A stretch of 64,000 bases of DNA from Pseudoalteromonas ulvae UL12. GTDB taxonomy: Bacteria; Pseudomonadota; Gammaproteobacteria; Enterobacterales; Alteromonadaceae. The stretch is from NCBI RefSeq assembly GCF_014925405.1, contig NZ_AQHJ01000020.1, forward strand, positions 24,988-88,987, given 5' to 3'. Positions 1 to 64,000 of the stretch are shown here, piece after piece; position 1 is the first letter of the stretch, and every line of letters starts with the position of its first letter. Under the pieces are notes generated by a model, which saw only the letters and a program-made list of their open reading frames with translations, was not told the origin of the DNA and made no database searches. A program made the position numbers and the translations under genes.

Positions 1-778
1 TGTTGATGATACAAATTACTTCAAAGAAATAAGAGCCTGTTTTGGTGCTCATCCTGTAAATTTAAACCCAAAGGATAAAGGCAAGAGGTTTGCTAGTTGG
101 CCTTTTGATGGCATGAATAGTGGTTCATCTGATTTAGATGTTCTCCTCTATAGCAATATTCCCAATGAAGAAGATTTAACCCTTTCATTAAATTCTAATG
201 AATTAATTGCCTTTCTTAAAAGTAGATATGAATATTTAGATGTAATCTCAGAAGAAATTAAAAGGCAATTCATCAGTTTCAAAGAAAAGCACAGTCAAAT
301 TACGATAAACACCTTTGGCTCACCTCTTGAAAAACTTAAAACGCTTGCTGAAGAGTCTTTAATACGCTTTGACAATGACTATTATGAAAGTGTGATTAAC
401 GACCTAATTATTATCTTTGGCACGACATTAGATGGTGAAGAATATCAAACTGAAGAAGTCGAATTTAAAGAAAGTTTATTGCCACTTATTGAAGAAATTA
501 AAACAAATTTACAATCCGTTGAAATTAAAGATTTAGAGTATCATTCATTGATTTATATAAATTCAAGCCTCGATTCAGAATTAAGCTACGAACTTCCTAA
601 ATTTTATTCTTGGCTTTACCGTGGAGAAGATGATCCTTTATTAAATTATTATATAAAAAGACTAAATAAGGTATCAGAGAACAAATATAAATTTAATGAG
701 ACAGATGGTTGTGATAAATCGTTCTTAAAATTAAAGCTTATGCTTAGAAGGTTTTCATCCGAATTAACGGGTCGATAG
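1..778 (+). CDS. Unknown protein, 5' end outside the window
   Basis: The reading frame is open from base 2 to the TAG at 776-778, so the gene starts upstream of the window. The ATG at 113 is probably internal because the codons before it (encoding, for example, ACFGAHPVNLN and FASWPFDGM) look like ordinary coding sequence. At least 258 residues are visible. The protein is acidic, rich in Lys/Glu/Asn and mostly helical in appearance, with no signal peptide, membrane segment or catalytic motif that I recognise. Its AT-rich codon use matches the accessory DNA around it. No function is proposed. Confidence 0.6.
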   Translation, partial: VDDTNYFKEIRACFGAHPVNLNPKDKGKRFASWPFDGMNSGSSDLDVLLYSNIPNEEDLTLSLNSNELIAFLKSRYEYLDVISEEIKRQFISFKEKHSQITINTFGSPLEKLKTLAEESLIRFDNDYYESVINDLIIIFGTTLDGEEYQTEEVEFKESLLPLIEEIKTNLQSVEIKDLEYHSLIYINSSLDSELSYELPKFYSWLYRGEDDPLLNYYIKRLNKVSENKYKFNETDGCDKSFLKLKLMLRRFSSELTGR

Positions 779-1418
779 GCAGGAAGACGTTCCTACCCCT
801 AATCCATTTGAATTAATAATAACTGTTTTTCTTTCAACTTATTTGTTGTATCTGAAATGTCTAGCCCAAAGTTTTTATATGTATCTTCGAGTAGATACTT
901 CATAGCTTCATGAATTTTCAATTTTACTTAAAGAACTATATTTTTATCAAACTATTTTATCGACAGACAAAACAAGGCTTCGATGCTTGGCGTGTTTAGC
1001 AAAATGTTCACTTATATGATTTTTTGCTATTGCGAAAAATCATATCGCGACTTTTGTTTTTGATAGTTGGACTACAATTATCAACCTAATAAGCAATTTA
1101 CAAAAAAATATCCTTTTACACAGGGATTTTTGAGTCGAACCATAAAAAATTATTTTGAAATCTATAGGTGAATTGGGCAGTGAAATATAATTCAAAGGCT
1201 TTTTAACATAATGTCTAATTACATAAATGTACCTTTATATAAGCGTATTTATCATGTATACTGGCTGCATATACAGTAGGAGTTTGTTGCTATTAGAAAT
1301 TCCCTAAAATGACTACGCGACATGTTCCGATGTCAAAACTCTAAGCGCTTGTATTATTAAATTGATGAATTTATGCAGTTGTTGTTATTATGAACAATAA
1401 GGGTGAACGGGTATATTA
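779..1418. other. Intergenic region with one long hairpin
   Basis: I see no convincing gene in this 640-bp stretch. It contains an inverted repeat at 1014-1045 with arms of 14 bases (left arm ATATGATTTTTTGC, right arm its complement with one mismatch) around a TATT loop. The remainder is very AT-rich and presumably carries the promoter of the recombinase gene that follows. The hairpin lacks a T-tract, so it could be a recombination or regulatory site as well as a weak terminator. Confidence 0.4.
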
Positions 1419-2411
1419 ATGAGGTCAAAACTTGAGCACATCCTAGATGCTAATAAGCTACCATCTACGTATGTAAGAAAAGGTCACTTAGCGACTGAAA
1501 TTTACATTAATGAGAAATGTCCGATATATACTTATATAAACTCATTAGCATCAGAATCCTCACAAAAAACTGCTAAATACGCACTCAGCGCAATAGCAAA
1601 ACATAAAAATCTAACTAGTCCATATGAGATTAATTGGCTTGAAGTCGATCGAAATTGGCTCCATGAGTTACGCTCTAAATTATCAGACAAGGGACTTTCA
1701 CCCAACACAACCAACCTTTACTTAACCATTATCAAGCGCATTTTGAAGGAAGCTTTTTTTCTTGGTTATATTTCCCGAATGCGATTTGAAACAGTTATGG
1801 ACGTTAAGGGAATATCCCACGCAAAAACGAAGATTCATGGCGTTTTGAGTTACGTACAATTTGATGATGCACTGAAACTCTGCGATGACAACACTAATCT
1901 TGGCAAGCGGGATATGGCCATTATTGCACTTACTGTAGGTTGCGGGTTACGTCGATTTGAATCAGCAAAAATACTCATGTCAGATATAAACTTGGCAGCG
2001 AAAAAGCTTGAAGTGAAGGGAAAGGGCGGTAAATTTCGTAATTTATATATTCACGATGTCACGATGAAGCAAATAGAACCATGGTTAATAATTCGAGGAC
2101 TAAACCCAGGCCCATTATTCTTGCCAATTCATAAAAGCGATCAGGTAGACTTCTCTCGTTTGGATACCGGAATCACAATAAACAGCAATACTATATATGG
2201 GTGCTGCAGAAGGAGAGGGTTAATGGATTTAGAACAAAAAATACCTCCTCATTCTTTGCGCCGTACTTATGCTACATGGCTATATCGTAAGAAGGTCTCG
2301 CTTGAAGAGATAAGAAAACTTCTTGGCCACACATTCATTGAAACAACTAAAAACTATGTTGTTACAAGTGATGAAGAACTAAGACAATCGGTGATGGATA
2401 ACTTATTTTAA
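1419..2411 (+). CDS. Tyrosine recombinase / phage-type integrase
   Basis: This 330-residue protein belongs to the XerC/XerD-type tyrosine recombinases, which cut and rejoin DNA through a 3'-phosphotyrosine. The N-terminal third (about residues 20-120) fits a SAM-like core-binding domain with the usual 'SPNTTNLYLTIIKRILKEA' helix. The catalytic domain shows Arg in GCGLRRFESAK, Lys in KGKGGKFRN, the HSLRR box, the His of LLGHTFIETT and the terminal Tyr in KNYV, so the active-site set looks complete. It stands alone with no excisionase beside it. It could be the integrase of an island whose ends are not recognised here. It lacks the extra motif typical of integron integrases as far as I can see, and no attC sites were noticed. 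Confidence 0.88.
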   Translation: MRSKLEHILDANKLPSTYVRKGHLATEIYINEKCPIYTYINSLASESSQKTAKYALSAIAKHKNLTSPYEINWLEVDRNWLHELRSKLSDKGLSPNTTNLYLTIIKRILKEAFFLGYISRMRFETVMDVKGISHAKTKIHGVLSYVQFDDALKLCDDNTNLGKRDMAIIALTVGCGLRRFESAKILMSDINLAAKKLEVKGKGGKFRNLYIHDVTMKQIEPWLIIRGLNPGPLFLPIHKSDQVDFSRLDTGITINSNTIYGCCRRRGLMDLEQKIPPHSLRRTYATWLYRKKVSLEEIRKLLGHTFIETTKNYVVTSDEELRQSVMDNLF

Positions 2412-2563
2412 TACCGAAGGTTAAATAGTTCTCGGGATTGTAGAGCTTTGGACATGGCCCTAAAAGGGCTTAAATACAGATATATGTGTTTAATTGAGCT
2501 TATAATTGAATTCATAAGCTCAATTAAAGTTTATTCAGTTCTGCAAAAGAAACATTTTCAATT

Positions 2564-3220
2564 TTATAAGATCGACTGTTTTTTATCTGGGCTTTCCATT
2601 GCGACAACCGAGGGGCAAACACCAACATCATTACTATACATTTTACCTTTTATTTGCCCCATTGTTTCGAATAGACTTTGCATATTGGCTTCTGTTATTT
2701 GAAGTGGCGAACTTGGTATGAGGCTATCAATGATCTCTCCAGTTATACCTAGAACCTCAACTATCATTGTCCCACTTATTTCACCAGAACTAGCCATTCC
2801 TCCCAAATTAAAAACCCCTGCTAGATCTAGTTCTTTTGATTTAACTGAGTACTCAATCCGCACACGATAACCAACCCCCTTAACAGCGTCTTTGTCGTTA
2901 ATGCTTATTTTGTCGTACTTTAAATAATCAAAAATCTGGAGGATTATATCGCCTTTCTTAACCTTTGCGCCTGCCCCCATAAAAGACAACTCTCCAGAGC
3001 CACTATCTTTTTTATAGATGTATGAAAAGACCCTTGTATGGGGAATTTTTAAAAGGGCATCCTTTTTGGCTTCGCTCTCTGTGAAGCACTGAGTACTTTC
3101 ACGCTTTTCATTATCTTTAAGAAAACTCTCTGCAGTGGGGGAAATTGGTTGAATTTCAGCGCATGTATAGATTGGATAAAACATGGCCGCACACAAGATG
3201 GCTATCTTTTTCATTTTCAC
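2564..3220 (-). CDS. Secreted protein of unknown function
   Basis: The gene encodes a 218-residue protein with a clear Sec signal peptide: Lys-rich N terminus, hydrophobic core AILCAAMFYPIYT, likely cleavage after CA near residue 21. The mature part is polar and contains a Gly-rich middle (GVFNLGGMASSGEISGTMIVEVLG). It keeps two Cys, one near residue 45 and one near 200, that could form a disulfide in the periplasm. I do not recognise the family. It lies on the strand opposite the recombinase and is followed upstream by a lipoprotein gene in the same direction, so the two may be co-transcribed. Confidence 0.6.
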   Translation of the reverse strand: MKMKKIAILCAAMFYPIYTCAEIQPISPTAESFLKDNEKRESTQCFTESEAKKDALLKIPHTRVFSYIYKKDSGSGELSFMGAGAKVKKGDIILQIFDYLKYDKISINDKDAVKGVGYRVRIEYSVKSKELDLAGVFNLGGMASSGEISGTMIVEVLGITGEIIDSLIPSSPLQITEANMQSLFETMGQIKGKMYSNDVGVCPSVVAMESPDKKQSIL

Positions 3221-3299
3221 ATCCTTGATTCTTATGGTGGCTACAATCGCTATTTAACGCCACAGGTTTAAAGTTTAAGCTGCTTTTATCAATTAAAAA

Positions 3300-3752
3300 T
3301 TAAATTTTCCCAATACATTCCTTATTTTTAAATGGTTCTTTTTTAGAGATTGATACCTTTAGAGCTGTGATACATTCAGGCGTAAAATTTTGTAAATATA
3401 TTTTCAGCATTGAGTATTTACAAGATATGTCGCTATCTGCGCTATTACAAAGTAAATAATTATTCATCAATTTATCGTCAAAATAGGAACTTATATATAC
3501 GCTTTCTGTTATGCCTGGTTCGTTGCGTTTCTCATTCATCTGGTTTAGCAATTCCGAAACTTCATTATTGTTTAAATTATCAATAACAGGATCTGAAATT
3601 ATCCCAGATTCGAGTGCCTGAACATCTTCCCAAATATCATAATTAGAATTTAAACCATGCTGTGCTTTACCGGAGCAAGCAAATAAAAATGAAGTTACTA
3701 TAAACAAAAACACCTTAGTGGTTAATTCGCTTCCATATAATGTACCAGCCAT
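3300..3752 (-). CDS. Small putative lipoprotein
   Basis: The chosen ATG at 3752 has an AAAGGGTGA ribosome-binding site in front of it; a TTG nine codons upstream would give 159 residues. The N terminus has a hydrophobic stretch ending in a lipobox-like SFLFAC followed by SGK, so lipid attachment at Cys and an outer- or inner-membrane periplasmic location are likely. The mature part is about 120 residues, polar, with four further Cys (around CNSADSDISCKY and CITAL...CIGKI) that may pair. No family is recognised. Same strand as, and about 80 bp upstream of, the neighbouring secreted protein. Confidence 0.55.
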   Translation of the reverse strand: MAGTLYGSELTTKVFLFIVTSFLFACSGKAQHGLNSNYDIWEDVQALESGIISDPVIDNLNNNEVSELLNQMNEKRNEPGITESVYISSYFDDKLMNNYLLCNSADSDISCKYSMLKIYLQNFTPECITALKVSISKKEPFKNKECIGKI

Positions 3753-4005
3753 GATTTCACCCTTTGTTTGTACCTTCAACTTGTACGATTTTCACTCAGA
3801 TTTATGAATTTTTCCATTAAAATCGTTTAAATCATCTCAGCCATTTAACTGCAATGTTATAAAAAGTAGATAAGTTAATTTAACTAAGATTAAAATATGG
3901 CACCTAATTCCAGACTTTCGGTGTATTATTAGCCTATTAAGCTGGTGGACAAATTCTAAATGTTCGCAGTGAATAAAATCACACCCACTAAATAAGGAGC
4001 TAACA

Positions 4006-4476
4006 TTGTTGTTACCTAGAAAAGCTCATCGTTACGCAAAACGCATTTGGGATGAGTTAGGGAATCTCCTTCAGAACCAAGAAATAAAAATTTTACATAT
4101 TTTTTCTGCTTTAGCCTGCTTCAAACTTAACACAGATACTAGAATCACAAATTGGGACTTAGCCGCAAGAATAATGACCATTAACGCAGATGTTGGCAGT
4201 TGGGGCTTTTCAACACACCTAAGAAGAAACACCGATAAGTACACTAATTTAATTAGGTACATAGATTTCTCATTAGGGAACCTAGGCTATCTATCTGGAG
4301 CTAGGAATGACACTTCTGCAGATGAGGTAAGTCATTATGACCCGATTGTAAAAGAGCTCATCTCATTAATGGTCGAAGCTTTGAAAGATATTCCTTGTGA
4401 AATAGAGGCAGATGTAAACGAAATCGCCTTAAATATGAAATTACAATTGAAAGAACTAGGGAAAACTGATATCTAG
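4006..4476 (+). CDS. Unknown protein with TTG start
   Basis: This 156-residue reading frame begins with TTG at 4006. AAGGAG at 3994-3999 lies six bases upstream and decides the start. The protein is soluble and mainly helical, with a conserved-looking middle (NWDLAARIMTINADVGSWGFSTHLRR). No signal peptide, membrane segment or known motif is visible. The next gene starts within about 40 bases and probably depends on the same transcript. Function unknown; co-location with the following small gene suggests a two-gene unit. Confidence 0.55.
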   Translation: MLLPRKAHRYAKRIWDELGNLLQNQEIKILHIFSALACFKLNTDTRITNWDLAARIMTINADVGSWGFSTHLRRNTDKYTNLIRYIDFSLGNLGYLSGARNDTSADEVSHYDPIVKELISLMVEALKDIPCEIEADVNEIALNMKLQLKELGKTDI

Positions 4477-4513
4477 TACAACTATTATCTGGTCTGGTGA
4501 TAATCAGATCGAA

Positions 4514-4990
4514 GTGTCGAGCTTTATAGGTCATGAAGACTTCTGGCATAAAAATGGTGATTTACTAATAAAGCAAGGGGACTCCGAAATAGTGCTAAAA
4601 AAAGGAGACACTCTTGTTAAAGAAAATGGCAAAATCTATCTGCCATTATCCAAGACCTTTCATCAGGGCGAGGCATGTTCATACGAGGAAGAGCTTTCAA
4701 AAGCGCTTAAAATAATCAAACAACGAATAAATGAAAGACTGTATTCTCCTTCTGGAGACAAAACAGAAGCATTGAATGCTATTTCTTTTTTAGAGTTTTG
4801 GGCAATGCCACTTCAAAACTCAGCAGAAGCTTTAGGTTTCGATGATTATCTTGGTGCTTTTATTAGAACATCATTTGATACAGAGCAATGTGAAAAATCA
4901 TGGAAAATTGGTTTTTTAAAAGCTCATAAGGTCGATAGTGAAAGACATGAAATCAGCATTAAACATGCTAAAAAGTTGTTAGCCGAATAG
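4514..4990 (+). CDS. Unknown protein, start uncertain
   Basis: The first conventional start is GTG at 4514, but the frame is open back to 4460 and the preceding codons (TTIIWSGDNQIE) read like protein. The true start may therefore be a rare codon overlapping the end of the previous gene. The product (about 158 residues from GTG) has an N-terminal part of short alternating strands (GDLLIKQGDSEIVLKKGDTLVKENGKIYLP) followed by a helical C-terminal half. No catalytic motif is seen. Close coupling to the gene before it argues for joint expression. Function unknown. Confidence 0.5.
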   Translation: MSSFIGHEDFWHKNGDLLIKQGDSEIVLKKGDTLVKENGKIYLPLSKTFHQGEACSYEEELSKALKIIKQRINERLYSPSGDKTEALNAISFLEFWAMPLQNSAEALGFDDYLGAFIRTSFDTEQCEKSWKIGFLKAHKVDSERHEISIKHAKKLLAE

Positions 4991-5026
4991 CAGGGAAAAT
5001 AAAGTTTCTGACCATGGAGTAAATAA

Positions 5027-5821
5027 ATGAATAATCTTAAGATACTTTTCTCATTATGCATTTTCGCTGCGCAGCCTGCTCTAGCTGAACACCCCACAAG
5101 TTTTAGCGGCGCTAAAAAAATGGCGGAAAAGCAAATTTACTTCGATCATTTTAAAACATTTTATTGCGGCTGCGATTTTGAATTTGATGATGTAAACGAT
5201 AGGGATGGTGATGGCAACAAACATGAAACAATGGTAAATCCAGTTCAATGCGGATATAAGCCAAGAAAAGCCGTCACGCGCTCAGGTAAAGCAAACGCAC
5301 GTATCGATCGGATAGAATGGGAACACGTAGTTCCTGCATACAAGCTAGGGGGCCACCTTGAACAGTGGATGGATCCTGAAAAATTCCATGACTGTAAAAG
5401 TACAAATGGGAAAGCACTTAGTGGCAGGAGCTGTGCTTATGCCCTCTCAGCAAATTTCAAAAAAGCCCATGATGATTTACACAACCTTCAACCGGCTATC
5501 GGGGAACTCAACGCTGATAGAAGTAACTATAAGTTTACAATAATCGATGGTGAAAATCGTGAATATGGTAATTGCGACTTCGAAGTTGACTTCGAACAAG
5601 ACACCGTCGAACCGCCAGAAGTTGTTATGGGCAATATAGCCAGAACATACCTTTATATGAATAAGCAATATCAAATACCGATGAATCGGTTAGAGATCGA
5701 TATGATGATTCAATGGAATGAACTTGATCCTGTTGATGAATGGGAATGCAAAAGAAATAAACGTGTTAAAGAAGTTCAAGGAAATGACAATCCCTTTGTT
5801 ACGGTACAGTGCATAAAATAG
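5027..5821 (+). CDS. Secreted endonuclease I family nuclease (EndA/Vvn-like)
   Basis: The product (264 residues) belongs to the endonuclease I family of periplasmic or extracellular nucleases that cut DNA, and often RNA, without sequence specificity. A signal peptide ends at ALAEH near residue 22. Family hallmarks are the WEHVVPA box with the catalytic His, and the metal-site region DLHNLQPAIGELNADRSNYKF. Several Cys pairs (CGCDFEF, CGYK, CKSTNG, CAYA) match the disulfide-stabilised fold. A GGAG lies upstream of the ATG. It may scavenge nutrients from extracellular DNA or limit DNA uptake; nothing here ties it to either neighbour. Confidence 0.9.
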   Translation: MNNLKILFSLCIFAAQPALAEHPTSFSGAKKMAEKQIYFDHFKTFYCGCDFEFDDVNDRDGDGNKHETMVNPVQCGYKPRKAVTRSGKANARIDRIEWEHVVPAYKLGGHLEQWMDPEKFHDCKSTNGKALSGRSCAYALSANFKKAHDDLHNLQPAIGELNADRSNYKFTIIDGENREYGNCDFEVDFEQDTVEPPEVVMGNIARTYLYMNKQYQIPMNRLEIDMMIQWNELDPVDEWECKRNKRVKEVQGNDNPFVTVQCIK

Positions 5822-5945
5822 TGGGCAAAAAAGCGAACACCCTCTTGTTGTAGGCTTCAAGAAGATTGATCGCGCATCACATATCTGATCCCGCACATTC
5901 AGACTCAGCCTCCAATGCAAGAAACATGACCTGCTCGAGAAGTTC

Positions 5946-6530
5946 TTAATTTTTTAACTTTTTTTTATACTCCCGTATTTGCTCCCGATAAGTTTCTTTC
6001 ACAATATATATGTTCTTGTTTTTTGGAAGGGAGTAAGCAGCGTATACATCTTTTCCACCAGCAATGTCGTCGGTACATATTGTATTTAATTTAGTATACT
6101 TTTCTTCTTCACTAAACACTTCATTCGGATGACTTTGACAAGATTCACTCCAGTATTTGGCTATTCCTTGTAAGTTTTTCGCATAGTTATTTTCATGGAA
6201 GTTATCCAGAAGTACATTCTTTGCCCACTCTTTTTCAAAATAGAATTTGAGATGTAATTTGTCCGTATCATTCATGAGCCATTTTTTGGTTTGTACTTCG
6301 ATTGAAATCAATTTTGACCAGTCCGGCGTAATATTTATAAACCCATTTTCTACGTTCCCATTGAATACTTGTAGTCCCGCATTAGAGTTCAGTATATTTT
6401 TTAGGTATTCTCCAAAATTGTCGACCATACTAAGCGGGTTTGCATTTACAACAAAAATCAAGTCATTTGACCAACGGTGACACCAGGTCCCGTTCACGTT
6501 TGTACTTTCTATTTCCATTTGTTCACACAT
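5946..6530 (-). CDS. Unknown cytoplasmic protein
   Basis: A 194-residue protein with ATG at 6530 preceded by AAAGGAT. It has no signal peptide or membrane segment. It is rich in Trp, Asn and Lys, with a basic C-terminal helix (YREQIREYKKKLKN). I recognise no domain. Upstream it shares the 13-mer AGCCTATAACAAC with the next gene (6603-7148), which suggests the two respond to the same regulator or polymerase form. The pair could be effector/immunity-like partners, but nothing in the sequence proves this. Confidence 0.5.
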   Translation of the reverse strand: MCEQMEIESTNVNGTWCHRWSNDLIFVVNANPLSMVDNFGEYLKNILNSNAGLQVFNGNVENGFINITPDWSKLISIEVQTKKWLMNDTDKLHLKFYFEKEWAKNVLLDNFHENNYAKNLQGIAKYWSESCQSHPNEVFSEEEKYTKLNTICTDDIAGGKDVYAAYSLPKNKNIYIVKETYREQIREYKKKLKN

Positions 6531-6557
6531 ATTTCTATCCTTTTAATTTTTTCAGAG

Positions 6558-6570
6558 GTTGTTATAGGCT
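6558..6570 (-). promoter_or_regulatory. Shared 13-mer upstream of the 5946-6530 gene
   Basis: On the minus strand the sequence is AGCCTATAACAAC, about 28 bases before the start codon. The identical 13-mer precedes the neighbouring minus-strand gene at 7167-7179. It contains TATAAC, which would serve as a -10 box; the flanking G/C bases are also conserved, so an operator is possible. Confidence 0.4.
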
Positions 6571-6602
6571 TTAAAATCACTGCCACCAACCTCTTACAGC
6601 AC

Positions 6603-7148
6603 CTAAAAATTACATGTTAAGATCATAGGAGTAATCTCCCCCCATAATTCGAATTGATTGTTTGCATTGACTTGATATGCAATTGGTCCTGGATTCCAAT
6701 GCATTAATCTGCTTCCGTCACCATCTGGCATTCTTGGGGAAAAAAGCCTGTTTTGATTCCTAAAATAAATACTTGCATGGCCAACAATTCCTGTGATGAT
6801 AATATCTGAATTATTTAACTCTGCATTCACTTGATTAGCAAAGTTTTGTCTTTCAAGCGGAGTGTTTAAATCAGGAACTTGAATGTGTCTAAACCCTTCT
6901 GGAGCTTCTTCAAAGTCTTGAGCAAGAAAATTTGCAATTTCATCCCTGTCAGGTGCTGGTGCTTGGTTCAAATTCTGAAGCGGACCATAATTCCCCCTAT
7001 TATCGTTCCATCGATTTTGTATTATTTGGTTTTGATCATAAATAAGTAAGTCCAAACAAACAGCTAAACACGACTGGTTATATAATTGAACGAAGTTATC
7101 CAATGCCTCATCATTATTAAGTGCATTAAGTTGAGCTATAGTAATCAT
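6603..7148 (-). CDS. Unknown protein, possible papain-like fold
   Basis: A 181-residue protein, ATG at 7148 behind AGAGGAAATT. It has no signal peptide. A Cys-containing helix near the N terminus (NQSCLAVCLDLLIY, about residues 24-38) and a His in a strand-like segment (IIITGIVGHASIYFRN, about residue 124), followed by an Asp-rich turn (MPDGDGSR), have the order of a Cys-His-Asp papain-like triad. That is only a pattern match by eye. It shares an upstream 13-mer with the gene downstream on the same strand, so joint regulation is likely. Function unknown. Confidence 0.5.
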   Translation of the reverse strand: MITIAQLNALNNDEALDNFVQLYNQSCLAVCLDLLIYDQNQIIQNRWNDNRGNYGPLQNLNQAPAPDRDEIANFLAQDFEEAPEGFRHIQVPDLNTPLERQNFANQVNAELNNSDIIITGIVGHASIYFRNQNRLFSPRMPDGDGSRLMHWNPGPIAYQVNANNQFELWGEITPMILTCNF

Positions 7149-7166
7149 AATTTCCTCTTTTAAATT

Positions 7167-7196
7167 GTTGTTATAGGCTCACTTTATTGCCTATAA
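7167..7196. promoter_or_regulatory. Second copy of the 13-mer, inside an inverted repeat
   Basis: GTTGTTATAGGCT at 7167-7179 repeats the 6558-6570 motif. Here TTATAGGC (7171-7178) is matched by GCCTATAA (7189-7196), giving an 8-bp inverted repeat with a 10-base spacer, just upstream of the 6603-7148 gene. This is a plausible repressor site or promoter pair. Confidence 0.4.
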
Positions 7197-7549
7197 CATA
7201 GTGCTAAAAGACAATGGTCTTTATCCACACTATCACTTTATCGTTTTGTGGTCTTTTATCACCCATATTAGGTGTTAAAGAGCCACTCAGTTAAAAACAA
7301 GACATCGACAAGATTATGTTTGATATTTACATCGGTTCTAGGATCTTCAATCCACTCTAAATGCGTGATGATGCTCATTGTAACGACCTAAAAAATTGCG
7401 ATGCGCAATCAGATAATAAAACCCCAGTACTCGTCAATTTAAAGTCCGATCCCGCCCTGACTCAGTTACAAGTTAGTGTTCGTTCATTAATAAAAACCCA
7501 GGCAGCAACACAGATAAGGTAAATGTATTAGAGTGGTTAAAAAAAGATA
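7197..7549. other. Gene-poor stretch with decayed coding sequence
   Basis: No intact gene is convincing. A 53-codon plus-strand frame (7361-7522) has protein-like composition but no ribosome-binding site. The stretch sits beside a decayed Tn3-family transposase and probably consists of remnants left after several insertions and deletions. Confidence 0.3.
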
Positions 7550-7968
7550 TTACACATCATTACACAAACTATTCGAAGCAATCAGGATCCGCTCAATTGG
7601 TAAGCGTCGAGCAATACCCAATTCGAAAACCCAATACGGATTTACATGGGCGTGATCGGCCATATCAACATCATATCGTCCAAACCTCCTGATATGTTCT
7701 CTATATAGGATCTTAGGCAATTAAACAGTTCTTTGGTAATAACAATGCCCTCAGATGCCATTTCGTTTAAGACGCCAGTTAGATCGGATACGTTATGCAA
7801 CATTATTGAATCAGCGATCAATTTTGAATATTTGGTCTGTTTTGCTTGCTCGACCGGATCAACGCTTTTGATTGTTTCACCCCCAAAAGAGATCCAATCC
7901 TGAAAATCGTCATAGGATCCTACTTTTGTTGTTCCGGCTCGAATTTGTTGTTTAGCCGTTTTATTCAT
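7550..7968 (-). pseudogene. C-terminal remnant of a Tn3-family transposase, frameshifted
   Basis: Reading leftward from ATG 7968 (RBS GAGGA) gives a Tn3 TnpA-like tail: ISFGGETIKSVDPVEQ, then KYSKLIADSIMLHNVSDL and ITKELFNCLRSYI. At about 7703-7706 one base is missing. Continuing in the next frame restores the family signature REHIRRFGRYDVDM and runs to a stop at 7550-7552. Intact Tn3-family transposases are about 1,000 residues, so only the last ~140 are left. No terminal inverted repeat or resolvase was recognised nearby. The call rests on my recollection of the conserved tail (SPY..HI.RFG.Y..D.). Confidence 0.6.
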
Positions 7969-8216
7969 AATGTTTCCTCGCGTATAAGTGATGAGGAAAA
8001 TTATGCGCAACTGTTTGAAGGGATATAAGTACGTCAATTTATTAGGCAGTTACGATGGAGTGGCAGATAGTCAACCTTCTGTTATTTAACTGGAACACAC
8101 CTATCAGGATGGAGATGCCGTAAAGAACACCCCTTACAAGATTGAACTGAGCTTTTGCACCACACATTTTTATGCTCTCCCGGACGGTTACGCTGTTTGT
8201 AATATTGTGTAATACC
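7969..8216. other. Non-coding or decayed spacer before the toxin locus
   Basis: No intact gene is present. A short plus-strand stretch around 8090-8212 translates to protein-like sequence (HTYQDGDAVKNTPYKIELSF) directly after an in-frame stop, so it looks like the remnant of a larger gene. The region ends at the palindrome described next. Confidence 0.3.
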
Positions 8217-8242
8217 AATTTTTATTACATGTAATAAAAATT
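8217..8242. promoter_or_regulatory. Perfect 26-bp palindrome upstream of the toxin locus
   Basis: The left half AATTTTTATTACA is followed directly by its exact complement, with no spacer. The site lies about 97 bases before the first gene's ATG. Its length and perfect symmetry fit a dimer-binding operator. The LuxR-type protein encoded at the end of the same locus (13366-14190) is the obvious candidate ligand, by position only. I found no second copy in the window. Confidence 0.5.
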
Positions 8243-8338
8243 ATTCTTGGATATAAGTTTTGGCGTTGAAATATAACACCACTAAAAAACTATTAAATTA
8301 CTAGAGTGATTCAATGGGTTAAAAAAGGAAAAATAGTT

Positions 8339-10078
8339 ATGAATCAAGTCGCATTAAGTACAGTAAAAACGAGCAATCCGGTAGCTCCTCTTTCAGTATA
8401 TAATCAAGAATTATTTTCTGAAATATCCCTAGACCCTTCTGGGCACACATTAAAATCTGTTATCAATAATAACAGCAACCTAAAACAAGCCCTCACAATT
8501 CGAGAAACCGGTTTTATTTCTATTGATGTAAATAAAACAATGATAAACCTGATCCAGGTGAGCGATTTACTTAGGATGGCCTATGCTGGTTCAAGAGGTC
8601 TGCCATGTTCAACGCCGATCCTGGGTATGCAGAGTGACTATCAAGACTTAGTAAAAATGAGCATGGTAACGACAGGGGCATTTTTTAGAGCCAGTTTAAA
8701 TGCCGTCGAGTTTCATAACACGGCTGTCATGATGCTGGATGAAGCCATGAAACCAGAGAATGAAGATTCTAAAAAAGACTTAATAGCAGGTGCAATGGAA
8801 ATGCTTCAGGAGTGCAGGTCTGTCGCAACAGATATGGCTAAACATTGTGATAAGCTCATAACTAAGTGCGATGAATTGATCAAAGCTGCATCGAATTCAC
8901 TTCAAACTGCTAACAACGATTCAAATGCAACGCAAGCTGAAAAGAAAAAAATTATAGATAAAATCGCGGAAATGAAAGCAAAGCAGGCTGGTCTTCAGGC
9001 TGCACAGAACGAATATAAGCTTGCGATTGAAAAATATGACAAAGAGCAAAAACGGCTCGATGACAAAGCTGAAAAAGCTATGTGGGTAGAGTTTGGTGCG
9101 ACCATATTGTCTGGCTTAACTCAAGCTGCCGGAACCATCACTGCGGGACTTGTAGGCCAATCAGGAAAGACCGCGCCGCAACCAGTAACTCCCCAGAAAG
9201 ACCCATCTGCCTCTGAGCAACCAGCGGCCGAAGTGACACCTGAAGAGGTTCTTAAAAACAAAGAAGAAAAAGCCAAAAATCAAGCTGATATTACCAAAAA
9301 TGAGCAAGCGCTTAAAGATACTAAAAAGAAGCTAGATGATGTAAACAAAGAGATTGAATCAATTAAGGACAAAGATTCAGAAAAACTTAAAGTGGCAAAG
9401 GGGAAAAAGGAATTTTTAGAGAAAGATATTACTAATAAGAATAAGGACTTAGAAAATCTTTACAACACCAAAAAAGCGATTGATGATGCCGCTAAGTCGT
9501 TTTCCAACTCTTTGAATAAAGTTGCAGAAAGAGCTGGAACTAAGTCGGACTCATTTTCAGCCCGTGCTGAAGAAGCGGGTGAAAGAGCATACAAATTCAG
9601 ACAACTCAAAGCCGAAATGGCCGGTGAGCTTGAAAAAACAGTTGTAAACCTTGCGTCACTAAACATCAGTAATAATGATGTCGAAAAAACGCTGGCCTCT
9701 TTAGAAGTTGTGCTAGCGGTGCTTGGTAAAATTAAAACGTCATTCAGTAATACAAAAGTTTTTTGGGAAGGAGTTCAAGCGCACTGTAATGCGCTATCGA
9801 CTGCAGGAAAGTCTATCGAAAAGCTAGTGATAACAATCAAAGTGCCCTCCATGCAACAGAAAATAATGAGCGACATAGAAAATACAACCATAGGCTGGAT
9901 GTCTTTAGCGTACATAAACTATCGCGCATATAACGCGATGAAAGAGGCTGGGGCTAAAGTGGATGAAGCCATGAGTAATATCCCAGGCGCCGAAGAGTGT
10001 ACAGAGATAGTCAACAGGCTTTCGCAAAGTATTTTGTCTCAACTCAAGGCTGAACATGCCACGAACTCTGAAAAGTAG
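8339..10078 (+). CDS. Putative alpha-helical pore-forming toxin component (large)
   Basis: The ATG at 8339 has AAGGAA before it; an upstream frame extension to 8306 lacks a good site. The 579-residue product is almost entirely helical, with long coiled coils (about 150-250 and 300-400, Lys/Glu/Ala rich). A single hydrophobic hairpin-like segment (FGATILSGLTQAAGTITAGL, about 251-270) lies between them, as in the ClyA/Hbl/Nhe/Mak/Xax group of alpha-pore-forming toxins. There is no signal peptide. The C-terminal part holds KVFWEGVQAH and a helical GWMSLAYINYRAY region, matching a similar block in the next gene. A Pro/Gln/Glu-rich linker sits near 280-305. The family assignment is from architecture, not a search. 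Likely partner of the 403-residue protein. Confidence 0.55.
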   Translation: MNQVALSTVKTSNPVAPLSVYNQELFSEISLDPSGHTLKSVINNNSNLKQALTIRETGFISIDVNKTMINLIQVSDLLRMAYAGSRGLPCSTPILGMQSDYQDLVKMSMVTTGAFFRASLNAVEFHNTAVMMLDEAMKPENEDSKKDLIAGAMEMLQECRSVATDMAKHCDKLITKCDELIKAASNSLQTANNDSNATQAEKKKIIDKIAEMKAKQAGLQAAQNEYKLAIEKYDKEQKRLDDKAEKAMWVEFGATILSGLTQAAGTITAGLVGQSGKTAPQPVTPQKDPSASEQPAAEVTPEEVLKNKEEKAKNQADITKNEQALKDTKKKLDDVNKEIESIKDKDSEKLKVAKGKKEFLEKDITNKNKDLENLYNTKKAIDDAAKSFSNSLNKVAERAGTKSDSFSARAEEAGERAYKFRQLKAEMAGELEKTVVNLASLNISNNDVEKTLASLEVVLAVLGKIKTSFSNTKVFWEGVQAHCNALSTAGKSIEKLVITIKVPSMQQKIMSDIENTTIGWMSLAYINYRAYNAMKEAGAKVDEAMSNIPGAEECTEIVNRLSQSILSQLKAEHATNSEK

Positions 10079-10234
10079 TTAAACGTACTTCTGTGGGGTA
10101 ATAGATCAATAAATCCAATGTTGGTTTAACAAGTTGTAGCGTCGTGGGCAAGGCAATTAGCTCAAAAAGCCCGGAAAAAGACCTCTGGTACCCCTCATTT
10201 CTTTTTCTCATGATTAATAGGAGTAAACCACCCC

Positions 10235-11446
10235 ATGCAAAGCGATCTAGAACTCACAGCAACAACAGATATTGCTAAAACCACCAATATCAGCTTCTCT
10301 GATTTAACAAAAATAGGAAGCGATTTAAGTGGCGAAACATTAAATCATTTTTTATCTAACAACCCAGAAATTAAAGAGCAGATTGAAAATATAGAAAATG
10401 CCACTCAACCTGTTAGTCTCTCTAAATATTGTTTGCCTTTAGATAAATGCGTCACTGAACTCAGTGACGTCAATGCCATTCCCGTCGTCATTGCAACTAT
10501 ATTTTCTGAAGTCGCAGATGTCGTTAAGCAGTCGATCAGTTTAATCTCGCGCACAGGGGAGGATGTTACGTTTTTTCGAGATGCTTCTTTAGAGTGTGTG
10601 ACACATCATGCAAATGCACTGAGGATAGTTCAGTCAGAAACCAATAAAATTACATTGCATCTAAATGAAGCAGATGTTGAATATATTTTGCAAAGAATAG
10701 ACGAATGCAAATCGATAACCTCTCAATTTGCTAGTAAATACAAGCAATTGTCAAATGATGCACAAGCCTTAATTGATGCGGTGAGAGCTGCGTTAAATAA
10801 AGCGTCCAGCAAACTTACTTACTCGACAGAACAAAGTCGAGAATTGAAACAAAACCTAGATAAGCTAGAGTCTGATATTAAAAAAATGGAAGAAAGTAAC
10901 AGGCAGAATTGGCAAAATTTACGTGATATTAGAGCTAAAAAACCTGCAGATAGAAGGAACTTCTTTACCAGTATTTGGCCTGGACAAACAAGCGCAGACA
11001 GAGACTATAAGCGAGCTGTTGCGCAAAAAAAACGCCATATTGAAGAGATCACAGAAAAGATACGTTCAAAGGAGACCGATTTAGAAAAGCGAAGACAAGA
11101 AAAGAAAACACAGCAAACTAAGCTTGCTATTTCTAATAGTGTAATACACTTACTATCTGACACCTTGCTCATTACGGGGGTTCTTAAAACAGTCATATCT
11201 GATACGAATTTGTTCTGGGAAGATCTGAATGCTCAATTAGAGTTTCAAAGTAATCGTGTTCGCATGCAGGAAATCAAAATCTATACCAAAAATACAGCTA
11301 TCATCCATGCCAGTGTAAGAGAAGGGGCTTTGTATTGGATAGCGATGAGCCATATTTATTTTAATTCAGAAGAAGTGGTAAAAAGTACACTCAACAAAGC
11401 CGTCGACTCACTGATTGATGCAGCTAAAAAATTATGGCCCTTTTAA
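10235..11446 (+). CDS. Putative alpha-helical pore-forming toxin component (small)
   Basis: A 403-residue helical protein starting at ATG 10235 behind AGGAG. It resembles the preceding protein in plan: an N-terminal segment with DLSGETLNHFLSNN (compare DPSGHTLKSVINNN), central coiled coil (about 180-300), then NLFWEDLNAQLEFQ and a C-terminal YWIAMSHIYF block. It lacks the long hydrophobic hairpin of its neighbour; the middle instead holds FFTSIWPGQTSADRD. That difference suggests a two-component toxin in which the larger protein inserts into the membrane and this one assists, as in XaxAB or Mak-type systems. That is an inference. No signal peptide is seen, so release would need lysis or a dedicated route. 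Confidence 0.5.
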   Translation: MQSDLELTATTDIAKTTNISFSDLTKIGSDLSGETLNHFLSNNPEIKEQIENIENATQPVSLSKYCLPLDKCVTELSDVNAIPVVIATIFSEVADVVKQSISLISRTGEDVTFFRDASLECVTHHANALRIVQSETNKITLHLNEADVEYILQRIDECKSITSQFASKYKQLSNDAQALIDAVRAALNKASSKLTYSTEQSRELKQNLDKLESDIKKMEESNRQNWQNLRDIRAKKPADRRNFFTSIWPGQTSADRDYKRAVAQKKRHIEEITEKIRSKETDLEKRRQEKKTQQTKLAISNSVIHLLSDTLLITGVLKTVISDTNLFWEDLNAQLEFQSNRVRMQEIKIYTKNTAIIHASVREGALYWIAMSHIYFNSEEVVKSTLNKAVDSLIDAAKKLWPF

Positions 11447-11564
11447 GCGCCCGTGAAGGTTCTGTCGCAACTTGTTCAACGTGATATGTTCTTCACAGAC
11501 ATTTGGCACTCTGCGCCCTCCGTTGCAAATAAGATCCACTCAGGAATAATATAAGGAATAATAA

Positions 11565-13331
11565 ATGTCAAAAATATCAAGCAGCCTACTGTTGGATTTA
11601 TACGATAAACTTGCTCAATTTTATATTGTGTCGACAGAAAGTTTGACAAACAAAACTTTCAATATAGGTACTGCGCATGTTAACGATCCTGAAAGTTTTA
11701 TCTTGTCGAACTGTATCACCGGAAAAAACATAAATCCTTTAATAAATGGACTAAGCCAAATACAGATTAAAGATGAAGATAGTTATTTTATTGATCTTAT
11801 GCATCTTGGTGTGTCACCTCAACAGTCAATCTCAGAGATGTTTTGCCATTCATTCCGCGAATGGCTTGCTCCCCATGTTCGCGGTAAAAAACTTGTCGTT
11901 CGTTATTTGTTTGGTTGCCAAAGTAAAGTTACGGATATCAATAATGACAGAGGCGCTAAGCTATTAGCCAGGTTGGTCACTGAACTAGGTGGTCAATTTT
12001 ATGTTGCTGTATTTAACGGATCAGTCGCCAGTCATAAACTGACCGATAAACTTAAATTTATTAACTTGGATTTACAAATATTAAGTGGTGAAGCTGACCA
12101 TCCCATTGGAGGCTGGAACCACGCAAAGATGATTGCCGTTAATGATATTGCAGCTATAACAGGTGGTCACAATTTCTGGGATGATTACTTTGCTAAGGAA
12201 AATGACCCCGTCAAAGTTGCAGATACTTCATTGCTACTACATGGTGGGGGACCCACACAAGCGGCGCATAGTTTTGCCGACCACTTATGGAAATGCATCG
12301 AAACCGAACTGCCTGCTCAAAGCTCATTGCATATATTTCAAAACAATGCTTTTGTCACCACGACCGATGTTCCATTTTACAATACGCCACCAAAGCCGAA
12401 TAAAAATGAGCCGAAAGCACATAACCAAGTGCAATACTTATCAGTCGGTAAACTAGGGGCTATTGATCTTTACGAGACTTTATTTTGGAAGGATTTTATA
12501 TCATTAGGAAATTTAGGCGCTTCTGTCTATTGGGAAGATGTCGCTGTTCCTCAACATATAGTGGCACATCTGCTGTCTGAGGAATTGGAAAAAACAATTG
12601 AACTAGCATCTAGAAACGCCGTTTTTTCTACCTTATTACTTAATCGGTTATATAATGATTATGCAAACGATTTAAGCAATGTTGATGCGGCTGAACGCTT
12701 TATTAAATCCTGTCAAAAGATAATGAACAGGGAAAACCCAAACCCGCATGACTCAAGTATCTATGTACGAAATGCCATCACCCGACAGGCAAGAGCCTCA
12801 ATAAAGGTATCCCAGCAAAAGTTGGCTTTGCCGTTTTCTGAACTGGGGCAGCACGCTGAGGTTATTTTACCTTATCTAAATGCGAAATCTGAAGACGGCC
12901 TTTGGGCAGTTGATTATTTGTTTTCTGTTGGCGATGCGTTACTCAATAATTACAACCAAGATTCAATAATTTCTGTACAAATATTACTGTCAACAAGTAA
13001 AGGGGACAGTGGTTACAAAGACAGTTTAGGAATAGCTAAAACCAAACGAGTTTTAAGAAATATTTTACGCGCATTATGTAAAGACTCAAAAATTGCCGAT
13101 ACATTAGTTAATCAGAATGTTGAATTTAAAGAACTAGATTTCGATAACCTTACTTTAAACCACAGTAAGTTCTGGCTGATTGACGATACCTATTGTTATC
13201 TGGGTTCAGACAATATTTATCCTGGTTTTTTACAAGAGTATGGCTATGTATTAAAAGTAAACGGTGACAATAATCGGGAAGTCAAGGCAGCGATAACTAA
13301 GTACTGGAACAGTTACTGGCTCTGTTTGTAG
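11565..13331 (+). CDS. Phospholipase D superfamily protein with two HKD motifs
   Basis: The product has 588 residues and no signal peptide. Two catalytic HKD boxes are present: NHAKMIAVND (His about 186, Lys 188) followed by TGGHNFWDDYF, and NHSKFWLIDD (His about 533, Lys 535) followed by LGSDNIYPG. In this superfamily the paired boxes form one active site that attacks phosphodiester bonds through a phosphohistidine, so the enzyme should be active on phospholipids or nucleic acids. AAGGAA precedes the ATG. Position between two toxin-like genes and a regulator suggests a membrane-attacking partner or an effector of the same locus. Substrate cannot be read from the sequence. Confidence 0.8.
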   Translation: MSKISSSLLLDLYDKLAQFYIVSTESLTNKTFNIGTAHVNDPESFILSNCITGKNINPLINGLSQIQIKDEDSYFIDLMHLGVSPQQSISEMFCHSFREWLAPHVRGKKLVVRYLFGCQSKVTDINNDRGAKLLARLVTELGGQFYVAVFNGSVASHKLTDKLKFINLDLQILSGEADHPIGGWNHAKMIAVNDIAAITGGHNFWDDYFAKENDPVKVADTSLLLHGGGPTQAAHSFADHLWKCIETELPAQSSLHIFQNNAFVTTTDVPFYNTPPKPNKNEPKAHNQVQYLSVGKLGAIDLYETLFWKDFISLGNLGASVYWEDVAVPQHIVAHLLSEELEKTIELASRNAVFSTLLLNRLYNDYANDLSNVDAAERFIKSCQKIMNRENPNPHDSSIYVRNAITRQARASIKVSQQKLALPFSELGQHAEVILPYLNAKSEDGLWAVDYLFSVGDALLNNYNQDSIISVQILLSTSKGDSGYKDSLGIAKTKRVLRNILRALCKDSKIADTLVNQNVEFKELDFDNLTLNHSKFWLIDDTYCYLGSDNIYPGFLQEYGYVLKVNGDNNREVKAAITKYWNSYWLCL

Positions 13332-13365
13332 GAGGGCGTTCAAAAGCAATTTAAAGGGTGCAATA

Positions 13366-14190
13366 GTGAGAAACAAAAATAGTCATTTGCTGGTGGATTT
13401 TAATCATAAATTATCGTTAGCTGGAACATTCGAAGAAGCCATAAAATTAACGGAAGAAACCCTAAAATTTCATTTCGGGATAAAAGGCATCTTTTATGGA
13501 ATTTCATTTGATCCGCAACATACATTTGAAACAGAAGAGCGTCGTAAATCCATAGCTGACGCGAATAAAAAAACGAAGTGTTCAGGCTCGGCAATTTCGC
13601 GTATAAAATTCTCTTCGACGTATTATGATGAATGGAATTTTGCTATAGAAACTAACCCAGAATTATTTGAATGTGTTTCATTTGATTGTTTGATAAATAA
13701 AAAGCGCGATGTTCTTTGGCAAGATCTCCATCATTTTTTGACAGACAAAACTGCCAAACGTGAGCGCAAATTGAACGATTGCATGGGGGGGTCACTTATG
13801 GATAATGGTATTACTTTGCAATGTAACTTTCACGAGATGCAGCCCTATCCAAGTGTCTTTGGCCTAAACGCTGGGCTACATGATAAAACAGGTTTTGCTA
13901 AGCAGTGGGCAGAGCAGCATCAAATCATCCGCCGAATAGTCAACGAGTTTGACGCGGCTGTGAGGCAAAACCATCTTGAAAATTGGTGTGGGTTATCAAA
14001 AAGCGAACTTGAAATCCTGAAGCTTGGTCGTAGCTACGATATAAGTGAAATCGCCTTACTTAGACACAGAAGCGAAAATACTATAAAAAAACAAATCAGC
14101 TCAATTAAATCGAAACTCAAAGCCAATAATCTTCAGTCTGCCTATCTACATGCCCTCACGGTCGGATTAATCAAGCCCGAGTTATATTAG
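13366..14190 (+). CDS. LuxR-family transcriptional regulator
   Basis: This 274-residue protein uses a GTG start at 13366, 35 bases after the PLD gene. The C-terminal 65 residues form a LuxR-type helix-turn-helix (LSKSELEILKLGRSYDISEIALLRHRSENTIKKQISSIKSKL, read in pieces). The N-terminal part could be a ligand-binding domain of the autoinducer type (residues about 15-170), but no acyl-homoserine lactone synthase gene is in view, so this is a solo regulator at best. It is the last gene of the toxin locus and may control it through the palindrome at 8217-8242. Confidence 0.75.
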   Translation: MRNKNSHLLVDFNHKLSLAGTFEEAIKLTEETLKFHFGIKGIFYGISFDPQHTFETEERRKSIADANKKTKCSGSAISRIKFSSTYYDEWNFAIETNPELFECVSFDCLINKKRDVLWQDLHHFLTDKTAKRERKLNDCMGGSLMDNGITLQCNFHEMQPYPSVFGLNAGLHDKTGFAKQWAEQHQIIRRIVNEFDAAVRQNHLENWCGLSKSELEILKLGRSYDISEIALLRHRSENTIKKQISSIKSKLKANNLQSAYLHALTVGLIKPELY

Positions 14191-14311
14191 CTCAACATGG
14201 TAGTGATTATTTCAAAAAGCAAGTGTTGACTACACGGGTGTAACGTATTATCTTTTTAATGTGCTCATGATAAGTCAATCTATACTCATAAGCGTCAATC
14301 CAAATAGTTGG

Positions 14312-14344
14312 CCCCAGAATAGAAATATTCTGGGGTTTGTTCTT
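14312..14344 (+). terminator. Strong intrinsic terminator after the toxin locus
   Basis: CCCCAGAATA (14312-14321), a GAAA tetraloop, then the exact complement TATTCTGGGG (14326-14335), followed by TTTGTTCTT. The 10-bp perfect stem, stable tetraloop and U-rich tail are typical of a Rho-independent terminator closing the 8.3-14.2 kb locus. Confidence 0.85.
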
Positions 14345-14472
14345 ATCAATTACTCAAAAATTTTATTACCCAAAATGTGCATTGCTAGTACATCCTTTTA
14401 GTTCCAACTCACTCATTCGAGCATTCTTTTTTACTAGTTTACATTTGCACAACCTGACAAAGGGATCATGTT

Positions 14473-14742
14473 ATGTGGTTTGTCACCAATACAACAATAC
14501 CACCTAAGTTTTATAGGCCAGATACAGACTTAATCTTGGTAACTACAATAGAGTGGATTACTGAACAAAATGATGAATCAGGCAATATAGTGTGGCGAGG
14601 CTCACCGACTATCAAAAATAATCAACAAGCAATTCATGCCTTGTATACGGTAGGTGTAAAAGGCTATCGTACAAAAGATGACGCAAAAAAATTCGCTAAG
14701 ACAATGGGTATCAAAACATGGAAATATCTTAGCTTAAAATAA
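14473..14742 (+). CDS. Small unknown protein
   Basis: An 89-residue protein with AAAGGGA about seven bases before the ATG. It contains two Trp-bearing segments (TTIEWITEQ, GNIVWRGSP) and a basic C-terminal half (GYRTKDDAKKFAKTMG). No signal peptide or membrane segment. No family recognised. It is convergent with the Mrr-like gene on the other strand, with about 30 bases between them. Confidence 0.5.
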   Translation: MWFVTNTTIPPKFYRPDTDLILVTTIEWITEQNDESGNIVWRGSPTIKNNQQAIHALYTVGVKGYRTKDDAKKFAKTMGIKTWKYLSLK

Positions 14743-14771
14743 ATTAAGATGGATTAAGGATATATAAGTTC

Positions 14772-15326
14772 TCAACCAGCTGATAAAAGCATAATCAACT
14801 TATCTCCACTAACAAGCTTGACCTGTGTGTTTTGCAATATTGATTTACTCATATCGCCCGTTTTACCGCTATGAACAAATAACCCTTTAACACCATGGCG
14901 ACCACATAGCTCGATAAAAGCCGCGACATGTTTTGGATTAACGTAATTTGAATACTTTTTTGCCTGAATGAAGTAGGTTGTTCCTTTAATCATAACTTTC
15001 CCATCCACGCCACCGTCATGTGTATACCGGTTACCCCGGATAATCTTATGACCCTGACGCTGAAGGGCCGTTAAAATCATCTCTTCGAAAACATATGGGT
15101 TTACTGCGATACGCAAAAATGAGATTTTGCCTGAAAAACTATCAATTTCATTCAATCTTTTTAGTTTCTTAGAAGCAACTTTGATGTACTTCTTTTTCTT
15201 AGCTGAATAGCGATTTTTACTTGGAATTAATACGTACAAGCACAGTAAAAATAGAATAAATCCGATCGGTACAGAGTAGGACTCAAAGACATCTAAATCA
15301 ATTGAATTCAGGAAGTCATTAAGCAT
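14772..15326 (-). CDS. Membrane-anchored Mrr-like restriction endonuclease
   Basis: This 184-residue protein has one membrane segment near the N terminus (about 18-35, VPIGFILFLLCLYVLIP), a basic stretch (SAKKKKYIKV) and a C-terminal Mrr_cat-type PD-(D/E)XK nuclease domain. Visible motif residues are the DGGVDG loop (Asp near 104 and 108) and the QAKKY strand (Gln 121, Lys 123), with helix FEEMILTALQRQGH before them. Mrr-type nucleases cut modified or foreign DNA. A membrane-tethered form is often met on integrative elements. It is the last gene of a three-gene operon with the Tus-like gene; only four bases separate it from the preceding stop. Confidence 0.75.
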   Translation of the reverse strand: MLNDFLNSIDLDVFESYSVPIGFILFLLCLYVLIPSKNRYSAKKKKYIKVASKKLKRLNEIDSFSGKISFLRIAVNPYVFEEMILTALQRQGHKIIRGNRYTHDGGVDGKVMIKGTTYFIQAKKYSNYVNPKHVAAFIELCGRHGVKGLFVHSGKTGDMSKSILQNTQVKLVSGDKLIMLLSAG

Positions 15327-15330
15327 AAGA

Positions 15331-15843
15331 CTACTTACCTTTTATACTTATTTGATTCAATCGGGCAAGCAGGGGGAGCACATCACCAGGCGTCAACTGA
15401 CCATGGAATCCGTCTCGATTCCAAAGACGGATCAATACAGATAGAGCGAACAAACTTAACTCATGCAATTCGAGTGGGTTATTTACAAATCCACTTTTCA
15501 CCACAGGGGCTGCAGAATTTCCCTCAACCTTCTTTGTAGAAAACACGTTGAGATTTCGCTCTTCATTCCATTGGATCTTCAGAAGAACCCCTCCAGCTGA
15601 GGGATGGCTAAATTCCCGTTTGTAACCATGTAAAACAGAAACAAGAGACACTAAATCTGCATCCGAAACGGATACCTTTGTTTCAAGATCATTAGCGAAT
15701 TTTTGATTATCTGGATCCCAACATACAAAACTGACAGATAGAGCCGGGCGTTTATTTTGCTCACCGATTGTTGTTTCCGTGAATGTTAATTTAAAGCGCT
15801 TTGGTATGATTAACCGGCGACTAAAAATTTGATTATTTTGCAT
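15331..15843 (-). CDS. Unknown middle gene of the Tus/Mrr operon
   Basis: A 170-residue protein whose start overlaps the end of the Tus-like gene by 11 bases, a sign of translational coupling. It is rich in beta-strand-like segments (RFKLTFTETTIG, PALSVSFVCWD, GGVLLKIQWNEERNLNVFSTKK), followed by a helical C terminus (LHELSLFALSVLIRLWNRDGFHG). A nucleic-acid-binding beta-sheet fold is conceivable, but nothing specific is recognised. Its tight placement between a replication-terminator protein and a nuclease suggests a shared DNA-related role. Confidence 0.55.
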   Translation of the reverse strand: MQNNQIFSRRLIIPKRFKLTFTETTIGEQNKRPALSVSFVCWDPDNQKFANDLETKVSVSDADLVSLVSVLHGYKREFSHPSAGGVLLKIQWNEERNLNVFSTKKVEGNSAAPVVKSGFVNNPLELHELSLFALSVLIRLWNRDGFHGQLTPGDVLPLLARLNQISIKGK

Positions 15844-16762
15844 GCTCTTCTACTCCAAAAATGTTCAGTTTCTCTAAAATGAGAGGTCCTGATTTAAAGC
15901 TATTTAATTTTCGGGCCTTCACCTCATTGCGTTGATAGCTTTCTAACGCTGAGACCTTAACATCGTCCTGACCAAATAAAATAATAGGGGAGGAGACACT
16001 ACAAAATGACCGGGTACCGTCTTTAAAGTAGACAGATATCGCTGGTGCTACTGGTTTTTTTCGACGCATCCTAAATCGTGCATAAGTAGAGCGCCTAATT
16101 GAATCAATATCTGAAACAAATTGAGTTTGGGTTAAATCGGGATCAACCGATTTGGATAAATGCACTTTTAAGTTATCTTCAAGCAATTGAATAAGCTCTG
16201 ACTTGGTGAAAACTGTATTGTTGGTATCTCGCTTCCAGTGAAAGTTTAAGGAACGCAGTGGCTGACTGAAGTATTTCAACTCTCTTTTGGCAACAAGGCT
16301 AATTAGCATTGGGAAAATACTGTGCACCCACTCAAAATGCTCTCGTTTATTTGTGAGCTTAGCTCGCGCAGCCAAAATAACCCCAAACTCTCTTTTTGCT
16401 GTATTAAGTTCATTACACAATTGAATGAGCTCTTCGTCATGCGGGATAGAGATAAAACCAGGGAATTTTGGGACTATTTTAGTTGATTGGCCATCCTGCG
16501 CATAAAAGGCTCTTGCTGAAATTGCCTCTCGGAACAAAAGAGCCGCTTCTTCACCAACGTAAGGGGTGACAGCAATAGATTCAATATCGCGGTAAAGGCT
16601 TTCTTTTACGGACAGTTTCCCTTCTTCTTCTCTCGAAATAAGCGGGATATGGTACATTTGACAGTCAAAAAAAACAGCCTTATTCATCTTCAAAGCCAGC
16701 TCATTGGTTAACTGAACCATGACGGACATGAGCTCATTTAACTGAGCTTTATAAAGCTCCAT
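15833..16762 (-). CDS. tus: Tus-family replication terminus-binding protein
   Basis: This 309-residue protein has the same length as E. coli Tus and aligns with it by eye through most of the chain. Examples are HFEWVHSIFPMLISL (Tus FEWVHRHLPGLITL), LRSLNFHWKRD (LRFGWANKH), a basic RRKKPVAPAISVYFKDG (KRPVKVQPIARVWYKG), SSPIIL, and the C-terminal PLILEKLNIFG (PLRLIIPRLHLY). Tus binds Ter sites and blocks the replisome in one orientation. ATG 16762 follows GAGGAG. The context (Mrr-like nuclease, ATPase operon, no chromosomal replication genes) suggests a plasmid- or ICE-derived copy rather than the host fork trap. Identity is fairly secure; function on this element is inferred. Confidence 0.8.
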   Translation of the reverse strand: MELYKAQLNELMSVMVQLTNELALKMNKAVFFDCQMYHIPLISREEEGKLSVKESLYRDIESIAVTPYVGEEAALLFREAISARAFYAQDGQSTKIVPKFPGFISIPHDEELIQLCNELNTAKREFGVILAARAKLTNKREHFEWVHSIFPMLISLVAKRELKYFSQPLRSLNFHWKRDTNNTVFTKSELIQLLEDNLKVHLSKSVDPDLTQTQFVSDIDSIRRSTYARFRMRRKKPVAPAISVYFKDGTRSFCSVSSPIILFGQDDVKVSALESYQRNEVKARKLNSFKSGPLILEKLNIFGVEEHAK

Positions 16763-16790
16763 TGCGATCTCCTCACTTATGGATTACCAT

Positions 16791-16813
16791 ACTAATAATA
16801 CAACATAAGTATA
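16791..16813 (-). promoter_or_regulatory. Ter-like sequence in the tus promoter
   Basis: The plus strand carries TACAACATA at 16799-16807, identical to the core of E. coli Ter sites, with about 15 of 23 positions matching TerB overall. It lies about 30-50 bases upstream of the tus-like start and 20-35 bases upstream of the divergent gene. E. coli tus is autorepressed from a Ter site in its promoter, so this site could do the same here. The outer part of the consensus differs, so the homologue may have shifted specificity. Confidence 0.4.
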
Positions 16814-16825
16814 AAATAATAAATT

Positions 16826-17494
16826 ATGAGATTAGGATATTCGTACACGATATCAAGTTACTTAATTGCATTGACGATACAGCGGTGCTTTCTAAGTCAC
16901 TCTGCAGGGGATAACTGGCTATTACTCGCCATAGCGCTACTAATTTATTCATTGTCACTGTTAAAACCTACCTTTACTCTTGGCCTTATACCGCTAGGTT
17001 TATTTGCTAACTACACACATGAACTTATTTACATCTCAGGCATTTTAAATGCGATGGATCTACATCTTGCGACAGCATTATTTGGCGGGTTAACGCTATT
17101 TAACCATCTAAAACCGGCATTCACACACTCAACCCCAAAAATGATGCTTTCAAAAGTTAAACTGGGCATATTGCTCTGTCCGATAGTCATCATTTTCTTA
17201 CTTCAACTGTATTACAGCATTCACGTAATTGCGCACATTACAGCGCAAGAACTCATGTTACGATTTATCCCACTCCTGATAATTGCGGGGATCTTAGCAC
17301 TTTCCAATCGGTATACCTTAGCGTCAATGATTACCACACTCATAATCGGAGGAAGCAGCTTCATCTTGGCCCAGCTCGCTGCCATTTTCTGGTTTGAAGG
17401 CTTAAAGTTTGATGGCGTATTCTTAGTTGGTATAGCACTTTTGTGCATGTATTTTTCAGCCAGCTCATATAAAGAGGTTGCACACCTTGACTAA
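16826..17494 (+). CDS. Polytopic membrane protein of unknown function
   Basis: A 222-residue protein with about six to seven hydrophobic segments (for example WLLLAIALLIYSLSLL, LGILLCPIVIIFLLQLYY, FIPLLIIAGILALS, MITTLIIGGSSFILAQ, FLVGIALLCMYF). No transport motif is recognised. It is transcribed divergently from the tus-like gene across a 63-bp gap holding the Ter-like site. A strong terminator follows at 17577, so it is probably a single-gene transcript. Confidence 0.6.
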   Translation: MRLGYSYTISSYLIALTIQRCFLSHSAGDNWLLLAIALLIYSLSLLKPTFTLGLIPLGLFANYTHELIYISGILNAMDLHLATALFGGLTLFNHLKPAFTHSTPKMMLSKVKLGILLCPIVIIFLLQLYYSIHVIAHITAQELMLRFIPLLIIAGILALSNRYTLASMITTLIIGGSSFILAQLAAIFWFEGLKFDGVFLVGIALLCMYFSASSYKEVAHLD

Positions 17495-17576
17495 CGCACC
17501 CACCACAAAACCAAAAGAGAGTATGGTTCAAGGGGTAGAATACATCCAACATACACATTATTCAATGACAAAATAT

Positions 17577-17612
17577 AGGCACCCGCTTCGCTCTGCCGGT
17601 GCCTTTTTTCTT
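17577..17612 (+). terminator. Intrinsic terminator
   Basis: AGGCACC (17577-17583) pairs with GGTGCCT (17598-17604) around a 14-base loop, and a long T-rich run follows. It ends the membrane-protein transcript before the next operon starts at 17737. Confidence 0.7.
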
Positions 17613-17736
17613 TCTTTTTTTTATTTTTTCTTTTTTTTTCTCTGTTTCGGTCGGTCAAAGCGACTGTCAGGAGATGCGCGGCTTTGCTCTTTAACTGTGA
17701 AGCTTAAGTGTAAGTTGGATGTAAAAGAGGCTTATT

Positions 17737-18297
17737 ATGTCTAGACACGACCTTCGTGAAATTTATGTTTATGTGTTCTTCCCCCTCAAAAAGGGCGAGA
17801 AAACAATTCCACACCATGTCTATCAACTCATCACCTATGATGACTTTGAAACCATTGCCGACGCTAATCGTAAAGACAATCAACGTCCCAAAAAAGATGC
17901 TATCGATTACTTGTCATGGCTTGTGAATGAAGAGCACCCCACAATACTTGATAATTCTATCAATCCAGAAGAAACCCGACCCACGATTAAAGGGATTATT
18001 GGCTCAGCTTGCTGCTTGCATACCGATATGTTCGTTCAAATGCGCGATGCTATTAAGTGCCTGGATAATTGTCGCCGAGAATATTTAGTCATTTACTTAA
18101 ACACAGAAGTAACACTGACCCACATCCGCCCAGTCGATGAATTCCTCTCAAAGTTCGAGTTTATTACGCGTAGATTCGAAACGACTATTTCTTCTAACTG
18201 CGATTACTATGCAGGTAATAAGTTCCTTCCTTGTGAAAACGCATTAATGAAGTGGGAATCAAAACTTTCTTTTCCAGGAGCGGATCAGCATGCTTGA
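17737..18297 (+). CDS. Unknown protein, first gene of the ATPase operon
   Basis: A 186-residue soluble protein (ATG 17737) with a Cys pair (SACCLHTD) and CLDNCRREYLVIYL in the middle. No domain is recognised. Its last eight bases overlap the start of the zinc-ribbon gene, which in turn overlaps the ATPase gene, so the three form a compact operon and probably one complex or pathway. Likely part of a mobile-element DNA-processing module. Confidence 0.55.
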   Translation: MSRHDLREIYVYVFFPLKKGEKTIPHHVYQLITYDDFETIADANRKDNQRPKKDAIDYLSWLVNEEHPTILDNSINPEETRPTIKGIIGSACCLHTDMFVQMRDAIKCLDNCRREYLVIYLNTEVTLTHIRPVDEFLSKFEFITRRFETTISSNCDYYAGNKFLPCENALMKWESKLSFPGADQHA

Positions 18298-18889
18298 GCG
18301 ACGTAAAGACGAGTCACAAACTCACCCAGAGAAAAAACCAATTGAGCGGCTGGTGGACCTAAAGCCTTTGCTTGATGTTCACGCTATAAACCGGATTATG
18401 CAAATTTTTGATATCCCACGCCACAGCACTCAACAATGGTTCCAATGCCCAGAGTGCAGCCGAATAAAGCTAAGAACCTGCGACAAAAATCCAATTAACT
18501 TAGTTTGCCAAGGATGTTCAATTACCACTAATTTATTTTCTTTAGCCACCGGCCATCGCTCAGACAAAACGGAACTCAATAAAGAGTTTGCACTCAAAAA
18601 AATAATCTATGGGATCCAAGAGGTCGACGCATTTCAATTACTGTCTGCGAAATTTGACTTCATGCTATTCAAGCATAACCTCAACGTCAAACACACAACC
18701 GGTGGACCACTTTATTATATCGGCAATCAATATGATGAAGAAAAATTCAACGCTTTAGCGGCACTGCGTAATATTAAAATGTGCAACACCAATATGAAGC
18801 CCCCCTATATTGCCCGCATAAAGACATGCCATGCAACACGCCATCCATACATTTGGTGCACAACTAACCGATTACTCGAGATTAAATAA
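18290..18889 (+). CDS. Zinc-ribbon protein, second gene of the ATPase operon
   Basis: This 199-residue protein has a four-Cys zinc-ribbon (FQCPECSRIKLRTC...LVCQGC, about residues 46-74), a layout common in DNA-binding or primase-like proteins. The rest is basic and lacks a polymerase or helicase motif I can name. The start overlaps the previous gene by eight bases; the stop TAATG shares bases with the ATG of the ATPase gene. A role in loading or guiding the ATPase onto DNA is an inference. Confidence 0.55.
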   Translation: MLERRKDESQTHPEKKPIERLVDLKPLLDVHAINRIMQIFDIPRHSTQQWFQCPECSRIKLRTCDKNPINLVCQGCSITTNLFSLATGHRSDKTELNKEFALKKIIYGIQEVDAFQLLSAKFDFMLFKHNLNVKHTTGGPLYYIGNQYDEEKFNALAALRNIKMCNTNMKPPYIARIKTCHATRHPYIWCTTNRLLEIK

Positions 18890-20379
18890 TGAAAGCACGC
18901 TTAGGGATCCATAACAATGCGATGAAAGCTTGGAACTACAATGAAATAACGACGCCTCATATCGTAATTTCAGGTAAAACTGGCTCTGGTAAAACCCATT
19001 TATTACGACGACTCCTTAATGATATGGTAAATACGGCCCCAAATCCGGTTCGGGTTCATATCTTCGATGTCCATGACGATCTTGCCATGCCCAATGAATC
19101 GGAAGTCATGTTCTCACAATCATCTAGTTATGGAATGAATGTACTTGATATCGATCCGAATCCACACTCTGGCGGGCCAAGGCGAGCCATTTCTGAGTTG
19201 ATAGCAATGATGGGAAAAACAACGACATTTAGACTGGGCGCCCGGCAAGAGCCGGTCTTCAGAAATATCTTGCTTCAGCTATATGAAAAAAATGGGTTTT
19301 ACCCAGACAAGCCTTCGAGTTGGCCTGTTGATGATGGAATAACCAGACGATACCCAAAGAAAATACCGACTCTCACTGACGCATTCAACTTTTCAAACTA
19401 CCAACTCAATCTGATTGAAACGGGTTGTGGCGGCGGGGCCCTTAAAGCACTTAAAGAACTGAAATCAGCTCAACTAAAACGAGTTAAACTTATTCGTTCT
19501 ACCCCAAAAGATGGGCTCGTAGATATTGAGGGGGAAATAGAAGCGCTCAAAACAAAAAGCATCTCAGCATACAACGACTTCATCATGCAATCGAGTGATG
19601 GGAAAGAGCAAGAAATGCTTAAATTGTATGATGAACCAAGTGTACTTAAGGCGGTGATTGACCGGATCAGCAACCTGCATAACATGCGCGTTTTCTCTGG
19701 TGAAAGCCCACCATTTAATATGTCAGCAAATTTTTGGCGCTACCGACTCAAACACTTGACTGTTGATCAATCTAAAATGTTTGTATTGGCCGCTTTAAAA
19801 CGTTTATTTATGCGAGCTGTCAGAAAAGGCGAGCAAAGCCATATCACGGATATTATCGTGGTGGATGAATTTAAGCGCTATGCTGATGACGAGCAGGGTA
19901 GTATTTTCGACATGATCAGTTTAGAAGCAAGAAAGTTTGGCTTAATGCTGGTGACCAGCTCACAATCACATAGGCATTTCCCTTCTGATCTTCTTAAATC
20001 ATCTGGGCTATCAATCGTTCTACAGCAAGATCCTTTGGATTACACCTACCTAAAAAATAACTGCCTACTTGAAAAAGAGCAGCTAGAAAAAATTAAACCT
20101 CGACATTCTGCATTATTTAGAATGTCTACGTTAGCTCATTCCGGCTCGCAACATGAATTAATCACGATTTCAGATAATGACATTATTTCACACAGCCAAG
20201 GCCAAAGAACTCAAACAATCAAAAATGAGCCAGCCTCACCTAAATTAGATTCTTCACCTATGAAACATGAGAAAGTGGTCATTAAAAATAACCCTCCACC
20301 TGTACATAGTGACAACTCAAAAGAAGAAGATCTATTATTCGAAGGTAAATCAATTGAAGATATTATTTCTGATTTGTAA
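18889..20379 (+). CDS. HerA/FtsK-superfamily ATPase
   Basis: A 496-residue P-loop ATPase. Walker A is GKTGSGKT (residues 29-36); Walker B is DIIVVDEF with Asp 326 and Glu 327; a sensor-like VTSSQSHRHFPSDLLKSS follows, as in HerA, VirB4/TraD-type and archaeal DUF87 motors. The middle (residues 150-230) is helical, and the C-terminal 90 residues are polar and probably disordered. No membrane segment, so it is not a standard type IV coupling protein. It probably pumps or remodels DNA for the mobile element. Translation is coupled to the zinc-ribbon gene. Confidence 0.75.
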   Translation: MKARLGIHNNAMKAWNYNEITTPHIVISGKTGSGKTHLLRRLLNDMVNTAPNPVRVHIFDVHDDLAMPNESEVMFSQSSSYGMNVLDIDPNPHSGGPRRAISELIAMMGKTTTFRLGARQEPVFRNILLQLYEKNGFYPDKPSSWPVDDGITRRYPKKIPTLTDAFNFSNYQLNLIETGCGGGALKALKELKSAQLKRVKLIRSTPKDGLVDIEGEIEALKTKSISAYNDFIMQSSDGKEQEMLKLYDEPSVLKAVIDRISNLHNMRVFSGESPPFNMSANFWRYRLKHLTVDQSKMFVLAALKRLFMRAVRKGEQSHITDIIVVDEFKRYADDEQGSIFDMISLEARKFGLMLVTSSQSHRHFPSDLLKSSGLSIVLQQDPLDYTYLKNNCLLEKEQLEKIKPRHSALFRMSTLAHSGSQHELITISDNDIISHSQGQRTQTIKNEPASPKLDSSPMKHEKVVIKNNPPPVHSDNSKEEDLLFEGKSIEDIISDL

Positions 20380-20455
20380 TTTATTTTATTGTGGCTAACC
20401 CTAAATAAAAAACAATTTTAGGCTTATTTAACATAATAATGAAAACTTTGAATAA

Positions 20456-20488
20456 CCCCGCATATGAGGTTTTAGCTCATATGCGGGG
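20456..20488. terminator. Long perfect hairpin after the ATPase operon
   Basis: CCCCGCATATGAG (20456-20468) pairs exactly with CTCATATGCGGGG (20476-20488) around GTTTTAG. A 13-bp perfect stem lies about 80 bases after the ATPase stop and about 90 bases beyond the stop of the minus-strand gene that follows. There is no clear T-tract on either side, so it may be a bidirectional terminator or a protein-binding site. Confidence 0.5.
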
Positions 20489-20581
20489 AATAGATTCAAA
20501 TTGGTTTGTGGGGAACTAGTAAGTGGCCGCCATTGCGAGATTGAATGTAGGCCTCGGGACAATCAATCAAATATAAAGCGC

Positions 20582-21100
20582 TTATTTTGAAAACAGAGAT
20601 TTATACTTTTTGGCCAAATATCTTTTAAACCTAATCAATCCCAATACATCGCGATCGGTAATAAGCGCAACGATCATTGTGAAATCAGCTATGTTGATTC
20701 CAACCTTATAAATACTCCACAAGAGCCATTCTTGCTTGTTTTGGTACACAACAATATCCAAAAACATGAACAGAAAAATTACACCGTTGAAATATAACCC
20801 GCTATAAACATAAATGATGCCTGGCGATGGTTTCGTTCTTAATATTACGTTAAAGATAATTATAATTAGCAACGTTGTGAAATCATAAATAAACCACTTA
20901 AGATAAATTTCAGCAAAGTCGAAGAGATCATGAAAATGATCACTAATAAAGTAAGAGAGGGCTACAATTAAAGAGCCGATAACCAGTAAATTATCAGTTT
21001 TTACTGATATGCACCTAAAAAATAAATTGAGTAAGAAGGCCATGAGAAATCCCCAGACCATAAATGTCCCTAGATAAAGGGATAAATTTTCTGTTAGCAC
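20582..21100 (-). CDS. Polytopic membrane protein of unknown function
   Basis: A 172-residue protein with about five hydrophobic segments (LGTFMVWGFLMAFLLNLFF, LLVIGSLIVALSYFI, FTTLLIIIIFNVIL, GVIFLFMFLDIVVY, ADFTMIVALI) and a basic C-terminal tail (RFKRYLAKKYKSLFSK). No family is recognised. It stands alone between the ATPase operon and the defence island. Confidence 0.5.
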   Translation of the reverse strand: MLTENLSLYLGTFMVWGFLMAFLLNLFFRCISVKTDNLLVIGSLIVALSYFISDHFHDLFDFAEIYLKWFIYDFTTLLIIIIFNVILRTKPSPGIIYVYSGLYFNGVIFLFMFLDIVVYQNKQEWLLWSIYKVGINIADFTMIVALITDRDVLGLIRFKRYLAKKYKSLFSK

Positions 21101-21452
21101 TATTTACCTGACCACAATAATTTTGTTAATAAATTATAAGTCTAACTTAATTTCTTTTAAAATAGCCGGAAACTTTAAGATTCAACCTTATTGGGCATTA
21201 TAGTTGTATTGATACTTTAATAAGATCCAGATGTTTGCCTTTTGCTCTAACAAGGTTTTGGCCCATCCAAAGTTAGCAACGCTACTTGAAATGAAGATCT
21301 CTCGCCTAATATTGACTAAAATAGAGTAATACGACAAAGTGACGACTGAAACTGTAGCGACTCAGTGCCTCCCGACTAATAATATTCATTAATTATTTTT
21401 TCTTAAAGTCTACAAGGAAGCGTGGCATTGTCTTTTTAAGGAACATATTAGA
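21101..21452. other. Intergenic region before the Avs-like gene
   Basis: I see no gene in these 352 bases. The stretch is AT-rich and must hold the promoter of the Avs-like gene at 21453; AAGGA lies about a dozen bases before its GTG. No transposon end was recognised here. Confidence 0.35.
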
Positions 21453-21989
21453 GTGTCGAATACTAATTCAGGGGACGGTGAACGTACTGCAATGCTGGGG
21501 TATGTACCGCAGTATGAAATAGCAGCAGGCCTAATATATGAAGCTTTGCTCAGTGGAAGTCTTGAATGGTTTCGAGTGGCTGATCCTGATGCGGGAAGTT
21601 TGGATGACATACTTATAGCTACTACTGGTAAGCTTGATGCGTATCAGGTGAAGTGGGCGGAATATGTTGGACAAATTAGTTATGCAGACTTTATAAGAGA
21701 CACTCCTACAAAGCAAGGGGGTGAAAAGCTAAGCCTTTTCAGGCAGCTAACAGAAGGGTGGAATCATTTAAGTGATAATTACAAAGAAAGAACTGTAAAA
21801 GTTCACCTGCTTCATAAGCTAGTACCTAGCCCAAACCCTAAAGCCGAAATTCCTTTAGGCGATAAAGTCCCTAAACATGCTCACTTCCAATCTTTCTTAA
21901 AAGAATGTTGGTTCGATAGAAAGTGGTGTGAAACCGGTCTTGATAAAGTAGCGGTATGTTGGAAAGAGACACTGTTGGATTTACAGAAT
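21453..21989 (+). pseudogene. 5' part of an Avs-like gene, nuclease-like domain, cut by IS3
   Basis: GTG 21453 starts a frame that runs 179 codons and is then interrupted by an IS3-family element. Removing the IS and one AAT repeat joins it in frame to 23223-28832, giving a protein of about 2,048 residues. The N-terminal domain (GYVPQYEIAAGLIYEALL...) contains Asp 51/52 in SLDDILIATTG and QVK at 65-67. This D...QxK order is that of PD-(D/E)XK nucleases of the Cap4/DUF4297/Mrr kind found at the front of antiviral STAND proteins. In its present state the nuclease-like domain is separated from the NTPase and sensor, so the system is presumably inactive. Confidence 0.7.
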
Positions 21990-22053
21990 TGGACTTCACA
22001 GACTTTGCTAGACACTTTTAACAGTTACAATGTAACTTCAAATAGAGGTGTTT

Positions 22054-22332
22054 ATGAGCAAAGGCAAACGGTATACCGAAGAGTTTAAGATAGAAGCAGT
22101 CAAGCAAATTACTGAGCGTGGTTATTCAGTTCAGGAAGTTGCTGATCGGCTTGGTATTTCAACTAAATCCCTCTATCACTGGCGAAGCCTGTTAAGTGGC
22201 AATAAAGCCGTTCGCCAGTCATCTGATGATTCGGTTCGAATTGCTAAGTTAGAGGCAGAGTTGAAGCGAGTCACGGAGGAAAGGGACATCTTAAAAAAGG
22301 CCGCAAGGTACTTTGCAAGCCAGCCAGAGTAA
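22054..22332 (+). CDS. IS3-family transposase OrfA, copy 1
   Basis: A 92-residue OrfA from ATG 22054 (AGAGGT upstream), with an N-terminal helix-turn-helix (YSVQEVADRLGISTKSLYHWR) that binds the IS ends and a C-terminal leucine-zipper-like helix. This copy has Leu in SLLSGN where copies 2 and 3 have Gln. An A6G slippery run at 22293-22299 near its end should shift ribosomes -1 into the OrfB frame and make the OrfAB fusion transposase. Confidence 0.9.
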   Translation: MSKGKRYTEEFKIEAVKQITERGYSVQEVADRLGISTKSLYHWRSLLSGNKAVRQSSDDSVRIAKLEAELKRVTEERDILKKAARYFASQPE

Positions 22333-22370
22333 AGTACGCCTTTATCCGAGATCACCAGAAGCAGTTCTCT

Positions 22371-23201
22371 GTGTTATCCATGTGCCGTGTATTAAAAATC
22401 AATCGCAGTGGCTTTTATGCATGGCTTAAACAGCCGTTGAGCACGAGAGCGATTGAAGATAATCGCCTGCTCAAGCGGATAAAAGAGTTCTATATTGCCA
22501 GCGGCGGAACATATGGTAGCCCTTGGATACATCGTGATCTTCGTGAAGCGGGCGAGTCTTGTAGCGTGCACCGTGTTGCTAAAATTATGCGACTGAACAA
22601 CCTTAGAGCGCAGATTGGTTACAAGCGCAAATACATCAAAGGCGTTAAGCCATCACGGATTGCAGATAACGTATTGGAGCGTGATTTTGCCCCAGACTCA
22701 CCTAATACTGCGTGGGTGAGTGACATCACGTATGTGCGAACGTATGAGGGTTTTCTGTACTTAGCGACAGTTATCGACTTGTTCTCACGACGCGTTGTCG
22801 GTTGGTCGATGGATAAAAACATGGATAAGCATTTGGTTATCCGGGCATTATTAATGGCCGTTTACCAACGTCGGCCAGAACAATCTGTGTTGGTACATAG
22901 CGATCAAGGCAGTCAGTATGGCAGTGCAGATTATTTAGCGTTTATGAAAGAGCATAACCTTATTCCTTCCATGAGCCGCAGAGGAAACTGTCATGATAAT
23001 GCGGTTGCTGAGAGCTTTTTTGCTACGTTTAAAAAGCGCGTGATCAGAAAGAAGATATATTCGACCAGAGACGAAGCGAAGACAGAGATATTTAACTTTA
23101 TAGAAATGTTTTACAATCCAAAAAAACGCCACTCGCATACAGGCGGTATATCACCTGCTAAATTCGAAGAAGCGTATTTTTTGAAACAACAGACTGTCTA
23201 G
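22371..23201 (+). CDS. IS3-family transposase OrfB (DDE integrase), copy 1
   Basis: The frame from GTG 22371 encodes 276 residues, but the coding frame is open back into orfA (KYAFIRDHQKQFSV), so the working enzyme is the OrfAB frameshift product. The DDE triad is seen in WVSDITYV, VHSDQGSQYG and NCHDNAVAESFFATFKKR. The HTH_21 region (GSPWIHRDLRE) precedes it. The gene appears intact and could be active. Confidence 0.92.
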   Translation: MLSMCRVLKINRSGFYAWLKQPLSTRAIEDNRLLKRIKEFYIASGGTYGSPWIHRDLREAGESCSVHRVAKIMRLNNLRAQIGYKRKYIKGVKPSRIADNVLERDFAPDSPNTAWVSDITYVRTYEGFLYLATVIDLFSRRVVGWSMDKNMDKHLVIRALLMAVYQRRPEQSVLVHSDQGSQYGSADYLAFMKEHNLIPSMSRRGNCHDNAVAESFFATFKKRVIRKKIYSTRDEAKTEIFNFIEMFYNPKKRHSHTGGISPAKFEEAYFLKQQTV

Positions 23202-23222
23202 TGAGAGCTGGGAAGTCCAAAT

Positions 23223-26200
23223 CGATCAAATTTTAATGATGACCAATTTTTGAATTTTATTCGTTGTTGTGAGCTTGGATTCAATTATAAGCGACCAGCT
23301 GACATCCCTATAACCAATCAGGGACAAGCAAGAAAACAAGAAGATATTGAAAAAATATATAACCTCCTGACGAAAATGGCAGGAGGTGAACGTCGAATTA
23401 TTGAGCTATCCAAAGATGATATGTTGGATAGGTTGGCGTGGAGCCATAGATTCAAACATAAGTTTGTTCACGAATTTCCTATTGATCGAACTTATCAAGA
23501 AATTGAAGAAACGGTTGTTTCTATATCTGATGTATTATCACAAACCAAGCAGGGCTATGTCGCATTGCTGGGAACTCCAGGCTCTGGAAAGTCAACAACG
23601 CTTACTCATACTTTAAGGTATAAAGCAGGATATAAGTTAGTTAGATATTACGCGTATGTTCCAGATAGCACTTATCAAGGGCGTGGTGAAGCGAGTACTT
23701 TTCTTCATGACATTACCTTGTCGCTAAAAAATCATGGCTTTCTTGGTCAAAGTTCTGGGCAACCAGGCTCAAGAGAAGAATACCTATCGTTGTTAGGAGA
23801 GCAGCTTCAGCAAGCCCATGAAAAATGGAAAAATGATGGTGTAACCACCATCATCATGGTCGATGGGTTAGACCATATTCAACGAGAGCAAAATCCTCTA
23901 CAGAGTTTGTTGTCAGATTTTCCTCCCCCTAACACCGTACCTGATGGAGTGATATTTGTTCTAGGGAGTCAAACGTTGGAGTTGAACGATCTCTCTGACA
24001 CGATAAAGGAGCATGTCAGGCATGAAAGTCGAACCATTGTGATATCTCCTCTAACTCGGACAAATGTCTATGCAGCCATAAAAGAATGGGCAGGTTGTTC
24101 CGAACTAACAGATGATGCCAAGAAGAGAATTTTCGAAAAGTCATTAGGACACCCACTATCTTTAGTATATTTGCTGCAATTTATTACTAGCAGTTCGGGT
24201 AAGAGTTATGATGAAACTATTGATGAGTTTCCTCCTTATCAGGGACATATTGAGCAAAGCTACTCAGTTTATTGGCGGCAAATAGAGAGCAATCAGAACC
24301 TTGTTGACTTGCTTGCGTTATTGTCAAGATTGAGAGTACCAATAAACACTCAATTGCTTGATAAATGGTCTGAATATTCAACTATTCGCGCGTTTATATC
24401 AACTGCATCTCACTATTTTAAGAAAGATAGTGATGTAAGTTGGCGTTTTTTCCATAACAGCTTCCGGCAGTTTATTTTAGATAAAACGAGCCGTAACCTA
24501 TTTGGTAATTTTGATGATTCACAGGATATCAAATATCACAAGGTATTAGCTGAGCATTGTATTCAATCGTCTGATGGTAATGATCCAATGCGATGGGAGG
24601 CAGTTTACCACCTTTTTAATGCTCGGCAGATGGAAGCTGTAATTGGTATAGGGACTCAAGGTTACTTTAGAGAACAGTTCTTTAATCTTCGGAATACTTC
24701 GAGTTTGACAGATGATATTGACGCTGTTCTATTGTCGGCGAAGGAGCTAAATGACCCGCTTGCAGTAGTGAGATGCTTATTAATTGAATGCGAGCTTAGA
24801 GAGCGTAGAGATGCCCTTAATGAAATTGATGTACTTAATCTCTTATTTTCATCGGAGGGGGTAAGTTCAGCGCTTAGCTATATATTCGACGGAGAATTAC
24901 TTAGAGTAAGTGATGCACAAGCGCTCAAATTTTCTAAAGTTCTTGCTGAGAACAAATTCTTTAATGAAGCTAAAAGGGTCTTTGAAACTGCTGAACCGCT
25001 AAGTTACTTGTCAGGTAGTGACGCTGTTGATCCGCATCATGGTGGAGCTGAAAATTTGAAACGATGGGTTGATGTGGCTCATTATTTCATGCCCCTAGAT
25101 GACCTCATCTCAACTATACACCAAACGAAGTATGAAGATGATGTGGGAGCAAGGAGTGGAAATAATGAGGATCTGCATGCTCGCTTGTTGGTACGGTTTG
25201 TCAATGGTGTTTATGAAACAAAAGACGAAGTGAAAATAAGTGAGCTTTTTTCCTTCTTGTCAGAAAAAGAAGAGCACTTTGATAGTTTTGTAAATTTATG
25301 TATTTCCATATGCATTAGCCAATATCCAACGGCTTTGGTAGACGCTGCATTCGAGGCCGTTATTGACTGGTCTGATAATTATGACTTAGATTTTTCGGAC
25401 AAGGTGTTGGTTGCTGAACTGGATTACAGAGCCAATGGAAGTGTAGAAAAAACTAAAGCATGGTTTAAAAGTTTAGAACAGCCAAAACTTTATAAGTATA
25501 GCGCTCATGGTCAATGGAAGAACTTAAGTCCATTCGATGGTCGAATTCGTCTTAATAGACTACGAGCAGCTCTGGGCCAAAGTGTTGATCCTGTTAAGGT
25601 GGTTCCAAATGAAAGCGAAGAAAAGTATACAGGAAACGTCTTATTTGAACGTGCTTTAGTCAGGTTTTCAAGCATTTGGGGACGAGGTTGGGCTGGAGAG
25701 AAACTTCTACCAAGTTTTATTGTTCAAGAAATTAAGCCATCATTTGAATTATTACGAAAGCCTTATAATCAAACAAGGGATTGGATAGGGTGGTATGAGT
25801 TCGAATCAGCCGCTGTTGATTACTTTAATTTCGCAATAAGGGCCACTGCTCAACATGGACGTGATTGTATTTTGGCTCTAGCCGATGCTTTTAGAAAAGA
25901 TTGGGATAAACGGTATTGGCCGACTAGCTGGCGCAGAGAAATTGCTTTCACTTTGTATAAAGAAGGGAATGGCAGGGATGATTTTGTTGACGTGCTGGAT
26001 CAAATCGAAAAAGAGATCCCCGATTTTGACGAAATCCACTCCAAAATATCTGAGTATTATGAACTTTCTATAATGTGGTCAAAGATTGGTAAACCAGATC
26101 GAGCAGCTAGCCTTTTACCTAAAATCTTCGTGGGTTCTTTTGGAATATATCATAAGAAAGACAGGCAATTTTCCCATTGGGTATCGTGGTTAGATAAGTT

Positions 26201-28832
26201 TACCAGTCAATATCCTGATTTAGCATACGGTGAAATATGTCGATTTTCTTTGGCGTTAGTAAATTTGGAACAGTCGGGAAATGGTCGTGGTACGCAGGAA
26301 GCAGGACTTGATCTCATCACTATTACCTCACGTTGGAATCCGGGATATGGATTAAAGCTCTTGAGGTGGTTATTCGATCATAAAGGACTTGATTATGCTC
26401 CAGGCCTAACAGGTTTACTGTCTGGATTGCTTGATGGTTCTTGTCCGGCATTGAAAGAAATATCTGTGATGGCGAAAAAGCTGCTGATCCCTTTCGAAGA
26501 GTACAACCCTTCCGAACTGCCTAAAAAGTTGGTATCTCGATACAGCCAATCTTCCGATGATAGTATGGCGGATGAGATAGAAGAGCTTATTGCATCTATC
26601 AATACACATTCATTACCTTCAAATCGTTACTCGTGGTTAGAGGGGATAGCGCTTGGCGTCAGAGATGCGGGGCTAGACAATCGTTTTTATGCATCAATGG
26701 CGTTTTCTACCCCCCAAGAAAAGCATGTTACTCATGAACCCTCTTTGACATTAAATACCGGGCAAAAACTTACAGATAAAGAAGCTCAGCTGACAGTAAA
26801 TTCTTCTGAAAGCCTTTTTCAGCTTCTTCGAACTGTTGAATCCGTTGACTATTTCCGCTGGATGAAATTAATTCAACCTTTTTTAAAAGGTATGAATGTC
26901 TCTCAATTAGAGGAACTCTATAAGCTTTTAAAGCCTCCTGTTAAGCCTGATAATAATGTCGTTTCTTGTATTGCTACCGCATTATATTCACATGGCGAAG
27001 TGGATAAAGCGAAGAGTTTATTAGAAGGTTTATTCGATAACACGGATGCCAAAGATTGGGATTTGCATTGGGATGGTGGTTCTACGCAGTCGATATTTAG
27101 AGCCCTTGTTGAAATTGATCCTAAAAAGTGGCGACCTAAAGCGCTCGCTCGTTTAGTTGATGATTATATTGGTGAAAATAGGTATCCAAACAGCTTAATT
27201 TGGAACTTACAAGAAATTGTCGATATCCTCTTTGAGGATAAAGATGTCCTACCCATTTGGAAGGAAATCAAAGAACATGCATACCAGCTAGACGCTTTTG
27301 AACAAGGTACTGAGAATCCACCAGCACTGTTAAATGACTTTGGCGAGAAGAAGGATGCTAATTTACTCATTGAGTTTGCATTCGATATGCTTGATGTCGC
27401 TATTCCTGAATTAGAGGTTATGGCTCATCAGGCAATCGTTGATTTGGCTAAAATTAAAGCTAATTGGCCAGAAATTCTTAGGCAAATAGCTGATAGAATA
27501 GACAAAATTGGGTTGACGCAGGTAAAAGTAGTATCTTTGTTAAGTAGCTTGGAAAAGGATTTCAAAGGGTTTGCTCTTCAATTTGAGCAGAAAATATCTT
27601 CACTCTGTGCGTCGAAAGACTTTAGTGTAAGGATGATTGCCTTGGATTTGTCTAGTTGGATAGGGATCGAAGGTAGGCTACCTCCACATGAACGATCAAA
27701 GTTACCTTTGATATACGAATTGGAGTTACCTGAAATAAGCAATAAAAAGGAAGCTATTCCATTTTCAGCAATCCGCCCAGGGGAAACACTTCCTGATGTT
27801 GATGACCCGATTGAGTTGCTTAATCCTTTTGTGTCTGTAGCGGAGCTGGTGGCTAAATTCTCAAACGTACCGTTTGAGAATTTAGCCTACAGAGCTTGTG
27901 AGTTTATGAAAACTTTGATTCCAGAGAATGAATGGAATAAGCAGGCTGAAGAAATTTATGTAAACTGGTTGGAAGGCGTTGGACTCAAGCTGACCTACCA
28001 TAGACTGAGACCAAAAGTGGCAAAACTGGCACTCTCTTATGTGGTGTGCGAGTTATTGGATGCTGGGAGAATACCTCATCAAGGAATTGATCTTCTGCGA
28101 AAGATTTTCAAACGTAGTGATGAATTGTTATTAGAACTTGAGCCCACTATTAGACCTGAGGGTATTGTTGTACCGAAAGCAAAAGATCGAGATATATCTC
28201 ATAAACACGATGAATGGTTGGGGGATATTGAACAAAGTATTACAAAATTTGTTGATTGTATAGGCACTGAAAAACAAATTATTGGTGAACTTACAACCTG
28301 GAGATGGTTAGATTGGGATTTACCGACGGAGGTTCGTATGTCTACAGTTTGTCATCCTGAATGGAATGACGATGAAGAAGTTACCTCACCTTCTGCTTTC
28401 TTCCCTAGCATGATGAACAGGTCTGCAATTGATTACCCTGAAATCACTGCAACCATAGAACCATCACTGGTAATTTATGGTACAGGTTTAAACATCGATC
28501 ATGGAAGCATTGAGTGGTTAGCACTAAATCCTTCTTTTGGCTTGTTTCTGGGTTGGTCTGTTTCTGATGAAGGAGTGTTCCGCTGGATCAATGAGAAAGG
28601 GGATATAATGGTTGAAAGCATCTACTGGAAAGATGGTCCTATTTCTCGACAACCACCAAAAATGGATGATATTTGTTCAAATGGATGGCTTGTGACCGCC
28701 TCTGACGAGGCAGTTAAAAAAATCAGGGAAGTCATTGGCGAAGCGATAAAAGTAAATGCAGTAATACGCAGTTATAGTCGAAATACATACGAACCTAACA
28801 CTACTTTCATCCAACAGAGAATTAATTGGTAG
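23223..28832 (+). CDS. Avs-like STAND NTPase, 3' part (NTPase plus helical-repeat sensor)
   Basis: This is the downstream part of the split gene: 1,869 codons after the IS, with a possible TTG restart at 23250. Walker A GTPGSGKST corresponds to residues 296-304 of the restored protein; Walker B is TIIMVDGLDHI, followed by a GSQ-type sensor. After the ~350-residue NTPase come about 1,300 residues of helical repeats rich in Leu, Trp and Glu. The C-terminal domain contains WRWLDWDLP and FGLFLGWSVSDEGVFRW. This nuclease/STAND/long-repeat plan matches Avs (AVAST) antiviral sensors, which bind phage proteins and then degrade DNA. Without its effector domain the remaining frame is probably non-functional, or at most dominant-negative. 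Class within Avs not determined. Confidence 0.75.
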   Translation, partial: RSNFNDDQFLNFIRCCELGFNYKRPADIPITNQGQARKQEDIEKIYNLLTKMAGGERRIIELSKDDMLDRLAWSHRFKHKFVHEFPIDRTYQEIEETVVSISDVLSQTKQGYVALLGTPGSGKSTTLTHTLRYKAGYKLVRYYAYVPDSTYQGRGEASTFLHDITLSLKNHGFLGQSSGQPGSREEYLSLLGEQLQQAHEKWKNDGVTTIIMVDGLDHIQREQNPLQSLLSDFPPPNTVPDGVIFVLGSQTLELNDLSDTIKEHVRHESRTIVISPLTRTNVYAAIKEWAGCSELTDDAKKRIFEKSLGHPLSLVYLLQFITSSSGKSYDETIDEFPPYQGHIEQSYSVYWRQIESNQNLVDLLALLSRLRVPINTQLLDKWSEYSTIRAFISTASHYFKKDSDVSWRFFHNSFRQFILDKTSRNLFGNFDDSQDIKYHKVLAEHCIQSSDGNDPMRWEAVYHLFNARQMEAVIGIGTQGYFREQFFNLRNTSSLTDDIDAVLLSAKELNDPLAVVRCLLIECELRERRDALNEIDVLNLLFSSEGVSSALSYIFDGELLRVSDAQALKFSKVLAENKFFNEAKRVFETAEPLSYLSGSDAVDPHHGGAENLKRWVDVAHYFMPLDDLISTIHQTKYEDDVGARSGNNEDLHARLLVRFVNGVYETKDEVKISELFSFLSEKEEHFDSFVNLCISICISQYPTALVDAAFEAVIDWSDNYDLDFSDKVLVAELDYRANGSVEKTKAWFKSLEQPKLYKYSAHGQWKNLSPFDGRIRLNRLRAALGQSVDPVKVVPNESEEKYTGNVLFERALVRFSSIWGRGWAGEKLLPSFIVQEIKPSFELLRKPYNQTRDWIGWYEFESAAVDYFNFAIRATAQHGRDCILALADAFRKDWDKRYWPTSWRREIAFTLYKEGNGRDDFVDVLDQIEKEIPDFDEIHSKISEYYELSIMWSKIGKPDRAASLLPKIFVGSFGIYHKKDRQFSHWVSWLDKFTSQYPDLAYGEICRFSLALVNLEQSGNGRGTQEAGLDLITITSRWNPGYGLKLLRWLFDHKGLDYAPGLTGLLSGLLDGSCPALKEISVMAKKLLIPFEEYNPSELPKKLVSRYSQSSDDSMADEIEELIASINTHSLPSNRYSWLEGIALGVRDAGLDNRFYASMAFSTPQEKHVTHEPSLTLNTGQKLTDKEAQLTVNSSESLFQLLRTVESVDYFRWMKLIQPFLKGMNVSQLEELYKLLKPPVKPDNNVVSCIATALYSHGEVDKAKSLLEGLFDNTDAKDWDLHWDGGSTQSIFRALVEIDPKKWRPKALARLVDDYIGENRYPNSLIWNLQEIVDILFEDKDVLPIWKEIKEHAYQLDAFEQGTENPPALLNDFGEKKDANLLIEFAFDMLDVAIPELEVMAHQAIVDLAKIKANWPEILRQIADRIDKIGLTQVKVVSLLSSLEKDFKGFALQFEQKISSLCASKDFSVRMIALDLSSWIGIEGRLPPHERSKLPLIYELELPEISNKKEAIPFSAIRPGETLPDVDDPIELLNPFVSVAELVAKFSNVPFENLAYRACEFMKTLIPENEWNKQAEEIYVNWLEGVGLKLTYHRLRPKVAKLALSYVVCELLDAGRIPHQGIDLLRKIFKRSDELLLELEPTIRPEGIVVPKAKDRDISHKHDEWLGDIEQSITKFVDCIGTEKQIIGELTTWRWLDWDLPTEVRMSTVCHPEWNDDEEVTSPSAFFPSMMNRSAIDYPEITATIEPSLVIYGTGLNIDHGSIEWLALNPSFGLFLGWSVSDEGVFRWINEKGDIMVESIYWKDGPISRQPPKMDDICSNGWLVTASDEAVKKIREVIGEAIKVNAVIRSYSRNTYEPNTTFIQQRINW

Positions 28833-28998
28833 TCACATTAAAATGGTTGTACATTATTGCAAGGGGTAGTTATTACCCCTACCAAACTACAGAGACAGAA
28901 ATAATTCTGTTATATAAAACGATGAAATCTTCTGCATGCTTTTCCTAATCTGATAGAAATGCTTTTTGCTATAAAACTAACTTGCTTTTATCGAAAAG

Positions 28999-29094
28999 TG
29001 ATCTTAGGACTTTATTGTCTCATTTGACCTCTGATACCAATTATAGAAATAAACTTCGGAAGAAAGAAAGTTAAAACTTTAATGACCTCCGACA
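28999..29094 (-). mobile_element. Tn7-like transposon end (interior to the left)
   Basis: Read on the minus strand from 29094 the sequence starts TGTCGGAGGTCATTAAAG, a Tn7-type terminus. A TnsB-like box (GTCATTAAAGTTTTAACT) follows, with a second (GACAATAAAGTCCTAAGAT, 16 of 19 matching the Tn7 box I know) about 77 bp further in, at 28999-29017. The wide spacing resembles a Tn7 left end. The interior would include the Avs-like gene. No tnsABCD genes are in the window, so this may be a relic or the end of an element that starts outside. Confidence 0.6.
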
Positions 29095-29107
29095 CGATCA
29101 TGTCGAT

Positions 29108-29150
29108 TTAACCGATTTTCGATTAAATCACCTTAACCGATTTTCGATTA
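29108..29150. repeat. 18-bp direct repeat beside the recombinase gene
   Basis: TTAACCGATTTTCGATTA occurs at 29108-29125 and again at 29133-29150, 25 bp apart, about 110 bases beyond the 3' end of the minus-strand recombinase. An adjacent inverted repeat (CGACA at 29090-29094, TGTCG at 29101-29105) overlaps the Tn7-like terminus. The repeats could be arm-type recombinase binding sites. Confidence 0.5.
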
Positions 29151-29256
29151 CTGAATAATTGTAAGGAAGAACTAATTCGAGTTGGTTTTTACCCACAGTT
29201 ACGCCGATCTATAATACAGCTATAGACAACAGGCTAGGGTAGGTAATCCAAAGTCA

Positions 29257-30531
29257 TCAAAATGACAATTTCTTATTTTTTGCACTCAAATACCTTTCCA
29301 AAGAACTGGTGTGTAAATATATAGAAGTCGTTTCTATTGAATCATGACCAGCATCATCTCGAACCTCAGCAAGAGATCTCTTGTTGATATTTATATCATG
29401 ACTTATACCCGTGTGCCTTAGCCAATGAGGAGAGGCCCCTAAAAGTATATCCGCATCATAAACTAAACCTGCATCTCTTAACCTTGTGGCCGCAAGGTCA
29501 AATACTAACTGCATTATATCTCTTAGTTGTCGATCTCCGAGATTTTCATTTATCCTTACTATCTCATCACCCTTCTTTATATGCCGACAAAAAAGCGGCT
29601 CCATTTCACTTGGATATGGGAGGGAAGGCAACCCCAAAAACGCTCTGTAACGTATTAGTTCATTTTTCAAATCATCCGAAACAGAGACTTTACGACCTTT
29701 ATTACCCTTGGAAATCGGTATAGAAAACATGAAAGCCCCTGTATTTCTGTCAGCCTCAAAATCTGACATAAGAGGAGAGTAACCAGGTCTTGCTGCTAAC
29801 TCGCTTATCCTTGGGTAAACACCATACAACATTGAAACTAAGAATCTCGTCCTAGAGTGCTTGTCTGGATCGCGAAGCGCCAACTCAGAAGCCGCGTCAT
29901 AAACAAATTGCCACTGTATCTCGGTGAAGTATTTAACCACATCGCCAGAAACCTGCGATTTGTGATTAAACTCATTCTTTCTTTTTAAATTTGCAGGGGG
30001 GTTCTTCTCAGCGTAATCCAAGTCTATCAAATAGTCATAAAAGCTTGAAAGGACACTCAAGCTTAATTTTATAGAAGCTGATTTCACCTTATATTGAACA
30101 TCAGAAGCATGCACACCAGTTTTAGCAATTACTCCCTTTGGTATAGTTCTGATAAAAGGCCTCCAGTTCTCATTAGGCTCCCTACAACCAGTAGCCTTAT
30201 TTAATCTGAACCTAGAGTTTGTTACTGTACCGATAAACTCATCATCAGGTGATTTAAGGAAATCAACATAAAGACGCATGTCTTTACGATCAATATCGCA
30301 CAAAGGTTTCTTAGCAACCAACCAACACCAAACTAGATATTTCTCCAACTCAGAACGATATGCTTTAAATGTTTGCTCAGATGAAGAGTTATCTATAAGG
30401 AAATCTACTGCAAGGCCATATACATACCCGGCGTCAGAAATTTTATTCTCAGTAGAAATATGCCGAATGGAAAGATTAATAAACTCATTGGGAGCTTCGA
30501 CGAATTCCAAAGTATCAAAAAAGGGCGTCAT
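29257..30531 (-). CDS. Tyrosine recombinase
   Basis: This 424-residue enzyme has an N-terminal core-binding domain (about 40-190) and a C-terminal catalytic domain. Active-site residues are visible in YGVYPRISELA (Arg), ISKGNKGRKVSV (Lys), PHWLRHTG (His-x-x-Arg), DDAGHDSIETT (His) and SIYLHT (Tyr). It is longer than XerC/D (about 300) and resembles recombinases linked to genomic islands. Two palindromes flank its 5' side and an 18-bp direct repeat its 3' side. It lies between two Tn7-like ends together with a RES/Xre pair, which could be its cargo. Confidence 0.85.
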   Translation of the reverse strand: MTPFFDTLEFVEAPNEFINLSIRHISTENKISDAGYVYGLAVDFLIDNSSSEQTFKAYRSELEKYLVWCWLVAKKPLCDIDRKDMRLYVDFLKSPDDEFIGTVTNSRFRLNKATGCREPNENWRPFIRTIPKGVIAKTGVHASDVQYKVKSASIKLSLSVLSSFYDYLIDLDYAEKNPPANLKRKNEFNHKSQVSGDVVKYFTEIQWQFVYDAASELALRDPDKHSRTRFLVSMLYGVYPRISELAARPGYSPLMSDFEADRNTGAFMFSIPISKGNKGRKVSVSDDLKNELIRYRAFLGLPSLPYPSEMEPLFCRHIKKGDEIVRINENLGDRQLRDIMQLVFDLAATRLRDAGLVYDADILLGASPHWLRHTGISHDININKRSLAEVRDDAGHDSIETTSIYLHTSSLERYLSAKNKKLSF

Positions 30532-30549
30532 AAGAAAAACTCAATTCAA

Positions 30550-30573
30550 TACCGACAATGATTTCTGTCGGTA
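30550..30573. repeat. Inverted repeat upstream of the recombinase
   Basis: TACCGACA (30550-30557) and TGTCGGTA (30566-30573) form an 8-bp palindrome with an 8-base spacer, 19 bases before the recombinase start. It shares ACCGA/TCGGT half-sites with the palindrome at 30625-30648, so both may bind the same dimeric protein. Confidence 0.5.
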
Positions 30574-30624
30574 GGTTATTAGTATCAATTAATTCTAACC
30601 CATACCTCTTCTAACATCATCAAT

Positions 30625-30648
30625 TACCGATAACCCTAATTATCGGTA
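30625..30648. repeat. Second ACCGA/TCGGT inverted repeat
   Basis: TACCGATAA (30625-30633) pairs with TTATCGGTA (30640-30648) around CCCTAA. It lies between the end of the RES toxin gene (40 bases away) and the recombinase promoter. It could act as a terminator for the TA operon, an operator, or a recombination core site. Confidence 0.5.
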
Positions 30649-30688
30649 GCAGAGTAATAAGCTCATTTCATTCTTTTTGATAGGAGTA

Positions 30689-31375
30689 TTATTTGATTAG
30701 GTTAACTTCGAGAATATTTTCTATCTTCTGTTTTTTACCACTCCAAATGTACTTGTAGTGCCCACCTTGAACTGGAATCGTAACCGTTTTAGGCTTAAAC
30801 GCCGCAACACATTCACCACCTCTATCACGAACACTTTTATACAGTAAACCATTACTACCACCGGCACGCATTTCCTTTGCAAAATTCTGCGGAGCTAAAT
30901 AATCATCAGTATATAAAAAGTCAAACTCCTCGGCCCTTACATCATGAAGTTCCAATGCCACTTTATTGATATAGCAACGCATTGTTAACTCGGTGTCTGG
31001 CTCGTTGGTAGCTGATAAGAACCTTTCACGATGGTGAATCGTTTCTGCAAATGCCGTATCTAAATCTCTTGCACCATAATATACGCCGTATTCTGTTCCA
31101 TCAGTAAAGCGTGTGGGACTTCCTATATGTGTAAATGCAGCCATCACAGGTGTTGAACCAGATCCGGAAATTCTTTCTTGCATAGGAACAAGCGCCAAAT
31201 CACCCACCTCATCACGAAGCCGATCATTAGTGAGTGATTCAATCGCGAAAACTATCTCAAGTTCATCAGTAGATGCAACATTCTCAAACAAATTGATCGG
31301 CGGGAAATGACTTGGTACTAATCGATGTAATTTATCCCATTCAGGTAGAACAGTATTAACCTCGTTGTGAATCAA
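30689..31375 (-). CDS. RES-domain toxin of a type II toxin-antitoxin system
   Basis: The 228-residue protein carries a RES domain: SPTRFTDGTEYGVYYGARDLDTAFAETIHHRE, read in parts, shows the conserved Arg, Tyr and Glu around an NAD-binding pocket. RES toxins are NAD+ phosphorylases that deplete NAD+ when the antitoxin is lost. The start overlaps the end of the Xre antitoxin gene by 20 bases, the usual antitoxin-toxin order. Such pairs stabilise mobile islands and can act in phage defence. Confidence 0.85.
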   Translation of the reverse strand: MIHNEVNTVLPEWDKLHRLVPSHFPPINLFENVASTDELEIVFAIESLTNDRLRDEVGDLALVPMQERISGSGSTPVMAAFTHIGSPTRFTDGTEYGVYYGARDLDTAFAETIHHRERFLSATNEPDTELTMRCYINKVALELHDVRAEEFDFLYTDDYLAPQNFAKEMRAGGSNGLLYKSVRDRGGECVAAFKPKTVTIPVQGGHYKYIWSGKKQKIENILEVNLIK

Positions 31376-31760
31376 GATATCGCCTCATATCACTCAAATT
31401 AATAATACTGCCTTTAAGCATAAACTGTATCGCCGTCTCCCCGTTGAAGGCTTTATTCGGTTTATGTGGCCATGCATCTGCTTGCTCTCGGGTGGGAAAT
31501 AAAATCCCCAATGCCTTATATATCCCCATCACATAGGAGATACGCTCAAGTGTATCGATAGAGAGGCTTGAAACCTTCCCCTTCTTCCAATTGTAGAACG
31601 TTGATTCTGCTGGCTTCCCTAGCATGACAATCTGATCTTTAGCTCTTACATTCCAACTAGCCATAATATTAAAAAAGACCGAAAGGGCAACTTTAGCTGT
31701 TTTTTCAGGATCTTTAGCCAAATAGGCTTGTTCTAAGCCAGACATAATAATGCTCTCCAT
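31356..31760 (-). CDS. Xre/MbcA/ParS-type antitoxin for the RES toxin
   Basis: A 134-residue protein with an Xre-like helix-turn-helix (LGKPAESTFYNWKKGKVSSLSIDTLERISYVMGIYKAL, in parts) followed by the MbcA/ParS C-terminal toxin-binding domain (REQADAWPHKPNKAFNGETAIQFML). It should neutralise the RES toxin and repress its own operon. A Tn7-like end lies 63 bases upstream of the start, close enough to have replaced or altered its promoter region. Confidence 0.85.
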   Translation of the reverse strand: MESIIMSGLEQAYLAKDPEKTAKVALSVFFNIMASWNVRAKDQIVMLGKPAESTFYNWKKGKVSSLSIDTLERISYVMGIYKALGILFPTREQADAWPHKPNKAFNGETAIQFMLKGSIINLSDMRRYLDSQRG

Positions 31761-31822
31761 CTATCAAACATACTAACTATACTCCACATATGTAGTTATT
31801 TCAAAATAACTACATATACAAG

Positions 31823-31890
31823 TGTCGGTGGACAATAAAGATTAGAACTCGACACTAAAGTTTGAAACTGTGACATTAAAGTTCGAAACT
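31823..31890 (+). mobile_element. Tn7-like transposon end with three TnsB-type boxes (interior to the right)
   Basis: TGTCGGTGGACAATAAAG at 31823 is a Tn7-type terminus. Three tightly spaced 19-bp boxes follow: GACAATAAAGATTAGAACT (31831), GACACTAAAGTTTGAAACT (31851) and GACATTAAAGTTCGAAACT (31872). Close packing of boxes is typical of the Tn7 right end. The five bases outside are ACAAG. The interior would hold the giant NTPase gene. No matching left end or tns genes are seen further right. Confidence 0.7.
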
Positions 31891-32031
31891 TTTTGGGGTC
31901 TTATTTAGCTACTTCTTTTGGGTTCTAGCTGATTTTTAGACAGAAGTGAGTTGGAATTTTAGCTCCAACTCTGTCGATTCGAATAAAGAAAAGTAATTAG
32001 AATTTACTTGAGCAAAGTTAAATTCGTCTAT

Positions 32032-35000
32032 TTATTTATCGGAGACCTCTGCTCTCTTCGCCAAATCGATTACTATCACATCTATCGCATCTACGCCTGA
32101 ATATTCATGTGAAATCTTCAGCCAGTAACATTTAAGTGCAGCAGCGAGTTCATCCAATCCGACTAGACTCCCATTAATCAACCATTTTTTGGTCACGTTT
32201 TGTGAGATCAGCAGAAACACGCCACATCCAGCACTTTCTTCTCGAAGATAATCTCCCACCAACTGATTGCGTAGTCGCTCACAAAGGTCCGGTCCGCTCC
32301 ACTTTTTATCTAGTAGTTTCAATTCGATAGGTACAGGTGAAAGGACATTGGTATTGTGCAGCCAGATATCCATACGTTGGCCATTTGCAAGTTCAGGCTC
32401 TTCTGCGATCGTATACTTGCTGTCACAACGCTGTCTTAACCAACCTGCGATTAACGTTCGCATCTCTGTTTCCCCCTCTGCACGCTGCCAAGTAAGCCAA
32501 GGACTATCATTACCTCGCTCTAACCAGTTCTTCAACTCATGAAGCCGATGGACAGCCAAATCAAAAAGCTGACGGTGCGTTGTCGGCTCAATACATTGCG
32601 ACTTGGCGAACTCTCTTACTTGCTGCTCAGACCAAGGTTCGAGATCACCGTCTTTTTCAGCATGCTTATACGCTTGATTTGCCATCCAATGGCGATAATC
32701 TGGATTAGGGTGATCAAGGATTAACTGCTTGATTGCTGTATAACTTTCTTTACCTGGTATTTCTGATAGAAGGTTAAACAGTCTATCACGTGCATCTTGT
32801 GCGTCATCCCGTAGCTCTGGAGAGAACACTTTCCCACTAGTTCGGTCGATGTCATCTTCCACTTTAACGTAGCTATGCATCAGGGAATAAAGTGATTTCA
32901 AATGTTCTGCTGTACGGAAACAACCAATATTGGGTTTTGTATAACGCGAACTTCGCCCCCCCATCAATGCTGTTATAAAAATCTGCGCTGCACGCTTTGC
33001 TGTATCGTCATCTAGTTCTGATAGCCATTGTTCAACTTCTAAGATGCCTTTCTCTGGGCAACAATCTACACGGAGTGCATACCACCAAGATATGTCATCT
33101 GGATTGAGCGTATTAGAAAGTTGCTTGATAGCCAGAGCTGACAGATTCTCAGGTTCTATCTCTCCATTGATTAAAATTTTCAGACTGTACTCTCTGATAG
33201 ATCTGCGGTGACCAGGGTTAATGTCAATCCAGTTTAGAATAACAGAAGCTATATAGGGGTGTAACCAAGGTGCATGATATGCTAAATCATGTAATACCCT
33301 AGTCGATTCTGTCTTTTCGAGTTCCCAAACCAATTCTTTAATGACCACTTCTTCGACCAATTGTGGAAAGGCTTTGTGCATCCGTTCCAACCATGTGGGG
33401 TAACCGTTTAATTCCCAAAAAATATAGCGTAATGAGTGCCGAACGTTTTCTTCGCTTAGATTCATGGGGAAATCAAAAGATTCAGCGGCATCAATTTCCA
33501 ATCCAGCCATCGCAAAAATAAGAGCATATGGCGTATTGTTTCCTTCCCCCCCTGAACGCAGTGGTGGTTTGTATTGCGACCAATGTTTGATCGCAGCTTT
33601 ACGATACCCCAGAGCGACAGCCTCCCCAAATTCAGGTATCAATGCCTGCCAATCAGTGTAACCCCAGCGACTAGTTCCCTGGTTAAGTTCTTGTAGTTCC
33701 ACCATCAGCCAGTATTGATCACAGGAATATTCACCTGACTCAAGGTTCGGAGAATTGTAAATTCTTTCTGGGTTTGCTCGTAAGTCTGCTATCCATCTTT
33801 CTCTGTTTAGCTTCTTTCGCTCTTTTTTTTCAATAAGTTTACGCTGGCGCTCGGCTTCGTTTTTTTCGTATCTTTGCATCTCTTTTGATACAGGCGGTTC
33901 GAGCAATGTGTTCAACCGCTCTCGTAGAACAGGTTCATCAGCCACGGCATCTCTTAATAAAGCGAGAATGTTCTCTGATCTGTCAGTTTGCAAGTAGACT
34001 CGAAAGGCGGTACTAAGCGCAACCAGACTATCATCTTCCAAAGAGCGGATGTGCATGTAATTGAGAAGTCTCGGGAGACTAGTCGTATCAAAATGCCAAA
34101 AATGACCAAGCCATGAAACAGCCCAATCATCCGTTACCTTTTTGTCTGAATTTGAAATCTCAATATTTCGAGCATGTTGGATACTGTTCCAATAAAGCGA
34201 ATCATTAAGCTCGGGCCAACCAGGTACAAGCGTCTTCAATTCGTCCTTATGCTCAGTGCAATCATCTCCACGCCAAAAACGTAGAGCAGGAACTTTCAAC
34301 AAAATAGATTGCGATTTATTCCCGAGAGCTGCATCGTGGCGTGCTTTAATCAATCTTTCTATCGCATGCATAGCGATATCTAGCAACCATGCATACTCTT
34401 CTGAAACGTGGCATTCCCTACGTTCAACAAATGGCTGTCTTTCTAGATAAGAGTCTAAGCCCTCAACTAGTTTAGGGATCGAATCTAGGCAAATCTTCTC
34501 TACATATGAATGAAGCGCACCACGCAGAGCTCTATTTTTAAACCGTTCATAAGCCGGTAATTTACCCAGCGATATCAACAACTGCTCAATACTATGACTG
34601 TTGGTGTCAGCTTCCTCTACCAACTCTAAAAGCAATTCTCTTGGAATCTGAGCATCATTTTCATTTAGTTTTAGCCATAGATTTTGTTTTTGCTCGAATG
34701 AACCACAAGTCATCACAGCTCGTGTTGAAGCAATTCTTGCGTAGATATCTCGCGAACTATTTTCTGCAATGTGAACCAAAGAGAAAGCACAAGAAGACAT
34801 TTCACCTTGCCATACCAACCTGCCAAGGAAGAAGATTACATCGTCGTTATCACTGTATCTTTCAATAAGCCGTAGTGTATTTTCCGAAAGGTCAGTGTTA
34901 GCAATCCTAGCAATAGCACTATTGTCTCGAGCTGAGTGGCCATCTTTATTCGAAGAAATCCGCTGGACAATGTCTGCTAGAATATTAGCTCTTTCCTGAA

Positions 35001-36294
35001 GTGGTAATCTTGATGGGTCGCCACCCTCAACGGCAATATCGGGGTTAATATTTAGCGCTTTGAATCTAATTTCTGAATCAAACAAAATAAGCCATGGCAA
35101 AATTGGACGTAGCAGCGGAGTAATAATTTTCTCACCGTATTGCTCGCGGAAAAACAAAGTTTCGATTGAATAACGACTATTACCGAGCTTCAATAGTCTA
35201 TCAAACCACTCAGCCGCAAGTAGTTCACGCACATCTCTGTGTCTAAAACGTACAGCTCCGTATATAACGTCATTAAAGATCCCACGTTCCAGTAACGCAC
35301 TGACTTCACTTGGATCCCAATCGAAAAGGACGGTTTCTGCATTGATACCTGGTTTGACAGGTGCTGAATCGGGAACGTTAATGCCAGCTTGGCCAGTAAG
35401 AACAACAGCGGCAGCCAATCGTTGTGCACCTTCTCTTAGCTTCTCTGCATTGATAGGCTGAAGGTGGGCACGATCAATGTTATGCTCATCACGGAGCCGT
35501 TTAATGATGTTATGGCAAAGTAGATCTAGGCGACCACCTAATTCACTTCCCTCTGCCCACTTTGCTAGAATACCGTCAAGATCAAATGGCCGTTCCGCTA
35601 GACTCCAAAGGTTGGTTCGTGCAATTTCATTGATTAAACGGTCAATATCTTTTGCTGAACGAGTCATACAAAATCGGCGAACTCTCTCTTCATCCAAGTG
35701 ACGCAGAGTGTAAACTTTGAGTGAACTCTGCGCTTTGACTGCCTCATTTTCTTCGACTTCATCTACTTCCGATGAAGATGGAAGAAAGAGCCACTCATCC
35801 ATTAGCCTTCGATCTTCTTTAGGTCGCCAGCTATAAGGACGACTAGAAACATATATATGCGCTCTGTGCGCACATTTCTTTATACCTTTAGCAAATTGTC
35901 GAATTGCTTTTTCGAAAGCTCTCGGGCTTGAGAGTCTTGCTTCATCGACAGAGTCTAAGAAGAACCATGCCTCGCTGGTCGAATTCAGCCATAACTGAAA
36001 TTGGCTTTCCTCACCAACATCGAAGGCCTCATAAAAATCTCTATCGATATCTTCGATACGAATGAAGAAAGCTGGTTTACCTTGAGCCTGGAGTAGTCTT
36101 GCACGTTGTAGAAACTCTTCAGTCTTTCCTGCACCTGCCTCAGCTAAAATGACACAACGAAACTCACAGTCTAAATCATCCCATGAATTAGGTTTACCAT
36201 ACCCCCAATTAAAAGAAATTTCGCCTTTTTCCGCATCTTCATGACTTTTGGGCACAGGTGAAAACTGCCTGTTTAATGGAATGTGCTTTTCCAT
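32032..36294 (-). CDS. Giant NACHT-like STAND NTPase with C-terminal nuclease-like domain
   Basis: ATG 36294 (AGGA upstream) is preferred to a TTG five codons earlier, giving 1,420 residues. Walker A AEAGAGKTEE is at 51-60; Walker B-like AWFFLDSVDEA and the sensor VSSRPYSWRP follow; FRHRDVRELLAAEW is the conserved NACHT-type winged-helix box. Helical repeats fill residues 380-1270. The C terminus holds RMDIWLH (Asp near 1310) and VPIELKLLDKKW (ExK near 1327), the order of a PD-(D/E)XK nuclease. A sensor plus C-terminal nuclease fits a defence NTPase that degrades nucleic acid on activation. It is alone on its strand. IS3 copy 2 sits 157 bases upstream of its start. Confidence 0.75.
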   Translation of the reverse strand: MEKHIPLNRQFSPVPKSHEDAEKGEISFNWGYGKPNSWDDLDCEFRCVILAEAGAGKTEEFLQRARLLQAQGKPAFFIRIEDIDRDFYEAFDVGEESQFQLWLNSTSEAWFFLDSVDEARLSSPRAFEKAIRQFAKGIKKCAHRAHIYVSSRPYSWRPKEDRRLMDEWLFLPSSSEVDEVEENEAVKAQSSLKVYTLRHLDEERVRRFCMTRSAKDIDRLINEIARTNLWSLAERPFDLDGILAKWAEGSELGGRLDLLCHNIIKRLRDEHNIDRAHLQPINAEKLREGAQRLAAAVVLTGQAGINVPDSAPVKPGINAETVLFDWDPSEVSALLERGIFNDVIYGAVRFRHRDVRELLAAEWFDRLLKLGNSRYSIETLFFREQYGEKIITPLLRPILPWLILFDSEIRFKALNINPDIAVEGGDPSRLPLQERANILADIVQRISSNKDGHSARDNSAIARIANTDLSENTLRLIERYSDNDDVIFFLGRLVWQGEMSSCAFSLVHIAENSSRDIYARIASTRAVMTCGSFEQKQNLWLKLNENDAQIPRELLLELVEEADTNSHSIEQLLISLGKLPAYERFKNRALRGALHSYVEKICLDSIPKLVEGLDSYLERQPFVERRECHVSEEYAWLLDIAMHAIERLIKARHDAALGNKSQSILLKVPALRFWRGDDCTEHKDELKTLVPGWPELNDSLYWNSIQHARNIEISNSDKKVTDDWAVSWLGHFWHFDTTSLPRLLNYMHIRSLEDDSLVALSTAFRVYLQTDRSENILALLRDAVADEPVLRERLNTLLEPPVSKEMQRYEKNEAERQRKLIEKKERKKLNRERWIADLRANPERIYNSPNLESGEYSCDQYWLMVELQELNQGTSRWGYTDWQALIPEFGEAVALGYRKAAIKHWSQYKPPLRSGGEGNNTPYALIFAMAGLEIDAAESFDFPMNLSEENVRHSLRYIFWELNGYPTWLERMHKAFPQLVEEVVIKELVWELEKTESTRVLHDLAYHAPWLHPYIASVILNWIDINPGHRRSIREYSLKILINGEIEPENLSALAIKQLSNTLNPDDISWWYALRVDCCPEKGILEVEQWLSELDDDTAKRAAQIFITALMGGRSSRYTKPNIGCFRTAEHLKSLYSLMHSYVKVEDDIDRTSGKVFSPELRDDAQDARDRLFNLLSEIPGKESYTAIKQLILDHPNPDYRHWMANQAYKHAEKDGDLEPWSEQQVREFAKSQCIEPTTHRQLFDLAVHRLHELKNWLERGNDSPWLTWQRAEGETEMRTLIAGWLRQRCDSKYTIAEEPELANGQRMDIWLHNTNVLSPVPIELKLLDKKWSGPDLCERLRNQLVGDYLREESAGCGVFLLISQNVTKKWLINGSLVGLDELAAALKCYWLKISHEYSGVDAIDVIVIDLAKRAEVSDK

Positions 36295-36469
36295 ATGCGT
36301 TCCTATCAAAGTGAATATTTACAGAGGGGAATGGAAATTTACGTATAAAACAACTCATAAACAGCCATTCTCAGCTAAAAAATGATTAACAATCAAAAGA
36401 ATACCAGAAGACCTGATTATTTGACATGGCAGAAAATAAACTGTATTCACATGGACTTCCCAGCTCTCA

Positions 36470-37300
36470 CTAGACAGTCTGTTGTTTCAAAAAATACGCT
36501 TCTTCGAATTTAGCAGGTGATATACCGCCTGTATGCGAGTGGCGTTTTTTTGGATTGTAAAACATTTCTATAAAGTTAAATATCTCTGTCTTCGCTTCGT
36601 CTCTGGTCGAATATATCTTCTTTCTGATCACGCGCTTTTTAAACGTAGCAAAAAAGCTCTCAGCAACCGCATTATCATGACAGTTTCCTCTGCGGCTCAT
36701 GGAAGGAATAAGGTTATGCTCTTTCATAAACGCTAAATAATCTGCACTGCCATACTGACTGCCTTGATCGCTATGTACCAACACAGATTGTTCTGGCCGA
36801 CGTTGGTAAACGGCCATTAATAATGCCCGGATAACCAAATGCTTATCCATGTTTTTATCCATCGACCAACCGACAACGCGTCGTGAGAACAAGTCGATAA
36901 CTGTCGCTAAGTACAGAAAACCCTCATACGTTCGCACATACGTGATGTCACTCACCCACGCAGTATTAGGTGAGTCTGGGGCAAAATCACGCTCCAATAC
37001 GTTATCTGCAATCCGTGATGGCTTAACGCCTTTGGTGTATTTGCGCTTGTAACCAATCTGCGCTCTAAGGTTGTTCTGTCGCATAATTTTAGCAACACGG
37101 TGCACGCTACAAGACTCACCCGCTTCACGAAGATCACGATGTATCCAAGGGCTACCATATGTTCCGCCGCTGGCAATATAGAACTCTTTTATCCGCTTGA
37201 GCAGGCGATTATCTTCAATCGCTCTCGTGCTCAACGGCTGTTTAAGCCATGCATAAAAGCCACTGCGATTGATTTTTAATACACGGCACATGGATAACAC
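36470..37300 (-). CDS. IS3-family transposase OrfB, copy 2
   Basis: A 276-residue DDE enzyme identical to copy 1 except for two substitutions seen by eye (Gln for Leu in MRQNNLRAQ, Thr for Ile in YTKGVKPS). The catalytic blocks WVSDITYV, VHSDQGSQYG and NCHDNAVAES are intact. It should be produced as OrfAB by -1 frameshifting. Confidence 0.92.
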   Translation of the reverse strand: MLSMCRVLKINRSGFYAWLKQPLSTRAIEDNRLLKRIKEFYIASGGTYGSPWIHRDLREAGESCSVHRVAKIMRQNNLRAQIGYKRKYTKGVKPSRIADNVLERDFAPDSPNTAWVSDITYVRTYEGFLYLATVIDLFSRRVVGWSMDKNMDKHLVIRALLMAVYQRRPEQSVLVHSDQGSQYGSADYLAFMKEHNLIPSMSRRGNCHDNAVAESFFATFKKRVIRKKIYSTRDEAKTEIFNFIEMFYNPKKRHSHTGGISPAKFEEAYFLKQQTV

Positions 37301-37338
37301 AGAGAACTGCTTCTGGTGATCTCGGATAAAGGCGTACT

Positions 37339-37617
37339 TTACTCTGGCTGGCTTGCAAAGTACCTTGCGGCCTTTTTTAAGATGTCCCTTTCCTCCGTGA
37401 CCCGCTTCAACTCTGCCTCTAACTTAGCAATTCGAACCGAATCATCAGATGACTGGCGAACGGCTTTATTGCCACTTAACTGGCTTCGCCAGTGATAGAG
37501 GGATTTAGTTGAAATACCAAGCCGATCAGCAACTTCCTGAACTGAATAACCACGCTCAGTAATTTGCTTGACTGCTTCTATCTTAAACTCTTCGGTATAC
37601 CGTTTGCCTTTGCTCAT
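37339..37617 (-). CDS. IS3-family transposase OrfA, copy 2
   Basis: A 92-residue OrfA with the helix-turn-helix VADRLGISTKSLYHW, from ATG 37617 behind AGAGGT. It ends close to the A6G slippery run that links it to orfB. This copy has SQLSGN. Confidence 0.9.
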   Translation of the reverse strand: MSKGKRYTEEFKIEAVKQITERGYSVQEVADRLGISTKSLYHWRSQLSGNKAVRQSSDDSVRIAKLEAELKRVTEERDILKKAARYFASQPE

Positions 37618-37766
37618 AAACACCTCTATTTGAAGTTACATTGTAACTGTTAAAAGTGTCTAGCAAAGTCTGTGAAGTCCACATCCGCTAAATTAGGTGG
37701 ATAAAATCACTATACCACTACACTGTTTATCAACGTCAACCTAAAGTTGAGGTGGTTGTTTATTGC

Positions 37767-37796
37767 TTGACGGTTGTTATTTCAGTAAAATATTAT
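37767..37796 (+). promoter_or_regulatory. Likely promoter of the peptidase operon
   Basis: TTGACG (37767-37772) and TATTAT (37791-37796) are separated by 18 bases, a near-consensus sigma-70 pair, about 61 bases before the first start codon. Confidence 0.5.
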
Positions 37797-37857
37797 CAAT
37801 GGTTTGTTTACATGAGATTTCGTGAAAATCTTGTGACCCTTGGTTTAAAGTGAATTA

Positions 37858-40002
37858 ATGAAGGTAAAAATGTTTTCGTATATGAAGTTCACCGTAAGTG
37901 CTTTATTCCTTTTTAGTTGTTTATGGGTAAACGGTTTAATGGCTATAACTCAACAGTTAGTCTCTGAAGGGGGGACGTATAGTGCAACTATTAATTCTTA
38001 CCATGGAATTGATTATCAAGATGAATTTGGTTGGTTAAGAGATCAAAGTTACCCCAATGTAACTGACCCTAAAATCCTACAATATTTGTCTAGAGAAAAT
38101 GAACTGAGTAAAGCATTTTTCGCACAAGACAAGCAATTGTTAACTCAAGTTTTCGAAGAGATAAAGAGTCGCTCTCCTTTAACAGGAAGAGTTCAAACTT
38201 GGCAAGATGAGCATTACCTATTCGAGAAGCGATACAAGCATAATGCGAAATACCCGACTTATTTTTATACACGTAAAGCCTCAGATAGAAAGAAGGTACT
38301 TTTCGACGCTGAGTTGAGAGCTCGAGACATTGAAAATTATTACCTAGAATCGATAGAAATATCTCCAGATTACTCCCAATTAGCATGGGTTGAAGATACT
38401 CGAGGTGATAAAATCGGCACGCTAAGCGTAAAGTCCTTAGAGAATAACAAAGGTAAGGAACTGATTATTGAGGGGGTTTCAGCAAGCTTTGCTTGGGCTC
38501 CTGACTCTAAAGGATTATATTATATTAACAAAAATAGGGAAGGTAAAGCGTACCAAATTAACTACGTAAAAGTTTCTACAGGTCAAATAACCACGCTTTA
38601 TACGGAAATTGACCAGAATTTTTGGGTAGATGTTTACACTTCCGTTTCCAAAGACAAGATTTTTATCAATACAAGAAACTGGAATGTTTCAGAGACGATA
38701 GAAGTTAACTGGCAAGACAAGAATGGCACGCTAAAAGTACTAATACCTAGGAGTGCCAATACGTCTCATACGGTTCAGCATACAGCATTAGGTTACGTTA
38801 TTAAGACGAACCTTCACAATAATAATTTTGATGTTTTTGTCACTGAAAATGCTACTGCGCCGAATACCTGGCGCAATTTGTTAGAAAATCGAGAAAGTGG
38901 ACTGATAAAAAACGTGCTTGTCTTCAGTGAATACGTGGCTACTCGAGAGCGTTCTGAAGGTGTAGACCGCCTTAGAATCGTTAATTTAAAAAACGGCGAA
39001 TATTGGTTTGTTAATTTTAGTGAAGATATATTTGGCCTGACATTTTATGGAATAATACAAGATAAAGGGACGGCAACAATTAAGTTGCGATACCAATCGC
39101 TTATAACTCCACGAACCATTTATAGTTATAATATGAAGACCCGTGAATTAACAGCAATTGATGGGATATTCCCCCCTGGATTTGATAAATCTTCCTATGA
39201 AACCAAGCGACTCTATGCTACTGGCCATGATGGGGTGAAAATACCAATTTCGCTTATCCGACATAAGCAATTCAGAAAACTTAAGAAAAGGCCCTTGCTT
39301 TTATACGTATACGGAGCATACGGTGATGGAATACCACCAGAGTTTCCGCGGTTTGGGTTTAGCGCCATTGACCGAGGAATGACTTACGCTGTTGCCCACG
39401 TGAGAGGAGGGGATGAGCTTGGTAAACATTGGCATGATCAAGGTAAGTTGCTAAATCGAAAAAATACGTTCGAAGATTTCTTGTCTGTAGCGGATTATTT
39501 AGTCGAAAATGGTTACACGACGAAGGGGAATATTTCTGCTACAGGAGAGTCAAGTGGAGGAACTGTTCTTGGAGTTGCCATCAACAATCGTCCAGAATTA
39601 TTTAAGTCAATCAGTGTCTTAGTGCCATTCGTCGATGTAGTGAACACGTTGATGGATAGTAGTCTTGAATACTCCATTTATGACTGGACTGAGTTTGGAA
39701 ATCCTACCAAAAGTAAAGAAGTCTTCGATTATATGATGAGTTATTCCCCATATGAAAATGTTAGGACTACTAACTACCCTGATGTCTATGCAACCGCTGC
39801 AAAGCATGATCCAGCTGTGGGTTATTGGGAAGTCGCAAAATGGATCGCTAAACTCAAAAAATATAATCAGTCTGATAGTTCAATTTTTTTAGGGGTACGA
39901 AATGGTGGTCATGTTAGCGCCGAGCTTTTTGAAAATGAATTTGAATTCTCCAAATTAATCACATTCATACTTCGTTCTAATCAGCTTAGAGAAAAATTAT
40001 AA
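37858..40002 (+). CDS. Secreted S9 prolyl oligopeptidase, oligopeptidase B-like
   Basis: The 714-residue product has a signal peptide (hydrophobic core TVSALFLFSCLWV, end near MAITQ). Next come an N-terminal propeller region and an alpha/beta-hydrolase domain with Ser 565 in GESSGG, Asp 651 in KHDPAVGY and His 685 in NGGHVS. The helix EVAKWIAKLKKYN after the Asp is oligopeptidase B-like; that group cuts after Lys and Arg. An ATG at 37870 behind GAAGG is an alternative start. It leads a four-gene operon; its stop overlaps the next ATG. The last gene encodes a small secreted protein full of Lys/Arg pairs, a natural candidate substrate, though this is inference. Confidence 0.85.
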   Translation: MKVKMFSYMKFTVSALFLFSCLWVNGLMAITQQLVSEGGTYSATINSYHGIDYQDEFGWLRDQSYPNVTDPKILQYLSRENELSKAFFAQDKQLLTQVFEEIKSRSPLTGRVQTWQDEHYLFEKRYKHNAKYPTYFYTRKASDRKKVLFDAELRARDIENYYLESIEISPDYSQLAWVEDTRGDKIGTLSVKSLENNKGKELIIEGVSASFAWAPDSKGLYYINKNREGKAYQINYVKVSTGQITTLYTEIDQNFWVDVYTSVSKDKIFINTRNWNVSETIEVNWQDKNGTLKVLIPRSANTSHTVQHTALGYVIKTNLHNNNFDVFVTENATAPNTWRNLLENRESGLIKNVLVFSEYVATRERSEGVDRLRIVNLKNGEYWFVNFSEDIFGLTFYGIIQDKGTATIKLRYQSLITPRTIYSYNMKTRELTAIDGIFPPGFDKSSYETKRLYATGHDGVKIPISLIRHKQFRKLKKRPLLLYVYGAYGDGIPPEFPRFGFSAIDRGMTYAVAHVRGGDELGKHWHDQGKLLNRKNTFEDFLSVADYLVENGYTTKGNISATGESSGGTVLGVAINNRPELFKSISVLVPFVDVVNTLMDSSLEYSIYDWTEFGNPTKSKEVFDYMMSYSPYENVRTTNYPDVYATAAKHDPAVGYWEVAKWIAKLKKYNQSDSSIFLGVRNGGHVSAELFENEFEFSKLITFILRSNQLREKL

Positions 40003-40499
40003 TGCAACAGTATCATTTCTTATCAGAATACATTGTTAAGGTAGCGTCTGCACTTCCCTTGAAACTTATAGATTCTTTGAAAGAGTCGTTAAATGCATTA
40101 GGTGACATCGCTGAAAATATAAAAGAGGCAGACATAATACAGCTTGTCGAAATTCAGCGTGCGAATTATGAGTACTACTCAGAAAATGTGTTTCCCAACG
40201 TGCAAATTAATGACGAAAGTAATCAGTATTCGCTGGAACTAGATTCACTTACATTTGGTTCAGAAAGTAGGCTTATAGACCTAGGTGGTAAAGGGAAAAC
40301 TCAACGATTTGCTGCTTTTATGTTTATTATTGATTGTGAAAAGGAGAGTAGGATTAACTTTCCTGCACAGTCCACCTCAAATGTTTGTAATATTGGAGAT
40401 CTCTATATATTACCACCTTATTTCACACATAGGTTTCATGTGGAAATATCGGAAAAGCAATGTCTAAGGTCCGTTAATCTTTATTGTTGCATGAGTTAA
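40002..40499 (+). CDS. Cupin-like protein, possibly a degenerate oxygenase
   Basis: Translation is coupled to the peptidase gene (ATAATG overlap). The 165-residue protein has a helical N-terminal half and a C-terminal beta-rich half. The latter has the rhythm of a double-stranded beta-helix (RFAAFMFIIDCEKES, CNIGDLYILPPYFTHRFHVE). The GDLYILPP...H segment resembles the distal His region of 2-oxoglutarate oxygenases, but a clear proximal HxD is missing, so catalytic activity is doubtful. It may be a partner or recognition subunit for the oxygenase encoded next. Confidence 0.5.
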   Translation: MQQYHFLSEYIVKVASALPLKLIDSLKESLNALGDIAENIKEADIIQLVEIQRANYEYYSENVFPNVQINDESNQYSLELDSLTFGSESRLIDLGGKGKTQRFAAFMFIIDCEKESRINFPAQSTSNVCNIGDLYILPPYFTHRFHVEISEKQCLRSVNLYCCMS

Positions 40500-40603
40500 T
40501 TTCTGGATAGGTATGAGTGAAATGTAGAATCTAAAGTACTTTACCTAAATAACTACTCCGTAAAGGCAAATTATCAAGTGTTTAAAATAAAGGTGTGCAG
40601 GCT

Positions 40604-41164
40604 ATGATACACATAGGTAGAGATGTCACGATTAAAGAAAACTCAATGAATACTAAACAATGTCAGGCATTTATAGACTTATTTAATGAAGATAAAAGTC
40701 AAGTTGAAATTAATAACAAAGCTGCGGGCAACTACAGTGGTGAAACACAATATAGGGATTATTTACTTAATTTAAGTGGAGCGCCCGAATTGGAGCAATT
40801 TATCAAAGAGATGATGCTAAATGCTATGGAGGAATATAAGCAGTTACTCGACCTGCCTTTTTCATTGGGAGAGGTATATGAGCCATTCGAAATAATGAAG
40901 TTCAAACGAAGTATCGACAAGTTTGAAGTTCATTTTGATTCAAATGGAAAGGCTCACCCTCGTTCCTTGGCAATCATTTGGTATTTAAATGATGTCGAAG
41001 AAGGAGGTGTGCTGCATATGCCCTCAAAACTACAACCTTTGACTGTTAAGCCAAAGAAAGGGCGAATGGTGATAATGCCTACTGACTGGACTCATTATCA
41101 CTATGTTACACCAGCAACAAGCGGTGATCGATATAGTCTTATTACATTTATAAATCACACCTAA
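40604..41164 (+). CDS. 2-oxoglutarate/Fe(II) oxygenase, prolyl 4-hydroxylase-like
   Basis: Start at ATG 40604 (AAAGGTG upstream) gives 186 residues. The iron ligands are seen in VHFDSNG (His 110, Asp 112) and in the distal THYHYVTP; the 2-oxoglutarate salt bridge is the Arg of GDRYSLITF. The AIIWYLND strand and GGVLHMPSK match bacterial P4H-like enzymes. The likely reaction is hydroxylation of a peptide side chain. Within this operon the small secreted protein downstream (15 bases away) is the likeliest substrate, by location only. Confidence 0.8.
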   Translation: MIHIGRDVTIKENSMNTKQCQAFIDLFNEDKSQVEINNKAAGNYSGETQYRDYLLNLSGAPELEQFIKEMMLNAMEEYKQLLDLPFSLGEVYEPFEIMKFKRSIDKFEVHFDSNGKAHPRSLAIIWYLNDVEEGGVLHMPSKLQPLTVKPKKGRMVIMPTDWTHYHYVTPATSGDRYSLITFINHT

Positions 41165-41179
41165 CCGATTGGAGAATCA

Positions 41180-41518
41180 ATGTTTATTGAAAAAATAATA
41201 AAGACAAAGAAGACAGTAATTGCAGGAGTTGTTGTATGTTCTGTTACTTCTGTAAATGCCAGCGAACACATGTATTCAGCTCCTAGGCTAAATGAAATCA
41301 AAGAGCAAGTAGATGCTCTTATTGTCGAATCTGACGATTTGTTATTGAATGAAATTAAAGTAGGGCAATCACTTGAACTAGCTCAAAAAACTAAAAAACG
41401 TCATGATAAAAAGCGTAGCTCGAAAAAGCGTAGAGATAAGGACAGTCAATTCAAGATTAATGAATTATGGGATAAGATCATGACAAATGGGAAAGGGAAA
41501 GATCAGAGAAACGCTTAA
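41180..41518 (+). CDS. Small secreted dibasic-rich peptide, possible precursor
   Basis: A 112-residue protein with a GGAG-type site before the ATG and a signal peptide ending VNA near residue 27. The mature part has an acidic middle (IKEQVDALIVESDDLLLNEIK), a run of Lys/Arg pairs (KTKKRHDKKRSSKKRRDKD) and a short C-terminal tail (FKINELWDKIMTNGKGK). The layout is like a leader, protease-sensitive linker and core. Being last in an operon with a Lys/Arg-type peptidase and a peptide hydroxylase, it may be processed and modified. It could instead be a simple basic periplasmic protein. Confidence 0.55.
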   Translation: MFIEKIIKTKKTVIAGVVVCSVTSVNASEHMYSAPRLNEIKEQVDALIVESDDLLLNEIKVGQSLELAQKTKKRHDKKRSSKKRRDKDSQFKINELWDKIMTNGKGKDQRNA

Positions 41519-41642
41519 TAGCGAGGTTTTTCTGAATTAGAAAAGGGACTAAAAGCTCTTTTAACTATTTAGTTCAATGCCTTTAGAGTAACCGTGCGAA
41601 TAATCCTACCTGGCATCGATGCTCTAATTGAGGGAGAGGCAA

Positions 41643-41815
41643 AAATCTGTGTCATTTCGGTAATATTAAGAAAACAGGAATGACACATATCCAACACATT
41701 TAATTTTGAGACTGTATTAAAAGCATTGCCGTCAAGTAAGCCTCTTAATGGCAAAGACCGGGTTCTTACGCCATTAATCAAGCAGCTAACAGAGGTGGCA
41801 CTTAAGGCTAATTAA
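41643..41815 (+). pseudogene. IS256-family transposase remnant A (5' end)
   Basis: A 46-bp block (41643-41688, AAATCTGTGTCATTTC onward) nearly identical to the left end of remnant B (41904-41949) is followed by a decayed N-terminal fragment. It translates as FNFETVLKALPSSKPLNG and RVLTPLIKQLTEVALKAN, then stops. It is clearly related to remnant B (VLTPLIKQLTEAALK) but more diverged and lacks the rest of the gene. Confidence 0.6.
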
Positions 41816-41903
41816 CCTGAGATCGGGTTAAGTAACCTGAACTTCGGATAAGAAATTTAGAAAACGAAGGAACTAAAAGCTCGTTCCCTGAGGTAGTGTT
41901 TAG

Positions 41904-42355
41904 AAATCTGTGTCATTTCAGTAATATTAAGAAAACAGGAATGACACATGACTCAAGAATTCGATTTCAACAAATCATTAGAACAACTTCAATCCGGTAA
42001 AGGCTTAACTGGTGAAGATGGTGTGCTTACCCCCCTCATCAAACAACTCACAGAAGCTGCGCTTAAAGTTGAACTAGAGCAGCATTTAGAATCAGCAACA
42101 GAGCCAAACCGAAAGAACGGCCACACTAAGAAAACGGTTAAGTCCTCGGTCGGTGAGTTCGAACTTGAAACCCCGAGAGACCGTGCTGGTACTTTTGAGC
42201 CTCAAACGGTTAAGAAAAATCAAACCAAGCTCTCCGACGATATCTATAATTATGAACGGCCTCATGATTCACTTGGAGATATGACACCAATGAGGCAGCA
42301 TAAAATTCTACGAAAGAGCTGTACTAAATTGGGTGGAGTTACAAAAGTGATTTAA
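41904..42355 (+). pseudogene. IS256-family transposase remnant B fused to an IS3-type tail
   Basis: After the left-end block (41904-41949), ATG 41948 opens a 135-codon frame. Residues 1-97 are the start of a mutator/IS256 transposase (GLTGEDGVLTPLIKQLTEAAL, KNGHTKKTVKSS, ETPRDRAGTFEPQ). From about 98 the sequence switches to the end of an IS3-type OrfB (YNYERPHDSLGDMTPMRQ). The frame is continuous across the junction, so it could be translated, but neither transposase is complete. It records two successive insertion/deletion events. Confidence 0.7.
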
Positions 42356-42408
42356 TCTTTAATGAAATTGGTATCATTATATTTATGTGATATTAGTAAG
42401 TTAGACAG

Positions 42409-42528
42409 AGCGACTGATTTGCTAGGGACTTATAATAATGAACGCCCTTACATGGGCTTAGGTGGTATAACACCAACAAAAAATCTGGGGAAATTAAACA
42501 ACGGAAATTCTACAGCAAGCCTCTATTA
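42409..42528 (+). pseudogene. IS3-type OrfB C-terminal remnant
   Basis: The frame LDRATDLLGTYNNERPYMGLG followed by GITPTKNLGKL, then a stop, is the end of an IS3-type transposase (consensus YN..RPH..LGG.TP). It is distinct from the similar tail at 42240-42355, so two different IS3-type elements left their ends here. Confidence 0.5.
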
Positions 42529-42610
42529 AAAATGATGGTATTACAGCCATAATAAGCAATGAGTAAGAGGATACTAAGGTCCACATTTTGTAGCAGACTC
42601 TACGAAAAAG

Positions 42611-42898
42611 TTATTTTTCGACGACTCCTATTGTAGCCAACTCTTGTATCGCATTACTAATATATTTTAACAGTTTTTTCCGCGAATCACGATCTTCTTT
42701 AGAAGTAGTTGTAACCATCATGAACTTTTCAAATTCATAAAGATCCATTTTACATTCTTTGGTCTCGTAATTTACAACGGTACCTTCTGACCAATCCATA
42801 AGCAAAGCCAACTCTTCCCGACTTAGCCCTGCATTTTCTCGCATTTTTCTAAAAATTTCAGGTTTCAGCTTTTTTCTGAACATGTTGCTTAACTCCAT
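42611..42898 (-). CDS. Xre-family regulator
   Basis: A 95-residue protein with a helix-turn-helix (MRENAGLSREELALLMDWSEGTVVNYE, in parts) of the Cro/Xre kind. It is divergent from the unknown gene at 43018 and the membrane genes behind it. A 28-bp repeat covers its start codon and recurs 32 bases upstream, so autorepression and control of the divergent operon are likely. Confidence 0.75.
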   Translation of the reverse strand: MELSNMFRKKLKPEIFRKMRENAGLSREELALLMDWSEGTVVNYETKECKMDLYEFEKFMMVTTTSKEDRDSRKKLLKYISNAIQELATIGVVEK

Positions 42899-42947
42899 AA
42901 AGGGATCATGCTAACATTACTTAGCTCCATAAAGGGATCATGCTAAC
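42888..42947. repeat. 28-bp direct repeat over the Xre start codon
   Basis: Unit 1 is 42888-42915 and unit 2 is 42920-42947, 32 bp apart and differing at one base (AACTCC versus AGCTCC). The shared core is CTCCATAAAGGGATCATG. Unit 2 also has dyad ends TTAGC/GCTAA. Both units contain an ATG on the minus strand, so the start region itself was duplicated. Confidence 0.65.
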
Positions 42948-43017
42948 GTTAATGTATTTAGTATGGGAGTATTACTAAATTTTTATTAATTTTCAATTAT
43001 TTTTGTGTTTCACTCTC

Positions 43018-43671
43018 ATGAATCAAACCTATTTATTTATTCCTTCGGGCAAAACAGAAGACAAGTTACGCTTGTTATTTCCGAAACATACACGTTTTAT
43101 CGTACCTAATGCCGGAGAATGTGAAATTCTGTCCTATAAGAAAGACGCAAAATACAACATACTCAATTGGACAGTTGAAAAAAAATGGCCTGTGGATCAT
43201 GCCAATGAATTCCTTGAATATGAATTATTCAACACGCCACTGATAGGTTTTATAAAATTACATAGCCAATACCAGAGTTCCTCATTTATTTATTGTGACG
43301 TAACTAACCTTGCTAACGCCCAAAACGCTGGTGCATTAAATGACGCCCTTAAAGTGCTATTAAAATATTGTAAAAATAAAACAATGATTTTGCTAGATGG
43401 CCTTTTACAAGATAACCATAGTATATATGAAGAAATTGTTAGATGGGCAACTGACTGCATTTTAATAACCGAGTTAGAGTCTCAGAAATTCAGAACTGTT
43501 TTAGTCAATTATCCCTTAAAAAACATGCCTCTTTTAACTTCTGGTAAAACAGCTGCGGAGTCACAAAGAATAAAGCGGAAAGCTGAGCGCTGGAGTAGGA
43601 ATTTCAGCGAGTTACCAAAACCTGAGCAAGACAGAATTATGATCGACTTGCTTACTCAATACTGTAATTAA
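43018..43671 (+). CDS. Unknown protein next to Xre
   Basis: From ATG 43018 the product has 217 residues; an upstream alternative start at 43003 adds five. The N-terminal half looks like an alternating alpha/beta protein (TYLFIPSGKTEDKLRLLFP, SSFIYCDVTNLANAQ, KTMILLDGLL). The C terminus is basic (TAAESQRIKRKAERWSR). No family recognised. It starts a three-gene plus-strand unit controlled, probably, by the divergent Xre protein. Confidence 0.5.
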   Translation: MNQTYLFIPSGKTEDKLRLLFPKHTRFIVPNAGECEILSYKKDAKYNILNWTVEKKWPVDHANEFLEYELFNTPLIGFIKLHSQYQSSSFIYCDVTNLANAQNAGALNDALKVLLKYCKNKTMILLDGLLQDNHSIYEEIVRWATDCILITELESQKFRTVLVNYPLKNMPLLTSGKTAAESQRIKRKAERWSRNFSELPKPEQDRIMIDLLTQYCN

Positions 43672-43691
43672 CTGAAGAGAATACATATTCA

Positions 43692-44357
43692 ATGAGTTTA
43701 AAAAAACTTCTTCTCTATTGTACACTGATATTTGTATTTTATTTTTTGAATCTAGAAACCGAGACAGAAAGGCTAGTATTTTTTATTTTTCTTGGTTTGA
43801 TATATTTTGATGCGCAAGATGAAAATATTCGAAGTCTTGTATTAATCATTACATTCGTGGAATTTGTATTTTACGAACTTGACTACATATTTTATGTAAT
43901 TGGAAAGTATTATTGGAATACAGGTACAATTGCTGGGAACATTATTCTCGACATAATTATTCTTCTAAGCATCATGTCCTCAATGCTATCAGTCTATTAC
44001 CGAAACGAACTCACCAATGCCATACATCGATTATTCGGCTGGCCAAAATTAGACTATTTACCAACAAGAGCTGACTTAGCTGTCATAAATACCTTACGGA
44101 TAATAGGTATATATCATGTCATTATGCTTAGTATAAATGCATATATCGTTAATCAATACAAAATTGCGGTGGAATCTACAGACTCGATAGTTATATTCGA
44201 ACTCAAGGAACAACTTTTAAATTTTAATCTATTATATGTCGACTGGGGGTTCAAATTTACTATCTTAAAATATGCAGTGTTATTACTTTCACTGCACTCA
44301 TGGTTGCACAAAACCCTAAATAGCAAACGCCCTCAACTTGGGCTACTTAGAGGGTAA
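43692..44357 (+). CDS. Polytopic membrane protein
   Basis: 221 residues with five or six hydrophobic segments (LLLYCTLIFVFYFL, LVFFIFLGLIYF, LVLIITFVEFVFY, IILDIIILLSIMSSMLSVYY, IIGIYHVIMLSI, LKYAVLLLSLHSWL). Twenty-one bases separate it from the previous gene. No transport or enzyme motif recognised. Its partner is the small membrane protein encoded directly after. Confidence 0.55.
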   Translation: MSLKKLLLYCTLIFVFYFLNLETETERLVFFIFLGLIYFDAQDENIRSLVLIITFVEFVFYELDYIFYVIGKYYWNTGTIAGNIILDIIILLSIMSSMLSVYYRNELTNAIHRLFGWPKLDYLPTRADLAVINTLRIIGIYHVIMLSINAYIVNQYKIAVESTDSIVIFELKEQLLNFNLLYVDWGFKFTILKYAVLLLSLHSWLHKTLNSKRPQLGLLRG

Positions 44358-44358
44358 T

Positions 44359-44646
44359 ATGCATATGGCGATTTATAACTTAGTTACTGCGTTTGAAATG
44401 TGGAGAGGTCTACTCCCGAGACGGGTTCAGATTGCGTTTTATGTATTCTTAGTTACTACACCAATAATTAGTATTATCTATTTATCAAATGAGCAAGCAG
44501 GCGCTCCTAAAACACTTTCTGATTATAGCATAGGAGCACTCTTTCGAATGAGTATTCTTGCATTCATATTTTTTATTGCTGACTACTTTCGCTATTTTTA
44601 TTCTATTTTTAGACTAAAAGCTAAAGAGGTCAAATTTGACAGGTAA
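44359..44646 (+). CDS. Small membrane protein
   Basis: ATG 44359 follows AGAGGG and comes one base after the previous stop; an overlapping TTG at 44338 is less likely. The 95-residue product has two membrane segments (IAFYVFLVTTPIISIIYL and LFRMSILAFIFFIADYF). Probably works with the larger membrane protein before it. Confidence 0.5.
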   Translation: MHMAIYNLVTAFEMWRGLLPRRVQIAFYVFLVTTPIISIIYLSNEQAGAPKTLSDYSIGALFRMSILAFIFFIADYFRYFYSIFRLKAKEVKFDR

Positions 44647-45169
44647 GGACTTAACAGTTTTGGCTGTTGAACCACGTCTGCGGTTTGGCTCTTCACAGTT
44701 TTCCAGATGCTGATCTAATAAATCTGAGTTCGATTTTAGAATATTATAATCCAATGGAACTAAAAGCCTGTTCCGCAATCAGATCTTTTGACTAAAAAAC
44801 AAATGAAAGGCTAGGTGCAGGGTCATGTTAAAAAAGCGATTCATTATTGAGACATATATGGACTGTAGTGGTACAGACACTACCCACTTTACAAGCATGA
44901 GCTGTTTTTATCTTGTAAAAAATACAAAATAAATAGTGTGTTCTTTTTGTTCGTTAACATATGTTCATGTAGTTTTCTGATTAATAGATATTAAAAATAT
45001 CAGCACTGACATATATACTGGCTCTGTTCTTTCCTCTGATTATCAAGAAAAGAGTGGCGGGAGTTGACTCCCGCTGGCCTCTGATGAATTCCGTACTTGA
45101 AATACCTAAACAGCCACACGGATTATAAATCCTTGTCTCAACCAGGTTGTTTTCAAGCGGAAAAACCGT
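44647..45169. other. Gene-free AT-rich stretch
   Basis: I see no supported gene. A small palindromic repeat GGAACTAAAAGCCTGTTCC at 44756-44774 closely matches GGAACTAAAAGCTCGTTCC at 41869-41887, and a looser third copy lies near 41541. It may be an IS-derived or intergenic repeat. Confidence 0.35.
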
Positions 45170-45302
45170 TTACTCATCAACATGTGTTATATGTTGAGGT
45201 TGGTACATCACATCTTTTTGCAACAAGTGCCAAACAATTCGTGAAAGTTTATGAGCAATGGCAACCACCGCTTTATTAAAACCACGTCGATGTGGATCGC
45301 TT
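45170..45302 (-). pseudogene. IS110-family transposase C-terminal remnant
   Basis: On the minus strand the frame reads HRRGFNKAVVAIAHKLSRIV then WHLLQKDVMYQPQ, ending at a TAA at 45170-45172. This matches the conserved C terminus of IS110-type transposases (KAVVAIA.K..RI.W). The upstream part is missing; IS3 copy 3 inserted just beside it, and a stop lies in frame on the far side of the IS. Confidence 0.55.
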
Positions 45303-45369
45303 CACTGGACTTCACAGACTTTGCTAGACACTTTTAACAGTTACAATGTAACTTCAAATAGAGGTGTTT

Positions 45370-45648
45370 ATGAGCAAAGGCAAACGGTATACCGAAGAGT
45401 TTAAGATAGAAGCAGTCAAGCAAATTACTGAGCGTGGTTATTCAGTTCAGGAAGTTGCTGATCGGCTTGGTATTTCAACTAAATCCCTCTATCACTGGCG
45501 AAGCCAGTTAAGTGGCAATAAAGCCGTTCGCCAGTCATCTGATGATTCGGTTCGAATTGCTAAGTTAGAGGCAGAGTTGAAGCGGGTCACGGAGGAAAGG
45601 GACATCTTAAAAAAGGCCGCAAGGTACTTTGCAAGCCAGCCAGAGTAA
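45370..45648 (+). CDS. IS3-family transposase OrfA, copy 3
   Basis: The 92-residue OrfA with an intact helix-turn-helix and SQLSGN as in copy 2. ATG 45370 follows AGAGGT. The A6G frameshift run is present near its end. Confidence 0.9.
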   Translation: MSKGKRYTEEFKIEAVKQITERGYSVQEVADRLGISTKSLYHWRSQLSGNKAVRQSSDDSVRIAKLEAELKRVTEERDILKKAARYFASQPE

Positions 45649-45686
45649 AGTACGCCTTTATCCGAGATCACCAGAAGCAGTTCTCT

Positions 45687-46517
45687 GTGTTATCCATGTG
45701 CCGTGTATTAAAAATCAATCGCAGTGGCTTTTATGCATGGCTTAAACAGCCGTTGAGCACGAGAGCGATTGAAGATAATCGCCTGCTCAAGCGGATAAAA
45801 GAGTTCTATATTGCCAGCGGCGGAACATATGGTAGCCCTTGGATACATCGTGATCTTCGTGAAGCGGGCGAGTCTTGTAGCGTGCACCGTGTTGCTAAAA
45901 TTATGCGACTGAACAACCTTAGAGCGCAGATTGGTTACAAGCGCAAATACATCAAAGGCGTTAAGCCATCACGGATTGCAGATAACGTATTGGAGCGTGA
46001 TTTTGCCCCAGACTCACCTAATACTGCGTGGGTGAGTGACATCACGTATGTGCGAACGTATGAGGGTTTTCTGTACTTAGCGACAGTTATCGACTTGTTC
46101 TCACGACGCGTTGTCGGTTGGTCGATGGATAAAAACATGGATAAGCATTTGGTTATCCGGGCATTATTAATGGCCGTTTACCAACGTCGGCCAGAACAAT
46201 CTGTGTTGGTACATAGCGATCAAGGCAGTCAGTATGGCAGTGCAGATTATTTAGCGTTTATGAAAGAGCATAATCTTATTCCTTCCATGAGCCGCAGAGG
46301 AAACTGTCATGATAATGCGGTTGCTGAGAGCTTTTTTGCTACGTTTAAAAAGCGCGTGATCAGAAAGAAGATATATTCGACCAGAGTCGAAGCGAAGACA
46401 GAGATATTTAACTTTATAGAAATGTTTTACAATCCAAAAAAACGCCACTCGCATACAGGCGGTATATCACCTGCTAAATTCGAAGAAGCGTATTTTTTGA
46501 AACAACAGACTGTCTAG
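45687..46517 (+). CDS. IS3-family transposase OrfB, copy 3
   Basis: A 276-residue DDE enzyme equal to copy 1 except for Val in STRVEAK (Asp in the other copies). Catalytic residues in WVSDIT, HSDQGSQYG and NAVAESF are intact, so this copy may also be active through OrfAB. Confidence 0.92.
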   Translation: MLSMCRVLKINRSGFYAWLKQPLSTRAIEDNRLLKRIKEFYIASGGTYGSPWIHRDLREAGESCSVHRVAKIMRLNNLRAQIGYKRKYIKGVKPSRIADNVLERDFAPDSPNTAWVSDITYVRTYEGFLYLATVIDLFSRRVVGWSMDKNMDKHLVIRALLMAVYQRRPEQSVLVHSDQGSQYGSADYLAFMKEHNLIPSMSRRGNCHDNAVAESFFATFKKRVIRKKIYSTRVEAKTEIFNFIEMFYNPKKRHSHTGGISPAKFEEAYFLKQQTV

Positions 46518-46535
46518 TGAGAGCTGGGAAGTCCA

Positions 46536-46917
46536 CACTGCAAAACTTTTGATTTTGCAAAATAGAATGTAGAGAAAAATAACAGCATTAATAATACATC
46601 TACATTTCTATTTTAGAGCCGGAATTAGCGGCCAATCATTTTCTGAGACACCACAAAATCAATAAATAACCTTATACATTCCCGATTGTTCTATCAGCTG
46701 TAAATACAGATACATCAATACTCCCCATCATATAGATATTGCCATCGAGACTTCGATGGAAGGCTAAATAATGATTAATTAAATACATGACAAGAACTAT
46801 GAACTTGTACTATTATGACTATTGAGTAAGTGATGAGATATGGCATCGAATGTCTTCGAACTAGTGACCAAAGTGGTGACTTCATCATTTTAGACCGAAT
46901 TAAATAATTGGAAAATT
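46536..46917. other. Gene-free stretch right of IS3 copy 3
   Basis: No gene is supported. It starts with a short hairpin (GCAAAA, TTTTGC) and is AT-rich. It separates the IS3 copy from an older IS3 relic. Confidence 0.3.
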
Positions 46918-47168
46918 TAGAACTTTTTCTCCCTTGCGTGTTGAGTAAATCTTCCTTTTAATTATCCGCTTTTTAATCGTTGCAAAAAAGCTTTCAGCAA
47001 CTGCATTATCGTGACAATTCCCAGCTCGACTCATTGAGGGTACAAGGTTATGTTCTTTCATAAAGGCTAAATAATCAGCGCTACCATACTGGCTTCCTTG
47101 ATCACTATGTACCATTACGTCAGCTTTGGGTTGGCGCTGATAAACTGCCATGAGCAATGCTTTAATTA

Positions 47169-48138
47169 ACCTCAGATCTGCATAAGAATTAAAGCCGAGT
47201 CACTTTTATACTCGGCTTTTTAGTCTGAAAGGTATAGGCAATTAATCCAGCCATTAAATTAACCATAAATGAGATGAAGCTGCGGTGCCTTGTATGGTCT
47301 ATTTGAGCCATATTTTTCAGTTGGTCGAAAACTGTTTCAATGATGAAACGCTTTGATAGCATCGCTCTATCCCAAGATGATATTGGCTGACGTTTCATAT
47401 TACTTCGTTGACCTGTAATAAAATCAATGCCTTGCTCAGTAAGTTCCGCTTTTAGATTTGCAGATACATAACCTTTATCAGCGTATAAACTCCCTGTAAC
47501 ATTATCGACCATATCTAACACAGGCTGTCTATCATCAACATTCCCAGCTGTCACTTTTACTGCTAATAAATCACCTTCATCATTCATGATGAGGTGAAGT
47601 TTAAAGCCATAAAACCAGCCCATTGTTCCTTTCCCCCGCTTGGCTTCTCCCGCGAAAACTTGGTGGCGAGGAATACGCATGTTGTGACACACCTTGAGAG
47701 AAGTAGAGTCGATAAATGCAATGCCTGTTGGTTTATCAAAGCGCTGCTTCAGATAGCTACACAGAGCAGGTAACGTGGCCTGAAGTAACTTCAACATACG
47801 TGTATAACTGACTAAATCAGGAAAATAATGTCGCCAATACTGACAAACAAATTTGGTGTAGTAAGTTTTAAAGTCGCGATAACCTGATTGATGAAAGGCA
47901 ATTAATATAGTCATCACTTCGCTAGAGGATAGTCGAGACGGCTTAATGCGTTGCTTCTCACCTGATTCTATTAGGTGTTTAAGCCATTGAGGTTCAAACA
48001 ATAAACAAAAATCATCGACATCTACGTAAATTACATCTAAGTTATTCATGCCCTTGCCTCGGTAATCTTATGTTTCTTGGTCGAAAGATCTGATCACCGC
48101 AAGGGCATTTAGTTCCATTTCTTTTGTGCAGCTCAGGT
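47169..48138 (-). mobile_element. IS982-family insertion sequence
   Basis: A 970-bp element with ends ACCTCAG and CTCAGGT is flanked by the 6-bp direct repeat TAATTA (47163-47168 and 48139-48144). It is inserted in the IS3 relic. Its single gene is intact. Confidence 0.85.
47189..48049 (-). CDS. IS982-family transposase
   Basis: A 286-residue DDE transposase. The catalytic Asp residues are in AFIDSTSLKVCHN and LYADKGYVS, the Glu in FIIETVFDQLKN, and the family signature KGTMGWFYGFKLHL is present. Length is normal for IS982 (about 290), so it is probably functional. Confidence 0.92.
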   Translation of the reverse strand: MNNLDVIYVDVDDFCLLFEPQWLKHLIESGEKQRIKPSRLSSSEVMTILIAFHQSGYRDFKTYYTKFVCQYWRHYFPDLVSYTRMLKLLQATLPALCSYLKQRFDKPTGIAFIDSTSLKVCHNMRIPRHQVFAGEAKRGKGTMGWFYGFKLHLIMNDEGDLLAVKVTAGNVDDRQPVLDMVDNVTGSLYADKGYVSANLKAELTEQGIDFITGQRSNMKRQPISSWDRAMLSKRFIIETVFDQLKNMAQIDHTRHRSFISFMVNLMAGLIAYTFQTKKPSIKVTRL

Positions 48139-48198
48139 TAATTACTAAGTGCTTGTCCATGTTTTTATCCACGACCAGGTATCTACACACATGATGAT

Positions 48199-48329
48199 TC
48201 TGCTAAAAAGGTGGTCTACTTAGCGATTGAGCATGCATAAAAAAATGGACGATGCCAATTAGAAATTGGAAATCGGCCTAGAATCGATTTATGATCGAAT
48301 TCGAAGACCGATTAAAAGGTGTTATTTAA
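48199..48329 (+). pseudogene. IS256-family transposase C-terminal remnant
   Basis: The plus strand reads SAKKVVYLAIEHA, then a stop and frame change to KKWTMPIRNWKSA, a further stop, and RFMIEFEDRLKGVI. This is the conserved end of mutator/IS256 transposases (WTMP..NW). It may be the far end of an element whose starts survive at 41.6-42.2 kb, separated by later insertions. Confidence 0.6.
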
Positions 48330-48456
48330 CACTGGCAGTTACACAAAGTGCCTTACAGGGTCAGGCAGCCCCCCGAAATTTGCGCTTCGCTATTCAAACA
48401 GGTTTAGTTATAAAGCCCTGTCATGTAAACTATACTGTAAATATATTTAATGTTCC

Positions 48457-49731
48457 TCACTCCAAGATACACAAACTTTTATCAATACTGTTTACGCCAC
48501 CCATAAGCTTTCGAGACACAAGGGACGCATGAATTTTAACACTTTTTGATTCAGATATTGCTTCATCCAGAATGTACAATACACAACTCCTCGCCAGCTC
48601 GATGCGTTGTTTATAGCCACCAATCAGTTGCTCCACCTGAATAACTTCCTCTGTATTTGTATATCCAATCAATGCAATACTAACGGTTTGCACTCCCAAG
48701 TGAGTTAATTTTCGTTTGTATTCAGGGAAAATAAGAATCTGGTTATTTCCTAAAACATCTTTACCAAATGCAATATGCCTAGTTTCGAAAACTGAGCCGC
48801 TAATATTTTCCACCAAGCCATAATCGGCTGCGAATGAAGCAAATGCCCTAGTATGCCCTGACGTTTTAGTTATTTTAGTACCCGATTGTTCAGGTTGTAG
48901 GCTGCTTCTCACAATAACTTGGCAATCATCTAATTTGAGAGGTGAAAGCGTCTCCGGATGTAAAATTTTACTGCCAGCACGCGCCATAGCATCAGCTTGA
49001 TACCAATCAATGGATTCAAACCAAATGGCATTTTTAACTACCCTAGGATCTGAACTGAATACTCCTTTAACATCTGTCCAAATTTCTAGACGCTGTGCAC
49101 TAATTAAACTGGCAAATAAACTTGCACTAAAGTCACTACCATTACGGCCTAGGGTGGTCACTTTGCCATTTGCATCGGATGCAATAAAGCCAGTAACTAC
49201 TTTGATACCTGATTCGTATAACAACCCAGATTGCTCTAATCTGCTATAGCTATGCTTTAGATCAACACAACGCTCCCCTAAACTTAAAATATCAGTCGCA
49301 TTAACGAAGCAAGCTGACTTTCCAAGAGATTTCACCAACTGTGTCATCAACTTGGCAGACCAGATTTCACCATAGCATACATATTCACACTCGCTGTGCC
49401 TAGCCTGCTTTTGCGTTGTAATTTTATCGTCCAGTATCAGTTGATCTTGCTCTAATTGGTGAATCAAGTTATCAGGCGTATCCAGCACTGATGCCAACAA
49501 ACTTCGCTGATATTCTATGAGTTCAGCGAGTTCTGTTGTAGCAAGTTGTTCATCTATCAACGACAACTGGTAAATCGTCGTTAGCTTGTCAGTTGTTTTG
49601 CCTGATGCAGATACAACTATCCAATCATTGTTACCCAAATGAGTACCTATTATTTTAGCCACACGAGCATAACAATTGGTGTTAGCTAAGCTTGACCCGC
49701 CAAACTTATTAACGACAAGTTCATTGTTCAT
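48457..49731 (-). CDS. Stand-alone aspartokinase, MetL-like
   Basis: The 424-residue product phosphorylates aspartate, the first step to lysine, methionine, threonine and diaminopimelate. It shows the kinase motif KFGGSSLANTNCYARV, VVSASGKTTDKL, the binding loop LGRNGSDFSA, the DVKGVFSSDPR strand and ARAGSKILHPETL. The sequence is closest by eye to the aspartokinase half of MetL/ThrA, but the homoserine dehydrogenase half is absent and the C-terminal ACT-like region looks degenerate. That could relax feedback control. It is the most downstream gene of the NRPS cluster, and presumably raises aspartate semialdehyde supply for a non-standard residue. Confidence 0.85.
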   Translation of the reverse strand: MNNELVVNKFGGSSLANTNCYARVAKIIGTHLGNNDWIVVSASGKTTDKLTTIYQLSLIDEQLATTELAELIEYQRSLLASVLDTPDNLIHQLEQDQLILDDKITTQKQARHSECEYVCYGEIWSAKLMTQLVKSLGKSACFVNATDILSLGERCVDLKHSYSRLEQSGLLYESGIKVVTGFIASDANGKVTTLGRNGSDFSASLFASLISAQRLEIWTDVKGVFSSDPRVVKNAIWFESIDWYQADAMARAGSKILHPETLSPLKLDDCQVIVRSSLQPEQSGTKITKTSGHTRAFASFAADYGLVENISGSVFETRHIAFGKDVLGNNQILIFPEYKRKLTHLGVQTVSIALIGYTNTEEVIQVEQLIGGYKQRIELARSCVLYILDEAISESKSVKIHASLVSRKLMGGVNSIDKSLCILE

Positions 49732-49764
49732 AATTTTTTCCTTAATATCGCTATAAGCGGTTAG

Positions 49765-51993
49765 CTAGTAAGCCATAACCCACTTTAATGTCACCACATC
49801 GGTATGTTTATCCGATAATGATTTATCAAATTGCTTGTCGAAACCGACTAATTCATCATTGTAGGCTGTCATACTGCCTTGACGTGTATAGGCCAATGTT
49901 AAGCTGGATAACGGGTCAATTTGATATTTGTACTTCAGTTGCAGAGATAAATCACTTTCAGAAAAGTCTTCCAGCAGATCGTCAGATACAAGCATCTGCC
50001 TATCTTGGATGGTAAACCTGTCGAGCGCATTTGCTTTGATGCCATTCCATTGAATTCGCAGTGTCATTTCGTGCCGTTCTTTAAGTAGATAAAGAAGAGA
50101 AACATCCATTTCAAGAAATTCTCGCTCATAGCGCTCTAACCCGCCATCTCCATCACCAATCAGCCAATCATTACTCGATAAGTAAAAAAATGAAGTTGTC
50201 AGCGATACCTTGTCAATCCAAGATAATAAAAATGTAGACTCCAATGCGTTTGCCCAACCTTTTAAACCTTCTTGATAAATATTCCAACTCACAATCCATT
50301 TATCACCGTCATCGAACAATTGCTGATATAAAAGAAATACATCTTTTTGACTCGGAATTTCAACAGGATCAAAGCCAAAAGAGATAAGGTCGTCGATTCC
50401 TTTCAATTTTTCTTCATACGCAATTTCATACTGTGATGCGTCTTCCATGAAAAACAACATGCTCATTCCGTACTCAGGCGCAAGTGACAAACCATCGAAG
50501 TTTTCTGATAGAGTTAGCTCAAAATCGCTGTAAACTTCTCTAACGTTTGGCGAAAAATCGTAAAATGAGTAGTCCAGAGATAACTCGAATTGCTTTAAAT
50601 TACCGCGCTCTAAATAACCAAGATCGTCTAATTCTAACTTATCATCGAGCCACATGAATTGTGCATTGATGTTAAAATCTCTATCTGCAAAATAGCTAAA
50701 ATCAACAAAACCACCATAACCATTTATGCTTTGATCAGCCATATTGATATGGGAATACAGTAAGTTACCTTTCGTTAACCAATTGTCGGAGGAATTTACA
50801 AAATCTATCCCGTGGACATTCGCTTGTCGGTCAAACTCTTGAGCATCAACATATGTAGTCAAGTAGCCAATAGTACCTAGTTCTGTATGGAAATTAGCTC
50901 TACCAACAAAAAATTGAGGTCCTTCGACAGTTTTCACATCTTTGTCTATTGCAGCCATGAAGCCAGTATCTAAAGTATCCCCAACATTAATGTACTTGGT
51001 TGCAAATGCCAGTCCTCCTTTGCCATTGTCTTTGGTGACACCTATTCGCCGAGTATAAACAAGCATAAAGGCTTCATCGTCATCCTTAACGTCAAATAAG
51101 CTGTGGTTTTCGGTAAAGAACTGGCGGTTTTCCTGAAATAAGTTTTCAATGGGAGAAAAATTCGAAACTAAATCATCACTGTCTACTGCACCGTAATCAG
51201 GGTTAATAGTAGCCATCACTAATTGATTACTATTGGGCTTATACATGATGTCCACACCAACTGTACTTTTTAGGTCATCAGTAATTGTATTGTAATTACT
51301 TGTAAATTGAGGGATGAGTGTTAATAGCCCTTCATCTTTCTCAATGTTGTAGGCCACTTTGTCGAGCTCACCAATAAAGTTGTTTCTGCTCCAATGAGTA
51401 AAAGGATATGAGAATTCCACAGCATCTTGTGCGTATATTCGACCAAATGAAATGCCTATTTCCTGGACTTTCTCTTTGTTCGGGGCCGTATAAAGAGCAA
51501 TAGACCACGGTAGGAATATTTCACTGTACCAATTTTCATCATCTTCGCTCACGGCAAATGACCAAGCGCCATTCCATTCGCTTGAGAACTCATTCCCGTT
51601 AATATAAATCCCTTCACCATATCCCTTTCCAAGAGTTACGGTAAATTCGTAGGCTGTTTTACCATCACCCTCAAAGTCAACGACTAGTCGATTGAAATCT
51701 GCTCGACTACTTTTGTCTCTTGGTGAATAGATTTTAATACGGCTTTCAGGAGGCTGCTTATTAATAAAAGCCACATACAAGCCTTCTTCTTTGATAAGCA
51801 ACTTGGCTTCAGTACTATAAGTCGCTGGCACACCAGTATCCGGATCAGTCATTACAAAATGGGCATACGATTTCGCTTGTTGCCATTCTGCTTCTGTCAA
51901 CGCACCATCAACCTTCATTTCAGCGCAAAGATAAAATGGCAGCATACATCCCCAAAAAAGAATTAGCTTAATCAAGTTAAACGCATACTTCAT
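49765..51993 (-). CDS. DUF5916-type outer-membrane beta-barrel protein with CBM9-like N domain
   Basis: A 742-residue exported protein: signal peptide (LILFWGCMLPFYLCA), a CBM9-like domain (residues 25-200, VDGALTEAEWQQAKSYAHF), then about 500 residues of alternating aromatic strands typical of an outer-membrane barrel (for example FDLSYF-type strands and a final TLKWVMAY). The C-terminal aromatic residue fits Bam recognition. In this cluster it may help the peptide cross the outer membrane, by inference. Its start overlaps the end of the DapE-like gene by 17 bases. Confidence 0.75.
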   Translation of the reverse strand: MKYAFNLIKLILFWGCMLPFYLCAEMKVDGALTEAEWQQAKSYAHFVMTDPDTGVPATYSTEAKLLIKEEGLYVAFINKQPPESRIKIYSPRDKSSRADFNRLVVDFEGDGKTAYEFTVTLGKGYGEGIYINGNEFSSEWNGAWSFAVSEDDENWYSEIFLPWSIALYTAPNKEKVQEIGISFGRIYAQDAVEFSYPFTHWSRNNFIGELDKVAYNIEKDEGLLTLIPQFTSNYNTITDDLKSTVGVDIMYKPNSNQLVMATINPDYGAVDSDDLVSNFSPIENLFQENRQFFTENHSLFDVKDDDEAFMLVYTRRIGVTKDNGKGGLAFATKYINVGDTLDTGFMAAIDKDVKTVEGPQFFVGRANFHTELGTIGYLTTYVDAQEFDRQANVHGIDFVNSSDNWLTKGNLLYSHINMADQSINGYGGFVDFSYFADRDFNINAQFMWLDDKLELDDLGYLERGNLKQFELSLDYSFYDFSPNVREVYSDFELTLSENFDGLSLAPEYGMSMLFFMEDASQYEIAYEEKLKGIDDLISFGFDPVEIPSQKDVFLLYQQLFDDGDKWIVSWNIYQEGLKGWANALESTFLLSWIDKVSLTTSFFYLSSNDWLIGDGDGGLERYEREFLEMDVSLLYLLKERHEMTLRIQWNGIKANALDRFTIQDRQMLVSDDLLEDFSESDLSLQLKYKYQIDPLSSLTLAYTRQGSMTAYNDELVGFDKQFDKSLSDKHTDVVTLKWVMAY

Positions 51994-53215
51994 GCTGGTT
52001 CTCCTTGGATGTGTTCATTCGTTCCCTTGATAGTAGTTTGTTGAAAATAGAGAAGTACAGGTAACTTAATCGTTCTAGTTGAGCTACAGCCACAGACTCG
52101 TTTACCTGATGGATGGTTTTGTTAGGTAGCCCAACTTCAATTATTTGCGAGCAAATTTCTTTGAAAAAACGTCCATCTGATGTTCCGCCTGACGTAGAAA
52201 ATGTACAGTCGATATCGAAGTCTTCCTTGATGGCTTTCCTTACAATGTCTTTTAATGAATCAGCGCTAGATGATTCTTCACAGAAATAAGGAACACAACT
52301 ACGATAGGACTTTATGACATATTCTTCTGTCACTGTGGATACCGCTTTTTCAACCATCTCTTTTATTCTAGGTTCGGTGTATTTATACGAATACCGAATA
52401 TTTAAACTAATGGAGGCCTTTGAAGGAATCACATTATCCGTCCAATCACCAGAGTCAAAGTGTGTTACTTGTAAACTAGTCCCTGGACAATCTTCATTGC
52501 CTTTATCCCAATGGTATTCATTTAAATTACCTATCACTTGGCTCATCAAGTGAATAGCATTAATGCCGTGCGAAGGATAAGCAACATGCGCAGCTTTTCC
52601 AGTAATATCAATATCAAAACTGATGGCTCCACGACGCCCTATTTTGACTACGTCACCAATGGTCTGTTTTGCCGTAGGTTCACCCACAATACAATAGTCT
52701 AAAACTACTCCTTGGGCTTTTAAGTAATCGACAATAGCCCGAGAGCCATGTTCCGCCTCACCCTCTTCGTCACTTGTGATAAACAACCAGAGTTTACCCT
52801 CAAATGTTCTATCGTTGACGAGCAACTCTGCGGCAGCGATAAAGGCTGCAATTCCTCCCTTCATGTCCGCAATTCCTCGACCATACATCACACCATTTTC
52901 AATATGTGCCGAATATGGCAGAAATGTCCACTTACTCAAATCGCCAGCCGGCACCACGTCGGTATGCCCACAAAACGCAACATTTGGTCCTTCTCCTTTA
53001 TCGATAACAGCAATAAAGTTGCTGACATCCTGAGTTTTAAATCGTGTTACTGTTGCCCCCAAGGCTTTAACTTTTTTCTCAAGCCAAGACTGGCAACCGG
53101 CATCCGCTGGCGTCACTGATTCGCGCTGGACCAATTCCCTTGCATAATCAACCACGTTGTTATTTAACTTTTCCGCTTTTACAAGCGAAAGTGTTTTAAA
53201 AATTTCACTACTCAT
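51977..53215 (-). CDS. M20 family metallo-hydrolase, DapE-like
   Basis: A 412-residue two-zinc amidohydrolase. Ligands and catalytic residues lie in FCGHTDVVPAGD, YGRGIADMKGGIAAF, SDEEGEAEHG, VGEPTAKQ and TSGGTSDGRF. The sequence is that of succinyl-diaminopimelate desuccinylase (usual length about 375), with an extra C-terminal tail. Found with a stand-alone aspartokinase inside an NRPS cluster, it may trim an acylated amino-acid precursor or a peptide intermediate rather than serve primary lysine synthesis. The house-keeping dapE is presumably elsewhere. Confidence 0.85.
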   Translation of the reverse strand: MSSEIFKTLSLVKAEKLNNNVVDYARELVQRESVTPADAGCQSWLEKKVKALGATVTRFKTQDVSNFIAVIDKGEGPNVAFCGHTDVVPAGDLSKWTFLPYSAHIENGVMYGRGIADMKGGIAAFIAAAELLVNDRTFEGKLWLFITSDEEGEAEHGSRAIVDYLKAQGVVLDYCIVGEPTAKQTIGDVVKIGRRGAISFDIDITGKAAHVAYPSHGINAIHLMSQVIGNLNEYHWDKGNEDCPGTSLQVTHFDSGDWTDNVIPSKASISLNIRYSYKYTEPRIKEMVEKAVSTVTEEYVIKSYRSCVPYFCEESSSADSLKDIVRKAIKEDFDIDCTFSTSGGTSDGRFFKEICSQIIEVGLPNKTIHQVNESVAVAQLERLSYLYFSIFNKLLSRERMNTSKENQHEVCV

Positions 53216-53265
53216 TTAACTGCTCAATATGAAACACAATAAGCTTTACAAAATTGTGTATCTCT

Positions 53266-54222
53266 CTAAAAATTATTAAATATGATGACATCATAATGAT
53301 GGCCTACGGCCGGCTGAAACCGCTGTTTCTCCTTCAGCCAATCCCGACTTGCTAGGTGCAAACTCAGCTCATTGTCTTCTATCAACACAAATTGAACCTT
53401 TTTCCCAAAACAATGAACATTACGATAAACTTGGTCGACAAAAGTGCTGAAAATAACGAGTTCAAATGGGTTATATAAAAAAAACACGGTATCTTCCGGT
53501 GCAAACTCACATACAAGTATGTTGGCACACTGTATTTCAACGATTTCAGCTTTCACGTCTGACTCGATTATCGACATGTTTTGCTGTGCTATAGCCGCTA
53601 AATCGGGCGATAACTCTATGCCAATACAACGTTTAAAAGGCTCTAATGCGGCCAGCGCAATCACTCTTCCTTTACCGCAACCAACATCAATAAAGGTAAA
53701 TTGGGTTTTATCCAATGCTAATGATGACAATACCTGAGTTACTACTGATGCAGGAGTGGGCACATAGCGAGTATATGAGCTTTGATGGACGTCAGTTTCA
53801 GCAATACCCGATGTATCGGTCCCATGCTTATCATCAAATCCCTCAAGCTGGTCAATCTCTACACAGGCCTTTTCAAATGTAGTTCCACAAAACAAAAAGA
53901 TTACATTCTCAAGCGCATCACCTTTTATGATTGTGATTTTAGCTGCGCCGACAAGGTTATTAATCTCCTCAGCAGAAATAAACTGACCTTTGCTTCGGTT
54001 AATCACAAGTTCAGGGGCAAGCTCTATAATATTGTCTACGCTATGTTCTGGGACTCCTTCTGAAAACATTACACAGGTGTCTTCAACGTCAAATGCCCAT
54101 TGCTTGATGCCAGAAACTATCAAAGTCGATACATTTTTCTCAGGCCAAATCATGAGTGGCATCTTTGTAACTTCTTCTTTAATTTGGGTAAACGCAGCCG
54201 CTAATCGTAATTCATTACACAT
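53266..54222 (-). CDS. SAM-dependent methyltransferase
   Basis: ATG 54222 is preferred to a TTG four codons earlier. The C-terminal half is a class I methyltransferase: motif I FIDVGCGKGRVIALAA, acidic post-I CIGIELSPDLA, and YNPFE at the catalytic-loop position. The N-terminal ~150 residues are unfamiliar and may recognise substrate or carrier. It probably methylates the NRPS product or a precursor. It lies 15-27 bases downstream of the JmjC gene on the same strand. Confidence 0.75.
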   Translation of the reverse strand: MCNELRLAAAFTQIKEEVTKMPLMIWPEKNVSTLIVSGIKQWAFDVEDTCVMFSEGVPEHSVDNIIELAPELVINRSKGQFISAEEINNLVGAAKITIIKGDALENVIFLFCGTTFEKACVEIDQLEGFDDKHGTDTSGIAETDVHQSSYTRYVPTPASVVTQVLSSLALDKTQFTFIDVGCGKGRVIALAALEPFKRCIGIELSPDLAAIAQQNMSIIESDVKAEIVEIQCANILVCEFAPEDTVFFLYNPFELVIFSTFVDQVYRNVHCFGKKVQFVLIEDNELSLHLASRDWLKEKQRFQPAVGHHYDVIIFNNF

Positions 54223-54248
54223 ATATGATCTCAAACTCGCATTTATTA

Positions 54249-55082
54249 CTATGCAGTCAAAATTTCCGGTAACAACTCAGTAATGAATTGTGCTTGATCC
54301 TCACTGATATCTTCGTCTTCATTCAACGCAGTACGAACATGCGACAAATTTGTATGATTGATAAAGTTTTCAGTAATTGATATACCCGCTTCCACATTTT
54401 TGACTTGATGCCAATGGGTACAAGGAGTGAAAATTACATCTCCTGCCTCTTGTTCTGCGTAATAACCTATAGCTTGCTCAAACAAGGGATGTTTTTCTAA
54501 ATCCGGTTCAAAGCTGTCCACGGCGCCATCGTACAAATAAGCGGATTGGTCTGGACCATAAAATGTCCATTCTTTTTTTCCAGAAATAACGGCGTTCCAT
54601 GCATGCGTTCCGCATACGTCCAAATGTAGTAATGAACCACTGTTTTTGGGTCCTATGTACATCCAGCGAAGTAGCAGCATCTTTGCATCACCGTGAAGTA
54701 ATTCATCAGGCAACCGCTCTCGTATCATGCAATCGAAATAACTTGGTACGTCATAATCCTCTACCAGCTCTCGATAATCATGAGAGAACTCCCATGAAGA
54801 TGCATAAAAAGGGTCTGTTTCGTCAGCACTTTTCATATAATCGATAAATTCACCGAATGGCATCATCTGCGCATTATGTTTATCTGAGGTACGATGGATA
54901 CGTAGTGGGTGATGACCATAATGCGCTTTGAGAAACTCATCATTCCATTTATTGAGAGCAACCCAGTTTTTTGCACATTTTTTTATGAGAAACGGCTCAC
55001 ATTTCTCCATATATTCAAATACTTGCTCTTTTGATGGTTCTACTAATATGTCAACTTTTTTATAACGTTCTAAGTGGCTCAT
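54249..55082 (-). CDS. JmjC/cupin-like 2-oxoglutarate oxygenase
   Basis: A 277-residue iron/2-oxoglutarate hydroxylase of the JmjC (FIH/JMJD6-like) group. Iron ligands are His 153 and Asp 155 in LLHLDVCGTHAW and the distal His 225 in CTHWHQVKN; ISGKKEWTFYGP is the family strand. ATG 55082 follows AAAGGA. The likely role is hydroxylation of an amino acid or of the peptide. It is one of three hydroxylases of different families in this cluster. Confidence 0.8.
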   Translation of the reverse strand: MSHLERYKKVDILVEPSKEQVFEYMEKCEPFLIKKCAKNWVALNKWNDEFLKAHYGHHPLRIHRTSDKHNAQMMPFGEFIDYMKSADETDPFYASSWEFSHDYRELVEDYDVPSYFDCMIRERLPDELLHGDAKMLLLRWMYIGPKNSGSLLHLDVCGTHAWNAVISGKKEWTFYGPDQSAYLYDGAVDSFEPDLEKHPLFEQAIGYYAEQEAGDVIFTPCTHWHQVKNVEAGISITENFINHTNLSHVRTALNEDEDISEDQAQFITELLPEILTA

Positions 55083-55121
55083 CTTATTCCTTTGTCACTT
55101 AACTATATTTATTCATACTGT

Positions 55122-55160
55122 GCAGGGCGGTACTATTGATCTTGTTTTATGCCGCCCTGC
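55122..55160. terminator. Hairpin between acylase and JmjC genes
   Basis: GCAGGGCGG (55122-55130) pairs with CCGCCCTGC (55152-55160) over a 21-base loop, just after the acylase stop. No strong T-tract follows, so it may only attenuate transcription into the next genes or protect the upstream mRNA. Confidence 0.45.
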
Positions 55161-55191
55161 TTCTATTCAATATTGTCTTTTTATTAGTTGC

Positions 55192-57636
55192 TTATTTACT
55201 AATAGACACTGTGCTAATTTGATTTGCTTTTATTTCAGTATCAGTGAAATACAGCGGTAACAGCGTATTTTTTTCCGCATAAAACTGCGTTTGATCAGCG
55301 TAGTGCTGCGACTCCTTTTGTGTTGACTGGGAGTAAGTAAGCAACCCTCTAGCAACAGGGCCTGACTTGTTTAATTCAACAGCCATCATAAAACTTGAGC
55401 CATACCGAATGTGGTAACCTTGATCCGTTAAACCAGAATCAAAATACTCTTCACTGAGCGTATCAAGGAGGTAGTTATGATGGTGGTTTTTAAAATAGGT
55501 ATTGTCCCAACTCCAAACAGAAACCAAGTTAAAACCACCTTCTGCTTCAAGCGCACCAGGCCAGCTAATTTTGTTTCCTGAGCCATTACCGTCAGGATTA
55601 GTGCGCTCAACAAACTGCACTTCACGGAGCTCTTTGCCAAGTTCAAAACCAACGTTTTGTAAGTTAAACACTGTGTAGCCAAATGCTCTTAGAACGTTTT
55701 CGTCCGTTTTTAAATTACTTGGCGTTATAGCAGGTTGTGCCGGGTCGAATGCCGTTGCAAACATAGTGTCTTTTTCCAGTATGAACGCGAACTCCCTCAT
55801 AATTAGGCTAGCTTTGCTATCAGGTGTGTAGCGCCCATCCCACGATGCCATCAACTGACATGCTTCTTTGAGATCTACCGAAATAGCGTCATTTAGTTGG
55901 ACAGGGCCATTCAAATGACCACACATACTGTTGATAGATGACAAGGCAATTTCTGGGAGCAATGCACGATCGGTTGTCATTGCTTGTTCTATCTCAGCCA
56001 ATGTAAGCTTGTCCCCATCAGATGTCATTTCATCAATTAGCTTTAAACCCATTCTTGTTCGTAAACTTAACGGCTCACGCTCTGTACCATAAAGTGGTGA
56101 GAAATTTTCCAGCAAGGTATTTGGGTTGGTCGCCCAATGCGAGTTGTTAGAGTTCTGGACAAATGATGTTGTTTTCAGTTGAGGTGCTGACTCATAAGGC
56201 ACCGCATTTGAAAATATTAAATCCGAAATATGACCAGGTAAAACTGTCACGCCGTATTCTTTACGAATAGCACTCAACTCTTCGTTATTTTTCAACAATT
56301 CGATAGCCATGTCAGATAAGTTTGGCACGGTAGAATCATCGATATATAGTGCTTGGCCGTTAGCATCGCTCAACAGCGTATTATTGAACACAACGCCGTT
56401 ATACTGTTTGAATGCCGCTTCAGCTTCTTCGATACTGTCTGCACGATTCAAAGCCAACCAGTGATCAAGCAAGTCTAAATTAGTGTCATTGACATCTTTT
56501 ACAACAAAAAAGCTATCGTCAGTCCAAGGCAAATCTTCATTAACAAGCACAGGTCCTACTTCTGTAAAATATGCATTGCGTTCATATTTAATTGTGCCGT
56601 CGTCAGTTTTGACTTCGATCGTGATCGGTTTAACGGTAATAGGTTTAGCTTCACCATCGACTTCGTAGTGCATTTTATCGCCATCTACGGTCGTCATGCG
56701 ATATAACACCATGTGTTCCGCTTCTGAATAGGTATGTGTCCACGCTAAATTCTGGTTGAACCCAATATTGATCACGCCCGGAAAACCTATCAACGACGCT
56801 CCCATTACATCGATTTGATCAGCCACTTTGGCATGAGACTGCCAAAACCTTAACTCGCCAGTGTATGGAAAATGAGGGTTAGCCAATACCATCCCGCCGC
56901 CATGTTGACTTAAATCTTTACCGATAGCCCAACCGTTAGAACCAAGTGCAGTACTCACTGAGGCTACTTTTTCAAGACCTGCATAATAAGCACCAGAATG
57001 TTTGATTTTGCTATTCAGTTCAGCGTTAGGCTGTGCCGAGTGAAAATCTTCAAGCATGGCTCCTGCACCAGGGAATACCGCAACGCCAAATAGATAGGCT
57101 AATACATCGTACTTTTCGATAGGTTTTACCCATTCTTTTTCGGCACACATTTCTGGCAACTGAAATTTGCCTGCATTAACATAATCTAAATACAAGTTAT
57201 ATCCAGACACAAATCCTTCAATAAGCGCTTGACTATCATGACTTAATTTAGACCAACTGCTTTTGGCTTTCTCATGAAGACCTAATACGCGATAGCCAAA
57301 ATCCTCGATGACACTAACCCCATCGCCCTCTACTTTTTTATCTGGTCCAAAGTATTTGGCTCGCTCACCGCGAACACGAATGTAATTGTCTGCCATCAAA
57401 CAAATGTTATCTTGTGCTTGAGCGTACGCATTACCGAACCCGAGTCCTCGAAGATCGTTCGCTTTGATATGTGCGACACCATATTTGGTTCGTGTAATCT
57501 GCGCATTAAATCCCACTTTTGAGTTTACTATTGCACTGTCTTTGTCTTGTGAGTCACTCTCAGCTAGATTGCCACAAGCCGCCAAAGAAAAGCCGATAAA
57601 TACGGCCATTGATAATTGATTTAACTTCATGTCCAT
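55192..57636 (-). CDS. Penicillin acylase-family lipoprotein (PvdQ-like)
   Basis: A 814-residue Ntn hydrolase precursor. The N terminus is a lipoprotein signal (SLAAC, Cys 21), so the enzyme is anchored in the periplasm. The alpha chain runs to about residue 232. The catalytic nucleophile is Ser 233 in LGSNGWAIG, after which self-cleavage frees the beta chain; NPHFPY and later Asn residues fit the oxyanion site. Family members remove acyl chains from penicillins, homoserine lactones or, like PvdQ, from an acylated peptide precursor. Within an NRPS cluster a late deacylation or activation step is likely. Lipid anchoring is unusual for PvdQ. Confidence 0.85.
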   Translation of the reverse strand: MDMKLNQLSMAVFIGFSLAACGNLAESDSQDKDSAIVNSKVGFNAQITRTKYGVAHIKANDLRGLGFGNAYAQAQDNICLMADNYIRVRGERAKYFGPDKKVEGDGVSVIEDFGYRVLGLHEKAKSSWSKLSHDSQALIEGFVSGYNLYLDYVNAGKFQLPEMCAEKEWVKPIEKYDVLAYLFGVAVFPGAGAMLEDFHSAQPNAELNSKIKHSGAYYAGLEKVASVSTALGSNGWAIGKDLSQHGGGMVLANPHFPYTGELRFWQSHAKVADQIDVMGASLIGFPGVINIGFNQNLAWTHTYSEAEHMVLYRMTTVDGDKMHYEVDGEAKPITVKPITIEVKTDDGTIKYERNAYFTEVGPVLVNEDLPWTDDSFFVVKDVNDTNLDLLDHWLALNRADSIEEAEAAFKQYNGVVFNNTLLSDANGQALYIDDSTVPNLSDMAIELLKNNEELSAIRKEYGVTVLPGHISDLIFSNAVPYESAPQLKTTSFVQNSNNSHWATNPNTLLENFSPLYGTEREPLSLRTRMGLKLIDEMTSDGDKLTLAEIEQAMTTDRALLPEIALSSINSMCGHLNGPVQLNDAISVDLKEACQLMASWDGRYTPDSKASLIMREFAFILEKDTMFATAFDPAQPAITPSNLKTDENVLRAFGYTVFNLQNVGFELGKELREVQFVERTNPDGNGSGNKISWPGALEAEGGFNLVSVWSWDNTYFKNHHHNYLLDTLSEEYFDSGLTDQGYHIRYGSSFMMAVELNKSGPVARGLLTYSQSTQKESQHYADQTQFYAEKNTLLPLYFTDTEIKANQISTVSISK

Positions 57637-57640
57637 TCCT

Positions 57641-58615
57641 TTAAGAAACTTTTAGAAAAGAGTCAAAGTGCTCTCTCGCTTTAAACTGGGATTCAAGTAG
57701 AAGTGCCCTAAGCAACCATCTGTCGGTGCCATCGTAGCGAGGCTCATATTCACTGCGCGCATGAATCGTGCGGCGGTTATCAAAAATAAGCAGGTCACCA
57801 CATCGTAAAGTAATACTTTGTTTATTTTCAGATACGAAGTAGTGCAATTCTCTAAATGCTGCCTTTGCCTCATCGGTTAAACAACGCATGTAAGCGGGAT
57901 CGTAGACAATCTCAGGATCATCATGCTCACTTAACACTGCAACCTTTTGTTCGCTAGCGCCGTTAGATTTGAAGGTTTTATCAACTTCAATCATGTACTC
58001 TGGACGCTTGAGTGCTGCCATGTATTTGCTATCTAAATCAATATCTTTAGCGTGAAACAAATATGTTTGTGCCATCGGATCAGAGCGCAAGCAGAATAAG
58101 GAAACCCAGTCAGCTTTGGCGTCATGAAATCCATCTTCTACATGCCATTCTAGAAATTCTTTATTCGTTCCCAGCTGTTCATGCTTATCTTTTTCAACTG
58201 GGAATACATCATCGATAAAGTCGAAATTAGACTTTTGCGTAAAGCCGTATATCAGCCCGATTTGAGAGAGCAACACCGACATCAACTTTCTAGCCGTCAA
58301 TGCCGATTTTTGATGTTGTCCACTGCGTTTCAGAGGCGTATCACCTAAGTCAAAAGAAACAGGCAAGTTTCTCAGCAATAAGTGATTCACTTGTAGCTTT
58401 TTTAAATCAAAAATGCGCTTATGAATTGCCGCGGGGAGCATTTGCGATGCGCGCACGCAATGCCAAAAAAACTCTTCAAAGTGGTCGACGCAATATTCAG
58501 CACTAACGTTATTTAGCACATCCAAAATGCATTCCAATTCCGACGGCGACAACGCGTAGATTTCGTTACTTGTAACCGCTTTTTCAAGCGGTCGCATTTC
58601 AACTAATTCAGTCAT
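57641..58615 (-). CDS. VioC/AsnO-type amino-acid hydroxylase (2-oxoglutarate dependent)
   Basis: ATG 58615 has AAAGGA upstream; a start seven codons earlier is less likely. The 324-residue protein has the HxE variant of the iron site (WHVEDGF, His about 158, Glu about 160), the distal His in NRRTIHARSEY and Arg in DRWLLRALL. HxE instead of HxD is characteristic of the clavaminate synthase, VioC and AsnO group, which hydroxylate free Arg, Asn or related amino acids at the beta carbon. It should supply a hydroxylated building block for the NRPS. The acylase gene follows after four bases. Confidence 0.85.
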   Translation of the reverse strand: MTELVEMRPLEKAVTSNEIYALSPSELECILDVLNNVSAEYCVDHFEEFFWHCVRASQMLPAAIHKRIFDLKKLQVNHLLLRNLPVSFDLGDTPLKRSGQHQKSALTARKLMSVLLSQIGLIYGFTQKSNFDFIDDVFPVEKDKHEQLGTNKEFLEWHVEDGFHDAKADWVSLFCLRSDPMAQTYLFHAKDIDLDSKYMAALKRPEYMIEVDKTFKSNGASEQKVAVLSEHDDPEIVYDPAYMRCLTDEAKAAFRELHYFVSENKQSITLRCGDLLIFDNRRTIHARSEYEPRYDGTDRWLLRALLLESQFKAREHFDSFLKVS

Positions 58616-58654
58616 TTTTATTATCCTTTTGAACATCCATTTTAAAAATGGAAG

Positions 58655-59398
58655 CTACTCTCCCATCAGCTGTCGAACAGCTCGAACAAGAAATGTCAAA
58701 GCCTCACGCTCTGCCATGCTGAGATCTGGATGCCAGATATCCATCAATAAGCAGATACGTTTCTTATCTGAATGGTTATATGCAGAATGTTCGTAGGAGT
58801 AATCAAACAAGAGACAGCGGCCTTCATCCCAGTTTCTTGGTTCGTTTGCGACCACCAATTCACAGTTATCCGGTATTTCGACCGCCAAATGTAAGTTGAT
58901 TGTGAAATTCCACAAATCACAATGAGGCTTAATAATCGCGCCACCTTTAAGTACAGAAAAATGCACTTCCAAAAGTGGGCAATGCCAGTCTCTTAACTCG
59001 TTTTGAAAAATATCCCAAGTAACTGGCACCTGATATTGTGCCTGCTCTACTTGCGCTCCTTTTTGGAACAAGTACAGTGCGTCCCAGTTACTTTGCTGAC
59101 CAAGATAATGTTTGTATTGACCAATCAACTCGGATTGGCCGTTTATTGCATCATTTACTTCTCGCTTGATATTAGCTGCTTCTTTTTCTAGCCTTGATAC
59201 CAGCGGATGAATAGCTGGATAATCCTTAATATCGAGCCACGGTGTGGTTGATAACCCGGGTACGATGAATTTTGCCCCCGCTTGTAACGGTTCTCTTTTA
59301 GCAAGTAGAGGGTTTAGCATGGCTTCCACACGCTCTAATGAGTCAGCACCATTAATTGATTTTAGCTCTGCGAACTTTTTGTTGATTTCTGGCGTCAT
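58655..59398 (-). CDS. Aspartyl/asparaginyl beta-hydroxylase-family protein
   Basis: ATG 59398 (AGGAGAG upstream, inside the end of the ABC gene) gives 247 residues. The C-terminal half shows the family core: IIKPHCDLWNFTINLHLAVEIP and WDEGRCLLFDYSYEHSAYNHS, with RICLLMDIWHPD after it, containing the two iron His and the 2-oxoglutarate-binding Arg. Members hydroxylate Asp/Asn or tethered amino acids. The N-terminal part (residues 1-90) is specific. A third, distinct oxygenase in the cluster; which residue each modifies cannot be told from sequence. Confidence 0.8.
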   Translation of the reverse strand: MTPEINKKFAELKSINGADSLERVEAMLNPLLAKREPLQAGAKFIVPGLSTTPWLDIKDYPAIHPLVSRLEKEAANIKREVNDAINGQSELIGQYKHYLGQQSNWDALYLFQKGAQVEQAQYQVPVTWDIFQNELRDWHCPLLEVHFSVLKGGAIIKPHCDLWNFTINLHLAVEIPDNCELVVANEPRNWDEGRCLLFDYSYEHSAYNHSDKKRICLLMDIWHPDLSMAEREALTFLVRAVRQLMGE

Positions 59399-59400
59399 GA

Positions 59401-61083
59401 TTAACACTCTCCTTCCAATACAGCTTCACCAATATGTGCATTCGGCATGAATTGTTGCTCTGAAAGCTTTGCGAATTCGATTTTTTCAGCGGTGCCTTCG
59501 TCAAATTTGTAAATGTAATCAGCAATGTGGAAGTATCTATCATCATGGCTCACAACTATGATAGTTTTTCCTTCTGCCTTCATTTCTGGTAGTAGCTCGT
59601 TGTAAAAGAGTGATCTAAAGAATGGGTCTTGGTCCGCCGCCCACTCGTCGAATAGATAAATAGGTGCATCTTCAACGTATGCCATCAATAGCGCCAATCG
59701 CTTACGTTGTCCATGCGACAACTTGCGGGTAGAGAATACGCCGTCCGATACCGTCACTTTATCCTTTAGATCCAGCTTTTCCAGATACTTATTTATCTTT
59801 TGATCATCCGCCAGACTACCTTTGCGATTCAATGCAGTATCAAACAAGTAGAAATCTGAATAGATAACGCTATACAGGTTTTTGTAACTTAGCCAAAGCT
59901 GTTCTGTAATCACTGTATCGTCAACACGGATTTCACCACTGTGCTTTTCAAATAGTCCTGTCATAACACGGCCAAAAGTTGATTTTCCGCTACCGTTACC
60001 ACCACAGATGAATACTATATCGCCGCGATTAATCGACAAATCGATCGGCCCTATGGCAAAGTTTCTGTCATTATTAGGGTCGTTATATTCGAATTTAACT
60101 TGATTAAAACTAACAGTAGACCAGTTACCCAACATTTCACTGCTTTCCAAGTCAGGTAGTCTTTGAGATTTATTAAGATCTAATTTATCTATTTTTCTTA
60201 GGCCGATAAGCCCGCGCGAAATATACTCATAGCTCGATAATGTGAACCCTATTGGCCCAAGTAAGAATGTAATAACAAATACGAATGTAAGAATATCTTG
60301 GCTGGTTCCCAATGAAAAATGAGCATGAGAAAAGAGCACTGCACCTAAACAGATAAATAGCAACACCTGTCCCCAGTTTTCACTTAGGTTCCAATAAATC
60401 TCAGCTTTAAAGTCCGACTTTCTAATGGTGTCTAGCGTTTTAGCAACACGGTTCTTATAAAAAAACACTTTACGATGTTCATTGTTGTTTAACTCTTTAC
60501 TACCATCCACCAACGTCTTGAACTGCTCATGCACGCTATCATGATCTTCACGTAGCACTTCGGAATACTTATCAGCTTTGTCGATAAACAATTTCGAGAC
60601 ACCTAGTCCCACAGGAAGCGAGATAATTAGCGCTACAAACAACTCCCAAGAAGTAAAACCCAAGTAGCCTAAACAAATGAGAATAGTCAGCATGTTATAG
60701 GTCAACTGCGGCATAATCGACAGACCATTTGAGATATCTTCAACGTCCGTCGTTAGCGTAGCGTGTACACGGTGTCCGCCAATATTATCTAGTGTGACAT
60801 ACGGCGTATTCAGAATACGTTTGACTAGCGCACTCCTTACTTCATACACCACCTTAGTGTTAAGTTTACTTGTCAGGATATTTGCAACAGTACCAATGCC
60901 AAACAGTGCAATTATCCCCACTACAAACTTCGCTAGCCATACCCAAATGTCTACGTTATTACTGAGTATCGACTCATCGGTTATGAGTGAGATTAGCCAA
61001 ATACTCGCAAATGCACTCATTGCTCCCACTGTGGTGTTCAGCGCAATGCGGTATTTGTTCCGTTTTATTATTCCAATTACCAT
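59401..61083 (-). CDS. Cyclic-peptide-type ABC exporter (SyrD/PvdE family)
   Basis: A 560-residue fused transporter: six membrane segments (residues about 10-300), then an ATPase domain with Walker A GGNGSGKST, signature LSHGQRKRLALL and Walker B YLFDEWAADQDP. The last motif, with FRSLFYNELLPEMK after it, is diagnostic of the SyrD/PvdE group that exports non-ribosomal lipopeptides or pyoverdine precursors. It lies directly downstream of the NRPS gene and probably moves the peptide to the periplasm, where the acylase acts. Confidence 0.92.
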   Translation of the reverse strand: MVIGIIKRNKYRIALNTTVGAMSAFASIWLISLITDESILSNNVDIWVWLAKFVVGIIALFGIGTVANILTSKLNTKVVYEVRSALVKRILNTPYVTLDNIGGHRVHATLTTDVEDISNGLSIMPQLTYNMLTILICLGYLGFTSWELFVALIISLPVGLGVSKLFIDKADKYSEVLREDHDSVHEQFKTLVDGSKELNNNEHRKVFFYKNRVAKTLDTIRKSDFKAEIYWNLSENWGQVLLFICLGAVLFSHAHFSLGTSQDILTFVFVITFLLGPIGFTLSSYEYISRGLIGLRKIDKLDLNKSQRLPDLESSEMLGNWSTVSFNQVKFEYNDPNNDRNFAIGPIDLSINRGDIVFICGGNGSGKSTFGRVMTGLFEKHSGEIRVDDTVITEQLWLSYKNLYSVIYSDFYLFDTALNRKGSLADDQKINKYLEKLDLKDKVTVSDGVFSTRKLSHGQRKRLALLMAYVEDAPIYLFDEWAADQDPFFRSLFYNELLPEMKAEGKTIIVVSHDDRYFHIADYIYKFDEGTAEKIEFAKLSEQQFMPNAHIGEAVLEGEC

Positions 61084-61130
61084 TTTTATTGTTCCTAATA
61101 ATTCCGATATTAAATTTGTAAAAAGCTGGA

Positions 61131-64000
61131 TTAAAGTTGTTTGTTTCTGAGACAGTATTGCGTCAATAACTTCAAGAGATTGACTACATCTCCCTCATCC
61201 AGAATTGAGAAATGAGAACCTTCAATGAACTCAACATTTATTTGGCCATTAGCCCAGTTTGAGATTGCTTGGTGGTGTGCCTTTTTCAATTTTCGACTTG
61301 CAAAACTTGTCTCTGCATTGATACAGAGTACGTCGCAATCAACCGCCCTTTCCGGTACATAGTGACGCATTAAATTCATGTGACTCTTAAAGACGCGCTC
61401 AATACCTTCGATATCATCACTAGCTAAAGTAGGCATGCTTTCAAGTAGATACTCGAACTCTTTCTCGACATCTATAACTTCATCGCTGTACAGCGTAAAC
61501 GCAGAGTCAATTAGTACGAGATCTACGCTGTGACCTAAGCTACGCAAGCGATTTGCCAATTCAAAAGCAACACATCCACCAAAAGAAAACCCAGCCAAAA
61601 AGAAGTGACCTTCTGCTTGTTCAGCGAGTAATGCTTCAAGGTAGGTATCTACCATGTCCTGCAAACTTTCGAACTGAGTGTCATTAGCAAAACCCGGATC
61701 TTCAAACACCTTCAACGAAAGTGACTCTGTTAGGCCACTGGCGAGTCGCCCGAAAGACACTGCTGACATGCCAGCACCTGGTATCAGATACAATGAAGGC
61801 AATTGTTTACTTGAATCTCCCACAATGATGTTCGAAGTAGCCGTTTCGGCTCCAAGCAATTGGTCTAAAATATCGCGAATACTGCTGTTATATACAAACC
61901 AGCCCAATTGGATAGAGGCATCAAATAAGCGATTAATTTTTGCAACCACTTGAATGGCTAGCAGTGAATTTCCACCAATATCAAAGAAATTTTGGTGCAC
62001 ATCAATCGCTGCTTCAGGCTTGCCAAGCACTTCAGAAAAACACTTACGAATACTCGCTTCTGTGTCATTGGATACACCTACAACTACGGTATTAGTTTGC
62101 GTTGCTACTTCCGTAGATAAGCATTTTCTATCTATCTTGCCGTTTGTAGTGACAGCAAACTGATCGACGATCAATATTTCCGACGGTACCATGTATTTTG
62201 GCAATGCAGTTTTGATACTTTCGCTTATGTTTTCTTTACACTGACGCTGTTCATTTTCAGCTGACAGCACAGGCTTGATATGGGCGATTAACTGTTTGTT
62301 TCCTAGCGTATCGCTTCCAACTACAACCACAGCCATGTCTACCAGTGGCAATTTGTTAATAGCATGCTCAACTTCAAGTGGCTCAACTCTAAAACCGCGT
62401 ATCTTTACTTGACTATCTGCACGGCTGACAAAGTGAAGATTGCCATCTTCTGACAATTTAACTAGATCTCCCGTTCGATAAAGGCGTTCAAAACCAGGTG
62501 TTTTAAATGGGTTTTCGATAAAACATTTGGCCGTTTGCTCCGGCTGATTAATGTAACCACGCGCAACCCCTAAACCAGCAGTATAAAGTTCACCAACAGC
62601 GCCTAGCGGTGCGATGTTAAGTTGGCTATCCAATACAAAGTTACGTGTTCCTACAATCGACTTGCCAAGCGGCACAGCCCGCCCTTGCTCGTGTTGTCTT
62701 GGAATTTGATAACAAGTCGTAAACGTTGAGTTTTCTGTCGGACCATAACCGTTAAACAATTTAACCTTAGGAGTTGCTCTGTATACGCGCTGAACAGAGG
62801 AGGGGTTAACGACATCTCCGCCCGCCATTACCGTGTGCAGGGGCAATGAACTAATATCGCTATGACTCCATAAATCAAATAACGCAGACGTTAGCCAAAC
62901 AGTATTTACTTGATGCTTGGCGATTTGCGCGTTGATTCCCTCAATGTCAACTGGCTGTGCAGGGTATACAACCACCGTACCGCCATTGAGTAAGGCGCCC
63001 CATATCTCTATCACTGATGCGTCAAATGCGGTCGGTGAAACATGCAAAAATACCGTATCAGAATTGAGTTCATAAGCCTGTTTAGCTTTGACTAGTCTTA
63101 CAACACCTTGATGAGGGATCATCACACCTTTTGGTGTGCCTGTAGATCCCGACGTAAAGTTAATATATGCCAATGACTGGCAGTCTTGATTTACAATGAC
63201 CGACAGAGGATGATTTGACTGCTTTTCAATCGACTCTTGAACCGCGCACTGCGCCATATTGATGATAGTGACATCCGCTGCATCGCTTAGCGTAATTTCA
63301 GAATCTGACAGCAATATGCTGATTTCGCTTTGCTTGACAAGCATACCGATATGTTCAGAAGGGTAAGTGGGATCAATTGGTACATAAGCACCACCTGCCT
63401 TCAATGTCGCGAGCAATGCAATGATTTGCATTTCACTGCGAGTCATGCATATGCCAACAAGTTGGTCTGGTTGACAGACCCCTTCATTTCTTAGCGTGTG
63501 AGCAAGCTGATTCGACTTTGATTCAAGTTCACGATAGCTATAGCTCTTATGTTCAGTAACCAATGCTATTTGATCTTGGTTTAGGCTTGCTTGATATTCA
63601 AAGTGTTGATGAATGAGATTTTTATCAGCAAAACACTCGTCCCCATTATGTAATGAGATAATGGCCTGCTCTTCGCTAGGTGTCATTAGTTTTACTTGTT
63701 CCAAACTTTGCTTAGGCTGCGACACGATTTGTTCAGCAACGTAGCAAAAACAACGCGCAAGCTGTTGAAGGCTTTCTTCTTTGAAGAGTGCAGTGTCGTA
63801 CGTTAAAGCAACTTCACCTTGTTTGTCAGACAATTGTATATCTACACTTAGATCAAATTTTACTTCCTTGGTGTTATTAATAATTGGTGATGCATCAATA
63901 CCACTATTTTCCAATTCACTTGCGCCATCTACATCAACAGTCAGCATGATTTGAAACAAAGGTGTGAGTGCTATCGTGCGAGGCACATTCAACAGCTCAA
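61131..64000 (-). CDS. Non-ribosomal peptide synthetase, terminal module (partial)
   Basis: The frame is open at the right edge, so the N terminus is outside. About 950 residues are visible: the end of a condensation domain (1-110), an adenylation domain with LKAGGAYVPIDP, YINFTSGSTGTPKGV, NGYGPTEN, YRTGDL and NGKIDRK motifs, a carrier domain with the phosphopantetheine Ser in GGNSLL (about 676), and a type I thioesterase with GFSFGG (about 802). The thioesterase shows that this is the last module and releases the product. The ten pocket residues I extract (D A I L M G G T F K) resemble valine-type codes, so a small branched residue is predicted with low confidence. Confidence 0.93.
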   Translation of the reverse strand, partial: ELLNVPRTIALTPLFQIMLTVDVDGASELENSGIDASPIINNTKEVKFDLSVDIQLSDKQGEVALTYDTALFKEESLQQLARCFCYVAEQIVSQPKQSLEQVKLMTPSEEQAIISLHNGDECFADKNLIHQHFEYQASLNQDQIALVTEHKSYSYRELESKSNQLAHTLRNEGVCQPDQLVGICMTRSEMQIIALLATLKAGGAYVPIDPTYPSEHIGMLVKQSEISILLSDSEITLSDAADVTIINMAQCAVQESIEKQSNHPLSVIVNQDCQSLAYINFTSGSTGTPKGVMIPHQGVVRLVKAKQAYELNSDTVFLHVSPTAFDASVIEIWGALLNGGTVVVYPAQPVDIEGINAQIAKHQVNTVWLTSALFDLWSHSDISSLPLHTVMAGGDVVNPSSVQRVYRATPKVKLFNGYGPTENSTFTTCYQIPRQHEQGRAVPLGKSIVGTRNFVLDSQLNIAPLGAVGELYTAGLGVARGYINQPEQTAKCFIENPFKTPGFERLYRTGDLVKLSEDGNLHFVSRADSQVKIRGFRVEPLEVEHAINKLPLVDMAVVVVGSDTLGNKQLIAHIKPVLSAENEQRQCKENISESIKTALPKYMVPSEILIVDQFAVTTNGKIDRKCLSTEVATQTNTVVVGVSNDTEASIRKCFSEVLGKPEAAIDVHQNFFDIGGNSLLAIQVVAKINRLFDASIQLGWFVYNSSIRDILDQLLGAETATSNIIVGDSSKQLPSLYLIPGAGMSAVSFGRLASGLTESLSLKVFEDPGFANDTQFESLQDMVDTYLEALLAEQAEGHFFLAGFSFGGCVAFELANRLRSLGHSVDLVLIDSAFTLYSDEVIDVEKEFEYLLESMPTLASDDIEGIERVFKSHMNLMRHYVPERAVDCDVLCINAETSFASRKLKKAHHQAISNWANGQINVEFIEGSHFSILDEGDVVNLLKLLTQYCLRNKQL

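Follow-up and report, generated by a model that had tools for sequence, protein, structure and literature searches.

An IS3-family insertion splits a probable nuclease-STAND immune receptor gene in Pseudoalteromonas ulvae UL12

Organization of the interrupted gene

The DNA analyzed here, referred to as the window, is a stretch of 64,000 nucleotides from Pseudoalteromonas ulvae UL12 in which one large gene is split by a 1,230 bp IS3-family insertion sequence (21990–23219; all features described below lie on the + strand). The N-terminal piece of the gene (21453–21989) opens with a GTG start at 21453 and comprises 179 codons, and the C-terminal piece (23223–28832) comprises a further 1,869 codons; both are free of stops and lie in the same frame. 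The junctions are marked by an AAT target-site duplication, the left copy of which occupies 21987–21989 and the right copy 23220–23222. The element lies in the same orientation as the gene, has the ends TGGACTTC...GAAGTCCA, and displays the hallmarks of the IS3 family, namely inverted ends, a 3 bp duplication, an rve transposase and two ORFs associated with an A6G slip site. These are orfA (22048–22332), which contains the slip site at 22293–22299, and orfB (22371–23201), which encodes a DDE transposase with the rve domain; an HTH_21 match was also obtained in the element. The upstream frame continues for 32 codons into the insertion sequence before it stops, giving an ORF of 211 residues, and the first start listed for the downstream ORF is a TTG at 23250, so that the gene has presumably lost its function in this host.

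Relatives of the gene

Twelve loci (L009–L020) match the C-terminal piece at 70% identity or more, a count that excludes a second copy of L010 (L024) and the window itself (L001 and L023). When the N- and C-terminal pieces were searched apart, their matches adjoined at the insertion point in 11 of these 12 loci, with identities of 75–88% for the N-terminal piece; the remaining locus, L015, begins downstream of the insertion point at a contig edge and does not reach the site. A more distant relative (L021, 41% identity) is likewise contiguous across this point. The presence of contiguous natural alleles in 11 of 12 loci, rather than the 3 bp repeat alone, confirms a simple insertion into one gene. 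An uninterrupted frame is found in eight of the 12 loci and specifies 2,048–2,060 residues, depending on the start chosen; full-length relatives are mostly 2,020–2,090 residues long, and those with more than 60% identity are close to 2,048. A preliminary description of this DNA had proposed that an insertion sequence flanked by an AAT duplication lies inside one large gene, and that its removal restores a frame of about 2,048 residues. Both proposals are borne out, the relatives carrying the two pieces, including the upstream domain, as one, at the length of most uninterrupted members.

The hosts of the relatives include Proteus, Pantoea, Oceanospirillum, Vibrio plasmids and Pseudoalteromonas rubra (strain S2676, L010). 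Identity to the window piece is 83–89% in eight of nine loci of distant hosts and 70% in the ninth. Within the genus, seven of 108 genomes match the C-terminal piece at an E-value of 1e-10: that of the host, one (G053) in which a 9,987 bp contig carries an 83% relative at C13:693-6299, and five others with 25–28% identity over part of the NTPase region. The N-terminal piece was matched in the host's own genome only, among 147 genomes of the host family; P. rubra is not among these matches and may lie outside the genomes drawn. Relatives of the C-terminal piece were not detected in phage records or, by near DNA match, in Escherichia coli genomes, and none of 11 viral contig stretches that matched a pattern was confirmed as a relative.

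The gene is broken in four of the 12 loci, suggesting that it has been lost more than once: L015 consists of two ORFs and a contig edge, L016 and L019 carry a frameshifted gene, and L020 contains an IS3-like element and is missing the C-terminal half. This sample is small and includes two nearly identical plasmids from a single site (L018 and L019), and the frameshifts in L016 and L019 may reflect sequencing error. A wider collection of 167 relatives, including the window's own P0018 and P0090, contains 82 sequences of at least 1,990 residues and 85 short ones; many of the latter may be contig ends and the collection is limited by length, so these proportions do not represent a rate. A break hotspot at the boundary between the nuclease and STAND regions was considered and dropped, since the ends of truncated relatives are spread over its full length. 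One sequence (P0093), the tail of which looks like a translated sequencing adapter, was not taken as a break.

Age and consequences of the insertion

Nine full-length copies of the insertion sequence are present in the host genome (4,742,574 bases), five of which retain a 3 bp duplication. The other eight differ from the copy within the gene at 2 to 6 of 1,230 positions. In other genomes of the genus full-length identity reaches at most 77% among the three candidates scored per genome, and 39 of the 108 genomes, the host's included, have some match to the element. Apart from the insertion, the gene has no lesion. Its pieces retain all 59 residues that are invariant and 106 of the 107 that are near-invariant among 24 diverse relatives, and dN/dS for six pairs of the window with relatives (0.11–0.17 for the N-terminal and 0.17–0.25 for the C-terminal piece) falls within the range for 15 pairs among the six relatives themselves (0.07–0.17 and 0.13–0.30, respectively), six of the 12 loci having been included. 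Because the copies of the element are near-identical, the invariant residues are kept and dN/dS is within the range of the relatives, the break looks recent when set against the divergence within the family. The interrupting copy also carries two private substitutions that none of the other eight shares; one of them alters an OrfA residue, and the two together argue against a very fresh insertion. The recent break envisaged in the preliminary description is therefore upheld by the near-identical copies and the intact frame, but is qualified by the two private substitutions.

The conservation of both halves raises the question of whether they form a split system, in which the 211-residue N-terminal ORF acts as a free nuclease, the C-terminal part as sensor and switch, and both remain useful. 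One metagenome relative is likewise divided between two ORFs (P0094, 158 residues, and P0024, 1,879 residues; longest contig 23,787 bp each). However, the C-terminal part has a TTG as its first listed start, promoter-like sites show no excess in the region (four found against 4.7 expected, sd 2.6), and truncated relatives end at many different points of the protein; we regard such a division of labor as highly improbable. The signals of selection stem for the most part from before the break and do not separate a split system from plain loss.

It was further suggested that exact entry and exit of the element might switch a costly defense gene off and on. In keeping with such phase variation, the gene is otherwise undamaged and its duplication clean, but IS3-family elements move by a copy-out/paste-in route that does not clean the donor site. 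The gene is single-copy in its own genome (one match), and the two private substitutions suggest that this copy of the element has stayed in place for some time. The AEP-TOTE family, which we take to be linked to the excision enhancer and which is a weak stand-in for it, was unmatched in the host genome, compared with a match in one of 14 control genomes. IEE-driven excision of an insertion sequence has restored lacZ in E. coli, and the same source describes exact excision as rare (PMC9397093). No empty allele of this host was found in genome collections that contain one genome per species, and neither a second copy of the gene nor an excision factor was found to support the suggestion. Phase variation is a bare possibility, and we consider it very doubtful.

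The insertion is itself an ordinary loss. Natural insertions have been recorded in cas genes, and IS1 and IS10 have been found in 12 different other defense gene clusters (PMC10359306); compared with the insertions described there, the present case involves an IS3-family element in the STAND gene of a marine bacterium.

Domain composition of the protein

From the N-terminus onwards, the protein probably comprises a Cap4-like PD-(D/E)XK nuclease, a STAND NTPase and a long C-terminal sensor. The N-terminal piece, for which no Pfam or NCBIfam match was obtained, matches the PADLOC ‘Effector’ endonuclease model (E-value 1.5e-4, 18.4 bits). Alignments of 24 and 56 relatives (overlapping sets) show no variation at D51, D52, Q65 and K67, residues that belong to a putative catalytic motif DD...QVK (residues 51–67; 21603–21653), which we take to be that of the PD-(D/E)XK nucleases. 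Among the 24 relatives, one matches the Pfam Cap4_nuclease family (E-value 0.038) and three match the SAVED-PDDEXK model. The invariant DD...QxK residues and the weak profile matches make a Cap4-like PD-(D/E)XK nuclease probable, short of proof; the PD-(D/E)XK-like domain proposed earlier thus gains from the invariant residues, but the profile matches are weak.

The STAND NTPase and the region that follows it (23523–24995) correspond to residues 101–591 of the C-terminal piece, which match the PADLOC Avs1b profile with an E-value of 1.3e-37; the P-loop GTPGSGKST is located within the NTPase, at approximately 23571–23597. All 24 relatives match Avs1b, and a profile built from them aligned with an annotated Avs1b over 471 columns (hhalign probability 99.7%, E-value 1.1e-25). 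The NTPase core is clearly homologous, as a distant relative, to that of Avs1b, even though the protein scores 128 bits with the Avs1b equivalog model against a curated cut-off of 1,500 and lies below the Pfam gathering thresholds for the NTPase. The remaining C-terminal part (24996–28829; about 1,280 residues) is conserved among relatives and matched no family in PADLOC, Pfam or NCBIfam; it is a putative sensor, so named from its position in the protein. Profile searches against solved structures gave weak matches (three sequences at E-values up to 1 and 34 at up to 5, the best being 0.0022), mainly to P-loop proteins together with repeat, helical or designed proteins. As first described, the locus contains one large gene interrupted by an insertion sequence, of probable nuclease-STAND-sensor build, and the STAND defense family to which it was expected to correspond was found in the Avs1b core.

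Genomic context and proposed role

The DNA common to the window and its relatives extends from approximately 21247 to 28997. The 5′ flank (21247–21452), shared with some relatives, probably contains the promoter and ribosome-binding site, judging by its position; homology begins at 21247–21252 in L009, L014 and L020, at 21391 in L011 and at 21433 in L016, L018 and L019. Downstream, DNA matches common to some relatives (28833–28997) mark the end of the travelling unit, ending at 28992–29000 in L011, L016, L018 and L019, at 28965 in L009 and at or near the stop codon in the others. None of 11 window neighbors tested occurs in the loci of the relatives, and neither tRNA genes nor Rfam matches at the gathering score were detected in the window. 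A HerA-like ATPase gene (18889–20379) and a RES-domain gene adjoined by a small ORF (30689–31760) are located near the window gene.

Twenty plasmid records match the C-terminal piece, six of them over at least 80% of its length. The gene of Proteus terrae is bordered by gor on one side and, on the other, by a small ORF and three large recombinase-like ones, so named from their translations and from a recombinase annotated in the corresponding set of L020, and a Vibrio cholerae plasmid carries the same gene-recombinase set in a form damaged by an insertion sequence. Other relatives are found on Vibrio plasmids, near conjugation genes. In L014 a PADLOC Avs2 gene is located directly downstream of the relative (E-value 3e-180), and in L021, a Nitrosococcus plasmid, dsr1 is one small gene away.

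A protein with these features might instead be a STAND regulator or toxin with a purpose other than phage defense, given that no experimentally tested member was found and that eight of 10 scanned neighbors of relatives gave no PADLOC match at an E-value of 0.001. We consider this unlikely, in view of the kinship between the core and that of Avs1b, the probable nuclease effector, the Avs2 gene beside one relative, the dsr1 gene near another, and the location of relatives on plasmids and a recombinase-bearing element. A role of the protein in antiphage defense is likely on these grounds. The locus very probably represents a horizontally acquired, single-gene immune receptor in which a recent, simple insertion of an IS3-family element has separated effector from switch and inactivated the gene. 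By analogy with the STAND (NLR-like) defense proteins treated in PMC12931631, in uninterrupted relatives the long C-terminal part would recognize a phage protein, the NTPase core would oligomerize with ATP, and the N-terminal nucleases thereby brought together would cut DNA, so that the infection is stopped and the cell sacrificed.

Comparison with Avs systems

Similarity to Avs1b lies in the homologous STAND NTPase and following region, some 470–490 residues, and in total length, an annotated example having 1,938 residues. The two differ in their effectors and in their outer parts. Avs1b is annotated as a protease and is encoded beside avs1a and avs1c, between which it sits on the Cupriavidus plasmid pHG1, and its trypsin-like protease activates a separate nuclease (PMC12799240). 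Here, in contrast, a probable nuclease is fused to the switch within one gene, and the C-terminal part falls outside the Avs1b alignment. No protease profile in PADLOC, Pfam or NCBIfam matches the N-terminal piece. None of 24 other window ORFs scanned, both direct neighbors included, matches avs1a or avs1c in PADLOC, a library in which the presence of these two models is unconfirmed.

The order of nuclease, STAND and sensor is instead reminiscent of Avs2 to Avs4, and nuclease effectors are attributed to Avs1–Avs4 in PMC12931631. Avs2 profiles nevertheless gave no match at an E-value of 1, under conditions in which six Avs2 models matched the neighbor in L014; hhalign against this Avs2 protein returned a single 112-column P-loop stretch with a probability of 1.7. 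No match to Avs3, Avs4 or Avs5 was obtained in PADLOC or NCBIfam, in searches run without a positive control for these models.

The original label of an Avs-like gene, and the search against the Avs families proposed with it, therefore hold for the STAND core, which matches Avs1b, but not for membership: neither Avs1 nor Avs2 accommodates the protein and no other Avs profile matched. Since only the Avs1b profile matched, over the core and below its cut-off, the protein is of Avs-like build but belongs to none of the Avs types tested; and since the Avs1b cut-off is missed, avs1a and avs1c do not flank the gene and the Avs2 models are unmatched, it is best described as a relative of the Avs1b core with a nuclease fused to it. 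The libraries searched contain no name for the family, and in the parts of the literature available to us no description of it was recognized; it forms a widespread branch of an established family of bacterial immune proteins.

More tentatively, and with slightly less than even confidence, the family may constitute an AVAST type without a name so far, namely a single-gene form of the Avs1 switch with a fused Cap4-like nuclease in place of the protease and its separate nuclease. Such a type would be shared at 83–89% identity between orders of the Gammaproteobacteria and would have been lost repeatedly, through an insertion sequence or a frameshift. The gene family is a useful lead, whereas the knock-out itself is unremarkable. 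The extent of sharing among distant hosts, combined with several broken copies, makes a case for studying gain and loss of the gene. The family also complements published work on the protease-nuclease pairs of AVAST, and an Avs1b-type switch coupled to another effector would reveal how STAND immune proteins exchange their killing part.

Insertion sequence copies in the genome

Full copies of the 1,230-bp IS3-family element that interrupts the STAND gene are strongly concentrated on the stretch represented by the contig holding the window (G000:C19; 88,987 bp), which carries four of the nine copies in the genome and by simple proportion makes up about 1.9% of it. Those in the window lie at 21990-23219, 36452-37681 and 45306-46535. 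A rearrangement between two copies located on separate contigs (L003 and L030) is suggested, because their right flanks are identical over at least 20 bases while their left flanks are unlike.

Variation and context of the STAND gene

Judged from piece-wise synonymous divergence, the interrupted STAND gene looks mosaic. The window has diverged from relatives more at synonymous sites in the putative nuclease piece (21453-21989) than in the piece encoding the STAND NTPase and putative sensor (23223-28832), with 0.56 and 0.30 respectively against the Proteus terrae locus (L009), whereas the opposite pattern is seen between the Pseudoalteromonas rubra locus (L010) and L012, another relative, with 0.30 in the putative nuclease piece and 0.46 in the remainder. 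In two separate Vibrio relatives (L016 and L019) the gene is frameshifted at nearby points, giving overlapping ORFs; the proximity of these frameshifts may reflect coincidence, sequencing error or something local.

In Proteus terrae, three large recombinase-like ORFs and one small ORF (L009:14071-19711) are found 3′ of the STAND gene relative, and the element comprising both adjoins gor. A damaged set with 92-98% identity to these ORFs is present on a Vibrio cholerae plasmid (L020:15720-23916). The gor gene is also found upstream in the related locus L011, and a gor relative (39%) is present in L014.

A more distant relative of the STAND gene (32% over about 600 residues) is encoded by a conjugative Escherichia coli plasmid (L022:8362-14427), where it adjoins a helicase gene with PbeA-like matches, and is likewise found in similar records from Klebsiella, Salmonella, Enterobacter and Citrobacter.

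Other genes in the window

Minus-strand genes for a peptidase M20, a penicillin amidase-like protein, an ABC transporter and an NRPS module occupy 49765-63992, a probable peptide natural-product cluster. Two ORFs with no assigned family (17737-18889) are located just ahead of a gene encoding a HerA-like ATPase (18889-20379); among the MADS defence models, this ATPase matches mad8 with an E-value of 1.6e-14.
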